DNA from: Beroe forskalii
Lineage: Eukaryota > Ctenophora > Nuda > Beroida > Beroidae
Direction of reading: 5' to 3'
Assembly (NCBI GenBank): GCA_011033025.1
Contig: WFMF01000463.1
Span: forward strand, 1-64,000
Length of the DNA stretch: 64,000 bases
Positions 1 through 64,000 of the stretch are shown in pieces. The notes below the pieces were generated by a model that searched no databases, was not told where the DNA came from, and saw only the letters and a program-made list of their open reading frames with translations. Numbering within the stretch: position 1 is the first letter of the stretch; each line of letters begins with the position of its first letter. Made by a program: the position numbers and the translations under genes.

Positions 1-1331
1 GAATTTTTTGAATTTGGTTTATTCCTTCACGTCTTGTAGCCGATAGGTTGGACATTCAAGCGATGATCCTCAGAGTTGGGAAAAATAAAATTTTTCCCAT
101 TTTTCAGTTAATACAGGTTAACAAAGTCTTTTTCCCCAACAGGTTTTGCAGTTTTTTGGCTCACCAGCCCTTAACAACGGGTTTTTCGCGGACTTGTCCT
201 GGTGATGGAATTTCTGGCAGTTGTTACATCTTTAATGAAGTGGCAAAACACTGCAATGTACTTTCCCAAAAAAACCCCTTTTTTTTGGAGATGCTAAAGA
301 ACTTTCTGATCTCGTTGCTTCCCCTGATGCCCTGGTCCCCTATTCCCCACTTCGTTGCTCCCTGATGTATAACCCCCAAAAGGGGTTGATCCATTGCAAA
401 AGTGATGTTTTCCCCCTCGTGCTTTGACATGGCTACCCTTAGATGATCGGGAAAAATTTTCTCAATGATGTTAGCAAGCAGAATGTGGGGAGTCCTCTCA
501 GGTGGCTGAAAAACCTTGTGTCCAGGGTGGAGTTCCTCTATTCTTTTAGCCAGCTTTTGCGGTCCCTGCTTTTCAACAACCAGTACATTTTCACCAGACT
601 TTTTTTGTAGCTTTTATTAACATGAATTTTGTTTTCAGTCACTATTTTTCCAAATCAGTATATCAGCCATATTAGTACCAGAGGAGTTCATTTCAAGATG
701 AGGTGTTTTAGATTTGACTTTTTTCAAGTCCTTCCTTATTATTCAAAAGAGGGGTTTAATTCAGCCTGTGGCTGGGTACTAATAGGCTCAGGTTGGGGTT
801 GTGTAACAGTCTGATTTCCCTGCATGACGATCAGATCCTTAATTTGAGTGATATTGTTTTCCATGGATTCCATTTTCCGCTCCAGTGTATGAACATGAGC
901 CTGCAGAGATGCAGCTTTCTTGTGCTCATGATCAGTCAGGCATGGATCACAAATAAAACAGAATGTACCACCAAATGAATCACTTTCTCTAATCGCTTGG
1001 AAAATGTTCAAGATATGTTTTTTGTTGCATAGCACATTATCCCCAGAGCCCCATTTGCCAATCTGCATATTGCATGAAAATTCTTGTTACAAAATAAACA
1101 TGTCACATTTTTCCAATGCATTATCATCTTCGCAAAGCAGAACAAATGCCGAATTCATTGATCAAAGTTGGAGAAGTGCAAACAGGGTTACCTTTCCTTG
1201 AGTGGGGAGTCGAGAAATTAGATTGCTTTGATGTGTGTGTGGAGGTGGCTGGAGTTGGAGTTAGGTAGTGACGAGGGGGTGAGGTTGTGACTGATGTCAG
1301 TCTCATTGTCGCTGTCTTCAGCTAGAACCAT
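1..1331 (-). mobile_element. Degenerate LINE ORF1-like remnant
   Basis: Read on the minus strand, this stretch holds broken coding sequence that looks like the first ORF of a non-LTR retrotransposon. From about 1,328 down there is an N-terminal Ser/Thr/Asn-rich piece. Next, near 1,110-1,050, comes a zinc-finger-like segment (CLFCNKNFHAICR). A frame at 1,068-739 then contains FCFICDPCLTDHEH followed by a short coiled coil (LERKMESMENN). A further piece near 590-430 reads KLAKRIEELHPGHKVFQPP. A Cys/His finger followed by a coiled coil is usual for LINE ORF1 proteins of the CR1/Jockey group. The pieces lie in different frames with stops between them, so the copy is dead. It lies downstream of the RT fragment at 1,600-3,430, so it is probably a second, separately inserted copy. 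Assignment as ORF1 is inference. Confidence 0.5.
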
Positions 1332-1599
1332 GGTGGGGTGCACTCTCTAAACAGTGCCTGAAATGAAACTTGAGGACGGGGCAGGGTTGAAACCACTACA
1401 CTTACACCAGCGCCTGATGCACTCCCCACCAAGACTTCAAGCAAGAATTACCCAGAAGGACGGTGTACTAATCAGAATGATTCCGACAGCACACAGACAA
1501 TCTGTTATCAAATCAAACTTTCGGCTTTGGGTTCCTCAGTTAGTTAATTTAATATGTGTTGTGTTGTAAGTTGTGTTGTGTTGTAAGTTGTTAGTGACC
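1332..1599. other. Non-coding stretch between two LINE pieces
   Basis: No reading frame of note is seen here. A short tandem of GTTGTGTTGTAA occurs near 1,556-1,590. The position fits an untranslated region of one of the flanking LINE fragments, but nothing in the sequence proves it. Confidence 0.3.
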
Positions 1600-3430
1600 A
1601 TTCCCTTGATCCAGCCGGCTGTGCTTGGGTCTAGGGGGGACTTGTCGATGGCTTCCGAGATAGCTTTGAAGGACACTGTCGAAGGCCCCTTCTCGATCAA
1701 GGAAGGTGCCTAGAACATGGTCCCTTAGTTGGCTATTCTCTTCTCGATCTTGGTGACTTTGTGAGCTGTTTCAGTTGAGGTGCCTTTCTTGGAAGCCAAA
1801 CTGCTTTTGCTAGGATTTGTCACTCCATGCCAAGGTCATGCTGCATATGCTTAAAGGATTGGCCTTTTTTCCTGTAGCTTGAGGGAGTGGGTGAGAGTGT
1901 AATAGTGCGGAAAGCGTTGGGTTTATAGTCAGTCTTCCAGGTTTGGGATGAAGATGCCCGTTGGATTCGGTCCAAGGTTTGGGAACGTGCTGCATTTCAT
2001 GACTTTTGATCATGATTCTTCACAGCGATATTGATGTGCTTCCCGCTTGTTGAATTGTGATTGGCTGAAGTGTGTCTGGTCCAGCTGCTTTGAGGGGGGC
2101 TCGAGAAGGACATTATTGCTTCCTTCATTCTTGTGTCACTGTAAATATTGTCTAGAAGATGTGTGTCTGGGATAGTATGGTCTGTATGAGGATTAGAGGT
2201 AGCATCATCTTTGAAATGACTTCTCTCCATAACCTCGAGAGTGTCTCTTCGGTGTGGTCGTGAGGGTGCCATCTGATTTGTAGACAGATTCTAGCTTCTC
2301 TGTCTTGTCATTGCAATTTTTGAGAATTTTTGTTCATTCTGGCCGACTCCTTGACTGTCTCAGTGTCGGCACAGAATTTCCTCCATTCGTCCTGTTTTGT
2401 TTTTGGTGTGTGAAGTTTGTTGTAAGTTCTGTTGCTCTGTCTGAGGGCTTCCCAGTGTTCTTGGGTTTTTGCTGGAACGTGCAGTCATGAGTTTCCGCTT
2501 CATGTCGCGGTGTGCCTGTTCCACCTCAGCGGTCAGCCAGGGTGGTTTTTTGATGGTGCTTTCATGATGTGTGTTATTGGGCATGCTTTATTGAAAGCCT
2601 TAGTTAGATGTTCGTTGAGTTTGGTTGCAGCAGTGTCCAAGTCTTTGTTTGAGTTAATGTCATGGATGGGGTGGGGTTATTTGTCCAGGAAGGTATCAAA
2701 TACTTCCCCAGTCTGTGTTTTTTGGTAAGCCAGGACTTGCCGAGGCTTGTTGAGTCGCTTCGAAGTTATGTTGAATGTAATGTAGTGATGATCGGAATTA
2801 GAGTAGCTAAGATCCTTCAATTCTCGACCTGGTCGTTACCTACGTTGTTGGTGATGGTGAGGTCAATAATAGATTCATGGCCTCTGGAGTTAGAGAAAAG
2901 TTGGGGTAGTGCCCTTATTAACCCAAGTTTAGGCCGAGGCTGCTGAGGAGATCAACAAGGCTTTCTCCCGGTTATTGCAGGTTTTGTTTCCCCAGAGGGT
3001 GTGCTGTGCATTAGTGTCAGAGCCTATAATGATAGGAAGTTTGTTGTTATTTGCGTAGTTAACAAAGAGGTATGAAGTTGGTGGGGGTATGTTGTGTGTT
3101 ATGTCCATGTAGGATGACACGAAATGATTTCTTTGTCCTCATGTTTCAGTAGCACTGCTATGAGGTCTAGGGTGGTAAACTGTGTCAGCTCCGGCAATGG
3201 TTATCTAAGTCTTTTGTGTACTACTACCGCCGCTCGTGGTTTGTTAGACCTATCTGTGCTGTAGTATGTTTTCAGGTGAGGATTGATTTTGGGGATGATG
3301 TTGTTGGAGTTCGAGTATGGCTCCGTGGCAAGAATTATATGGGGTTAATTTTGTTCTTATTAGCGATTAACGTGTCCCATGCATTCTTCTTTTTTCTTGG
3401 TTGATTTGGGTAACTGATAGAAGATTTTGC
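1600..3430 (-). mobile_element. Broken LINE ORF2: endonuclease and 5' part of RT
   Basis: Minus-strand frames, read from 3,430 downwards, give the usual order of a LINE ORF2. The endonuclease start lies near 3,400-3,240 and contains an ATEPYSNSN-like segment. The endonuclease core IIGSDTNAQHTLWG lies at about 2,989-3,035. A SDHHY-like endonuclease end lies near 2,790. The linker KPPWLTAEVEQAHRDMKRKL lies within 2,360-2,584. RT motif A, FLDREGAFDS, lies at about 1,671-1,710. The copy is interrupted by several stops and frame changes and ends soon after motif A, so the catalytic YxDD part and the C-terminus are missing. Endonuclease, linker and motif A resemble the Jockey/CR1 type of APE-endonuclease LINE. 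The clade assignment is tentative. Confidence 0.8.
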
Positions 3431-5400
3431 CCCTTTACTTGCGGCTCCTCTGTTGGAAGTGCAAGGGGCCCACCCGCATTGGGGAGAAGTTAAGGTTTGG
3501 TTTGGGGTCGAAGGTTGAGGGGGTTTTTTGGTGCGGCGGAGAAAGAGTCGAGGGGCCCCCGCCCGCCCCACAGGTCTACGACCTGTCTGGGGCCAGGCGG
3601 TTACTGGCGGCCGGCCAGAGCAAATACCCGCCGAGGATATGGTCCCAGGTAGCATTTCATTGGCTCAGGTACTCCTTGCCCTTAGGTGAAACGTCTGCAG
3701 GCCCACACACCCTCGACGGCTGGCCACTACCCCCTCTCCACCCTCTCCGGCTTGCTCAGTGCACATGCTGTAAAGTAATTGTTTGTAGTTAATGTAGTTG
3801 CCTCGGATCTGGTACTGCGTTTGGAGCGCCACCCATGACGATAGCAATGATGGGGTAAGATGTGAAAATAAACGAATAATCCATAAAACATTGGAAGAAA
3901 TGCGGTAATGTGAAATACCGCCAGAAGAAAAGTAAAAGGCATGTAAGAACTGTCTCAGGGTGACAGCCTTGAGGACCATGCCTACCCTCACAAACCCAAA
4001 AGACCCTTTAGTCCCTTTTGAGCGGACGGTTGTGAGTGAATCGTACACAGGGGATGACAGGGTTACTACTGCCCCCGAAGCAGGTATGCCGCTGGCAAGC
4101 CATAAAGGGAGGGCAGTCAGCACACGTGCCGCGGGGTCAGGGTGACCTATTGTGCAAAAGGAAAGAGCCGTGTACGTCCCCGCCCACACCCCCTCCCCCC
4201 GGACGGTTCGAGCCACCTCGCAGGGCTGAAGAAGCTCCCCTTGACGTAGACCCGAGCACCATCAAGTGGTCCCCAGTATCCAGTCGCAGGCAGACAACCC
4301 CCTCCCTTACACGAAGCGGCCCACTAACCATACGGCACGAGGATGTGCAGGCAGACACGCACCGGAACGTCCCCGCCCCCTCCCCCAGACGGCTCGAGCC
4401 ACCTCGCAGGGCTGAAGCTCCCTTGACGTAGACCCGAGCACCATCAAGTGGTCCCCAGTATCCAGTCGCAGACAACCCCTCCCTTACACGAAGCGGCCCA
4501 CTAACCATACGGCAGGAGGATGTGCAGGCGGACACGCACCGGAAAAGAAGAAAAAGAAAGAAAGGGAAAACAAGGGGCGGCTCCCCGCCCCCTGCGCCCC
4601 GCCCGCCAAGCAGCCAGAGCCCCGCGATGGGTTGGGGCAACCCCCCCGACATGGACCCTTGGTCCAACGAGTGGATCTCGGTACCCAGCCGTGGGCGTCC
4701 CCCCTTCCCACGAAGACCCCCACGCCACGTGACGGACGGTTTACGCAGAAGGCCGGAATCCGCCTAAGGCAGGGGAGGTCCCGATCTTTTATGCACCCCC
4801 AGGAGACGCCCTGCCCTATGGCCGACCCAGGGGCTGAATCGTTTGGCGTAACAGCGGCCGTCAGCCGGTTTGTCTCCCTACTGCCGGCCCCTGTCCGAGA
4901 CAGCCCCCTTACCGTCCACTAGGCTTATGCTGTCTGAGGGGGGCGCACTCCAGACCGAGACCTAAGATGAAGTCGAGGACACCCCCTCCCCGCGGAACTG
5001 CCCAGCTGTTACCGCAGGAAGAGGGGCCTTCCTGGGGTGCTCTGCCAGGCTAGAACTGTGTTTAGCCAGCCTCAGAGCGGGTGAGTGGCTGTTTCCGGCG
5101 CTTCCCGCGAGGAGGATCCCCGGCCTTCACGGGATCGGCCTCTCCCCTGGGCTGTGGAGTTAAGGGGTGACCCAGGGGGGTGGAGGGCGCGCTAGGGCCG
5201 GGGATTCCGGAGCTTGTGCACGCCATGCCCAGACTAGGCACTCCGGAGACACAGTATCCCCCACGTACGCAGCGCCCCAGGGGCGCGGCCGGCAGCGGCG
5301 AGCCGCCGCCGACCCCGCCGACCCGGCGCACCACGCCCGTGAAGTGTGTTTTGCTGGTGAATAGGCCTTGGACAAAACACAAGCGCCTAGGGGGGCCATG
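3431..5400. other. GC-rich island with degenerate internal repeats
   Basis: This segment is far richer in G and C than the DNA around it. It contains a block at about 4,198-4,385 that is repeated at about 4,386-4,545; both copies carry GACGTAGACCCGAGCACCAT and CGAAGCGGCCCACTAACCAT. A third, strongly diverged relative lies at about 4,628-4,760. Frames are open in several directions because the region is GC-rich, but none is recognisable. It adjoins the 5' side of the LINE endonuclease fragment and may be that element's 5' region. A CpG island or another repeat is equally possible. No rRNA signature was recognised. Confidence 0.4.
4198..4770 (+). repeat. Two and a half copies of a ~188-bp GC-rich repeat
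   Basis: Copies 1 and 2 are near identical apart from small indels, with starts about 188 bp apart. The third is visible mainly at the protein level in one plus-strand frame: copy 1 reads LDVDPSTIKWSPVSSR and copy 3 reads PDMDPWSNEWISVPSR. No known domain is recognised. Confidence 0.6.
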
Positions 5401-6484
5401 TAGTCCCATGCACTCCTCCCATTTATAATATAAGTATGTACTTCTCTTCACTAAGTGCATATGCTTAATTTCTTGATGCTTGGAGTAAAGACAAAGACCA
5501 AAGAGCAATTTTCAGTTTTATTCTGGCAGATGGTCACTGCACTTGTCTGTGCTATACTCTGGTACCAGAGGGTGACTGCTAGGGGCTTACCTCTTAAAAA
5601 GCTCTCACAATTTAAACACCCTGAAAGCTGAGGCCTGCACACCACTCATCATGGTGTGACTCACTTAGATCCTTCTGCTCTCCAGATTGTATAACCTAAA
5701 GGAATCATGTTGGTGATCAAGTAAACAAGTATGGAGGTATCTTAATGTGATACTTCATCATAATGTAAAATTCTCATGCCAAATATTATGTAATACCACA
5801 TACTAATTCTTAATCATCTAATACTTCATCATAATTTACAATATTTATGCAAAAAATTATGTCCTTTCATATCTACTTGCTTATCATCTCATTTAGGTGC
5901 TCAATATATAAATTTTTGCGTGTTAGCCTAATAAATGTCATGCTGTCATTGGGCAATGCGCAGTGCAAGAGGAGCTGGGACACCCGGAGTGAGATTAATT
6001 TGGCCCACCCTTCGCTCTCTTGGTGATTTAGCAGTACAACCCTCATGAGAGCATGGCCATTCAGCTAAGTGTTCCCTTCCCTGATACAATAAACGCCAAA
6101 CAATCTTTGTTCCATAGTTCATATGAGTTATAATATGATATGCAAGTATTACACTGTAGTCGAGTGAAACACAAAGAGTCAAGTCAGTCCACACCGCAAA
6201 AATCTACTAGTTTCGACAGGTTACATTATCTGAATAATATAAAACCTATCGTCCTCAGGATCTCCTTGGACATAGACTTCCTGAAGTAATCAAAAACATA
6301 AAATGTTGTCAACAAGATATACATAAAAACCTAAAAATAAAAATGGACAAAAGGGGAAAAATTAGTAAAAAGCAGAATATATATCTACCTAAAAAGAAAT
6401 AATGCAATGAATTATTAAAAAGCATTTTCAAACCCTAGCTACCCCACGTGGGAAGCTAAATAAAGTGTGCCTACATTAGTGCCA
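5401..6484. other. AT-rich intergenic stretch
   Basis: No convincing gene is seen. A loose direct repeat built around ACTTCATCATAAT occurs at about 5,752-5,795 and 5,822-5,870. Short frames occur in several phases, but none has a recognisable motif. Confidence 0.4.
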
Positions 6485-7117
6485 TCAAAGTAGTGTTTGA
6501 GGGGTTGCTCTTATTGGCAACTGGGATTGGAGAAGAGAATTGTTTATATCATAAAGGTGCCGCAAGTTTCTGAATACTTCTGTGCACCCTGAATGAAATG
6601 ATCTATGTGGTCCATGCTGTCGAGTCCTACCTCCTTTAAAGTTTAATATGATATTATCTACAGATGTGAGACATTCTCTGAATCTGAGTTTAATTTGCAG
6701 TGTTAGGGCCTTCCTCATGGCAGCGGTGGTAGTTGTGGGAACAAATATGGCATAGATTTCCCTGTAGCATAGGTGCCGTTGTGAAAACATGGTTCTGACT
6801 TGAGTCTGTAATGCGATTAGGTCAATCTTGAAGTCTACTAGTATCCTTGTTAATGCTTCAATCATGTCTGAGGGTGTTTTGGAAACTAGTGTGGTGTTAA
6901 TGGATTGAATCAATGTTAAGCATTGCATGTGGAGCATGTTTTGAATGGTGTTTACATTGTCCGTGCTGAACACTGGGCTTGTAATTCTACCCCAGGTGGG
7001 GAGGTAAAATTTCCACTCCTCTAAGGTGACTTCGGTGTGCAAGATTTCCAGCATGGTGGGTCCATTTAAGCGAAAATTCTCTGCAGGCCATCTTGGGAGG
7101 TGGGTAAGGTGGGTCAT
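6485..7117 (-). CDS. Orphan 210-aa ORF, unrecognised
   Basis: This is an uninterrupted 210-residue frame in otherwise stop-rich AT-rich DNA. It starts at ATG 7,115-7,117 and ends just above 6,484. The product would be soluble and mostly helical, with no signal peptide or membrane segment. It carries hydrophobic/polar stretches such as SDMIEALTRILVDFKIDLI and a basic, His/Arg-rich patch (GRTRQHGPHRSFHSG) near residue 170. I recognise no domain. It lies just outside the left end of the 10-kb foldback element and could be a fragment of another mobile element, an exon of a host gene, or a chance frame. It is listed for its length only. Confidence 0.35.
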   Translation of the reverse strand: MTHLTHLPRWPAENFRLNGPTMLEILHTEVTLEEWKFYLPTWGRITSPVFSTDNVNTIQNMLHMQCLTLIQSINTTLVSKTPSDMIEALTRILVDFKIDLIALQTQVRTMFSQRHLCYREIYAIFVPTTTTAAMRKALTLQIKLRFRECLTSVDNIILNFKGGRTRQHGPHRSFHSGCTEVFRNLRHLYDINNSLLQSQLPIRATPQTLL

Positions 7118-7318
7118 GGTGGATATTAACCTAAAGAGAGTAGATAAGGTTTATATGTGAAGACAGAAGTGTTAAAGATGCATTAAGATGTGAAGATGTT
7201 GGCAAGTTTGATTGAATTATGATATTTTTCAATATACTGTAATTTCATGCAAATATACGACAAAAGCCACCAGATTGAAACTCCGATCTTCCTGAATCAT
7301 AGGCAAACAAATCCAAGG

Positions 7319-7327
7319 CAATAAGTA
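7319..7327 (+). repeat. Left 9-bp target site duplication of foldback element
   Basis: The 9-mer CAATAAGTA stands directly before the left terminal sequence GGCAAAAAAATGGGTGG. The same 9-mer directly follows the right terminus at 17,391-17,399. Confidence 0.85.
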
Positions 7328-7830
7328 GGCAAAAAAATGGGTGGACTTAACTCCGCCGCAGACCCGCTGCGGACCCGGTGGACCCGCTGCGGGTCCGCCG
7401 CGGACTCCACTAAAGTCCACCATGAAATTTTTTTGGTGGACTTTGGTGGACCCGCAGCGGACTTTTCAAAACTCCGCCGCAGAGTGGTGGGTCCGCTGCG
7501 GGTCCGCTCGGGCTCCGCCGCGCACTGGTGGACAGTCCACCGAAAAAGTCCACCAAAAAAGTCCACCAGGAAAAAAAGTCCGCCGTGGATTGGAGTCCAC
7601 CGCAGAGTTTTTGTCCACCGGTGGACTCCCCAGGTGGACTCCACCAGCGGACTTTGGTCCACCGGCGGAGTCCACAGGTGGAGTCCACAGGTGGAGTCCA
7701 CCAGCGGAGTCCACCTGTGGACTCCACCAGCGGATTCCACCAGCAGAGTCCACCAGCGGAGCCCACAGGTGGAGTCCACAGGTGGAGTCCAACTCCACCA
7801 GCGGAGTCCTCTTGTGGATAACATTTTTGG
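7328..7830 (+). repeat. Left outer terminal inverted repeat (GTCCACC-rich)
   Basis: This block is built of short variants of GTCCACCAGCGGAGTCCAC and is itself full of small inverted repeats. It matches the complement of 16,912-17,390 at high identity for the first ~230 bp and more loosely after that. The long frames on both strands here arise from the repeat and carry no protein signal. Confidence 0.8.
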
Positions 7831-8605
7831 CCCCGAAATTCCATGATTTTCTGGCGAAATAGCCGTCAAATCGCTCAAAATTTCCATGAATTGCGGACGT
7901 CCGCATTATGTCCGATATACCTTATCGGACATAATTATCACGGACTTTAGTTTCACGGACATAAAACTTCACGGACATTAATGATTATTAATGATTATAA
8001 TATTCACGCTTGATCCAGCCACTTCAAATTTCAAAAAATCTTCAAAATTATCGGCTCGATTTCTCCCATTTTTCCCCCACTTGAATGCTTGGACTGAAGA
8101 TTTTTTCAATATTTTTCTTTAATAAATATGATAAATTTCCATATTGCAGGTACTAATACTAATACTAATAAGCATTAAAAAGAAGCATAATTTCGGTAAA
8201 ATGGTAGTACAGGAACATGGATGAATTTAGCCCCCAATAGCCCCCATTAGCCCCCATGGGGGCTACGTGAGGGGCTAATAAGGGGCTAGTGAGGGGCTAA
8301 TTTTAAGCATTTAGCCCCCGTGGGCGCTAAAATAGCATGGGGGCTATGGTGGGGGCTATAGCGCCCACGGTGAGGGGCTATTTAGCCCCCATTAGCCCCT
8401 CACTAGCCCCTCACTAGCCCCTCACGTAGCCCCCACGGGGGCTAAAAATGAAGGTTAGCCCCTTATTAGCCCCCATTAGCCCCCACAGAAAAATTAGCCC
8501 CCATTAGCCCCCACGGATTTTAAGTTTGTGAATTTCCATGGGGGCTATTGCGCCCATATGAGGGGCTATTGCTCCCATATGAGGGGCTATTGCGCCCATA
8601 TGAGG

Positions 8606-8852
8606 CTAGTGTCCCATATAACTCCTGGCTCTTCATTATCTATGATAATGACGTCAGTCAGAAAAATATAGTTAAGCGCACCTAGCGCTTTAAGGACTCG
8701 GGTTCGGGTCACGATTAGGGTCAGGATTTGTTAGGGTTAGGGTTAGGATTAAGGTTAGGGTTTTGGTTAGGGTCATGGTTAGGTTTGGGATACAGAAAAA
8801 TTGACCTTTAGGTCTGTGACGTCACTCAGCCAGAGTTATATGGGACACATAC
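8606..8852 (-). mobile_element. MITE copy A (CRE/telomere-like family), in left arm
   Basis: The terminal inverted repeats read GTGTCCCATATAACTC at both ends. Inside are AATGACGTCA and TGACGTCACT near the two ends, and a core of TTAGGG-type steps (GTTAGGGTTAGGGTTAGG near 8,730). The matching place in the right arm, near 12,940, lacks the insert. The flanking CCCATATGAGG is present on both sides and may be a 9-11 bp target duplication. The underlying array repeats that motif, so the duplication is uncertain. Confidence 0.65.
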
Positions 8853-9002
8853 CCCATATGAGGGGCTAATTTGGTTGGTTTCTGGCAAAATCAGCTAGCC
8901 CCCACCAGCAGTAAATTTTGTGCTAAAAATGCAAATTTTCAAATCGTATTAAAAATTGCAAGACCACTAGCCCCCACCGTTACAAAATACCTAAATAGGT
9001 TC

Positions 9003-10017
9003 CTGCACCTTACTAGCCCCTTATTAGCCCCTTATTAGCCCCTTATTAGCCCCTCACTAGCCCCTTATTAGCCCCTCACTGGCCCTTATTGGCCTCACTA
9101 GCCCCTTATTAGCCCCTCACTAGCCCCTTATTAGCCCCTCACTAGCCCCTTATTAGCCCCTCACTAGCCCCTTATTAGCCCCTCACTAGCCCCTTATTAG
9201 CCCCTCACTAGCCCCTTATTAGCCCCTCACTAGCCCCTTATTAGCCCCTCACTGGCCCCTTATTAGCCCCTCACTAGCCCCTTATTGGCCCTCACTAGCC
9301 CCTTAGCCCCCCTCACTGGCCCTTATTGGCCCCTTATTAGCCCCTCACTGGCCCTTATTTGCCCTCACTGGCCCTTATTAGCCCCTCACTGGCCCTTATT
9401 GGCCTTATTGGCCCTCACTGGCCCCTTATTAGCCCCTCACTGGCCCCTTATTGGCCCCTCACTAGCCCCTTATTAGCCCCTCACTAGCCCCTTATTAGCC
9501 CTCACTAGCCCCTTATTGGCCCCTCACTAGCCCATTATTAGCCCCTCACTAGCCCCTTATTAGCCCTTCACTAGCCCCTCACTAGCCCCTTATTAGCCCC
9601 TTATTAGCCCCTCACTAGCCCTTATTGGCCCCTCACTGGCCCTTATTAGCCCCTCACTAGCCCCTTATTGGCCCTCACTAGCCCCTTATTAGCCCCTCAC
9701 TAGCCCTTATTGGCCCTCACTGGCCTTATTGGCCCCTCACTAGCCCTCACTAGCCCTTATTAGCCCCTCACTAGCCCCTTATTGGCCTCACTGGCCTTAT
9801 TGGCCCCTCTGGCCCCTTATTAGCCCTCACTAGCCCCTTATTAGCCCCTCACTAGCCCCTCACTAGCCCCTTATTAGCCCTCACTAGCCCCTTATTGGCC
9901 CTCACTAGCCCCTTATTAGCCCCTCACTAGCCCCTTATTGGCCCTCACTGGCCTTATTGGCCCTCACTGGCCCTTATTGGCCCTTATTAGCCCCTCACTA
10001 GCCCCTCACCTGCCCTC
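9003..10017 (+). repeat. Left-arm tandem array, 22-bp unit
   Basis: About 45 copies of TAGCCCCTTATTAGCCCCTC occur, a 22-bp unit made of two similar 11-mers. Many variants replace TAG with TGG. The inverted counterpart is at 11,575-12,780. Reading frames in the array are by-products of the repeat. Confidence 0.9.
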
Positions 10018-10289
10018 ATGCATTCAGATCATAGTGCAGTTACTACGTCACGTGATATATCACGTGACATTTCACGTGGTAGACCACAAGAAATATCACG
10101 TGAACTCTAGTTCTCTCCAGTGCAGATTATATCCAGTGCTGATTATATCCAGTGCCGATTTTATCCGAAGCTCTGTTGAATCGTAAATAAATACTAATAA
10201 GTGAAATTCGTGCGGCTCTTCCAATTCCATTTTGATCCTTGAAGCAGAAAAAATACCATTACTGATACTAATCCTTTATATTGTCAGGC

Positions 10290-11310
10290 ACGCCCCGGCC
10301 GCCAAAAGCAAAGGTAAAAGGGGTCAGACAACGTCTGACAGACTCTTTGAGTCTGTGCTTGTGAGTGCGCAGAGGGGCCTGGCAACGCCAGGCAAGGATT
10401 AGGTTTTTACACACCGCTAGCATTGCTTCGAAACCTAACCATAGCTCTAACCAAAACCCTAACCTTAATGCAGAATGCAAACCCTTCCTAAGAAAAGCCT
10501 GCATACTCATAGTATAGGTTTTCGTTTGCTAAACATGTATCAGTATATCCCTGTGTGCGTTGCGCGGCGTGCTTCCCCCAGAGAAGCGTGGCGAGGCGCC
10601 CTGTAATGCATGCATACCTATAAGTATAAGGGCTTAGGAAAGGTGTATGCACGCGTGTGGCTTCCCTTACCAGGGTATGTCTCGCATGTAAACACTAAAC
10701 AGGGCTGAGTGACCTCACAGATCTAAAGGTCAAGTTTTGTATCCTCAACCTAACTGTGACCCTAAGCAAAACACAAATCATAATCCTTACCCTAAACATT
10801 GCTGTATGATGTTACCCTACCCTCCAAAGCATCGTTTGCAACACGACCCTCCAAACTTCGGTATGTCTCCCATATAAACGGCTCTGAGTGACGTCACAGA
10901 TCTAAACGTCAATTTTTCTGTATCCTAAACCTAACCATAGCCTAACCAAAACCCTAACCTTAATACAAACACTAACCCTAACAAATCCTGACCCTAATCC
11001 TGACCCTAACCCTAGTCCTTAAAGCGATAGGTGCGCGTAATTATATTTTTCTGAGTGACGTCATTGTCATGGATAATGAAGCCGTTTTATATGGGAGACC
11101 AACCCAAACTTCAGAGTGTTGCGCTAGGGATGGAGAAATCCATCAAAAACATTGTATTTGTAAATCCCGACCCTAATCCTAACCTCTTAAGCGCTAGAGT
11201 GACGTCATTGGTAGATAGGCAATGAAGGCTCGTATAAAGTTTGTGATGCCCCCTGGTCACTGGTTAGGGCTAGACTAACTGTTATTCACGGGCATCACAA
11301 ACTGGAAGAG
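10290..11310. other. Core of the foldback element: fragments of other elements
   Basis: The loop between the arms holds no gene. At 10,520-10,640 it contains a relative of the GC-rich hairpin at 18,240-18,350, in the opposite orientation. At 10,675-10,800 there is a truncated MITE and at 10,861-11,099 a full MITE of the same family as 8,606-8,852. At about 11,158-11,245 there is another half copy. TCAGGCACGC on the left and GCGTGCGTCTGAC on the right mark the inner ends of the arms. Confidence 0.6.
10861..11099 (+). mobile_element. MITE copy C (full length, in core)
   Basis: The left end reads GTATGTCTCCCATATAAACG and the right end TTTATATGGGAGAC. GAGTGACGTCAC lies near the left end and GAGTGACGTCATTG near the right end. 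The middle is rich in CCCTAA-type steps (CTAACCCTAACAAATCCTGA). It is about 239 bp long with no coding capacity. Confidence 0.75.
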
Positions 11311-11574
11311 GCGTGCGTCTGACAATATAAAGGATTAGTATCAGTAATGGTATTTTCTGCTTCAAGGATCAAAGTGGAAGAGCTTTACTTTTGAATTTTA
11401 CTTATTAGTATTTATTTACGATTCAAGGGAGCATCGGATTAAATCGGCACTGGATATAATCAGCACTGGATATAATCTGCACTGGAGAGAACAAGAGTTC
11501 ACGTGATATTTCTTGTGGTCTGCCACGTGATATATCACGACGTAGTAACTGCACTATGATCTGGAATGCATGAG

Positions 11575-12780
11575 GGCAGGTGAGGGGCTAGTGAGGGGCT
11601 AATAAGGGGCCAGTGAGGGGCCACAGGCTAGTGAGGGAATAAGGCCAGTGAGGGGCTTATGAGGCTAGTGAGGGCCAATAAGGGCCAGTGCTGGTAATAA
11701 GGGCTAATAAGGAGGGGCCAATAGTGGGCCAGTGAGGCTAATAAAGGGGCTAGTGAGGCCAATGCCCAGTGAATAAAGGGCTAGTGAGGGGGCTGAAAAA
11801 AGACTGGTGAGGCCAATAAGGCTACAGTGAGGCCAATAAGGGTTGGGGGGCAAATGGGGGCTAGTGAGGGGCTAGTGAGGGCTAATAAGGGGGCTAATAA
11901 GGCCAGTGACCGGCTAGTGAGGGGCTAATAAGGGGCTAGTGAGGGGCTAATAAGGGGCTAGTAGTGAGGGGCTAATAAGAGGCTAGTGAGGGGGCTAATA
12001 AGGGGGCTAGTGAGGGCTAATAAGGGGCTAGTGAGGGGGCTAATAAGGGGGCTAGTGAGGGGCTAATAAGGGGCTAGTGAGGGGCTAGTAAGGGGCTAGT
12101 GAGGGGCTAATAAGGGGCTAGTGAGGGGCTAATAAAGGGGCTAATAAGGGGCTAGTGAGGGGCTAATAAGGGGCTAGTGAGGGGCTAATAAGCCAATAAA
12201 AAAGGGGCTAATAAGGGGCTAGTGAGGGGCTAATAAGGGCCAGTAGGGGCTTTAATAAGGGCCAGTGAGGGCTAATAAAGGGGGCTAGTGAGGGGCTAAT
12301 AAGGGGCTAGTGAGGGGCTAATAAGGGGCTAGTGAGGGGCTAATAAGGGGCTAGTGAGGGGCTAATAAGGGGGCTAGTGAGGGGCTAATAAGGGGGCTAG
12401 TGAGGGGCTAATAAGGGGCTAGTGAGGGGCTAGTGAGGGCTAATAAGGGGCTAGTGAGGGCTAATAAGGGGCTAGTGAGGGGGCAAATAAGGGGCTAGTG
12501 AGGGGCTAGTGAGGGGCTAATAAGGGGCTAATAAGGGGCTAGTGAGGGGCCAATAAGGGGCTAGTGAGGGGCCAGTGAGGGCTAGTGAGGGCTAATAAGG
12601 GGGCTAGTAGAGGGCTAATAAGGGGCTAGTGAGGGGCTAATAAGGGGCTAGTGAGGGGCTAATAAGGGGCCAGTGAGGGGCTAATAAGGGGCTAGTGAGG
12701 GGCTACAAGGGCTAGTGAGGGGGCCAGTGAGGGGGCTAATAAAGGGGGCTAATAAGGGGCTAATGGGGGGGCTAGTAAGG
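11575..12780 (-). repeat. Right-arm tandem array, 22-bp unit
   Basis: This array is the inverted counterpart of 9,003-10,017, written on the plus strand as GAGGGGCTAATAAGGGGCTA. It is about 190 bp longer than the left array and more irregular, with several indels that break the 22-bp period. Confidence 0.9.
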
Positions 12781-13934
12781 TGCAGGAACCTATTTAGGTA
12801 TTTTGTAACGGTGGGGGCTAGTGGTCTTGCAATTTTAATACGATTTGAAAATTTGCATTTTTAGCACAAAATTTACTACTGGTGGGGCTAGCTGATTTTT
12901 GCCAGAAACCAACCAAATTAGCCCTCATATGGGCGCAATAGCCTCTCATATGAACAACCCCCTCATATGGGCAATAGCCCCACGGAAATTCACAAACTTA
13001 AAATCCGTGGGGGCTAATGGGGGCTTAATTTTTCAGGGGCTAATGGGGGCTAATAAGGGGCTAACCTTCATTTTAGCCCCCGTGGGGGCTACGTGAGGGG
13101 CTAGTGAGGGGGCTAGTGAGGGGCTAATGGGGGCTAATGGGGGCTAAATAGCCCCTCACCGTGGGCGCTATAGCCCCCACCATAGCCCCCACGCTATTTT
13201 AGCGCCCACGGGGGCTAAATGCTTAACCCTGCTAAATCCGACCTTTTTGCCTGCATCGAGATCCCGACCCGAGGTGGAAACAACCTCGCCCTATCTAGAC
13301 ACAATAATTAATTTACGAACAGATCTGCAGACTGCTTCTCAAGCGAATGCGCAATTCCGTTTTTATTAATTACCTCCCCTTCCAAGCCTTAAATTTGCTT
13401 CTTGATGATAGATGTGTAAATGTGTGGCGGGAATTACCAAAATGTGTGTACATCAATTAGATAAACAATGTAGTAGGTCAGCACAGTGTTCCTACACTGG
13501 ATAGCGTTCTGTGAAACTCTAAACTTGCTTTAGGTACAAAGTTGACTGTAGAGTGTAGGGACCCATAATTAAGATACTCAATAATAATATGACATAAGTT
13601 ATGATAATAAACTATGTGCATAGGTAGGAGTATAATTGTGGTCGACGTTTTTCAAGACAATTTTGTCAAAACTATCAATTCTTCACTGAAAGTTCTGTTC
13701 CAACATTAATACCTATACCACGTCACAAAGTGATGTCATTTTAGATCAAAATGAAGCTAGAACAATGAAGCAAAATTCTGTGATAACCGTGTTGATCAAT
13801 TCTTCAATTAAGTAAGGCGTTCTGTCTCGTGTTTTTGTTCATTATTTTGCTCATAAAAGACTGTTAATCTCGCAAACACGATATTAGGTGTCAACAATTT
13901 TTCCTCATAGATATAGATTATAGAGTCAATCACC

Positions 13935-14475
13935 TGTTCTCACTATTTCCACCAGTGTCACACACCTGTTCTCAATATCTCCGACAGTGTCACACACCTG
14001 TTCTCACTATTCCCACCAGTGTCACGCACCTGTTCTCACTGTTCCCACCAGTGTCACACATCTGTTCTCACCATTTCCACCAGTGTCACAAACCTGTTCT
14101 CACCATTTCCATCAGAGGTCACGTACCTGTTATCACTATTCCCACCAGTGTCACACACCTGTTCTCGCTATTCCCACCAGTGTCACGCACCTGTTCTCAC
14201 TGTTCCCACCAGTGTCACGCACCTGTTTTCACTATTCCCACCAGTGTCACACACCTGTTCTCACTATTCCCACCAGTGTCACACACCTGTTTTCACTATT
14301 CCCACCAGTTTCACACACCTGTTCTCACTATTCCCAGTGTCACGCACCTGTTCTCACTGTTCCCACCAGTGTCACACACCTGTTCTCACTATTCCCACCA
14401 GTGTCACACAACTGTTCTCACTATTTCCACCAGTGTCACGCACCTGTTCTCACTTTTCCCACCTGTTTCACCAGT
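13935..14475 (+). repeat. 32-bp minisatellite inside the piggyBac-like element
   Basis: About 17 copies of a 32-bp unit beginning GTGTCACACACCTGTTCTCA occur. Because 32 is not a multiple of three and the unit has no stop, all three forward frames are open for 150-185 codons. These frames are artefacts. Confidence 0.9.
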
Positions 14476-14904
14476 GATATTTTCAAACACAAGGATATAT
14501 CTTGGATTATGATATGAATCAACTAATCAATAACTAGCCCTATCGTGCATAATTGATTGTTGCACTGCACCATAATAAAGTAATAAGTTATCTATCTCCA
14601 CTCGACCATAACAAGTTTTGATGTGCTACGGTGCATAAACGGGTTTTTAAGGTGCACTGTAAAAAAGGTAGGCTAGAGGTGCATGATAAACCATATATGG
14701 TTTCAACATATGTTGAAAGTTCAATAAAAGATGGACGACGATAAATATCATTCTATTTCCAGAAATATCTTTCAATTTAATATTTTTGCTTTTAGAAAAT
14801 GGTCATAAAATAACCTGCTTCTAATTTCCTGAATAAATGGGGATTACCGGTTGCAAGTTCCACCCATGGATGTTTGTGTAAGCTGTATGTGAGAGTTGCA
14901 GCGC

Positions 14905-15503
14905 CTTAGGGGCTGCACACACGTGGATTATAAGCCATGTCGACTATAGTCTACGCCGAGTTTTGGGGTGAAGACACACGACGTGGAGTATAAGCCACGA
15001 ATCCTACGTGTGTCTTGTAGACTATTGTCAACACACGTTATCGTAACAAAACTTCGAAAGCAGTTTCTTCTGAGTCTCCGAATAGAAATTGATTGATGCA
15101 ATTTGACCTGATACCCTCGGATGCTCTGATCGTAACACAACGCAGGAAATATCGGAAACATTACCCCTATCGCTTTTCTTGCTTTTGATTGGTCAATGAC
15201 ACGCGAGATACAGCGCCCTGATTGGGTAGCGTTAATGTATACAGCTTTTCTCGGAATTATGTACAGTGTCGACTATAAGCTACAAGACACACGTGGCTTA
15301 CAAGCCATGTGGACAATACCACATTTAAGACCGGCTATTTTTCATGGACTAATCTCCACACTTTTGTAGAGTGTAGTCGATACTTTCACCCAAGACACAC
15401 GTATGGATAATAGTCCATGGGTAAGTTATCGACAGCACACACGTAGCTTATAAGCCATGGCTTATAGTCCATGGCTTGTAAGCCACGTGTGTGCACCCCC
15501 TTA
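14905..15503. mobile_element. ~600-bp inverted-repeat element nested in the piggyBac-like element
   Basis: The left end has CTGCACACACGTGGATTATA and the complement of the right end has GTGCACACACGTGGCTTACA. The motif GTGGNTTATAAGCCATG is repeated several times in both orientations inside (near 14,925, 15,295 and 15,450). No coding capacity and no clear target duplication were found. This is a MITE-like element of unknown superfamily. Confidence 0.5.
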
Positions 15504-16229
15504 CACACAAACCTATGATATATGATACGTGCTGCAATCATATCTACAATTGCAACCTACATACGTGACAATCACAATCCCGCGTTTACGGAAATATTAC
15601 AGTAGCAGAACGCCTCCTTGCAAGTAAACTAATTAGCGTGTCTGGGAGGGCGAGGTTGATTCCACCTCGGGTCGGGTTCTGGATGCAGAAAACCACTATA
15701 TCAGCCAAATTTTTCTGATCATGTTTAAAAACCACTAAATTTCTCATTGTTTTTCAGATAGTAGTTAAATGATAGTTACATGGTCTTAAAGCAGATAAAA
15801 TTCTGCTAAAATACATGTGTGTCAATAATTCAGACAGTAAGTAACAGCTAAGTTATGGCCAATTGAAGAGGAGGGCGAGGCGGAATCAACCTCGTGCCAG
15901 TTTTAGCAGGGTTAAAATTAGCCCCTCACTAGCCCCTTATTAGCCCCTCACGTAGCCCCCATGGGGGCTAATGGGGGCTATTGGGGGCTAAATTCATCCA
16001 TGTTCCTGTACTACCATTTTACCATAATTTCCTTACATATTCTATTATTTGTGCATTTCAAGAGAGGAGGTCAGAAATTTTGCGTCTCTACCCTATAAAT
16101 TTTAGGACGAAATGCCGGACTTTATTTTCACGGACCTGACTATTACGGACATTAGTATCACGGACATTAATATTCACGCTGAGGTGCTCAGCGTGAATTC
16201 AATGTCCGTGATAATTATGTCCGATAAGG

Positions 16230-16455
16230 TAAACGGGGCTGAGTGACGTCACAGATCCGAAGGTCAATTTTTCTCTATCCTAAACCTTACCGAGACTCTT
16301 ACCAAAACCCTTACCTAAATCCTGACCCTAAACCTAACAAATCCTGACCCTAATCCCGACCATAACCTTCAAAGCGCTAGATGCGCTTGATTATATTTTT
16401 CTGAGTGACGTCATTGTCATGGAAAATGAAGGCTCTCGTTTACATGGGAGACGTA
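16230..16455 (+). mobile_element. MITE copy D, in right arm
   Basis: This copy belongs to the same family as 10,861-11,099. It has GAGTGACGTCACAGATC near the left end and GAGTGACGTCATTGTC then TTTACATGGGAGACGT at the right end. The left terminal repeat is cut short, beginning at AAACGGGGCTGAG, where it abuts the GTCCGATAAGG block of the foldback arm. Confidence 0.65.
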
Positions 16456-16911
16456 TTGGCCAAAATCCCCCAGGACCCTCTCAGATTTGGGCTAATATCA
16501 ACTTTTTGGTGGTAATCTAGTTATCCCCCATTTGTCTTACAAAGAGGTGTGACATGTTTATTTTTGGCCAAATCCTTAATTTCACGTTCGCACCGGACAC
16601 ACCCTTTTTCCAATTCCAGCTGGAAAAAGCATTGAAATTACTATTAGGGGTTTCTGGATTGCGGATGTTTGCGGACAACTAGGGGGAGGGATGGGTCTGA
16701 AATGGCCAAAATTTTGCGGACGTCCTTTATGAATTATGGATGGCCCCCAAGTTGATTTTGAAATATCGATCAAATCTGAGAGGGTCTACTCACCCCTCCC
16801 CCTCATTGCGACGCCCTTTATGGATGGTCCAGCTTTGAAATATCGGCCGAATCTGAGAAAGCTATGTGTACTGCACATGGCACTCCTTTCCAAAAACCAT
16901 ACAGCCCTAAT
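16456..16911. other. Right-arm segment without left-arm partner
   Basis: This segment of about 455 bp has only short matches to the left arm, such as TTGCGGACGTCC near 16,714. No gene is seen. TTGAAATATCG occurs twice (16,758 and 16,835), suggesting a small diverged duplication. Confidence 0.35.
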
Positions 16912-17390
16912 GGCGGAGTCCACTGGCAGAGTCCACTGGCAGATTCCACCAGTGGAGTTTACTGGTGGACTCCACCGGCGGAGTCCACTGGCGGAGTCGA
17001 GTCCACTGGCGGATTCGAGTCCACTTGCGGAGTTAATGTCCACTGGCGGAGTCGAGTCCACCAGTGGACTCCACTGGTGGAGTCCGCCAGTGGACTCGAC
17101 TCCGCCAGTGGACTCCGCCAGTGGAGTCAACTGACTCCGCGGCGGACTTACCTCCACAATTATTTTAGTCCACGGTGGACTTTTTGGTGGACTTTTCGGT
17201 GGACTGCCCACCAGTGCGCTGGCGGAGCCCGAGCGGACCCAAGAAGGACCCACCACTCCGGGCGGAGTTTTGAAAAGTCCGCTGCGGGTCCACCAAAGTC
17301 CACCAAAAAAATTTCATGGTGGACTTTAGTGGAGTCCGCGGCGGACCCGCAGCGGGTCCGCGGCGGAGTTAAGTCCACCCATTTTTTAGC
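16912..17390 (-). repeat. Right outer terminal inverted repeat
   Basis: This is the inverted counterpart of 7,328-7,830. It ends in CCACCCATTTTTTAGC, directly before the 9-bp target duplication. Confidence 0.8.
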
Positions 17391-17399
17391 CAATAAGTA
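17391..17399 (+). repeat. Right 9-bp target site duplication of foldback element
   Basis: CAATAAGTA is identical to 7,319-7,327. Confidence 0.85.
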
Positions 17400-17928
17400 T
17401 ATGCAACCTTAGTCAAAGCAAGCAGTATCACTGTCAAGGCAAATCAGAAAAAAAACATGGCATAGCAGCATGGAAGAAATGATTTCTACCAATAGGATGA
17501 GTGCTGACCCCTGCTGGGTGCTGGTCACATGACCCATATGCCTAGCATGCAAGATTGAGACTGCCTGGTAGGACCCATTGGGTGTCTGGTTCACTCTATA
17601 GGTCACATGACCAGGACCAAGCAGGGGTCAAAGCCCATTCTATATGTAGACACTTGATGCTGCCATGCAATCCGTTGTTTGCTCTGACTCTCTTTGCCTT
17701 GAGCTGGTTAAGTTGCCTTGACTCAGTTTGCCTTCTACTGGCGACTCTTGTTGCCTTGAATCTGTTTGCCTTTGATTCTGGAAGAATGGAAGATCAGAGT
17801 TTAACTCTGGTGGATGGCTTGATGTTGTAAAATACATAGTGATTTGTTTTAATTGCCTTGATCATTGATATTTGTTTGTTGCAAGCCGGTATTGACAACT
17901 AGTTAGGACATGTTCCACAGTATGTACA

Positions 17929-18170
17929 GCAATCCGATGTCTTATCTATAAAGGTGTATGGGTATACTACAAACATAACAAAATACTGTACATCGATTTT
18001 CTAATTCAAGGATGTGCCAAATAGTTGGGGTCTAACAACAAACACAATTCCCTGGAGCTCCCTTTCCTTGCCAAAGCACTGCATTACAATCCAATGTCTT
18101 ATCTATAAAGGTGTATGGGTATACTACAAACATAACAAAATACTGCATATCGATTTTATAATTCAATGAT
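17929..18170 (+). repeat. 85-bp direct repeat, two copies
   Basis: Both copies contain TCTTATCTATAAAGGTGTAT and a following shared stretch ending near ATCGATTTT. Their starts are 156 bp apart. No terminal inverted repeat is seen. Confidence 0.8.
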
Positions 18171-18243
18171 TGAAAACAGAGGAGGAAGACACTAAACTGT
18201 GAATCATCAGTGGTTACCCTACAGTTGTAAGGTTTCCCTGTCA

Positions 18244-18352
18244 TTTCCTAAGCCCGCATAGGTGTGTGTACGCGCCGCGCGCTTCCCTGTGCTGGGGAAG
18301 CGCGCCGCGCGAGCCACACAGGGATATACGTGTTTAGCAACCCTGTCATCTG
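18244..18352 (+). repeat. GC-rich hairpin family, copy 2
   Basis: A strong palindrome (GCGCGCTTCCCTGTGCTGGG then GAAGCGCGCC) is followed by ACACAGGGATATACGTGTTT. A relative in the opposite orientation lies at 10,520-10,640 inside the foldback core. It is probably a small non-autonomous element or part of one. Confidence 0.55.
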
Positions 18353-18764
18353 AACATAGATGTCCTATCAGCAGGTGGTAAAGGAAACAGAGGGGTTTCG
18401 GCCTACCATAGCCCTGGCCCTCACAGCTTACAACAGCGATTTAGATATTGCATTTAATTGCCACATGCCATGCTATGTGTCCCTGTTTGTTCGCGCGCGC
18501 GCGCCTTTTCTACGAAAAATCTTGCTCTAACCAGATCCCTAGTTTTACGCGCGCGCCGCGCCTTGCTCCAAACCAGGTGTCGTTTCGCGACACCCCTGGT
18601 TAGGGGAAAACGTGCCCTGTTCGTGCTGCGCGCGTCAAATATTGGCGCGCACAGCTCGTAGGATGTTACCCTACCCTCGCGCGCGTGGCGCAACGTTCCA
18701 CATTTGGACGTCACTTTGCGCCTTCAGAGGAAATAGTCGGGCAACGTCCGTCGAACGGCCATAG

Positions 18765-18904
18765 CCCTAACCAAAACCATAACAAATCATGACCCTAACC
18801 CTAGTCCTTAAAGCGATAGGTACGCTTAATTATATTTTTCTGAGTGACGTCATTGTCATAGTCATAGAATTAGATAATGAAGGCCCCGGTTTATATGGGA
18901 GACC
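18765..18904 (+). mobile_element. MITE copy E (right half only)
   Basis: It shares the CCCTAACCCTAGTCCTTAAA, GAGTGACGTCATTG and TTTATATGGGAGAC segments with the full copy at 10,861-11,099. The left end is missing. Confidence 0.65.
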
Positions 18905-20219
18905 TTGTCCATTGTCTGACGTCGTGGCGCGCGCGAGGGGGTCTGGCAACGCCTGACAAGGGAGACCCACCACAAACAGTGATATACGTGTTTGGCAAGA
19001 CAACGCCTGGCAAATGTGCGCGGCTCTTCCATGCGTGGCTCACTGCCTGTTAATGACTTCCCCAAACCACTCCACCAGGGGAGCCACACCCTCCGTGCAC
19101 GGAACCAAGGTCGGGGTCATGGTGAGGGCGAGTTAATGACACTGACAGGCAGTGATCAGCCACGCATGGAAAAGCCGCTCTCAATGTTCGAGACACCACT
19201 GTTACCCTGGTGCCGCGACTTTTGAGGCGCCTGGATGCTTTTGCATTTTGTGCTGCGCGTGACACTTGACAGCGCACAAAGTACTTTTTAATGCAACGAT
19301 TAAAGCGTGCCGGCGTAATGCACCGCGCTTAAATACTGGGTCGAGACACCACGGTTACTCATACTGTTTGATCGGATCCAACTGAAAAAAGTCATTCATA
19401 TTTATGAGAACTATTATTTTCATAATTATATTTACATGACGACTTAAAATATCAACAACAAATATTCATTATGATTTTTAAAATGACCCGCAAATTCAAC
19501 TGAAGCGGTCGTTCTAAAAGTATATAATTTTATTTTTAACAATAACAATATACCTTAGTACCGACTATATTGGGTTATCCTAAAAACTTTAAACCAAGTA
19601 TCAACATAGGCGCATATGATGCAAAATCAAGATGAAGAAAGTCTGTGGATGCCGATAATATTTCTTTTTCGGATAGTATGTATTTTATACATACTACAGA
19701 ACAGAAGTGCTGCAATATGATCAACCCATGTCGCCATCAGTTTTTTGTATGGATAGTCGGATGGTTTTTATAGGACATAAATTTTACAGGTATGTAACTG
19801 TAACTGTTACAAAATATATTGCGTACTAAGGCATAAAATGTTCTGAGTAGTATTTGTTATCGATTAAAAGTTATTACGATATCCATGATGGCATACCGCT
19901 TTTATAATTACACATTCCTTGAGGTCGAATTATTGAGGCAGCAAGAAGATCCATATTAGAGATCGTTCACACTTTGCTATTTGGTCAATTTCCAACCACT
20001 TGGCCCTGGCCGTGATAAATTCAGACGGTTGTGAACAGCCCCTTTTCCAAACAGGAAGCCTAGAAAAGTAGAAAAGGCTCCTGGTGAAAGTTCTGCACAC
20101 TAACAACCACATACACATTGGGATCATAAACTGACAATTATTTGAGCCAATTAAAAAATTATCGGTGTAAGTCGAATCGTTTATACTTCGCATTGCTTGG
20201 AGATTATTATCTCATCATT

Positions 20220-20345
20220 AACTGTCCACCGTCAGCTGATGGTAGGCTGCGTGAGACTCCACGTCACTGTCACGCGCCACGCATTATGACGTCACGCGCC
20301 ACGTGTCACGCGCCACTGTCACGTGTCACGCTATATGACGCCACG
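20220..20345 (+). repeat. CACG-rich short repeat cluster
   Basis: Several overlapping copies of TGTCACGCGCCAC and GACGTCACGCGCCACG give a cluster of CACGTG and TGACGTCA-type palindromes. It lies just 3' of the last exon of the TACC-type gene. It could be a regulatory cluster or a decayed minisatellite. Confidence 0.4.
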
Positions 20346-20384
20346 GAGTGTATCTTTGGAAGAAGGAAGGAGGGGGAGGAAGGT

Positions 20385-20810
20385 TTACAGCTCTCCGTTA
20401 GCTTCCTGCTCCTTCACTCCCATCAAACTGTCGCAAATGGCGATCAGTTCTCTCTCTGAGCTCTCCTGAAAATATCATGGTGGAGAATGGCGATTGGAGT
20501 AGTAGTAAGACGTAATTCGAAGAGAAGTTGATATTTCGCGCTATTACTCTCTACCAGATCGTATCAGGAGGGGGCAATGTTATTTTATGCTACCAGGCAT
20601 TGCCGGCCATTTCATCTAAAAACACGACTAGCCGGATGGCTGTGTCCTTTGCCTTCCCCTGTTGAGTGATATCAATCAATTACTGATACCTTATCTAGGA
20701 ACTTGCTCTGCCAGGATTTGCACTCCAACTCGAGTCTCTTGATCGAAGCTTCCATCATAACCTTGTCCTTCTCGCATTCACCTCTGATGCTTTCCATTCG
20801 CACGTTGGCT
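20385..20810 (-). CDS. Last two TACC exons
   Basis: Exon 20,810-20,690 follows acceptor CCCTTTCAG and encodes 40 residues of coiled coil (ANVRMESIRGECEKDKVMM). It ends at ATAAG|GTATCA. Exon 20,465-20,385 follows ATATTTTCAG and encodes ESSERELIAICDSLMGVKEQ plus six more residues and TAA. The ICD-L motif near the end is the most conserved part of the TACC family, so this fixes the gene's 3' end. Confidence 0.85.
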
Positions 20811-23800
20811 CTGAAAGGGTGACGTCAGAAATCGAGAGGGAGGAGGAAAATGAAGAATTTTAAGAGAAAATGAACAAGAATGTATCAAGATCAAGATAAT
20901 ACAATATGCATACAATTCATAGTCAGGAGCGAAGGTTGAGGTTGTCCCAATATTATCCCTCTCCTGCCCCTACTCACGTTTCTAGGAGTTCGTCGCACTT
21001 GGAGGAAATGACCCTGCAGTTAGTCTCGCTCTTCTCCAGCTCTTCCTGGTAAGTCCTGATCTTCTCTTCCAACTCATCCTCCCTCTTCTTCATCGTATTG
21101 ATCACCTCCCTCGCTCTGTCGTATCTCTTGTGAAGGTCCGACATGGCGGAGTGGCTGATATCCATCTCCTTCAGGATCTTGGTGTTGTCTTCTGACAGCT
21201 TCTTCACTTGTCGCTGGAGGGTCTCCTCACGAGGTCGATGGTGTTGGATGAGAAGTTCAGTGTACGCCATGTTGTGAGCTGATATCACAGCATCCTGAAA
21301 TAAGGGACAGGGTTCAGTGTAGACCATGTTATGAGCTGATATCACAGCATCCTGAAATAAGGGACAGGGTTCAGTGTAGACCATGTTATGAGCTGATATC
21401 ACAGCATCCTGAAATAAGGGACAGGGTTCAGTGTAGACCATGTTATGAGCTGATATCACAGCATCCTGAAATAAGGGACAGGGTTCAGTGTACGCCATGT
21501 TGTGAGCTGATATCACAGCATCCTGAAATAAGGGATAGGGTTCAGTGTAGGCCATGTTGTGAGCTGATATCACAGCATCCTGAAATAAGGGACAGGGTTC
21601 AGTGTACGCCATGTTGTGAGCTGATATCACAGCATCCTGAAATAAGGGACAGGGTTCAGTGTACGCCATGTTGTGAGCTGATATCACAGCATCCTGAAAT
21701 AAGGGATAGGGTTCAGAGTAGGCCATGTTGTGAGCTGATATCACAGCATCCTGAAATAAGGGATAGGGTTCAGTGTACGCCATGTTGTGAGCTGATATCA
21801 CAGCATCCTGAAATAAGGGATAGGGTTCAGTGTAGGCCATGTTGTGAGCTGATATCACAGCATCCTGAAATAAGGGATAGGGTTCAGTGTACGCCATGTT
21901 GTGAGCTGATATCACAGCATCCTGAAATAAGGGAAAGGGTTCAGTGTACGCCATGTTGTGAGCTGATATCACAGCATCCTGAAATAAGGGATAGGGTTCA
22001 GTGTACGCCATGTTGTGAGCTGATATCACAGCATCCTGAAATAAGGGATAGGGTTCAGTGTAGGCCATGTTGTGAGCTGATATCACAGCATCCTGAAATA
22101 AGGGATAGGGTTCAGTGTACGCCATGTTGTGAGCTGATATCACAGCATCCTGAAATAAGGGACAGGGTTCAGTGTACGCCATGTTGTGAGCTGATATCAC
22201 AGCATCCTGAAATAAGGGACAGGGTACAGTGTATGCCATGTTGTGAGCTGATATCACAGCATCCTGAAATAAGGGACAGGGTTCAGTGTATGCCATGTTG
22301 TGAGCTGATATCACAGCATCCTGAAATAAGGGACAGGGTTCAGTGTAGGCCATGTTGTGAGCTGATATCACATCATCCTGAAATAAGGGACAGGGTACAG
22401 TGTAGGCCATGTTGTGAGCTGATATCACAGCATCCTGAAATAAGGGATAGGGTTCAGTGTACGCCATGTTGTGAGCTGATATCACAGCATCCTGAAATAA
22501 GGGATAGGGTTCAGTGTACGCCATGTTGTGAGCTGATATCACAGCATACTGAAATAAGGGATAGGGTTCAGTGTAGGTTATGTTGTGAGCTGATATCACA
22601 GCATCCTGAAATAAGGGATATGGTTCAGTGTACGCCATGTTGTGAGCTGATATCACAGCATCCTGAAATAAGGGATAGGGTTCAGTGTACGCCATGTTGT
22701 GAGCTGATATCACAGCATCCTGAAATAAGGGATAGGGTTCATTGTAGGCCATGTTGTGAGCTGATATCACAGCATCCTGAAATAAGGGATAGGGTTCAGT
22801 GTACGCCATGTTGTGAGCTGATATCACAGCATCCTGAAATAAGGGATAGGATTCAGTGTAGACCATGTTGTGAGCTGATATCACAGCATCCTGAAATAAG
22901 GAATTGGGTTCAGTGTAGGCCATGTTGTGAGCTGATAACACAGCATCCTGATATAAGGGATAGGGTTATGGTTAAGTGACAGAGCATGCTATAAGTGAGC
23001 ACCGATATCACCGTTACTCTGATTGAATCTGAACATGACAATAAAAATATACCCGAATATACAGCAGTCACCTGGAAATCAATAATCCGACATATTTCTC
23101 AGTGACTATCATGCAAATGTTCCCGTTATCTGCTAGTAATCCAACCTACAAAATACATTAATGTGAGGAGCATCGCTTACCAAGGACGATGCGTCTGGGG
23201 TGGCTATTCCTGACTTGAGGAGAGTTATCTCGCTGTTCTTGCTTTCCACAGCCGTCTCCAGCTTCCTCCGTTCAGCCTGCCACTGAGAATGGGCATACAG
23301 TCAGAGGTTTGGTGAATTGGGGCAAAAGTTTTATATGGGAAAATTAATTTTGTTAGGACGAATTCGCGAAAAATCACGCTGATGCTATAGCCAGCCAAAA
23401 GAAGCATCAAATTCGCCCAAAATAGGGAGAATAATTTAGACTTCATCTACCGCATCCGGATATCTACATGCAGAATTAACCCAACCTCCCCCCCGCAGTC
23501 TACATTAACATAATAATCTTAACATACACGACTGATATTTATCAATTTAAGTCATTATCTGCCAAAAAACCATTGGCCATGGCCCCATAAAAGCATAAAG
23601 CCAATACCATATGACATATTGGGATTTCCGAAACACCCAATTGCAAACACTCATGGAACCCCCACAACTCATTAAATTTTAAACATCTCCCTAACATAAT
23701 CAACGAGAAAAAAAGTTGGATTGAAACAATAAAATAATTTCAATACAGCGAAGGAAATTCGGGCCCAAAAATAAACAATTTACAGAAATGATTATTCAGA

Positions 23801-26800
23801 TGAACAGAACATCCAATTACAGAGGGAAGAATAGTTCCTTTAAAGGTCAGCATATTCAAAAGTCCATCCACCCTTCTCTTGACTCATCACCAAATCATCA
23901 TTTTCGATTTTGAGGTACAGCATTTCCCCATCAGGATTGCCGGTGGAAGGCAGGTGCATACCAAGCGCACAGTCCACAGGTCGCATAACATTCTGTGTCT
24001 TCTCAATGTCAAAGTCTTTATAACGGAATTCCTGTGGATTCTCGGGATTGGTCTCAACTGAGTATCCATTGGCATGCAGGATATGTCGTGCTTGCCATCT
24101 GAAATTCGCTCCCTCTTTCGCAAAGAGGCGTACCTTTTTATCCTTCTTTCCTTTGGAACCGAGAATCATATCAAGTTCATCTGAGTGAAGTTTCCAGAAT
24201 CCTGATATTCCGACACTGAATCGCTGCGAACTTGATGTCTTATCCATCTTGCCAAAGGCAAGGGTTTTGGTCTTTTTTCTTTCCCCAGGAGCCAAGTCGA
24301 AGACTTGGTTGCTTGCCTCATTGTAAATCAGGCAGTTACTGAGGGACCATTTTTTATCCCCATTTATGCGATAATCGAGAGAAAGTTCCCGCACTGTTTC
24401 TACTATTTCCTTGAATGTGTTTCCTACCAGATGATAAGACGGGAATTCGAATGAAATCATCCGCCCATAACTGGTGAAGAAAGGAGCAGCTTCGCTCTTG
24501 TTACTCACGAGAGTAAGTGTCTCTGGAATGCCGTTTCCAGGCTTTATTCCGACATACTGTCCCGATGCTTCATCTTTCAAGTAGATAACCATCTGGCTCT
24601 TTGCGAATGCCCTCTGTGGACCTGCTGCGTTCCCGTTGAAATCGGAAACCAATTGGAAGGCACCGGATGAATCTTCTACCACACCTTTGCAGAGAGATCC
24701 GATGAAAGCACATCTGTTCTTTGCTGTGCCCCAGTTCTTCGTAGTATTGACTGTTATTTGGTGGGTGTTTTTGTCAAGGAAAGTCACTTGGTTTTCATCA
24801 ACCCCACCTTCCAGCTCAGTAAAGTATGCATTCGCTCTGTCATAGTCATATAATACGTTAGGGAAGAAAGCCTTCTTTATAAGTCCACGGCCACAAATAG
24901 AGTCCTTTGGGGTCATCCAGGCACCGAATTTGCCATAATTTTCCTGTGCCATAATGTGAGTTTTGTTGTAACCAATAAGAGAATTAGCATGGAGACATCC
25001 ACCCCTGCACTTTTCACCCTTTGGTCTGCCAGATCTGGTGAAGCATGTTGTAAGAGGACCTCTTTGAAGGGCTGCGATTGTTTTATTAACACTCTTAGCA
25101 CCTCTAATCCCTGCTACAATCGCAAACTGATCATCAAGAGCGTTTGTCCAGTCATTTGGATTCTTCTTGCCACATTTCTTGTAGCACTCTGTTTTCCTCT
25201 CTCCTTGCTTGACACACTTCCTCCTGGTGTAGGGGATTTCATTCTCAGGAACAATGAAGTTGTCTCTCCTCACCTGGCCAGACACAGCATAGATAGACGC
25301 CCCCACGCAGGGCCGCCCAGCGCAGTTCATGAAGTTCTGAATAGAGTATGGGATGTAGTTCTCCGACACGAAGGCGATCCTCCCCTCGATGGTTTGGGTG
25401 CCGGCTATCCAGGCGCAGGATCCGCACATCCCCTGCCAGATGGGGCGGTGGATGATCCCCAGATCCCTCAGATCCAGCTCTTCAGGGTAGTCCGACGGGT
25501 CGAAGGAGGTATCATCGCCATCGTCAATTTCTTCGTCCATGTCGTCGTCTTCATCTTCATTTGAAGAGATCTCAATGCCATTAGCAAACTCCGCTGCCTC
25601 CAAGGCTGAGGCAAGAGAGTCCTCATATAGGACACCGGGGAATTCCCAGGTCCTAGTTGTCACAATGACGATAGATATTAGGATTATTAGTTTCATCTGA
25701 AAGGGGATGAGGCACACTAAATAACGAGCTTTCCTGGGACGTTTGGAATCTGGATGGATACGTACTTCGGGCCGTCAATTTATACTCTCCGAGTAACACA
25801 AGAACACGTTGTTTGAACCGATCCCCACAGTGTCCTTTCTCCATTAACGTGGCAAATTTAAGTTTAAGATGTTATTTTTCACAAGACATGGTTAGTTGGA
25901 CGAGATGAAAAGTATGAGCCAGCTGCAGTCCGCTCTAGCTATAAGCTGTCAAAAATTTAATAGTTACTTTTAATTCACAAGCGTGTTAGGAATTATAAGA
26001 AGTCAACAAATAAACACAGGGCGGATCGAGACTAAACAATAAACAAGTTTCGATATTAACACTGGCATATTAAAATTTCGAGGTAAGAAACATCTGTTAT
26101 TCTTTTTATCAGTGCTGCGGATTGAATTTGAACCCAGTCCCAGTCAAAATTGCCCATTCCAAGAAATCTCACTTCTAAGAACAAGCCCTGTTCACTTTCC
26201 GCAGAACTGCTGTCAGACCGTTTTGACACTACTTTAATAGAGGTTTCACTGTTTAGTCTGCTCGGCATAAAAATTCAAAGCTGTTTGCCGTCAAAGAGTC
26301 CTTCATTCAAAAAACCCAAAATAAACGAGCAATCTAAAAAATAAATAGAAACGCGCCTATCACGTCCATTTTGGGATACTTCTCAAAGACGCAGCCCAAG
26401 GAATGAAACCGGCATAGAACCACAGCACGAAAGGCGAAGGTATAAACCAACATGGATTGAGGATGCAATCCTTTGATTATAGATTAGCTTTTCATAAACC
26501 AAAACTCATACTCAAATTGTGAGATTTTCTTACAATTCTAAGTCTCGCCCGCTGCCCGGTTAAATGAAGACCAATATTTAGTAAGTCATTGCTCACGAAA
26601 TAGGGAAATTAAAGCATTTCAATCTTACTAACCCAATCTTACTTACCCAAATAAATTATCACTGTTGAAACATTTAGAAATACAGTTCTGAAATTCTCAA
26701 GCAAAAATTATTGCAAATTAAAGTCTACGAAAAGGCATCAAATTTTAATTAGCCTATTCCATAGTTTCCAAAAAAGGATTGATTATGGAAAATGAGGATG

Positions 26801-29800
26801 TGATATTATAATGCCCTTGCAATTAGTATGCGGATATCTCCTACAATCGGCCACTGGACACAAATAACTGATGAAATCGCAAGTAATGTATAAAGGTTAC
26901 TTACCTGGGCTCTTTCAGCCTGCTTTGAACTTTCGATCATTTCTCGGACCTCCTCTTCACTGTAGATCTGGGGTAGAGATGTGAATTAGATGTGTTTTAT
27001 ATACCGTCACGGTACAATCGTTGCCAAGGTCAAAATGAAATAGCGTTTATTGCTAGAAAAACCGTCGAAGTGAAACGCAGGGAAAAATAATATAAAAGGA
27101 ACACCATGTACCTTGCCCGTGTTTTGTTCTTTACTCTCAACTGCGTTATCATTGTCACTGAAATGAGCAATTTTCAATGAATTAAAACATAATTATTTTC
27201 ATTCCATGCTTGGTAAATGGTAATTTAATAAGACAGTAAGCCAACGTCATTCGAAACTAATCGATAATAAATAAGTAAATAGGCTATAGTTCGACTGCAT
27301 AATGTATCTGACATAATCATGATAATTGCTTTGAGTGACCAACACCACTCACATTCCGTTGTGGCGATGCTGCGTGTCAGGAGATTGGTTGTTAACATGG
27401 TTGCTAGGGGCGTTGCTACGGTTGCTAGGCAACATGGAGTCTGCATGGGGGTTGCGAGACAGCCGGGTGGAGTCTGGTGTAGGGATCGCTTGGGACATGT
27501 TGTCAATTGGACTGTCTGGGGATTGTATCGGCGCTTCTCTGAAATTATAGATTGGATTTTTAATGCTATTTTGTTAACACAGAGGTGCCATTCAATAACT
27601 TAGCTGTGACTGTACAGTGTATAACTGATTTAGTGAAATACTATGCATGACATGGTAAAAGTTGGAGTTTAGGGTATTGCCTTTGGCTTAATAAAATTGG
27701 TCAATAAAAGTGATTTAGACTCAGTTCATCCATTGACTGTGAAAGGTATTGAAGTGGCTTGACTCTTGACAAGGTATGAAAGTGCCTTGACTCTTGAGAG
27801 CTTTTTACCTGTGGTTTGATTCTTGAGAGTTGGGTTTAAAGGGCAAAGGTTAGGGGAAAAGTGTTAAAGTGTCCTGAATCTTGAGGGTTTACCTGTTTTT
27901 GAAAGGCATTAAAGTGCTTGACTCTTGAGAGTTTACCTGTTTGTTGCTGAAGCGGCGTCGTGGAATTCGTCACTGTCAAGGGACCGTCCTGAAGCACTGA
28001 TTGATAAGAAATCTGCATTCTGCAATGATGAGACAGACGAACAAGACAACACCGAAATTACAGACACAGACAAGCAACGATACTGGCACATACAGGCGCT
28101 GATTTACGCATTGATTCGCAGTGTATAATTTAACACACCTGTATCTTCTGTACTCCGGCTAATTTTCTTTAGATTTGTACACAGGTAACTCTCAACTTTG
28201 AAAACCTCAGCAAGGTTTAGAGAGTTGAGAGTTTTTGGGGATAGTTTCAGAAGAGCCGAGGGAGGCAGTTTTTCCAACACTGACATTGGCAAGTCCTCAA
28301 TTCTGTCACTATTAAGTTTACTGATCACTGAGACACTTAGGGTTTCTATTACCCTGTTAGGTAACGTTGATATGGTTTGAGGGTTGAGTTTTTCAAGTGT
28401 TTTAGGAGATAATCGGGATAGCAAACCAGTATCTAATTGTTCCAACGTTTTTGGGTCGAGCTTCTCAATAATCTTAGGGTTTAGCTTAGCTAAGCACTTA
28501 GGATCGCACCTGTCGAGGACTCTGGGATTCAGGCTTTCTAAACGTTTTGGAGACAATCTGCTCAGAAGCTTGGAATCAAACCGTTCTAAGGTTTCGTCGT
28601 TCAACTTCTCGATAAGACTGACATCCAAGGTTTCTAATCGGCTAATGTTAAGGAGTTGAAGAACTTTAGGTTCAAGCTTCTGTAACACAGTACCACTTAG
28701 TTTCGAGATGGTTTCAGGGTGCATCTTTGAAATCAAAGCAGGATCTAACTGTTCAATAACCGAAACCTCCAGCTGTTCAAGCATACTGACAGGCAGACTG
28801 TTCAGTATTGTAGCAGGGAACAGTTTGAGGCTTTCAGGACCAAATCCAAACAGGGATTCAGGCGGAAGCATGCTAGTTTTAGAAGTAGGCAGCAGTTGTA
28901 AAACTTTAGGACTCAGTCTAGCAAGAAGATTGGAGTCCAACTTTTCTAAAACTTTGGGAGACAGACCTTCAAGTGTCATGATGTCAAGCTGTTCCAGACA
29001 GTTGTGATCAAGATCTTTCAGTTTCTTGGGAGGTAACTTTTTGAGAACTGAGGGTGGCATCTCGTTGAGGATGTCAATGGGTAATTTCTGGAGGAATTCA
29101 GGTCTCGCAGCTTTTAAATCTTTGATGGTCAAATATTGGAATATTCTACTTGTTAATGAATTCAATAAAACTTCTGGTACTTTCTCTAGAATAGAAAATG
29201 GCATCTGTTCCAGTATTTCAATAGGCATTTGTTCTATGATTTCTATTGGCATTTGAGCAATGATGGAGGAGGGAAGTGTTTGTATAGTATCAATTTTGAG
29301 GGTAGCGATCCTATCCAGTGGTAATTTAGCGAGAATGTGAGCATCTATTTTATCAAGAACCTTGTTGTCAAGCTCATTTATCAGCTTCATGTCCAATGAT
29401 TGTATCATAGAAGTGTCCAACTGGCCGATAATATCTGCACTCAACTGTTGGATTGTAGACTTGTCAAGGAGTGCAATAATCTGTGGACTCAATCTTTCGA
29501 TTACGGATGGTTTCAGTGATTGAATTGTTTTCATGTCAAGACTTTCAAGCACAAATGTATCAAGATCCTCAAGAATTTCTGGTGACAACTTCTTCAAAAC
29601 CTTTGGAGGTAGAGTATTCAGGACGTCTCTATCAAACTTTTCGATGATATTTCCAGGTAGTTCAGAAATAACTGTGACATTGAGAGTCTGTAGGAGTTTT
29701 GGAGAGAGTGTCTGGAGTCTTGAAACATTCAACTTTTCCAAAACATACTTTGGAAGACTCAAAAGGGTAGCATCATCGAGACACTCAATAGCGTTTGGGC

Positions 29801-32642
29801 TGAGAGTTGCTATGATATCAGGACTGATTTTCGATAATATTTCTGGAGGCAGACCTTTCAAAATATGGGGAGGGAGTTGCTCTAATATGTTTAATAGGAA
29901 TGGACTCAAGAACAGAACTGTCAAGCCCTGAAATTGTACCAGGACTCATTTGAGCAATAACATCACTTGGTAGTTGCCGAATGATATTTGGGTCAAGTTT
30001 CTCAAGAGACTTTGTGTCTAACCGAGACATAGCATCTATATTGAGTCTGCCTATAACTTCACTTCCTAAATTAGCTATGATTTCAGGGTTTAGTCTTTGT
30101 ATAGTGGTAATTGGAAGTTTGCCAATAACTTCGGGGTCAAGAGATTCAATGACAGATGTATCAAACATTACAATTATGTCAGTAGGTAATTGGTTAAGGG
30201 TTGAGTTGCTTAATCCTTGGATAATTTTGGGATCTAAAGTCTTAATGATATGCAGACCCAAACTACCAATCACATCTAAATCAAGTGTTTCGAGTACATA
30301 GTGGGGTAACTTTTTCAATATACTCGTGGAGAAGTGATTGAGACGCTCTGGTTTCAATTTTCTGATGATATCAATGTCCAGTTGTTGCAAAAGGTCCACA
30401 TCAAGTTTATTGAGAACACTCGTGTGGAGCATCTCAATGACCTTAACATCAAGCCTGCTAATTACACTCACATCCAAACTACCGATCACATCAGAGGGCA
30501 GGGAACTGATGATACCCAAAGACAAACCAGCAATGACCTGGGGTGGCAGCCGGGCTATAACAGTCAGTTCTAATCGCTCTATGACATCTGGATCCAGCTT
30601 AGCAATCGTTGCACTCTCAAGTTTGTTTAGGCAGTGTGGAGGCAGGTTACGGAGAACCTGAGGCTTCAGTTTAGCTAGACATTTTGGGCTCAGCTGTGAT
30701 AAGCGATCAGTGTCCAATGTGTTCAGGATCTTGGGACTAAACTGCTCAATAACAGAAACATCCAGCCTATTGAACAGGAGCTTTTGTTTTTCTAAAAATG
30801 GTATGCTGAGTCGATTGAGAACAGAGGAGCTCAGCATTTCGATGATTTCGATTGGTAAGCTTTCAATGAATGAAGAGTCAAATTGTGCTATAAAGTGAGG
30901 ATCCAGTTTCCTGATTACCTTCAAATCAAGTGTTTGAACGAACATTGGGTCTAGTGATTGCAGTGCTTGTGATGGAAGTGTTTCCAAGATTTCTGTCTTG
31001 AGACCCATTAGATCTTCTGGTGAGAAAGTTGCCAGTATCTCTTTAGGCATCTTCTTGATGATTTTATGATCAAACTGTGAGATAGTGTGAGGGGGAAGTT
31101 GTCCAAGCACTGATACATCCAGCCTTTGCAAGACTGGGATGGGAAGGTTTGAAAGCACAGAGACAGGCAATAAATTGAGCAGAGCAGGGTCAAGCTTTTC
31201 CAAAACTGTAGGTTTAAGCCTTGAAATCAATGCAAAGTCAAGCATGCTGATGATCCTTATCGGAAGTTTTTCAACAATTTTTGGATCCAGCTGATTAATC
31301 GTAGTAACATCCAACTTCTCTATGATAGTGATGTCTAAAGACTGAATAATGTGGATTGGAAGCTGCTTGATAAGACTGACATTAAGTTTTTGGATTGTCC
31401 TTTTATCAAGGCTGGCTAGGGTCGTTATACTTAGTCTCTCCAGACTAGAAATAGGAAGTGAACTCAAGACTGAAGGGCTGATTCCAGACAGAGCTTGCTC
31501 ACTTAAACTCTCCAGAACTTTCGTGTCCAACTGCTCAAGCAACGATGGAGAGATATTGTTCAAGACAGATGGAGCCAACTTTGAAATGATAGACAAATTT
31601 AATTTTTCAATGATCTTATAGTCTATTTTCTGAATCACACCAATGGATAAACGTTCAATGGCTCTAGGATCCAAAGCTTCTATTGTGTGTAAACTGAGTT
31701 TTTCCAAAATGGAAGGCTTTAGTTCAGCCAGTTTTCCAGGGGAAACTAGATCTAAGAATTGTGGATCACACTTTTCTAGAACCACAGCAGGCAACTGCTC
31801 AACATATACAGAATCTAGTCTCTGGACAAATTGCTGACTAAGTTTTGTTAACACAGTAAAGGGCTGATAAATTAAGAAGTCGATTCCCAGTGATTCAATG
31901 CAGGGCCCGTCCAGAGAAGCAATAACATTGGAGTTGAACTGTTGAATAACATCAACTGGCATGGTCTGTAGGATGGAAACATCAAGAGTTTCTAGTTTCT
32001 CAGGAGGGAGGGTAATAAGTTTAGAAACAGGGAGCTTTGCGAGAACATCACTTGGCAAGCACTGCACAACCTCAGCTTCAAGCTGAACCAAAACCTCTGC
32101 TGGCAAATCAGTCAAGCAAGCAGGCGTCAGCTGGTTCAACAATGTCGGGGGCAACTTTTCTAGCGAAGCAGTACTCAGTCGTTCAATGACAGTTATATCC
32201 AGGGTTTCAATGACTGTGGGAGGCAGGGTGTCAATTACAAGAGGATCCAAGGATTCAATTACGGTTGGAGATAAGATTGCAATTCTCTCCGGACTCAGAC
32301 TACCAATTGCAGTGACACTGAGTTTCTCAACGATTTCATTCGGCAGTTTTTCAATAGTTGAAGGTTCGCACTGCTTCTCAATTTCTTCTGGAGTGAGTTT
32401 GGACACATCCTTCTTCCTCCCCCCTCGGGTTAGGGTTGTAATCCTACCACCCCTTTTACTAGGGGTCCCAGTGGAATTCCTGCTGCTGCTTTTAGATGGA
32501 GTGCCACTAGATCTCCTGGAGCTACTGGTGGAACCACCTCGAACAGGGGTCGTGGCACCAGAACGACTTTACTGGGACCTTCCCCAGACTTGGTGGGACT
32601 TCCTTTGGTGCCCTTGGGGGCATCACTTTGCCGAGCAAACAT
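20385..32642 (-). CDS. TACC-family protein with giant octapeptide-repeat region (multi-exon)
   Basis: Coding exons are reconstructed by splice sites and phase, in order of transcription: 32,642-28,139; 28,012-27,937; 27,538-27,353; 27,157-27,112; 26,967-26,905; 23,282-23,181; 21,294-20,978; 20,810-20,690; 20,465-20,385 (stop). Every junction has GT/AG and keeps one reading frame. The C-terminus has the TACC coiled coil: SDLHKRYDRAREVI, then EELEKSETNCRVISSKCDEL, ending with ELIAICDSLMG. In vertebrate TACCs the equivalent segments are SDL-KYE-LKEVI and the terminal ICDELI. TACC proteins bind microtubule plus ends and centrosomes through XMAP215/ch-TOG and Aurora A. Upstream are Ser/Pro/Asn-rich linker exons (SASGRSLDSDEFHDA; RLSRNPHADSMLPSNRSN) and a huge exon of octapeptide repeats. 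The first coding exon has two apparent frame breaks at A-tracts. The 5' untranslated exon(s) were not found; an acceptor at 32,671 implies at least one. Confidence 0.8.
20978..21294 (-). CDS. TACC-domain exon with amplified 3' splice site
   Basis: The shortest form of this exon starts after TTATTTCAG at 21,295 and reads DAVISAHNMAYTELLIQHH, then coiled coil (LQRQVKKLSEDNTKILKEMD, SDLHKRYDRAREVI), ending CDELLET at donor AAAC|GTGAGT. The 57-bp unit at its 5' edge, including the acceptor itself, is repeated 29 more times upstream. If the most upstream acceptor (22,948-22,950) were used, the exon would be 1,970 bp and add 551 residues in the same frame. The phase fits the exon at 23,181-23,282 in every case. 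Confidence 0.8.
21238..22950 (-). repeat. 57-bp tandem array: 30 in-phase 3' splice sites
   Basis: Each unit read on the minus strand has CCCTTATTTCAG followed by GATGCTGTGATATCAGCTCA and CAACATGGCGTACACTGAAC. Unit length is 57 bp (19 codons) with no stop. The distance from the first to the last acceptor is 1,653 bp, exactly 29 units. Units are nearly identical, differing mainly at a few positions (ACC/CC, GTG/GTT, TGT/TAT), so the array is young. If translated, each unit adds 19 residues (DAVISAHNMAYTEPYPLFQ). The open frame on the opposite strand is a by-product. Confidence 0.9.
23181..23282 (-). CDS. Coiled-coil exon of the TACC gene
   Basis: This 102-bp exon between ATTCTCAG and TTG|GTAAGC reads WQAERRKLETAVESKNSEIT, then LLKSGIATPDASSL. 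Both ends are phase 0, matching the exon before it (26,905) and every acceptor of the amplified exon after it. Confidence 0.75.
23840..25717 (-). CDS. Papain-family (C1A-like) cysteine protease with long C-terminal domain, intronless
   Basis: This encodes 625 residues. A signal peptide is seen at residues 8-22 (MKLIILISIVIVTTR). Met8 is the better start for it; the sequence before it (CCCCTTTCAG|ATG) also looks like a splice acceptor. Residues 53-69 are very acidic. The protease domain begins near 78 (PEELDLRD). The oxyanion Gln is 95 and the active-site Cys is 101 in QGMCGSCAW; papain has CGSCWA, so W and A are exchanged. The His is 243 in CLHANSLIGY and the Asn is 260 in ENYGKFGAW. The usual long ERFNIN-type propeptide is absent. 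Residues ~290-625 form an unrecognised, probably beta-rich domain (e.g. GQYVGIKPGNG, FRWQARHILHANGY). The product is likely secreted or lysosomal. The gene lies inside a TACC intron (23,283-26,904), on the same strand. Confidence 0.8.
   Translation of the reverse strand: MCLIPFQMKLIILISIVIVTTRTWEFPGVLYEDSLASALEAAEFANGIEISSNEDEDDDMDEEIDDGDDTSFDPSDYPEELDLRDLGIIHRPIWQGMCGSCAWIAGTQTIEGRIAFVSENYIPYSIQNFMNCAGRPCVGASIYAVSGQVRRDNFIVPENEIPYTRRKCVKQGERKTECYKKCGKKNPNDWTNALDDQFAIVAGIRGAKSVNKTIAALQRGPLTTCFTRSGRPKGEKCRGGCLHANSLIGYNKTHIMAQENYGKFGAWMTPKDSICGRGLIKKAFFPNVLYDYDRANAYFTELEGGVDENQVTFLDKNTHQITVNTTKNWGTAKNRCAFIGSLCKGVVEDSSGAFQLVSDFNGNAAGPQRAFAKSQMVIYLKDEASGQYVGIKPGNGIPETLTLVSNKSEAAPFFTSYGRMISFEFPSYHLVGNTFKEIVETVRELSLDYRINGDKKWSLSNCLIYNEASNQVFDLAPGERKKTKTLAFGKMDKTSSSQRFSVGISGFWKLHSDELDMILGSKGKKDKKVRLFAKEGANFRWQARHILHANGYSVETNPENPQEFRYKDFDIEKTQNVMRPVDCALGMHLPSTGNPDGEMLYLKIENDDLVMSQEKGGWTFEYADL
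25777..25784 (-). promoter_or_regulatory. Probable TATA box of the nested protease gene
   Basis: TATAAATT on the minus strand lies 60 bp upstream of the first ATG and 81 bp upstream of the preferred Met8 codon. That spacing would allow transcription to start near 25,750. Confidence 0.45.
26905..28012 (-). CDS. Four small linker exons of the TACC gene
   Basis: Exon 28,012-27,937 follows AATGCAG and reads DFLSISASGRSLDSDEFHDA and on. A second AG seven bases upstream is out of phase with the preceding donor. Exon 27,538-27,353 is Pro/Ser/Asn-rich (EAPIQSPDSPIDNMSQAIPT). Exon 27,157-27,112 reads DNDNAVESKEQNTGK. Exon 26,967-26,905 reads IYSEEEVREMIESSKQAERA and starts the coiled coil. Exon lengths (76, 186, 46, 63) keep the phase throughout. 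Between 27,158 and 27,352 and between 27,539 and 27,936 only intron is seen. Confidence 0.75.
28139..32642 (-). CDS. First coding exon: about 175 octapeptide repeats
   Basis: It starts at ATG 32,640-32,642 (MFARQSDAPKGTKGSPTK), after an acceptor CGTTGCAG at 32,671-32,678. A Ser/Thr/Arg-rich basic segment follows (SSRRSSGTPSKSSSRNSTG). From about 32,390 to 28,190 the protein is an almost unbroken run of 8-residue units of the type L-x-P/x-x-V/I-I/L-E/x-K/x, for example LSPTVIES, LDPLVIDT, LPPTVIET, LNPKIIEK and LPPSALLK. Only one unit near 30,780 is short (7 residues). The register keeps Leu at position 1 and branched residues at 5 and 6, while the DNA of the units has diverged, which points to selection on the protein. 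The frame changes at A-tracts 32,568-32,570 and 29,890-29,892. One extra A at the first and one fewer at the second would keep the octads continuous, so these may be sequence errors. The exon ends at donor ACAG|GTGTGT. Confidence 0.8.
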
Positions 32643-32670
32643 CAGATGATCATCAGTCAGTAGAGCTTAT

Positions 32671-35433
32671 CTGCAACGAGAAATTAGAAATATGTAAAGA
32701 CAGCAAACATAATATACTATACATACATGGCAACGTTCAATGAGGCTAGCGGACGACTAATCATTCCATTAATAATGAATACATCCCAGCTGCACTGCTC
32801 GCTCATTTGCAGATTAAAACATTATCTAATTTACAAGCGACGATTAATACACATGGCACACTGTTAGGAACAAATCCAGGTTCTTCATTCCGTCAAATAG
32901 TGGCAGGCACACACAGCACAGTGCACAGAAGAAGCAGAGGGTGGACAAGCCCTCCTGAACCTATCCAAGGCATGGTGAATTGGTCAGGGAAACGGGCACA
33001 GTAATTCAGCAGCACGTTCTGTTACGGAGTGGCTGGTATTTGGCAATAATTAACCGTTACACGGATATGAGAGGAGTGACTCAAAACTGCATAAATGCCG
33101 TTAACAATGGCCATTTCAACTGTTAATTGTTAAGAATTGCTAATGTAATTTTCTAAGGGTCACGTGGCAAACATACGTCATGGCAAATCTATCAAACACA
33201 ATATGGTGATATTACTGCAAGGGATACAGCTCAGGTGAATATGCAGATATTATATTAGCACTCGACAGCATTGAGATGCATAATATTATATTAGTACATA
33301 TAATAAGTTGAGGCGAAGCCGAGGCCCGAGTTTCACATGCACAATATGCATTTGAATGATGGCCAATACTATTATAAGCATGCATAAAATGCATGTGAAA
33401 AGGGAGGGAATCCTACTATACTTCGCGTATTAGTAATAGGCTATATCTATGTATCTTTTCTAACGTGGAGCAGTACTAAATGACCAGCGGATTCTCTTGA
33501 ACCGAATATAATAGACTTTAACCTATCCACTATTCTATGTAGACACCATTCACTCACTAGCACCAGCTAAATACAGTCCGACATCGAACCAGAAAATATC
33601 AAGGGAATTAAGCAGTAAAAGTAGTTTAGCAATCATCCACGTTTGGGGGGACTTTTGGGCGAGATGTTTTTAGAGGAGAACTACGTCGATACTACATGGT
33701 GGTCATTTAAATAGTTTTGAATCAAACCGAAACAAACTCAAACACAAGGAAAAAACGCAGATGGTTTGGGAATGCAGGTCAAACCGAATCAACCCGGGTT
33801 AGGGAAGGGCTTGATTCGAGCAATGGGATTGCTCGTGTTTCGGATTTGATTCCGAAAGGGTCGATTTGTTTCTTTTTCATCTTGATTCTCTTGTTTCGGG
33901 ATGATTCTTTTGTTTCGGGTTGATTCGCTTGTTTCGGGTTGATTCGCTTGTTTCGGGTTGATTCTCTTGTTTCGGGATGATTCACTCGGCTCGAGTTGAA
34001 TCGTCTAGTTCTTGTTTGTAGTATCGACGAGTAGAACTGATCAACTAAAAAGCCCGACAGTTTTCCGAAGTGCAGCAACATCAAAAACTGTAACAAACCG
34101 AAGATCTCTAACACTAACGAATATATTCAGCTAATGAAAGAGAAGGAGTAAAAAGGAATGTGGCACGTGGTCTCGCAGCTTTATACACTCCGAGTATAAA
34201 CTGCTTCACTTTAACTAATGGTTATCAGCTGAGGAGCGATATTGCGGCATTGCAACTCGGGAGAACTTAGATGAGACAGATAAGCTGATAAGAACCACTT
34301 CGATTCAGGAAATAATGGAACGGAAATGAAATACAAATAAACGGCCGTATGTACAGTAAACAATCATCTTCTCGTTAACTGCTGTATACATTCGCTGTAG
34401 ACATTAATTTAGATAGTAACTGAAAGATAAATCGGCTGACAGAATAATGTGATAATTATAAACTGATTTATGTGCGGAGAAATAATCGGTTTGGAAGGTA
34501 AAGTACCATCCATTCGGCATACATTTCATTGGACTACGAAATGTAAATAAGGATACGTGTAGTTAGATTTATCAAAGATGAATGGATTTACTTTCGCTCA
34601 GACATTAGAATGAAGCAGGATTAAGGATACCATGCAAATCAAACAAGAAGTACAAAGTCAAGAGTAGCAAGACAAATAAACTCGTGAAGGAAATGAAATG
34701 AAGCTTGTATTCGAGGAATGTACGACGTTAATTAAACCGCGAAAATTTATTCATATTCAACATTTAGAATACGTTTGATTCGGTATTCGAATTAGTGTAC
34801 AGGGGAATTAGATCGCGATTCGGAAATTTTATTCGAAAAAAGCCGGTAATTGATTAAAGAATTACTTAGCACTATAACTGTCTATTAGATTAATGAAAAA
34901 CCCGCAGCCGGTGAGATAACTCCTCGCCACACAACCAAAGCGCGGATAGAGAGGCCTGTTTACTGCTGTATTCCGGTGAAATGTCATTAAGAAACGTGTG
35001 ACACTTGTACAATCTGTCCGATACAGTGTGTGCCGATGACATGATCCAATACAAATACTACGTAAAAAAGGCGCGCACGGCAAGTACATTCACATTATGT
35101 AATGAGTTGGATACAAAGTTGACCGGGCAGGTGATGAACTGAAGCGACTTCATGACAGAAACCCAGAACAACCACTGAGTTAGTGTACTTAACGAACATG
35201 AAGGAGAGTTGTGTACATTCCGCATGTACTTTAAATGATACTAATGTTGATTGTAGAATTAACTGCTGTCCAGTCATACAACATATTATTTTCAGCTGAG
35301 TACGTCCTTCTATATTAAGAAACACAGGAAAACACAAGTCTAATACACACAAAAACGAAACATGATTCACCGCAAACAGCTGAATAATGGATCACGGCAT
35401 ATGGTTCAAAGTGTAGGACAGTTTAATAGCGAG
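32671..35433. other. Non-coding region upstream of the TACC gene
   Basis: No supported gene is seen. A 5' untranslated exon and promoter of the TACC gene are expected here but could not be placed. A 20-bp minisatellite lies at 33,881-33,990. The frames around it are repeat by-products. Confidence 0.4.
33881..33990 (+). repeat. 20-bp minisatellite
   Basis: About five copies of TTGATTCGCTTGTTTCGGGT, with variants, occur in tandem. Confidence 0.85.
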
Positions 35434-38400
35434 CAGCAAATCTGTGCGTACACAAAGATAGACATAATTAAACAGCAGTTGTGATACGGTTAAAAATGTC
35501 TTCTCTCAACACATAATTAAATTATTATTTTAATTTTGCAGGATTATAAACTCAGAATTCCTACCACAGTACAGCTAATTAGAAGATTATTAGCTCGGGG
35601 ATTCCTGCCACGAAACAGCTAATTATGTAGGATTACTAACTCTAAATATCAAACCAGCAGCGCGTATTTCGTTCAACCGAGTCTGCTTGGCTTAGGCTTA
35701 TTCAGTCACTTGGATGGACACATCCCCGTACATCGTACACTATACGACATAGTACGCAGGGTATGGGGGATGGGCATATCCTTCATCAATCGGACAATGG
35801 AGAAACTCTGAAGGGCGGCGAAAACCAATCTATTTTAGTCCTAATTTCAATAATTCCATGAGGTTGAGATCGATATTCATTTTGTTTCATCACGCAACAC
35901 GGAGTCAAAGTAATGTCTGAAAAAAGGCGAAAGCTGATGCATAAAACATAACCAATCCAAAGACATACATTTCATCGTTTTCATTAACTCATGACTATCA
36001 TCTTTTTCTGCTATAAACAAACGGACATAAAAGAAAATGCCAAACCTCACTAATAATGAACACTCACTAAGTGAGCACCGGGTAGATAACACAGTGAGTG
36101 TGAGTGTACATGATGTCTGTGGTTACCGACTGTCGGGTGATCCTTAAGAGGGTTATCATGGGCAACAGCCGGCTCTTCGTCATCAACTCACCACTTTAAG
36201 CAGTGATAATGACGTCACTTTCAATACCAATTGCCAGTTACTCGCCCCCAATCCATAATGACGGAACGCGTTGTCGAATACAGCATGGCATATGATGGCA
36301 TTGGTCATTATAGAATGTAGTTAAAGGGAGCCACTGCTGACACTTTCACCTGTGAGCCTTTAGACTATTGTTTGCGGCGCGCATCATACACGATTGTAGA
36401 ATGATTTGAGTTTGTTAAGTGGAGACGAGAGATAGAGCAAATTCTTTAACTTAACAGTTCTCAAACATAAACGATGCTAGAGCTGAATACTCGTATATCG
36501 ACTTATCGAATGAAATCATTCTGTCAACATTGTCTCCGATTCTTATGCAAAATCGCTGTACAAGAAAATGATGTGTATAGTTTGAACAAAAAAGGCGAAA
36601 ATTTTGAACATAGCATGATCGGAGATAATGGCTGAAACTTCGAAATCATTTCTGCAAACATTTTTAGGGCGTCTCAAAGCCACGCCCATCTTGAAACAGA
36701 GATGAAATAACAATTAATAACTTGTGATTTAAGCTGAGAGTTTGCCATAGAAGTAGGGCACATACGCGTGAAAAGACACCAATGGGTTTGTCCAACCCTC
36801 ATACCAGATAAACACAAGCAGGAAAAGTACAAAGAGACATCACTGTCCAGCCTAGACACAGCTAGAAAACGAATCTAAATTAAATCTGTCTGCAAGCACT
36901 TTTGGTTCTCCACTCTGCCCAGGTGGCAAAACTTATCCGTGAGACTCGCTAATTTTCCCCAATTTCTTGATTCTTTTTGTTGTTATTATCATAACGTAGA
37001 AGTCTGTCATCAGTGATCAGGCGAATTGAGCTAACATATGTTGGTCAAATGGAGAACCATTCGTGAAAAACGCTCATTGAAAGACTATGATATCAAGAAG
37101 ACAATAACTCATTTCTTCATCAGCAAATCTGTGCGTACACAAAGATAGACATTATTAAACAGCAGTTGTGATACGGTTAAAAATGTCTTCTCTCAACACA
37201 TAATTAAATTATTATTTTAATTTTGCAGGATTATAAACTCAGAATTCCTACCACAGTACAGCTAATTAGAAGATTATTAGCTTGGGATTCCTGCCACAGA
37301 ACAGCTAATTATGTAGGATTATTAACTCTAAATATCAAACCAGCAGCGTGTATTTCGTTCAACCGAGTCTGCTTGGCTTAGGCTTATTCAGTCACTCGGA
37401 TGCGCAAATCCCCGTACATCGTACACTATACATAGTACGCAGGGTATGGACATATCCTTCATACATCGTACGATGGAGGAACTCTGAAGGGCGGCGAAAA
37501 CCAATCTATTTTAGTCCTAATTTGATAATTTCAATGATTCCATGAGGTTGAGATCGATATTAATTTTGTTTCACCACGCAACACGGAGTCAAACTTACGT
37601 CTGAAGAAAGGCGAAAGCTTATGTACAAAATATAATCAATCCTAACACATATATTTCTTCGTTTTCATAAACTCATGACTATCATCTTTCTCTGCTATAA
37701 ACAAACGGATATAAAAGAAAATGCCAAACCTCACTAATAATGAACACTCGCTAAGTGAGGACCGGGTTGATAACACAGAGTGTGAGTGTACATGATGTCT
37801 GTGGTTACCGACTGTCGGGTGATCCTTAAGGGGGTTATCATGAGCAACAGCCGGCTCATCGTCATCAACTCACCACTTAAAGCAGTAAAGATGACGTTAC
37901 TTTCATTACCAATTGCCAGTTACTCGCCCCCAATCCATAATGACGGAACGCGTTGTCAGAATACAGCATGGCATATGATGGCATTGGTCATTATAGAATG
38001 TAGTTAAAGGGAGCCACTGCTGACACTTTCACCTGTGAGCCTTTAGAATTAGACTATTGTTTGCGGCGCGCATCATACACGATTGTAGAATGATTTGAGT
38101 TCGTTAAGTGGAGACGAGAGATAGAGCAAATTCTTTAACTCAACAGTTCTCAAACAAGTCATAAACGATGCTAGAGCTGAATACTCGTATATCGACTTAT
38201 CGAATGAAATCATTCTGTCAACATTGTCTCCGATTCTTATGCAAAATCGCAGTATGAGAAAATGATGTGTATAGTTTGAACAAAAAAGGCGAAAATTTTG
38301 AACATAGCGTGATTGGATATAATGGCTGAAACTTCTAAATCATTTTAGGGCGTGTCAAAGACACGCCCATCTTGAAACAAAGATGAAATAACAATTAATA

Positions 38401-38807
38401 ACTTGTGATTTAAGCTGAGAGTTTGCCATAGAAGTAGGGCACATACTCGTGAAAATACACCAATGGGTTTGTCCAACCCTCATACCAGGTAAACACAAGC
38501 AGGAAAAGTACAAAGAGACATGAATATCCAGCCTAGACACAGCTAGAAAACGAATCTAAATTAGATCTGTCTGCAAGCACTTTTGGTTCTCCACTTTGCC
38601 CAAGTGGAAAAACTTATCCGTGAGACTCGCTGATTTTCCCAAATTTCTTGATTCTTTTTGTTGTTATTATCATAATGTAGAAGTCTGTCATCCGGTGTCA
38701 TCAGTGATCAGGCGAATTGAGCTAACATCGTTTTGGTCAAATGGATAAACATTCGTGAAAAACGCTTAATGAAGGATTGTGATATCAAGAAGACGATAAC
38801 TCATTTC
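35434..38807 (+). repeat. 1,687-bp tandem segmental duplication (two copies)
   Basis: Copy 1 is about 35,434-37,120 and copy 2 about 37,121-38,807. Both begin CAGCAAATCTGTGCGTACAC and end near ATAACTCATTTC. The two share long, nearly identical stretches with scattered substitutions and small indels. A 61-codon minus-strand frame is kept in both (36,674-36,859 and 38,355-38,540, starting MSRLD). With only two recent copies this is weak evidence of coding. No other gene is seen. Confidence 0.9.
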
Positions 38808-38855
38808 GTACAAATATTCTGAAAATCTAGGGGGGGGTGGGGGATAATCTGTAGG

Positions 38856-39320
38856 TAACTAGTACCGGGATACCGGAGGTAACCAGTAACAGGATACCGA
38901 GGTAACCAGTAACAGGATACCCAAGGTAACCAGTAACAGGATACCCGAGGTAACCAGTAACGGTATACCCGAGGTAACCAGTAACGGTATACCCGAGGTA
39001 GCCTGTAACAGGATACCCGAGGTAACCAGTAACAGGATACCCGAGGTAACCAGTAACGGGATACCCTAGGTAACCAGTAACGGGATACCCTAGGTAACCT
39101 GTTACAGGATACCCGAGGTAAACAGTAACGGTATACCCGAGGTAACCAGTAACGGTATACCCGAGGTAGCCTGTAACAGGATACCCGAGGTAACCAGTAA
39201 CAGGATACCCGAGGTAACCAGTAACGGGATACCCTAGGTAACCAGTAACGGGATACCCTAGGTAACCTGTTACAGGATACCCTAGGTAACCAGTAACGGG
39301 ATACCTGAGGCATCCAGTAA
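38856..39320 (-). repeat. 24-bp minisatellite
   Basis: About 19 copies of GGTAACCAGTAACAGGATAC plus CCGA occur. Higher-order repetition of about 170 bp is visible (39,000-39,070 resembles 39,170-39,240). Minus-strand frames are open throughout because 24 is a multiple of three, and they encode repeats of the GYLGYPVT type. They are taken as non-coding. Confidence 0.9.
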
Positions 39321-41476
39321 CAGGTTTAGAGTAACCAATCTCAAGTCTGAAGTCAGGCCTCCACAACAGCGCATGATTATGAATTATGAAGCGGAGAACA
39401 TCTCTTAGAACTTCAACAGAAGATTACCAACGACCTTCTGACATAATAATACAAGGCTAACATTAAATCAACTTCTCAACCTGTTACTGGTTGCCTCGGA
39501 TCACGGATGAGCATTTTTTGCTTGTTATGACTATATATTATGTCCTTTATAGGTTTAAAGGCCGTCGGTATCAGAAGTCTTGACTTTCCTTTATAGTAAG
39601 CGCGAGTATTGCGATATACGAAATATTACAGTTTCAGATGCATGTGCTGTTCATTGTATTTCAATGGCAGGTGCAACTCAAACTCAAAGACTTCCCAATT
39701 AGAATAAACAAAGCCTTGACGTTGATGATTCAATAATAACCGTCACGAGTACGGCACGGCTCCAATGATTCTTATTGATAACAACCGCCTATTTTTATGA
39801 GATTTGACGATTTTTGCTTTCCTCTGCTAGGATTCTTTCCCACTGGGATTAACAAAGCCCCACGTGCCACATTTCTTATTCAGTTATTCATGCCCAAGCC
39901 GTTGCACTCATGCCTGAAAATGAAGTCACCATCACCCTTTTCATATCGAAAAATCAATGGCAGTTATTCTATCGAGCAAAATTAACTTCATATATTTTCA
40001 ACCATAATGAGAAATGATGCATCTCTTAAGTTCCCAGAGAGATTCAATGCACAGTCAGTCAGTGATTGCTAGTCGCCGCCCTCTTAGCTATAGATAACCA
40101 CGAGCTTAGTGATTTTACCCTGAACCTCCGGCTTTACGACTGGTACATTTTTGATCATGTTGGGTATGATACTTTTAACAATAATATCAAGCTATTCATA
40201 TTATGGCCATGGTGGTGAGTCACCCCTCCATATATTATGGTCCAATCTCATTCCCATAGGGGAGATAAGGCTCAAACCTAAGGTAAGTTTTCAAATTTCT
40301 CATACAAAAAATGAACCCAATAATGTTCACTTTTGAGTTTGATCCATTTCTTTTCCAGGTGCAGCTAATATAAGTTTAAATCAGAAATATTTCTCTTATT
40401 TCGAGCAAAATAAGTAACAGAAAATATCCGAAGATTATCGTCACTTAGGGTCATACATTGATTGATACTCGGCTTGAGAAGAAGCATGTATTGCTGGCCC
40501 AGACCCCTGCTTGTCATTCTATTCTAAAAATGAGTCTCAAGTCATATTTGGGCAACGATTTTATGTGCTCAAGCCGAAATAAATCTTATCCAACCATATT
40601 GGTTTAAAATTTGTGATCAAAAGATCAAAGGGAGCAAGCCTCAAAAAAGTCACAAAATATTACTGTATGGTTCGGGTTTAGATTTTTTTGGATATGGGAC
40701 CTTAAATGGCCCAAAAATGTAAGCTGAAATCTCGAAGATAAACTTTCAATTTCGGGAAGATACTAGATAAGGATGGCGATTTTCCAGTAATATGAACCTA
40801 TGTGGTGAGTAAACTTGAAGTATCTCGTTTCAATTCACCCTGAATGCTCTTTTTAAAATATGTTCTTCGCTGATTAGAGAAGTAGGTATCGTAGAATATC
40901 GACAGTTTTCTGTCACATCTTGTGTGAGAAACTATGTCCAGCAGTATGAGACGTATTATACTATTGTATGCTTATATAAAGTTAATACTATACAATAGGC
41001 TCGGCTCACATGTAAGTTATAATTTTACGGATCAAGGGTTGTCATAGTGTGTCAGATGTCTATCCATTATCGGACCATTGTCCTGCTAAACAGAAAACAT
41101 TATACGACGAATCTCTTCCAGATATTATGCTGATATTTGTATCCCATTGTTGAATTTATTATGCCTAAGTTGGATTCGATTTACTTTCATTTGAATTAAA
41201 GTTGATTAGTCGAGATCTCTATAGGAAATTTTGCATTTGTTATACGATGGCTTTGTCAATCGTTATTTCCTACCAGTACAATGGATTATTTTTCTCTCCA
41301 TCATAGACGAGCTTCTTCTTTTACCACCCGATACCACTGCTTTTTTAATACTACGCAATATTGGTCAGTATTTCGCATTCAGTTCCCGTTTCTTGTTTTC
41401 TACTAATTAAACTCTATCAATGAAACCAAGTATTCAGCATTAGATAACCTTACCACCCTCAGACACCATACAAACC
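39321..41476. other. Intergenic region upstream of the GPCR gene
   Basis: No gene is recognised. One inverted partial unit of the 24-bp minisatellite (CTGTTACTGGTTGCCTCGG) occurs near 39,480. The rest is AT-rich sequence without visible structure. Confidence 0.4.
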
Positions 41477-42589
41477 ATGAATGATTCTGCTACTACAGCT
41501 GCTTCATTTACAACATCCACTTCTACCGGATGGTTCATTGACCCTAGCAGTGACTCCGTGAGTTTCCTGACTGATGCTACCTTCAACATCGCCATGTTGA
41601 TAGTAACTCTTCTCCTGTCGCTAGTAGCAATAACACTCAACTTCTTCCTCACTACGTTCCATAAGAAGGATGCTAGAACCAAGATAACCGCCTTCATCTA
41701 CTTCATGTTGAGTGTCAGTGACATGTGCACCGGGATCTGTGCCTTGCTCCACACTCTCACATTCGCTGTCATTGTCCACGAGGGCATGAGCATGACAAAA
41801 CACGTCACGTGGCTTATAGAACCGGCTAACTTGCTGACTGCAGTAGCCTTCAAAACCTCGGCCTTCGTCAGCGTTACTTTTGCTATTATACGCACGATAA
41901 ACATCCTGCGACCCTTTTACAAAGTTAACATGCGGGCTCTGGTGATAGTCACAGGCGTGTACGTGGCTCTGTGGCTGTCTATCTACGTTGTGGATGTGGC
42001 TTTGTTCCTCTATCTGTGGCAGTATGGCGGCGTGGTGGAAAGGCTTCTATCTCGGTTCTACGAACCCAGCAAGTCCTACCTGGTAGAGTTCCTCAGCAGG
42101 AAATACCGAGTGCTGGATATTGGTTTGGAATGCGTGGGAGATTCTCTCTATACCATAGCCCCTGTCTTCCTTTGTGCCCTGATAGCGTTCATCGTGACAG
42201 GAATCCAGCTGGCCTACCTCTGGCGACCCTCCAAGACCTCGTCTGGCCAGGAGTACATTAACGAGAGAAAGACGGCTACTGTCACCATTATCATGATAAC
42301 GGTAGTCTTCATCCTGTGTGCCGGGGTCACCCTGCACGGTCCCCACGAGGTGTGTACTGACCCAACTAGCAGGAGTAGCGTGAAGCTCTACGTCACCGGT
42401 TACCTTCCTTTCTTTGTTAATGCTGCCATCAACCCACTCATCATAGTCTTCAGAATGAGCAAGGCAAAGGAGCATATCTTAGATCTGCTAGAAGGCTGGC
42501 TGCCCTACAGGAGACATCGGAGCTCCAGTGCTGTCAAAGCAACGACATTTTCATTGCCGCTGCGCCCTACTAACGAGCAGGCCGTTTGA
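41477..42589 (+). CDS. Class A (rhodopsin-like) GPCR, intronless
   Basis: This encodes 370 residues with seven hydrophobic segments at about 35-60, 70-98, 112-140, 153-180, 222-246, 264-286 and 305-326. The N-terminus is Ser/Thr-rich and without a signal peptide. The end of TM3 has IRTINILRPF in place of the usual DRY, keeping the central Arg (139). TM7 has NPLII (319-323) instead of NPxxY. TM6 lacks the usual CWxP. Cytoplasmic loops and the tail are basic (RRHRSSSAVK). A plasma-membrane receptor coupling to G proteins is expected from the family, but the ligand cannot be inferred. Intronless, fast-evolving class A receptors of this kind are often chemosensory or peptide receptors in invertebrates. 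The start has a good context (AAACCATGA) and no in-frame upstream ATG nearby. Confidence 0.85.
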   Translation: MNDSATTAASFTTSTSTGWFIDPSSDSVSFLTDATFNIAMLIVTLLLSLVAITLNFFLTTFHKKDARTKITAFIYFMLSVSDMCTGICALLHTLTFAVIVHEGMSMTKHVTWLIEPANLLTAVAFKTSAFVSVTFAIIRTINILRPFYKVNMRALVIVTGVYVALWLSIYVVDVALFLYLWQYGGVVERLLSRFYEPSKSYLVEFLSRKYRVLDIGLECVGDSLYTIAPVFLCALIAFIVTGIQLAYLWRPSKTSSGQEYINERKTATVTIIMITVVFILCAGVTLHGPHEVCTDPTSRSSVKLYVTGYLPFFVNAAINPLIIVFRMSKAKEHILDLLEGWLPYRRHRSSSAVKATTFSLPLRPTNEQAV

Positions 42590-43785
42590 CATGTTACATG
42601 GATAATGGATATTTGACTATCTGACATGGATAATGGAAATTTGACAATAATGTGACAATGGGTAAGCAAATCTGAATTGCTTCAAATTTGGGCGCAAAAT
42701 TTGGGCAAAAATGGAAAAGTGAACGCAATTAGGCGCAATTGAGCGGACTTAAGCGCAAATTTGCAATCAGTTTTGCTGATTGAAAAATATTTTGCGCTCA
42801 GTTCTACCGGGCGCAAATTTGCGCTCAGTTTTGCTGGGCACAAAACATGGTTATCATTATTATAAAGGATTAAGGCAGTTGAAGCACTGCGCTTAGCGCA
42901 ACCCAAACGCCTGCTAAAAACGGAGTTGAAATCCCGCGATTTTTTGCAGGGTAGTAGAAAAATAAATTCCCTCTAGAGAAGCATTATTTTTATTTGAATT
43001 TAGGTTTTAGATTTTCCGTAATTAATGCTCAAAGTTGGAAAAGGAATCGCGAAAAACAATATCGAGTTCAAGATGTAATTCACCAGTTGCGCGCGTCGTT
43101 ATGGTGATTGGTGATTGCGCGCAAAAACTGCACGTGCATTTTAACAAAGAATCTGCCATTTCGTTACTGTGTACTTTGGAAACGTTTCAACTGTTTTAAG
43201 TCATAATTTACGTTCTCAATGGAATTTTCGAGTTTGGTAAAAGATTACGACAGAAGACTATCAACTCTAATTGTATCAACTCTAATCACTATTGTAGGAG
43301 AAAAGGTAAGACTTGAGCATTTTGTTTCATTGTGAAAATCAGCGATAATTCTTCCATGTGAAGATATTCCTAGTTTCGATGGTTTCTTTGCGGGGATGCG
43401 ACGGAAGGAGATATTTATAATTGCTCGAGTTAGAAGTGGGTTCTAAATAGTAAATAGTTACAGATAAAAATGCGGTCAATTTTGATTCAATGAGCTTGGA
43501 TTCAAATTTTTTGCCCATCTTTTCTGTGAATCTGAAGTTTGGATGAGAAAACCAATGTTCTTGAGTTCTTCTTACTTACTGTCCTAAAGATTAATTTACA
43601 ATTACAAATCGCAAAATATGCAATATTTTTCATTCATAATCAAATCCTATGTAAATATTTCGTAATTTCGTTACGTTGCACCCCTACCCCCAGTAACAAA
43701 AAATTGCCTCAATGACTTCGTTCAATTTATTGTACGTCCAACTGACTATACGTCCAATGGAAGATAAAACCCAACGGGGTTTTCT
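42590..43785. other. Intergenic region downstream of the GPCR gene
   Basis: A cluster at about 42,685-42,845 repeats GCGCAAATTTG and GCGCTCAGTTTTGCTG in both orientations, perhaps a decayed inverted-repeat element. An AATAAA near 42,959 could serve the GPCR transcript. No gene is seen. Confidence 0.35.
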
Positions 43786-43911
43786 CGTCCGTTTATGATT
43801 CAGTCCCCTCTTGACAACAAACTTTAGAATCACCAACCAAGTTGCTCACTCCGCGTCTCTGTAATAACCAAATGAGGCACTGCATAGTACGTTGGGCAAA
43901 TCGCAAATTAT

Positions 43912-45126
43912 TCATAGGACGAAAAGGTTGAAAATAATGATCAGTATTGCCTCCAATTCCTGTTTTCTTCTCTTCGTGTTTGCGCTTGTCGTTGAGACAT
44001 TTAAACTTGCTGTTGGCCATATTTCACTTGAAAAGTGAAAAAGAAGAGGCTTCTCTTTGCAGGGCTGAATCACCATGTCTTCAGAGCATGTCACGACCTG
44101 AAGATTCGAGTAGTTCAGAGCTTCAATCCCGAACGCAAAGTCGCACCGTATTGTCATCGAGGTACCTGCGAAAATGAAAGGCTGGTCTAGATGCCCCACT
44201 ATTCTTCCATGTTCCACCCGACCGTTTTCACAAGTTATATTCCAATCAGAGGCAGACCGAATATGGATACTTGTAGCCATAAGAAAATCCAATGTACTAT
44301 AATCATGACTATGATTTGGATAGCTCAATAAATTCCCGTTTATTCCTTCGATAAAATAATAACCTGATTGGTTCAATTTTTTTATGACGAATAGCTGTTG
44401 CTGGACCTTTGGAGGAACGACGACATTCTGATCTGAAAATGGCACGTCTATAATTGGTCCAAGTGAAAAACGATGGCGTGTCACATTACTCATTTCAGCG
44501 AACTGCAATGCATAGCCAGGTTTTGAGCGTGGTAAAATCCGGGTTACGTTCTGAGCAGGGCCTTTATAAGCTAGAGCCAGGACCCACAAGCTGGATATTG
44601 AGCATTTTACCATTTCGACTTCACTTGAACCATTACTGAAGATTCGAGGTGTCAGACATTTTGACCAAAACCAACTTAAAGTGAAAAAAACGCTTTCTGA
44701 AATTTCATATTTCTCCTTGGGATGCGTGACTAACAGTTGATATGCAAACGGCACATTGTGAAGACATGCCATTCTATAAAGCACGTATTTTCCTGAATCT
44801 TTGAAATTCATTGTATCATCATGACAGAAGGAATGATCGCAGGGAAGAATAGTGCACTCATAGGCTTGGTCTTGAATGTGGACAGTGAATGCTGGACAAT
44901 TCGACACTACCTTACAATATTCCCAGCATTGTTCCACGGATTCAGCGCTAGGAACTCTATCAAATCGTTTCGGTATCTCCTCCGCCGAAAACAGGCAATG
45001 TGAGTGGGACCTCAATTGTACAGGCAGCTGTTCAATATCAAAGGGAGGATATTTCCTTGCAGGAGACTGGGAAGGGATACAAGCGATGCATAGTAAGAAT
45101 ACTATATTGAAGAGAACGAAAATCAT
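43912..45126 (-). CDS. Secreted PAN/apple-domain protein, copy 1
   Basis: This encodes 404 residues. The signal peptide is at 1-18 (MIFVLFNIVFLLCIACIP). Residues ~40-125 are Cys-rich with the C-x3-C-x5-C pattern (C67, C71, C77) flanked by C44, C91, C96, C101 and C121, which fits a PAN/apple-type domain. Such domains bind proteins or sugars outside the cell. The remaining ~270 residues are not recognised but carry several N-glycosylation sites (NGS, NVT, NHS, NIT, NYS, NVS). The last residues are hydrophobic (LEAILIIIFNLFVL) and could be a GPI-attachment signal. A second, shorter frame overlaps the 3' end and is treated as a shadow. Two close paralogs follow at 50,324 and 58,153. The gene is intronless. 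Confidence 0.75.
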   Translation of the reverse strand: MIFVLFNIVFLLCIACIPSQSPARKYPPFDIEQLPVQLRSHSHCLFSAEEIPKRFDRVPSAESVEQCWEYCKVVSNCPAFTVHIQDQAYECTILPCDHSFCHDDTMNFKDSGKYVLYRMACLHNVPFAYQLLVTHPKEKYEISESVFFTLSWFWSKCLTPRIFSNGSSEVEMVKCSISSLWVLALAYKGPAQNVTRILPRSKPGYALQFAEMSNVTRHRFSLGPIIDVPFSDQNVVVPPKVQQQLFVIKKLNQSGYYFIEGINGNLLSYPNHSHDYSTLDFLMATSIHIRSASDWNITCENGRVEHGRIVGHLDQPFIFAGTSMTIRCDFAFGIEALNYSNLQVVTCSEDMVIQPCKEKPLLFHFSSEIWPTASLNVSTTSANTKRRKQELEAILIIIFNLFVL

Positions 45127-45230
45127 TTTAGCCTGTTGACACTAGAAAAAGTGACACCAAAGATGTCTCGATACTATTACAGTCTACAAATAACATTAAT
45201 TGATTTTCTTCGAACCGTAGCTCCAAGAAT

Positions 45231-45240
45231 CTTTATATAA
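45231..45240 (-). promoter_or_regulatory. TATA box, PAN gene copy 1
   Basis: TTATATAAAG on the minus strand lies 105 bp upstream of the ATG. The same sequence and spacing occur in all three copies. Confidence 0.6.
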
Positions 45241-45420
45241 TCAAATTGTTTTTGAACCTTTAAGGTCTCAATAAGTTTTGATGTTATAAATATAATTATA
45301 ATCTTTGTTGGTTAACAACTCAATTTTATAAAGTAGTGTTGCTTAATCAAAGATTTGACTAGGTGCGTCATCGTCCATAATATGTGCTTTTTGATGGCCA
45401 CGCGCATGAAGTATTCAACA

Positions 45421-45578
45421 TGGCCAGGTAGCGCAGTGGTTAAGGCGTCGTACTTTCAATCGAGAGGTTGGTGGTTCGATTCCCGGCCCTGCCTACCGTG
45501 CTAAGGGTGAGAACTCTCACCTAAGCAGCCACACGGTTCACTCAGCCGAGCGTACAGGAAACTGTGCGGGAGGGTTAA
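45421..45578 (+). mobile_element. tRNA-derived SINE, copy 1
   Basis: Pol III promoter boxes are visible: A box TAGCGCAGTGG at 45,429-45,439 and B box GGTTCGATTCC at 45,473-45,483. A non-tRNA tail runs to GGGAGGGTTAAA. An AT-rich tandem tail (GAATTTTACAA) follows. A second copy stands in the equivalent flank of PAN copy 3. Confidence 0.8.
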
Positions 45579-46475
45579 AGAATTTTACAAGAATTTACAA
45601 GAATTTTAAAATATAATTTGTGACAAACGCAATGTCATTCAAATCGCACACAAGTCTGTAATATTATGTTAATCGGGGATGATAGTGTGATTTGGTGATG
45701 TATTTTGGTGATTGGAGTTGATTTGGTGAAAAGTCATCAGCGTACTGATTCGAGGGAGCAGACGAAAGCATACAAAAAAAGGGGCCAATTTTGAATACTA
45801 TAGAAGGATAATGGTGACTAGATGAGATTGGGGATCGTAATGTAGGCACGTACAGACCAAAAATAACAGAGATGCCGAAGAGAAAGAACTGATGCCGAAG
45901 AAAAAAGAACTGATGAGAAGAGCTGAAGTAACAGGAGTAATCGTGCAGGAAGAGCAAAGCAACAAGAACTCACGAAGACCTGGAGAATGAGAATTAGAAA
46001 AGAAGAAATGGATAGGTTGATGTCCCATGCCTACGCATGGGACACAGTTAAGCCCAAATCGGTACGCAGCCAGGTGAGCATCGGAGAGGCACCTGCTTCC
46101 CACATGGCAGGTGGCTGGATCACTACCAGCGCAAGTCGGAAACCTCTTTTCCACTCAGCCATCTGGGATCCAAACTGAGTGGGACACTAGACAACATCAG
46201 GCCCTAAGTGATGAGGATTCAGACGATGAAAAAAGAGACAAGGCTGGAAAACAAAGAGCAAAAAGCGGAAAGAGTGAAAAGCTGAGATGAGAGAGATTGA
46301 AGGTGGAATCACAGGAAATCTAAGATGAGCTTTCACCTTGCTGAGACAGTTCTTTTTGTACTTTAGAGTGCTCTTGCATAATCTTGATTGCCCTGGTCAT
46401 GATTTGTATATGTCTCACAAGTGAGTCATTATTTGATTCAGCAGGACCTGGTGGATATGTCCTGGCTATCTGAAT
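45579..46475. other. Stretch between SINE and LINE remnant
   Basis: No gene is recognised. It includes the GATGTCCCATGC/GCATGGGACA inverted pair near 46,019-46,042 and purine-rich DNA. It may belong to the 3' untranslated part of the LINE fragment that follows, since on the minus strand it lies downstream of it. Confidence 0.3.
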
Positions 46476-46610
46476 GCCATTAAGAGAGTATCACCATGGT
46501 TGATGTCGATACTGTTGATCAGTGATGCCATCTTATGCCTATGTGATGTTGTTAGTGGACAGGTGGCAAGGATGTGTTCTTCATCTTCAATAGCTGAGGT
46601 GTCGATGTGG
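46476..46610 (-). mobile_element. LINE ORF2 C-terminal remnant
   Basis: The minus-strand frame reads IEDEEHILATCPLTTSHRHK and ends at a stop at 46,476-46,478. This is the E-x-H-x4-C end of the Cys/His motif typical of the C-terminus of Jockey/CR1-type LINEs. The upstream part has been replaced by the 38-bp minisatellite. Confidence 0.6.
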
Positions 46611-49590
46611 GGTTAGTGGGTTAACAGCACTTAGGGAGGGTTGAGGGAGTTAGTGGGTTAACAGCACTTAGGAGGATTGAGGTGTTAGTGGGGGTTAACA
46701 GCAATAGGGAGGGTTGAGTGGTGTTAGTGGGTTAACAGCGCTTAGGAGGGTTGAGTGGTGTTAGTGGGTTAACAGCACTTAGGAGGGTTGAGTGGAGTTA
46801 GTGGGTTAACAGCACTTAGGAGGGTTGAGGAGTGGAGCAGGGTTAACAGCACTTAGGGAGGGTTGAGTGGTGTTAGTGGGTTAACAGCACTTAGGAGGGT
46901 TGAGGGTAAGTGGGTTAACAGCACTTAAGGAGGAATGAGTGGGGTTAGTGAGTTAAGCAATTAGGGAGGGTTGAGGGGGTTAGTGGGTTAACAGCACTTA
47001 GGGAGGGTTGAGTGGGGTTAGTGGGTTAACAGCAATTAGGAGGGTTGAGGTTAGTGGGTTAACAGCACTTAGGAGGGTTGAGTGGTGTTAGTGGGTTAAC
47101 AGCACTTAGGGAGGGTTGAGTGGTGTTAGTGGGTTAACAGCACTTAGGGAGGGTTGAGTGGTGTTAGTGGGTTAACAGCACTTAAGGAGGAATGAGTGGG
47201 GTTAGTGAGTTAACAGCACTTAGGGAGGGTTGAGTGGTGTTAGTGGGTTAACAGCACTTAGGGAGGGTTAACAGTGGGTTGAGTGGTGTTAGGGTTAACA
47301 GCACTTAGGGAGGTTGAGTGGTGTTAGTGGGTTAACAGCACTTGAGTGGGGAAGGGTTGAGTGGTGTTAGTGGGTTAACAGCACTTAGGGGAGGGTTGAG
47401 TGGGGTTAGTGGGTTAACAGCACTTGGGGAGGGTTGAGGTGGTGTTAGTGGGGTTAACAGCACTTGGGGAGGGAGTGGTGTTTGGGTTAACAGCACTTAG
47501 GGAGGTTGAGTGGTGGTGGGTTAACAGCACTTAGGGAGGGTTGAGTGGTGTTAGTGGGTTAACAGCACTTAGGGGGAGGGTTGAGCAATTGTTAGTGGGT
47601 TAACAGCAATTAGGGGGAGGGTGGAGTGGAGGGTTGAGGGAGTGAGGGTTAGTGGGTTAACAGCAATTAGGGAGGGTTGAGTGGTGTTAGTGGGTTAACA
47701 GCACTTGGGAGGGGAGTGGGTTAGTGGGTGTTAGGGAGGGTGGGTTAACAGCACTTAGAGGGTTGAGTGGGGTTAACAGTGGGTTAACAGCACTTAGGGA
47801 GGGTTGAGTGGGGTTAGTGGGTTAACAGCACTTAGGGAGGGTTGAGTGGTGTTAGTGGGTTAACAGCACTTAGGGAGGGTTGAGTTGAGTGGTGGGGGTT
47901 AGTGGGTTAACAGCAATTAGGGAGGGTTGAGTGGGGTTAGTGGGTTAACAGCACTTAGGGAGGGTTGAGTGGGGTTAGTGGGTTAACAGCACTTAGGGAG
48001 GGTTGAGTGGTGTTAGTGGGTTAACAGCACTTAGGGAGGGTTGAGTGGTGTTAGTGGGTTAACAGCACTTAGGGAGGGTTGAGTGGTGTTAGTGGGTTAA
48101 CAGCACTTAGGGAGGGTTGAGTGGTGTTAGTGGGTTAACAGCACTTAGGGAGGGTTGAGTGGGGTTAGTGGGTTAACAGCACTTAGGGAGGGTTGAGTGG
48201 GGTTAGTGGGTTAACAGCACTTAGGGAGGGTTGAGTGGTGTTAGTGGGTTAACAGCAAGGGGAGGGTTGAGTGTTAGTGGGTTAACAGCACTTAGGGAGG
48301 GTTGAGTGGTGTTAGTGGGTTAACAGCACTTAGGGAGGGTTGAGTGGTGTTAGTGGGTTAACAGCAATTAGGGAGGGTTGAGTGGTGTTAGTGGGTTAAC
48401 AGCAATTAGGGAGGGTTGAGTGGTGTTAGTGGGTTAACAGCACTTAGGGGGGTTGAGTGGTGTTAGTTGGTTAACAGCACTTAGGGAGGGTTGAGTGGGT
48501 TAGTGGGTTAACAGCACTTAGGGAGGGTTGAGTGGTGTTAGTGGGTTAACAGCACTTAGGGGAGGGTTGAGTGGGGTTAGTGGGTTAACAGCACTAGGGA
48601 GGGGAGGGGGTTGGGTTAACAGTGGGGTGGGTTAACAGCACTTATTGTGGGGTTAGTGGGTTAACAGCACTTAGGGAGGTTGAGTGGGGTTAGTGGGTTA
48701 ACAGAGGGTTATAGGGGAGGGTTGAGTGGGGTTAGTGGGTTAACAGCACTTAGGGAGGGTTGAGTGGGGTTAGTGGGTTAACAGCACTTAGGGAGGGTTA
48801 GTGGTGGGTTAACAGCACTTAGGGGGTTAGTGAGTTAACAGCAATTAGGGAGGGTTGAGTGGTGTTAGTGGGTTAACAGCACTTAGGGGGGTTGAGTGGT
48901 GTTAGTTGGTTAACAGCACTTAGGGAGGGTTGAGTGTTGTTAGTTGGTTAACAGCACTTAGGGAGGGTTGAGTGGGGTTAGTGGGTTAACAGCACTTGGT
49001 GTTAGTGGGTTAACAGCAATTAGGGAGGGTTGAGTGGTGTTAGTGGGTTTAACGGCACTTAGGGAGGGTTGAGTGGGGTTAGTGGGTTAACAGCAGGATG
49101 AGGGAGGGGGTTGAGTGGTGGTTAGTGGGTTAACAGCACTTAGGGAGGGTTGAGTGGTGTTAGTGGGTTAACAGCACTTAGGAGGGGGTGGTGGGGTTAG
49201 TGTTGTTAGTTGGTTAACAGCACTTAGGGAGGGTTGAGTGGGGTTAGTGGGTTAACAGCAATTAGGGAGGGTTGAGTGGTGTTAGTGGGTTAACAGCAAT
49301 TAGGGAGGGTTGAGTGGGGTTAGTGGGTTAACAGCACTTAGGGAGGGTTGAGTGGGGTTAGTGGGTTAACAGCACTTAGGGAGGGTTGAGTGGGGTTAGT
49401 GGGTTAACAGCAATTAGGGAGGGTTGAGTGGTGTAAGTGGGGGTTAGGGAGGGTTGAGTGGTGTTAGTGGGTTAACAGCACTTAGGGAGGGTTGAGCGGT
49501 GTTAGTGGGTTAACAGCACTTCGGGAGGGTTGAGTGGTGTGAGTGGGTCAACAGCACTTAGGGAGGGTGGAGTGGCGTTAGTGGTGTTAA
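46611..49590 (+). repeat. ~3-kb minisatellite, 38-bp unit
   Basis: About 78 copies of a unit containing GTTAGTGGGTTAACAGCACT then TAGGGAGGGTTGAGTGG occur. The first third (46,611-47,760) has many indels and the later part is regular. The unit contains the GTTAAC palindrome and G-runs. There is no open frame of note. Confidence 0.95.
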
Positions 49591-50323
49591 TGGGGTTAAA
49601 AGTATTTAGTGACGGAAAGTTGTGATGAAACTGAGGGTCTCAGTCGAATGATTAGGTTTAAAGATAGGATTAAGAGACTAACTCTCGAATTTTTCCATTA
49701 ACAATTTGTATTTCGTGCTCTTTGTTGCCACGCCCACGAGATCATATCATATCAAGACACTGAGCCGTGTCTTCCATCTTCTTGCGGGGTAGCTAGCGCA
49801 GACATTGCATGCGTTGTAAGGGATACCGAGCCGAATTATCCCTCGCATGTGCAAATTTGTCCCATTTTTGAAAATTCATCCCCAATCCGGGCAGTTGGCA
49901 CTAGAAACTTATCAGAATTAACACTGATTCTTCCGTAAAAGCAGCGCAGACCCCATATAAACAAATCCATTCAGAACCACGATCTTTGATGACCCTCCTT
50001 AGTGCCTTTTTTGTAAAACAAAAAGGCGATTGATGGGAGGAAAAAAATTTAGAAACTGACACTAGGATTTTGGATAAATTAAGAAACATTACAGATTCAA
50101 AATTGGAAAATTAAGAAACTTGTATAGCCTGTAATTTAAATGTTTAAATGTTTAACAATTCCTTCTTGCCGCACCCGTCGCTTCATGAATGTGGGCCCAT
50201 CCGCTTATGATTCAGTCCCCTCTTGACAACAAACTTTAGAATCACCAACCAAGTTGCTCACTCCGCGTCTCTGTAATAACCAAATGAGGCACTGCATAGT
50301 ACGTTGGGCAATTGGCAAATTAT
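49591..50323. other. 3' flank of PAN copy 2
   Basis: About 49,690-50,323 is the downstream side of the second duplication unit. It reappears at about 51,945-52,486 as the flank of the third unit (shared AATTGTATTTCGTGCTCTTTG and CTTCTTGCGGGGTAGCTAGC). No separate gene is seen. Confidence 0.7.
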
Positions 50324-51541
50324 TCATAGGACGAAAACGTTGAAAATAATGATCAGTATTGCCTCCAATTCCTGCTTTCTTCTCTTCGTGTTTGCGCTTG
50401 TCGTTGACACATTTAAACTTGCTGTTGGCCATATTTCACTTGAAAAGTGAAAAAGAAGAGGCTTCTCTTTGCAGGGCTGAATCACCATGTCTTCAGAGCA
50501 TGTCACGACCTGAAGATTCGAGTAGTTCAGAGCTTCAATCCCGAACGCAAAGTCGCACCGTATTGTCATGGAGGTACCTGCGAAAATGAAAGGCTGGTCT
50601 AGATGCCCCACTATTCTTCCATTTGGCACCCAACCGTTTTCACAAGTTATATTCCAATCAGAGGCAGGTCGAATATGGATTCTTGTAGCCATAGCAAAAT
50701 CCAATGTACTACTATAATCATGACCATGATTTGGATAGCTCAATAAATTCCCGTTTATTCCTTCGATAAAATAATAACCTAATTGGTTCAATTTTGTTAT
50801 GACGAATAGCTGTTGCTGGACCTTTGGAGGAACGACGACATTCTGATCTGAAAATGGCACGTCTATAATTGGTCCAAGTGAAAAACGATGGCGTGTCACA
50901 TTACTCATTTCAGCGAACTGCAATGCATAGCCAGGTTTTGAGCGTGGTAAAATCCGGGTTACGTTCTGAGTAGGGCCTTTATAAGCTAGAGCCAGGACCC
51001 ACAAGCTGGATATTGAGCATTTTACCATTTCGACTTCACTTGAACCATTACTGAAGATTCGAGGTGTCAGACATTTTGACCAAAACCAACTGAAAGTGAA
51101 AAAAACGCTTTCTGAAATTTCATATTTCTCCTTGGAATTCGTGACTAACAGTTGATATGCAAACGGCACATTGTGAAGACATGCCATTCTATAAAGCACG
51201 TATTTTCCTGAATCTTTGAAATTCATTGTATCATCATCACAGAAGGAACGATCGCAGGGAAGAATAGTGCACTCATAGGGTTGGTCTTGAAAGTGGACAG
51301 TGAATGCTCGACAATTCGACACTACCTTACAATATTCCCAGCATTGTTCCACGGATTCAGCGCTATGAACTATATCAAATGGTATCGGTATCTCCTCCGC
51401 CGAAAACAGGCAATGCGAGTGGGACCTCAATTGTACAGGCAGCTGTTCAATATCAAAGGGAGGATATTTCCTTGCAGGAGACTGGGAAGGGATACAAGGG
51501 ATGCGTAGTAAGAATAATATATTGAAGAGAACGAAAATCAT
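50324..51541 (-). CDS. Secreted PAN/apple-domain protein, copy 2
   Basis: This encodes 405 residues, closely similar to copies 1 and 3, with the same signal peptide, eight-Cys PAN-like region, glycosylation sites and hydrophobic tail. Differences from copy 1 cluster. IPKRFDRVPSAES becomes IPFDIVHSAES-type sequence (residues ~52-60), and NHSHDYSTLDFLMATSIHIR becomes NHGHDYSSTLDFAMATRIHI with one added Ser. An intact frame in all three copies suggests they are functional. The flank lacks the SINE found beside copies 1 and 3. Confidence 0.75.
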   Translation of the reverse strand: MIFVLFNILFLLRIPCIPSQSPARKYPPFDIEQLPVQLRSHSHCLFSAEEIPIPFDIVHSAESVEQCWEYCKVVSNCRAFTVHFQDQPYECTILPCDRSFCDDDTMNFKDSGKYVLYRMACLHNVPFAYQLLVTNSKEKYEISESVFFTFSWFWSKCLTPRIFSNGSSEVEMVKCSISSLWVLALAYKGPTQNVTRILPRSKPGYALQFAEMSNVTRHRFSLGPIIDVPFSDQNVVVPPKVQQQLFVITKLNQLGYYFIEGINGNLLSYPNHGHDYSSTLDFAMATRIHIRPASDWNITCENGWVPNGRIVGHLDQPFIFAGTSMTIRCDFAFGIEALNYSNLQVVTCSEDMVIQPCKEKPLLFHFSSEIWPTASLNVSTTSANTKRRKQELEAILIIIFNVFVL

Positions 51542-51645
51542 TTTAGCCTGTTAACACTAGAAAAAGTGACACCAAAGATGTCTCGATACTATTACAGTCT
51601 AAAAATAACATTAATTGATTTTCTTCGAACCGTAGCTCCAAGAAT

Positions 51646-51655
51646 CTTTATATAA
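51646..51655 (-). promoter_or_regulatory. TATA box, PAN gene copy 2
   Basis: TTATATAAAG on the minus strand lies 105 bp upstream of the ATG. Confidence 0.6.
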
Positions 51656-51865
51656 TCAAATTGTTTTTGAACCTTTAAGGTCTCAATAAGATTCGATGTT
51701 ATAAATATAATTATTACCCTCACGTGGCTTTTTGTTGGTTAACAACTCAATTATATAAAGTAGTGTTGCTTAATCAAAGATTTGACTAGGTGCGTCATCG
51801 TCCATACTATATTGAAGAGAGCGAAAACATGTGCTTTTTGATGGCCACGCGCATGAGTGTCTGTA

Positions 51866-51934
51866 AACTTGATTACGAGGGGGAGGGGGTTAAAATCGGC
51901 CAAAACTTGATTACGTAATATGTGAACGATCCAT
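51866..51934 (-). mobile_element. Truncated MITE (TTACGTAATA family)
   Basis: GTAAACTTGATTACGAGGGG through TTACGTAATATGTGAACGAT matches the complement of the left part of the MITE at 60,107-60,271. Only one terminus is present. Confidence 0.65.
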
Positions 51935-52486
51935 TAACTAATTGTATTTCGTGCTCTTTGTTGCCACGCGCACGAGATATTGAATGTAAGACACTGAGCC
52001 GTGTCTTCCATCTTCTTGCGGGGTAGCTAGCGTACACATTGCATGCGTTGTAAGGGATACCGAGCCGAATTATCCCTCACATGTGGAAATTTGTCCCATT
52101 TTTGGAAATTCATCCCCAATCCGGGCAGTTGGCACTAGAAACTTATCAGACTTAACACTGATTCTTCCGTAAAAGCAGACCCAATATAAACATATCCATT
52201 CCGAACCACGATCTTTGATGACCCTCCTTAGTGCCTTTTTTGTAAATCAAAAAGGCGATTGATGGAAGGAAAAAATTTTCAAACTGACACTAGGATTTTG
52301 GATAAATTAAGTAACATTACAGATTCAAAATTGGAAAATTAAGAAACTTGCAGTATAGCCTGTAATTTAAATGTTTAAATGTTTAACAATTCCTTCTTGC
52401 CGCACCCGTCGCTTCATGAATGTGGGCCCATCCGCTTATGATTCAGTCCCCTCTTGACAACAAACTTTAGGATCACCAACCAAGTT

Positions 52487-52905
52487 TGTTTTAAACAAGA
52501 GTTCTTTATATTTCGATTCATATAGAGATAATTTGGGTAGAACTTCAGGTAGAATTCCAGGTAGATTTGAGATAACTTCGTCTTGATTGAATGAGTTTCC
52601 ACAAGAGAAAAGCACTTCTAACTCATGTCGGAAATAGTCTAATATTTACAATTTCATTGTACACTTAAATACAAATTCATAAGTCAAAACAACGAATCAC
52701 ATCCATTAGTGTTGTGTCCTCGGTATCTGTTTAACCCGTGATGATCTGCCATGTTATCTGTTTTAACACCGTCTTCCAAATGAACTCATCCGTGTTTAGG
52801 CTACTGTGCTATGTTCACACAATACCAATGAGAAAATCACGTAATTCGTGAATGATAGAAATAATGCAATTACGAGCTCGAAAGCTTGAAATAAGGAGTG
52901 AAACA
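52487..52905 (-). repeat. LTR without insert (3' LTR in element orientation)
   Basis: This is 419 bp with TG...CA ends. It serves as the empty-site reference for the DNA transposon in the other LTR. Confidence 0.8.
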
Positions 52906-53039
52906 AATCCCCACCAACAAACTTGAGAGGACATTTTAGTAAAACTAAAATGTTCTCTGCGTTTATGTCGGCTAGGTTTCGTACACCAATGCATGATGAA
53001 CTGCTGCATGCATGGCCTCCTTATCTCGAATTTCTATTC

Positions 53040-53360
53040 CCATGTTGATGATGTATCGATTCATCATCACTCATGCATTCAATTTCATACATTAGATTTC
53101 TATGCATTCAATTTTATGCAATCAATTATATACAGTCAATCCATGCATACAATTACATGCATTTAATTTATGCATTTAATTTATGCATTCAATTCATGTA
53201 TTAAATTCATGCATAAAATTCATGCATTAAATTTATGCAATAAATTCATGCATTAAGTTAATGCACTCAATTGATGCATTCACTTTATGCATTCAATTTA
53301 CGTATGTAATTTATGCATTGATTTCATGCATTTATGCATTCGATTTCATGCATTCAATTC
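53040..53360 (+). repeat. ~14-15-bp degenerate minisatellite in the LTR element interior
   Basis: Loose tandem copies of ATGCATTCAATTT and relatives occur, with drifting period. Confidence 0.75.
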
Positions 53361-55424
53361 ATTGAATATTTCATGCTGCCATTAATAACACTGCGGTCTG
53401 CGGTGTACCAAGTCCCAGTGTGCACTTTTTGCATTCTTTATCGTGCATAATATTTTCATGCACCATTGCACCAAACTACATAATGAACAATTTCATTGCC
53501 TAAGATAAGAAGATACCACACTTGCTATTTTAGTACTCTCATTTGCACTCCCTGCCGTCCTTGCGTAAGTGTTTCATCTTTATTTCAATTTCAACACTTT
53601 ATAGTATCATCAACATCACTTCATTCACTTATTTACTACTTACCTTTCTAGGTCACTTTAAATTCCATTTCACCAACTGAGCTAAGGACATTGTTAAGGC
53701 AGAATCCATCCACTTCTTTTTATCGGGAGTTAGAGAAGATAGACCATCGGTGGTATCATCCTTGTGGATGATAACTGCGAGACACTTCAGTCATCATAGA
53801 CTATCTGAAAATGTGGACCCAATTTGTCCCTAGAACTGGATGATCCGTGAGCTGCGAACCTTGCCCATGTTATCGAGATCCATCCGTGTGTCTTAGGTGG
53901 GTCTTTATTCCACAGAAGCACACTGTAGTCCCTGTACTGCTGAAGTACTACTACTTGAACCAGGGGTGTCAAAGCTTTAGCTAGACAGGTGGGATAACCA
54001 CAAATCCTGAATCATCTACGAACTCCAAACAGGTAATTCCTGAAGAGTCTGCCACCCACGTCGGCATTCATCACATTTTTGTGACATCGTTTGTGACTGT
54101 TTTTCAACATTACAATTATTCGTAATGCTCACAAATTTTACTGTGAACTAGTACACCTACACCTGCACAATTTGCATGAATAACAAATATTTCCAAAGTT
54201 GAAATATCCACGGCTTTTTTATGTTATTCATCATTTCCGTCTGCATCTGGTTGTCTACTCAACCAGTTGGCAGTTATTCTGCGGGTCACTGACATTCAGT
54301 GATGTTTAACACGATTTAAACCTTGTATTGTGTTACTGTTTTTCATAACACACCAAAACACACCAATTTAGTGGTTTAATGAATGCAACAACTTCATTCA
54401 GTCTGCAAATTACTATGACATCATTTGGCATTACAGTAACATAATGTACGAGAATCATATTTTGATTTGAATACAATAGAGCTCCAGTAAAGAAAGCACA
54501 TGTTCACTTGTTTCATTTCCAAGTTTTTTGCCTGCTTCTATGAAGGATTCATAATTGTTTTTTCAATTATGTTTATGGAAATTGAAGCTAACAATTAGCC
54601 TGTTAGATTTGCAGGAATTGTAACTGTCTTGTTACACCACACCTTATACTCTTTGTGTAATCTTTTACACTCTTTTAAGGCAAGTGATCATCAAATCTTT
54701 GATGTTCATTCGACCAATACGTGATGAAATATATCACGTCTGCTGTTTCATGGTCGGCTATAACATTCATAGCTTAAGCTATGACCACAATTGATCACTA
54801 CTGTCAACTGTCAATCGAGGATTTGATTGTTACACGCAGAATCGGTATATTCTGAAGGAACAGCAGATTTAGCTGTTCAGTTCTCATCCACAATATTTGT
54901 GGTTTCAATTTGATTCTTAGATTGTTCATAGAATCAAGCAAAATTATTTTGCCTTCGTTGAAACTAGATCGTTTCTGGTTACGATTTTGCTTCAAATCCG
55001 ATTGGATTTGCCATACATGAACAGTATCAAACGTGCCTTTTTGATACCATTCAATCTTATTCAGCTTGATCAATATTTGATTCTTTCTGATAGAATTTCA
55101 TCAAGAACACTAGTACCAGCAGCAGTAGAATTTCGTCAAAAACACCAGTACCAGCAGCCGTACAACTTCATCCACACTTCATTGAAAGTCCATAACATCC
55201 AGAACTTCAGTAGCTCCAATCTCCACCATCGAGTCGAGGATCATAATCCATTTTTATCAGGCTCCATTTGTTTTAAACAAGAGTTCTTTATATTTCGATT
55301 CATATAGAGATAATTTGGGTAGAACTTCAGGTAGAATTCCAGGTAGATTTGAGATAACTTCGTCTTGATTGAATGAGTTTCCACAAGAGAAAAGCACTTC
55401 TAACTCATGTCGGAAATAGTCTAA

Positions 55425-57814
55425 GGCCGTTGTTCCTGGTCCGTTTTTGGTGCCGTTTCTGAAACGGCTCCAAAAACGGTACCAAAAACGGCAAGTCATC
55501 ATTGGTGGCCAAGAAAAACGGTCCAATGTGATGATGCCAAACCGTTTCAAAAACGCTACCTGCCGTTTCTAAAAAGTGTAGACCGTTGATTAAATAATTG
55601 TGTTATTAATGCGATTGCGTACACGCAGGAGGGGAGAGAGAGCTAGTTGATCTGTTCAGGAGTTCGTGAATTCAACTGGGAACTGGAGAATGGTTTCATA
55701 TTTGCTCCCCAAATTTTGAAATACTGAAAATATGTGTTGACGCATATTGTTTACACTACGCCGGTGCTCAACTTTCCATTTGTACCATTGAACTGTATTT
55801 TAGCTCTTCTTTAATAATTAATTGAAATCATCGCCGTCTGACGGATTCGCCCGACAAAATTAAGAGTTAGGTACGATAACTTTTTTTGATTGAAAGCTGC
55901 AAAAACAGCATAGAAACGACATCACTGTCACAAATCAGTGTACCAAAGGCACAATCCCACTTGTGTGCAAACCGCCGATTCGGCGCCGATCAGCGCCGAA
56001 TCGGCGGTTTGCACAAGTGGGATTGTGCCGCAACATAATTATAATTACGACGACACAAATTATGGTCCGAATTAACTATGGATTTTTAGATAATATGGTC
56101 AAAATATGCCAACCTGAACAATCCGTACAGTCGACAATAAAAGTATTGCTGTGGTACTGCAATAGCACTTCCACTTTACTACCAAACCAAAGTTGTGGTG
56201 ATATAACCCTGTTTTAACCCTGTTTTAAGTGCCGTATTGTCAATTGGATTAACATTTTAAACCTTCAAAAACCAGGGTATCGGGTGCCAAAGGGGTGGAA
56301 AATCACACCAAACCTTTCCAAATCGTTAATTCCGTTTAAAGGCATCTAGCCCTTATCTATGCTGAAATAATGCCAAAAAACTTAAATTTACTGAAATTTC
56401 ATACTGTACTTCATATTGGACAATTGGGTGATTTTCCACCCCAAAATCCTGAACGAACATGGATTCTAAAAATAGTGTTTTGTTCACCGTACCAAACCAT
56501 ATTCAAATATTATAAATAGTGAAAAAATCACTTAGATTGAAATTGTATGAAACTTTTCTTTCGGAAGACCTCAGGCTAATTGGACAAAGTGTTGGACTTC
56601 CACCCCACCATACAGTTTTCTGCAGGTTATAAGTCTTAAGTTGAGCTCCCCAGTGGCACGGCAAAGTGAACGAATTGAAATTTCGTAATTTCACCATTTT
56701 TGAGCCACCGTGCAGCAAAACTATTTTATGAAATCCTAAAAAAATTAATAAAGAAAAATCTGATCCTTCGCCTATGTATTAATATCATTGCTGTGTTTCT
56801 TGGATTATAAAAAGAGTATCAATTGTTTTATTGATAGTCATTATTTCGTCTATGTATAAAAACAATTTCCAACACCAGAGAAGTTACCAACTGAACTTTA
56901 TAGCGCCATATTCTAAGGGTATATTTATTATTTTCCACCCTTTTGCTTTTGGCATATCTGAATTAGCAAGGTCGATATAATCATATTAGAAGATACTTGT
57001 TGCTTACATGATATTATCATTATGTTATAACTGTTAGTGTTATGATCTCATTATACAGCATGGATCTCATTAGACGTATCAATGGACCCCAATCCTCCCA
57101 TAAAGATTGACATACTACACCATTAAAGCATCAACGGCGTGTCACGTGATCAGTCTGGTATTTCTATTCATTGAACTTGAAGTATGTGACATGTGTATTG
57201 CCCCTATGGGTAGTCTGTCCTAGTGCAACGTGAAACAATTTCAATGTTAAGAGGCATAATCGTCTGGAGAATGCGATGAGCAAGAGTCGTGATCGACTGT
57301 CTGTTGGGCAGACTTTTCGATTTCTTGAATTGTGGTTCTGACCATTAGGATTATCATGATTATAATCGTGATTATAATTAAGATCAGAGATGTTTAGGTA
57401 CCCTTTTGTAGAAACTAGGTGTATTTTTAACTTTTTTTCAATAATTGAACCATAACTTTGCTTCTGTGTATCGTACGAACGTCAGAGAAACGGTGTTATA
57501 TATGTTTTAAAAAGATGAATCTGGTGGAATCATTTTCAACTTCGCGAAATTACTGGGAACTCTCTTCGTGATTTTAGCAAGTCACGTGATATTTTGCCGT
57601 TTTTCGAAAACGGTTCCAAAAACGGCAGATGGGAAGCGTTTTTAAAAAAACGCCGTTTTTGAAAACGCCGTTTTTTATAATTGGAAGCGTTTTTGAAAAA
57701 CGCCGTTTTTGTTGAAAATGAGGGAACACTGGGAACCGTTTTTGTCCGTTTTTGGTACCGTTTTTGAAAAACGGCACCAAAAACGGCTCCAAAAACGGAC
57801 CAGGAACAACGGCC
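55425..57814. mobile_element. 2.4-kb terminal-inverted-repeat DNA transposon, non-autonomous (PIF/Harbinger-like?)
   Basis: The ends are perfect inverted copies beginning GGCCGTTGTTCCTGGTCCGT. They continue into repeats of GCCGTTTTTGGTACCG in both orientations. The flanks are TAA (left) and TTA (right). Length comparison with the uninterrupted LTR gives a 3-bp duplication. A 3-bp TWA target is typical of PIF/Harbinger, but one of the three bases differs between the sides. No transposase frame was found in the AT-rich interior. Confidence 0.7.
55948..56030. repeat. Near-perfect 83-bp hairpin
   Basis: Arms of about 38 bp (GGCACAATCCCACTTGTG, then CAAACCGCCGATTCGGCGC) surround a loop of a few bases. 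One arm has two extra bases. It lies inside the 2.4-kb DNA transposon and is probably a tiny secondary insertion or a structured element of it. Confidence 0.8.
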
Positions 57815-58152
57815 TTATATTTACAATTTCATTGTACACTTAAATACAAATTCATAAGTCAAAACAACGAATCACATCCATTAGTGTTGTGTCCTCGGTA
57901 TCTGTTTAACCCGTGATGATCTGTCATGTTATCTGTTTTAACACCGTCTTCCAAATGAACTCATCCATGTTTAGGCTACTGTGCTATGTTCACACAATAC
58001 CAATGAGAAAATCACGTAATTCGTGAATGATAGAAATAATGCAATTACGAGCTCGAAAGCTTGAAATAAGGAGTGAAACAAGTTGCTCACTCCGCGTCTC
58101 TGTAATAACCAAATGAGGCACTGCTTAGTACGTTGGGCAATTGGCAAAGTAT

Positions 58153-59367
58153 TCATAGGACGAAAACGTTGAAAATAATGATCAGTATTGCCTCCAATGC
58201 CTGCTTTCTTCTCTTCGTGTTTGCGCTTGTCGTTGAGGCATTTAAACTTGCTGTTGGCCATATTTCACTTGAAAAGTGAAAAAGAAGAGGCTTCTCTTTG
58301 CAGGGCTGAATCACCATGTCTTCAGAGCATGTCACGACCTGAAGATTCGAGTAGTTCAGAGCTTCAATCCCGAACGCAAAGTCGCACCGTATTGTCATCG
58401 AGGTACCTGCGAAAATGAAAGGCTGGTCTAGATGCCCCAATATTCTTCCATTTCGCACCCAACCGTTTTCACAAGTTATATTCCAATCAGAGGCAGACCG
58501 AATATGGATACTTGAAGCCATAAAAAAATCCAATGTACTATAATCATGACTATGATTTGGATAGCTCAATAAATTCCCGTTTATTCCTTCGATAAAATAA
58601 TCACCTAATTGGTTCAATTTTTTTATGACGAATAGCTGTTGCTGGACCTTTGGAGGAATGAAGACATTCTGATCTGAAAATGGCACGTCTATAATTGGTC
58701 CAAGTGAAAAACAATGGCCTGTCACATTACTCATTTCAGCGAACTGCAATGCATAGCCAGGTTTTGAGCGTGGTAAAATCCGGGTTACGTTCTGAGTAGG
58801 GCCTTTATAAGCTAGAGCCAGGACCCACAAGTTAGATATTGAGCATTTTGCCATTTCGACTTCACTTGAACCATTACTGAAGATTCGAGGTGTCAGACAT
58901 TCTGACCAATCCCAACTGAAAGTGAAAAAAACGCTTTCTGAAATTTCATATTTCTCCTTGGAATTCGTGACTAACAGTTGATATGCAAACGGCACATTGT
59001 GAAGACATGCCATTCGATAAAGCACGTATTTTCCTGAATCTTTGAAATTCATTGTATCATCATCACAGAAGGAACGATCGCAGGGAAGAATAGTGCACTC
59101 ATAGGGTTGGTCTTGAATGTGGACAGTGAATGCTTGACAATTCGACACTACCTTACAATATTCCCAACATTGTTCCACGGATTCAGCGCTATGAGATCTA
59201 TCAAATGATATCGGTATCTCCTCCGCCGAAAACAGGCAATGTGAGTGGGACCTCAATTGTACAGGCAGCTGTTCAATATCAAAGGGAGGATATTTCCTTG
59301 CAGGAGACTGGGAAGGGATACAAGGGATGCATAGTAAGAATACTATATTGAAGAGAACGAAAATCAT
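58153..59367 (-). CDS. Secreted PAN/apple-domain protein, copy 3
   Basis: This encodes 404 residues with the same architecture as copy 1: signal peptide, PAN-like Cys pattern, unrecognised glycosylated C-terminal part and hydrophobic tail. The variable spot near residues 52-60 reads ISFDRSHSAES. Other changes include WFWSK to WDWSE and NVTRHRF to NVTGHCF, the latter adding a Cys. The LTR retroelement at 52,487-58,080 has inserted about 70 bp beyond its stop codon, so the 3' end of its transcript may differ from those of copies 1 and 2. Confidence 0.75.
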   Translation of the reverse strand: MIFVLFNIVFLLCIPCIPSQSPARKYPPFDIEQLPVQLRSHSHCLFSAEEIPISFDRSHSAESVEQCWEYCKVVSNCQAFTVHIQDQPYECTILPCDRSFCDDDTMNFKDSGKYVLYRMACLHNVPFAYQLLVTNSKEKYEISESVFFTFSWDWSECLTPRIFSNGSSEVEMAKCSISNLWVLALAYKGPTQNVTRILPRSKPGYALQFAEMSNVTGHCFSLGPIIDVPFSDQNVFIPPKVQQQLFVIKKLNQLGDYFIEGINGNLLSYPNHSHDYSTLDFFMASSIHIRSASDWNITCENGWVRNGRILGHLDQPFIFAGTSMTIRCDFAFGIEALNYSNLQVVTCSEDMVIQPCKEKPLLFHFSSEIWPTASLNASTTSANTKRRKQALEAILIIIFNVFVL

Positions 59368-59471
59368 TTTAGCCTGTTGACACTAGAAAAAGTGACACCA
59401 AAGATGTCTCGATACTATTACAGTCTACAATTATCATTAATTGATTTTCTTCGAACCGTAGCTCCAAGAAT

Positions 59472-59481
59472 CTTTATATAA
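59472..59481 (-). promoter_or_regulatory. TATA box, PAN gene copy 3
   Basis: TTATATAAAG on the minus strand lies 105 bp upstream of the ATG. Confidence 0.6.
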
Positions 59482-59663
59482 TCAAATTGTTTTTGAACCT
59501 TTAAGGTCTCAATAAGTTTTGATGTTATAAATATAATTATAATCTTTGTTGGTTAACAACTCAATTTTATAAAGTAGTGTTGCTTAATCAAAGATTTGAC
59601 TAGGTGCGTCATCGTCCATAATAATATGTGCTTTTTGATGGCCACGCGCATGAAGTATTCAAC

Positions 59664-59823
59664 ATGGCCAGGTAGCGCAGTGGTTAAGGCGTCGTACTTT
59701 CAATCGAGAGGTTGGTGGTTCGATTCCCGGCCGTGCCTACCGTGCTAAGGGTGAGAACTCTCACCTAAGCAGCCACACAGTTCACTCAGCCGAGCGTACA
59801 GGAAACTGTGCGGGAGGGTTAAA
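59664..59823 (+). mobile_element. tRNA-derived SINE, copy 2
   Basis: The A box is at 59,673-59,683 and the B box at 59,717-59,727. It is almost identical to the copy at 45,421 and has the same left flank (AAGTATTCAACATGG). It was therefore duplicated together with the PAN gene and did not insert separately. Confidence 0.8.
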
Positions 59824-60106
59824 TGAGGACCTGCCCATTGCAGCGAAGTCTCGGGCGAAGAAAGTATGGATTACATTTCCTTAACCGTCACTGGCTTGAT
59901 TACACTTGAATCCTTCGATTCCTGACATATCATTGGCTGTTACAGCTGTTGTAATAAAAGTAAAACCTTCAAAATAAAAAGGACACAGCCGCGCATTTCG
60001 ATTATTTAATCGTTGAACTTCCTGTGGAGTTGGTAGTGCATGCCGCACACCTTGTACGGGATACCAATAATCATCCCCCATTTTTGGATATTTATTCCCT
60101 ATATGG
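59824..60106. other. Non-coding stretch
   Basis: No gene or repeat is recognised. A 66-codon minus-strand frame is too short and featureless to call. Confidence 0.35.
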
Positions 60107-60271
60107 GATCGTTCACATATTACGTAATCAATTTTCGGCCGATTTTAACCCCCCCCCCTCCCCCTCGTAATCAAGTTTACAGTAGTTGTATTTGTTACAT
60201 TAACATGTAACGTAATCATTTGGAAACCCCCTCCCTCCCCCTAGGTGATTACGTAATATGTGAACGATCCC
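60107..60271. mobile_element. 165-bp MITE with 25-bp perfect inverted ends
   Basis: The ends read GGGATCGTTCACATATTACG inwards from both sides. Flanking TAT on each side may be the target duplication. The interior has C-rich tracts (CCCCTCCCCCTCG; CCCCTCCCTCCCCCT). A truncated relative lies at 51,866-51,934. Confidence 0.75.
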
Positions 60272-63228
60272 TATGTAGAAATTTATCTCCCATTTGTGGT
60301 ATTTTCTCTCCCATTTGTGGTATTTACTCTCCCATTCGTGGGAATTTCTCTCCCACCCGGGCACGTTTCAGAGTTAATGCTGATTCTAAATTCTATTGTT
60401 AAGCCGGACCTCATATACACATTTTCACTCCTAAGATCTCACTAACCCTCCTCAATGCCTCTATGTAAAACAAAAAGGCGATTGAGGAGGGGAAAATTGG
60501 GCAATAACTTTTGAATCTTTTGATTTAATTTAAGTCTAATGCACAACAAGATTTGATTTCCTTTTCATCAACTTAAATTGTTCATTTTTGGTGACGTTTA
60601 TTGGAAACTTAACATCATCTAATCTCTTTTCAATACCACAACAGGACATGTTTTCTTCTTGCCTGGAAGAGTCAAATTGCACATGCTAATGGCCTCCATC
60701 TTCGTAAATTGACCATTCGAAGTCTAAAGTGTCGGCAGAAAACACCAGAACACACACGATAAGAGCGTCGTGCACTGTACATTTCTCCGCCTTGACAAAT
60801 TGTCGAGAGTAATTCCCCTGCTAATCTGACAGCCTTCCGCCAACTCCTGCTAATCTGACAGCCTTCCGCCAACTCCTCCTCAGTGCAGCATCACTGACAC
60901 GATGTGAATTACTGACATAACTACAAGTTACTCGCCGTGAGGGGTAGCAGCTGTCGTGTAGTATATTAAAGCATAGAATATTTGTTATTTTCTCCTCCTG
61001 CGAGTTTTTTTATAGCACATACACACTCACGTATGTCCGACCGATTCCCAGAAAAACGCAGATATTTCGTTTTATTTGCTCAGATCATCCCGTGATGTGG
61101 CCGGTTCTCTGTCTTCAAAGTTTTCAGTTAACTTAGTCTTACTAAATTCTAGATACTTCCTCCGCTTCCGTTTGTCAAGGTTTTTGGCAGGCTTTCCCGG
61201 TAAACATTACTTTTTGCTTTGTTGATGAGATTAAGGACACTAACTGTTCGGAGAACCGCAGGCTAAGTCCTACCCCAGTCGAGAAGACGAAGCTATGAAC
61301 TTAGCACGAGTCAGAGAAAGTATGGCTTCGACACAAGCTGGTTATCCAGATCAAATAGGTCTTCTTCGCAACACTATTACACTATTTTAACATTGTAATT
61401 AGCTCCTTCGTAGGATCGTTCAATCGACGTTAATAAGGCTTACCAAATAGAGTGTTGACTTCAATATTCACGGCCTCCATCACTACCATCATATTATCGA
61501 ATACCACTCGATTTTGTCGTGTTTTATGACTGTCTGCTTGAAAGCCGGAGATATCCATATCGCATAGGAGGTCACAGCACATCTAGGAAATACGGAGGAA
61601 CTACCGTCTGGTTTCACATTCAAATATCCCGGTAATTATCTCCTGAATTTGCTTCAATAAGGGCACTCCTATGATCACTATATAGTACTGCATATATTGG
61701 AGGTGCTGATGACAGGGTTAATCTAAACTTCTGACTCAGTTCACCGGTAAAATTCATAACAAAAACATCTTCAGCAACAGTTACCACCCGGCATTTTTGT
61801 CAAAAACCCTGTACACAATAGTTATATGGTAGATCAGAGGAGTATCAAGAATTTGGAAGTCAAAAGATCCCCTACGAATGCTTCCACACTACGCTTGTGA
61901 ACATTACAATTTAGGTTGTCGCACTTCATGTCAAGCCTTATCTTAAAGCGTTTTCTTTAATGAATCCTCAGTTTCTTTTAACAGCTTTGAAAAACTTCGC
62001 ATAGATCCGTTCCGGTTTCTGAAAGCCACAGCGGTGGACTAAATATGAATGATAAATACCATGAAGTAGAACCTTATATACCTAACATGCAGCGTTCCCG
62101 GCTTCAAAGAGGTTTCCCACACTTTGGCAGACTTTTAGAATTTGGCAAGTCACGAGTAAGAAATGATATGATTTGAGCAGTGGATTTCACACATGCTTCT
62201 TGTCATCGCCAGAAAGAAAGAACTTTATGTCAAACTCTTATAAACTTCGCGTCATATATCGAGTATAGAGATAAGCTGAAAATTCAGACGCACGTTTCAG
62301 CAATTTCTTTGGCAATATCACAAAAAACTCTTTCACGAATGGAATTCAGCAGACAAGACTTTGTTTGTGCTTATCCATGAGGTTGTGTTGATAGTTCCAT
62401 ACCACTTCCATTTTCAGCGGAAATAACATCAGTACAAAATTCTGCATTTTCCTGATCAATTCCGTATCACTTTATCCCGCAACATTCTACCCGCAACACT
62501 TTCTACTTGATCAGTTATTTCTGTTATTATTTCTCAAGTTTTTAAGTTTGCTCCAAAATAGCCCTGATTTCGGGAGTGATCTTGTTAGAACTTATATCAA
62601 CAAAGAAACCATTCGCATATTTCCAAATTCTTTAGTAACTTTTGGATATTAAAAAGTTTCAATCCATTACCAAAATGCTCGATCATTGGTAATGTGTAAG
62701 AGTTCAATTTGCTCCCTAGAAATTCACGAGTTTTGTTCGGTTGCCTAGCAACAATTTGAGTGTATTGAATATACGTGATTCATGCATAACTTGTTTGTAA
62801 AAAATTCATATTTCCAAAAACAACATATTATTCTGTGTAATTCAACATGAATTACGACGGTGCGACACCAGCTACTATATCGCATAACGGATGTCCTGAT
62901 TCATTTTTTCACGTCTGCTTTTTACTATCATTCTCCAATTATCATCCTCGCCCTTGTGTCCAAAGACAAACCGAATGATTCGCACTGTAGCCTTTACACA
63001 AGCCGTTAGCCGAAAAAATACGAAATTCAAGGAAAAATTTTAAGTACAGTAACCCGTATAAAGTTTAGAAAAGGACATCACATTCCAAACCACACGCTGA
63101 CACTATATGCCACCACATTCTTAATCTTAGCTCATGTATATCACCGAACAGGCTACACGGGACATTCCGAAACACACACATATTTGACACAGGAAATGTA
63201 GACGCTATACAAACGTCGGAGGAGGACA
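60272..63228. other. Intergenic region
   Basis: No gene is supported. A 29-bp direct repeat (CTGCTAATCTGACAGCCTTC) occurs at about 60,818 and 60,847. The interval from 60,900 to 63,200 shows no structure that I can name. Confidence 0.4.
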
Positions 63229-63826
63229 ATGCCTGCAGCTAATCACAGATTATTCCAGTTTTCTGCTGTAATCCTGGTGCAATGGAACGAAGGTAAGAGA
63301 TGCACTGGTATTGTAGCATCTGTCAGCACAGACTGTGTTTTACGGAGAAACAAACGGAAGTTTTGTGAGTTGGAAGAGAATGTAACTCTTGAATCGCTAG
63401 CCTTGATTCCATAGCTCATGCTTAAATTTATATTTTACCATAATAGAAACCGCCGGGGCCCAACAAAAACGTTTGATTTTCAAATATAAATTCTTTTTCA
63501 TGCTGTCAATGATACCAACTCTTACGATTGTCCAGTTTTCTGCACGCGCGTGCAGCTTAAAATGTGACTAAACCCTTTAAAACACTTCAGGAAACCCCGA
63601 TTTGGTGGCAGTCCGGAAGATAAAACGTGACTTCACGGAGATTTTAAACAATGGCAAACACTTGAGATGGGAGGTGGAGACCGGGGACACGCCCAAACAG
63701 CTGACACATGTCCAACACACGAGGGAAACCAAGGCCTTCAAAAACATGAGTCTCAACAACAAACGTCAACAGAAGTCGGTGCCAAAAGTTCAAAATGTAC
63801 GCTTTAAATTCAGAGGCGAAAACTGA
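63229..63826 (+). CDS. Small two-exon gene, 99 aa, unrecognised
   Basis: Exons are 63,229-63,292 and 63,591-63,826. The first starts MPAANHRLFQFSAVILVQWN and ends at the strong donor GAAG|GTAAGA. The second begins after AACACTTCAG and continues in phase (GNPDLVAVRKIKRDFTEILN) to TGA. The joined frame is 300 bp. The product is small and basic, especially at the end (SLNNKRQQKSVPKVQNVRFK), without signal peptide or membrane segment. A nuclear or nucleic-acid-binding role would be a guess. The start is uncertain: CCTGCAG at 63,229-63,238 could be an acceptor, so these may be the last two exons of a longer gene beginning upstream. The exon-exon phase match is the main support. Confidence 0.5.
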
Positions 63827-64000
63827 GGGATTCTTGTGGAATAATATGAAGAATGTGGCTTTGAGAATCTATTTTAGTGTATTCGGCAACGTTTCGTTAT
63901 GTATATGACGTATGATCTTATGATATAGAAATATAGGCTATTTAAGTAACTTAAAGACTCGGTATTTCGGTATAAATATTATGCATATTTGAGGAGTAAG

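Follow-up and report, generated by a model that had tools for sequence, protein, structure and literature searches.

The window, the whole 64,000-nt stretch of Beroe forskalii DNA that we analyzed (contig WFMF01000463.1, positions 1 to 64,000), carries on its minus strand a long exon encoding a tandem array of eight-residue units (octads) and, downstream of it, eight exons that lead into a TACC coiled coil. By our own count, approximately 174 consecutive units are encoded between positions 32,397 and 28,221 of the minus strand, close to the figure of about 175 octapeptides obtained earlier from the letters alone (hereafter, the sequence-only reading). From 5′ to 3′, the array consists of a 9-residue unit, 1 octad, 65 octads, a 7-residue unit, 36 octads, a broken unit, and 69 octads. 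Hence, two units deviate in length besides the broken one, and not a single unit as had been stated. The features of the window are listed in Table 1.

Table 1. Features of the 64,000-nt window: the octad exon, the exons assigned to the TACC gene, and other elements.
Feature	Position	Strand	Basis or remarks
Start of octad exon	32569..32670	minus	Acceptor, short 5′ UTR, probable start codon, N-terminus to first break
Basic low-complexity tail ahead of octads	32398..32568	minus	57 residues
Octads, first part	29902..32397	minus	9-residue unit + 66 octads + 7-residue unit + 36 octads
Unit split by second one-base frame break, A run	29877..29901	minus	Octad register kept across
Octads, second part	28221..29876	minus	69 complete octads
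Tail of octad exon	28139..28220	minus	Ends in donor CAG/GTGTGT, phase 1
Exon 2, S/T/D-rich linker, phase 1 in	27937..28012	minus	Alternative acceptor at 28019
Exon 3, P/S/N-rich linker	27353..27538	minus	Splice sites, phase
Exon 4	27112..27157	minus	Splice sites, phase
Exon 5, onset of coiled coil	26905..26967	minus	Splice sites, phase
Exon 6, TACC_C match starts	23181..23282	minus	Spliced product, Pfam
Exon 7, TACC core coiled coil	20978..21294	minus	57-bp minisatellite of its own acceptor precedes
Exon 8, TACC coiled coil	20690..20810	minus	Spliced product, Pfam
Exon 9, TACC domain end and stop codon	20385..20465	minus	Spliced product, Pfam
57-bp minisatellite	21255..22967	minus	28 copies
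Papain-like cysteine protease ORF, single exon	23843..25774	minus	Peptidase_C1, E 1.1e-11
Three similar single-exon ORFs	43915..45141; 50327..51550; 58156..59382	minus	408-409 residues
Single-exon ORF	41444..42586	plus	381 residues
Two 11-bp satellites	9008..10006; 11857..12780

Outside the octad and TACC exons, the window contains three single-exon ORFs that closely resemble one another, each cysteine-rich and with a signal-like start; of these, the first and the last listed gave no convincing match in Pfam. Nor was a convincing Pfam match found for the plus-strand ORF, which by eye resembles a multi-pass receptor. The consensus units of the two 11-bp satellites are roughly reverse complements of each other, and Rfam and tRNA scans of the window returned nothing.

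Octad statistics were scored on the 170 complete in-frame octads, leaving aside units 1 and 2, the 7-residue unit, and the unit split by a frame break. The motif reads L1 [D/P/S]2 [P/I/V]3 x4 [V/I]5 [L/I]6 x7 x8. Position 1 is Leu in 140/170 units, position 6 is Leu, Ile, or Val in 167/170, and position 5 is one of the same three residues in 106/170, which bears out the pattern read by eye (Leu at 1, Ile/Val/Leu at 5 and 6, Pro or Asp at 2-3). Position 2 is Asp, Pro, or Ser in 134/170 units (150/170 if Ser, Thr, Asp, Asn, and Pro are counted) and position 3 is Pro in 61/170, while positions 4, 7, and 8 show free variation, with polar or charged residues predominating. Across three stretches of the array, 0.96-1.00 of the units are hydrophobic at both positions 1 and 6, a share that did not exceed 0.40 when each stretch was shuffled 2,000 times. 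Similarly, the hydrophobic autocorrelation is 0.65-0.77 at lags 8, 16, 24, and 32, and lies between -0.31 and +0.13 at the remaining lags up to 33. A relaxed pattern search showed no second octad array in the 64-kb window.

The units have diverged strongly from one another. Mean identity between them is 39% in DNA and 26% in residues, only 1 of 14,365 unit pairs reaches at least 80% DNA identity, and the Leu at position 1 is written with all six Leu codons. This low identity, together with the codon usage, indicates an old repeat that is kept at the protein level, as the sequence-only reading had held. Origin as a recent DNA minisatellite was ruled out, as the tandem-repeat finder (TRF) reported only a small period-24 patch at 29,200-29,264 inside the array and DNA identity is 39%. 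Adjacent octads resemble each other slightly more (0.305 at lag 1 vs. ~0.24-0.28 at lags 2-24), consistent with old tandem growth.

The two boundaries originally proposed for the feature, 32642 and 28139, proved meaningful, with the former being the first base of the likely start codon (32642-32640) and the latter the last base of the exon. A 3′ splice acceptor (GTTGCAG) lies immediately upstream of the exon and is followed by a short, stop-containing 5′ UTR and then by the probable start codon. Residues from this codon to the first frame break are Ser/Gly/Pro/Lys-rich. The 57-residue basic tail that follows contains 14 Lys/Arg, 1 Asp/Glu, and 36 Ser/Thr/Pro/Gly, and it includes two TPSK motifs that differ in their codons.

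The exon had been read as an almost unbroken run of units, but we found its frame to be split by two one-base frame breaks, one near 32,571-32,566 and the other within 29,901-29,877. The stop-to-stop octad frames are 32,568-29,821 (916 residues) and 29,945-28,107 (613 residues) of the minus strand. Over 891 + 596 codons, flanks included, these two frames contain no stops, whereas the other same-strand frames contain 66 and 82 stops in the 891-codon stretch and 50 and 54 in the 596-codon stretch; the openness of the octad frames follows from the way in which they were found. At the second break the octad register continues across the interruption, so an intron is ruled out there and the break is an indel, i.e., a sequencing error, an allele, or a mutation. 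A small intron at the first break is still conceivable, but the repetition of TPSK with different codons in this stretch speaks for coding sequence.

Both breaks sit at short A runs, a usual place of sequencing error, and they may represent sequencing errors, alleles, or early decay. If the last of these applied, the locus would be a decaying pseudogene or a non-functional allele of an octad-TACC protein, as might be expected from the presence of two frame breaks in this exon when five other long gene-like ORFs in the window are unbroken. We regard this as improbable, as the two octad frames are free of stops, the TACC exons are open with good splice sites, and the location of both breaks at A runs points elsewhere.

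Exon 1 (32,670-28,139, minus strand) connects in frame with exon 2, which starts at 28,012. All nine exons have AG acceptors and GT donors with matching phases, and each of the eight junctions is in frame. The gap between the octad exon and exon 2 is 126 bp. Phase agreement between these two exons would arise by chance alone in 1/3 of cases, and the join was chosen among two acceptors and several donor registers. The sequence-only reading had joined the octads to the TACC exons by splice sites and phase; the donor CAG/GTGTGT, its phase, and the eight in-frame junctions are evidence of the same two kinds. These observations suggest that the octads and the TACC domain likely occur in one mRNA. 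A short, TACC-only transcript starting from an inner Met in exon 3 is also possible.

An alternative arrangement, in which an independent octad gene neighbors a TACC gene, the latter either taking exon 2 and those after it as its 5′ exons or having its 5′ exons elsewhere, would account for the probable start codon of the octad exon, for the in-frame stop approximately 11 codons past its donor, and for the frame of exon 2, which stays open some way upstream and includes a Met. Against it are the canonical donor and acceptor of matching phase only 126 bp apart, and the absence of AATAAA or ATTAAA on the minus strand from the end of the octad exon to exon 2, the nearest below being at 27,564. In addition, a T-rich stretch precedes the exon 2 acceptor, which implies that an upstream exon is needed. 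On balance, we consider two separate genes unlikely and retain the single octad-TACC gene.

The product spliced in silico matches TACC_C (Pfam PF05010) with an E-value of 9.5e-17 over profile positions 7-200 of 201, and its score of 61.8 bits against a curated cut-off of 29.9 places the domain in the TACC family, confirming the coiled coil that had been read downstream of the octads. With phmmer, the TACC3 structure 5lxn was also matched, though weakly (E 0.0019). TACC proteins possess a conserved coiled coil and variable, mostly disordered N-termini, which in vertebrate TACCs are of the SDP type. The protein predicted here shares with the family a C-terminal coiled coil that covers nearly the whole TACC_C profile, but differs in having an octad arm at its N-terminus. 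In TACC3, according to PMC11921806, this domain forms a parallel dimer and binds ch-TOG.

Two further elements are associated with the TACC exons. The papain-like cysteine protease ORF, which includes an acidic stretch, is nested on the same strand in the intron between exons 5 and 6. In addition, the 57-bp minisatellite that precedes the TACC core exon multiplies the 3′ splice site and opening codons of this exon. Its 28 copies of CAGGATGCTGTG are spaced at 57 or 114 bp, and the five copies that were sampled are all in frame and without stops. Depending on which acceptor within this minisatellite is used, the TACC protein could be lengthened in steps of 19 residues.

Searches for relatives of the octads returned bacterial proteins, a phage, and a single PDB entry. 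HeliScrew4 (PDB 9zem) was matched by phmmer from a single octad sequence with an E-value of 3.5e-5. It contains LTPEQIAA-type octads in the same register; it differs from the window octads in being 120 residues long and regular, and the likeness is one of sequence. From its name and sequence, HeliScrew4 is apparently designed. In tblastn, the 916-residue frame matched 36 plasmid records, 26 of them from Rhizobium or Shinella, with 21-23% identity over 88-93% of the query (best 20 of 36), and the 613-residue frame matched 29 plasmid records. The 916-residue frame also matched an octad-like stretch at the end of the record of Vibrio phage F23s1 (L004 1-572; tblastn E 3e-7). Two of the plasmid proteins and one protein from a whole genome proved to be ALTTAQ proteins (Pfam PF20080), with 51, 82, and 19 matched stretches. 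When run on three whole bacterial genomes, the octad profile matched 56 times, on contigs with PF20080 matches as well. Scans of viral contigs and of genome contigs with the window proteins revealed no relative.

Like the window octads, bacterial ALTTAQ proteins have a period of 8 with Leu at position 1 and Ile/Val/Leu at position 6, and they are long, almost pure repeat proteins. They differ at position 5, which is mostly Val or Ile in the window and usually Gln in the ALTTAQ units that were read; the window octads also have Pro at positions 2-3 and few Ala. The window octads gave no match to PF20080 at E ≤ 1 with either frame or at E ≤ 10 with two 30-octad pieces. In a column-permutation control against ALTTAQ, the native column order gave 43.9, a value equaled or exceeded by 8 of 1,200 permuted orders; none of 60 permuted orders was as high in a smaller run. 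Bacterial rows for these controls were picked by a hydrophobic rule and a few may be off register. The octad pattern is common to the window and ALTTAQ, and either common descent or independent origin may account for it.

The octad profile (A1) matched 10 of 100 genomes of one phylum, including one (G001) with an ALTTAQ protein already known. Three of the positives (G001, L019, L020) were examined. Of these, L020 matches PF20080, and L019 (in G009), the best row of the set, consists of LPRPLLRR-type units read from the strand opposite to an acidic repeat of eight residues. This bacterial repeat, of the EEAEEVAE type, leaves several further frames open over hundreds of codons and is a source of false octad matches. 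More generally, the periodicity of the octads inflates the E-values of the profile.

Several Pfam rows for unrelated families were also obtained with the octads, each spanning part of a short profile. Phage_TAC_7 scored 26.7 bits (cut-off 25), CAAP1 gave an E-value of 0.0075, and RPAP1_N scored 31.7 bits in one 30-octad piece (cut-off 25.3) and 22.8, below the cut-off, in another. Bacterial octad proteins also meet CAAP1 and Phage_TAC_7, and for this reason the rows are taken as pattern matches; we read RPAP1_N in the same way. No NCBIfam rows were found for the octads.

Leucine-rich repeats required closer consideration, as a 24-residue repeat could be read in thirds as three octads. Chains of this class score with the octad profile almost as HeliScrew4 does (best E 2e-10 vs. 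8.5e-11), and a weak LRR_8 row (E 0.81) is present in Pfam. With a single octad sequence as query, however, the same chains reach only E 0.3 or worse, the array has neither a period of three units nor a 24-residue superperiod, and its eight-residue unit lies outside the 20-29 residues of leucine-rich repeats. As AlphaFold2 also predicted no strand in either of two 30-octad stretches, we rejected this assignment as extremely improbable.

AlphaFold2 modeled 30 octads as 30 short helices, one per octad, with 0 strands, a pLDDT of 89.1, and a pTM of 0.72. The input for this model consisted of five rows of our own, namely the query and four other stretches of the array. A single-sequence run on 30 other octads yielded 29 helices, some of them longer or fused, again with 0 strands, at a pLDDT of 70.2 and a pTM of 0.42. 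Modeling of 20-30 octads had been proposed along with the original observation, and its outcome supports a helical nature, with the octads predicted to form one-turn helices. Prolines are expected at helix starts, and 108 of the 111 octad prolines occupy positions 2-3. Given the pTM values of 0.72 and 0.42, the overall shape of the arm is tentative.

Foldseek comparison of the octad model with the PDB gave no match at E ≤ 0.001 among 715 at E ≤ 10, and comparison with viral models gave none at E ≤ 0.001 among 533 matches. Mesothelin chains top the PDB list (E 2.2e-3, TM ~0.2), and 9zem is not among the best 50 of the 715 PDB matches. Mesothelin, stereocilin, and otoancorin resemble the predicted arm in being solenoids of short helices, 24 of them in mesothelin, but their repeats comprise 27-37 residues (PMC10035497) rather than 8. 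No Mesothelin row was found in Pfam for the window proteins at E ≤ 1, which does not place them in that family.

The sequence-only reading knew of no TACC with an octad solenoid. As a class, the repeat is not without precedent, being known from the PF20080 octads of bacteria and from HeliScrew4 in the PDB. An octad-bearing TACC is not described among the matches listed from open-licence papers (titles and abstract starts). A search of the open-licence literature found no papers on HeliScrew or ALTTAQ.

Taken as a whole, the evidence favors, with a probability of roughly 0.6, an animal TACC gene in which the large octad exon is the first to code and whose product would combine a basic tail, a stiff solenoid arm of ~174 octads acting as a spacer, and a TACC coiled coil. 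The product would begin with the basic, Ser/Thr/Pro/Gly-rich tail and continue through ~174 octads and a low-complexity linker into the coiled coil. Each octad would form a one-turn helix begun by an N-cap or Pro at positions 2-3, positions 1, 5, and 6 may pack their side chains into a continuous core, and the octads would then stack into one long, stiff solenoid. The basic tail may hold to microtubules or to another acidic partner, and the coiled coil would dimerize and bind a polymerase of the XMAP215/ch-TOG type, as in other TACCs. The combination of basic tail, stiff arm, and TACC end suggests an anchor, a spacer, and an adaptor, such that the arm might set the distance between the tail and the TACC end.

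A layer of a solenoid measures about 1 nm. Mesothelin has 24 helices in nine layers (PMC10035497), or 2.7 per layer, and at this ratio 174 helices would make ~65 layers and an arm of roughly 60 nm. It is tempting to picture a eukaryotic octad solenoid, either derived from bacterial ALTTAQ or of independent origin, that was built into a TACC as a ~60-nm ruler fixing the distance of the polymerase from an anchored basic tail; we hold this picture to be speculative and not likely to be correct in full.

The main functional rival to a ruler is a multivalent docking scaffold, in which variable outer faces of the octads would bind many partners. Free variation and the mostly polar or charged character of positions 4, 7, and 8 are what would be expected of such faces, and protein binding is common for ARM/HEAT solenoids (PMC10035497). 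When 10 features of the units were compared at lags 1-12, we nevertheless found no clear superperiod or stripe apart from a few isolated values, and we see the scaffold as a serious but minority possibility.

The library used contains no Pfam model that describes the window octads, and similar arrays may consequently lie unannotated in eukaryotic genomes. Among the bacterial, viral, and PDB collections searched here, the octad pattern appears otherwise only in uncharacterized bacterial proteins, one phage, and HeliScrew4. If the proposed structure is correct, the octad arm would place such a very short helical repeat, with one turn per unit, in an animal, and a TACC with so regular an arm would offer a natural system in which to ask how the spacing of microtubule anchor and polymerase counts.
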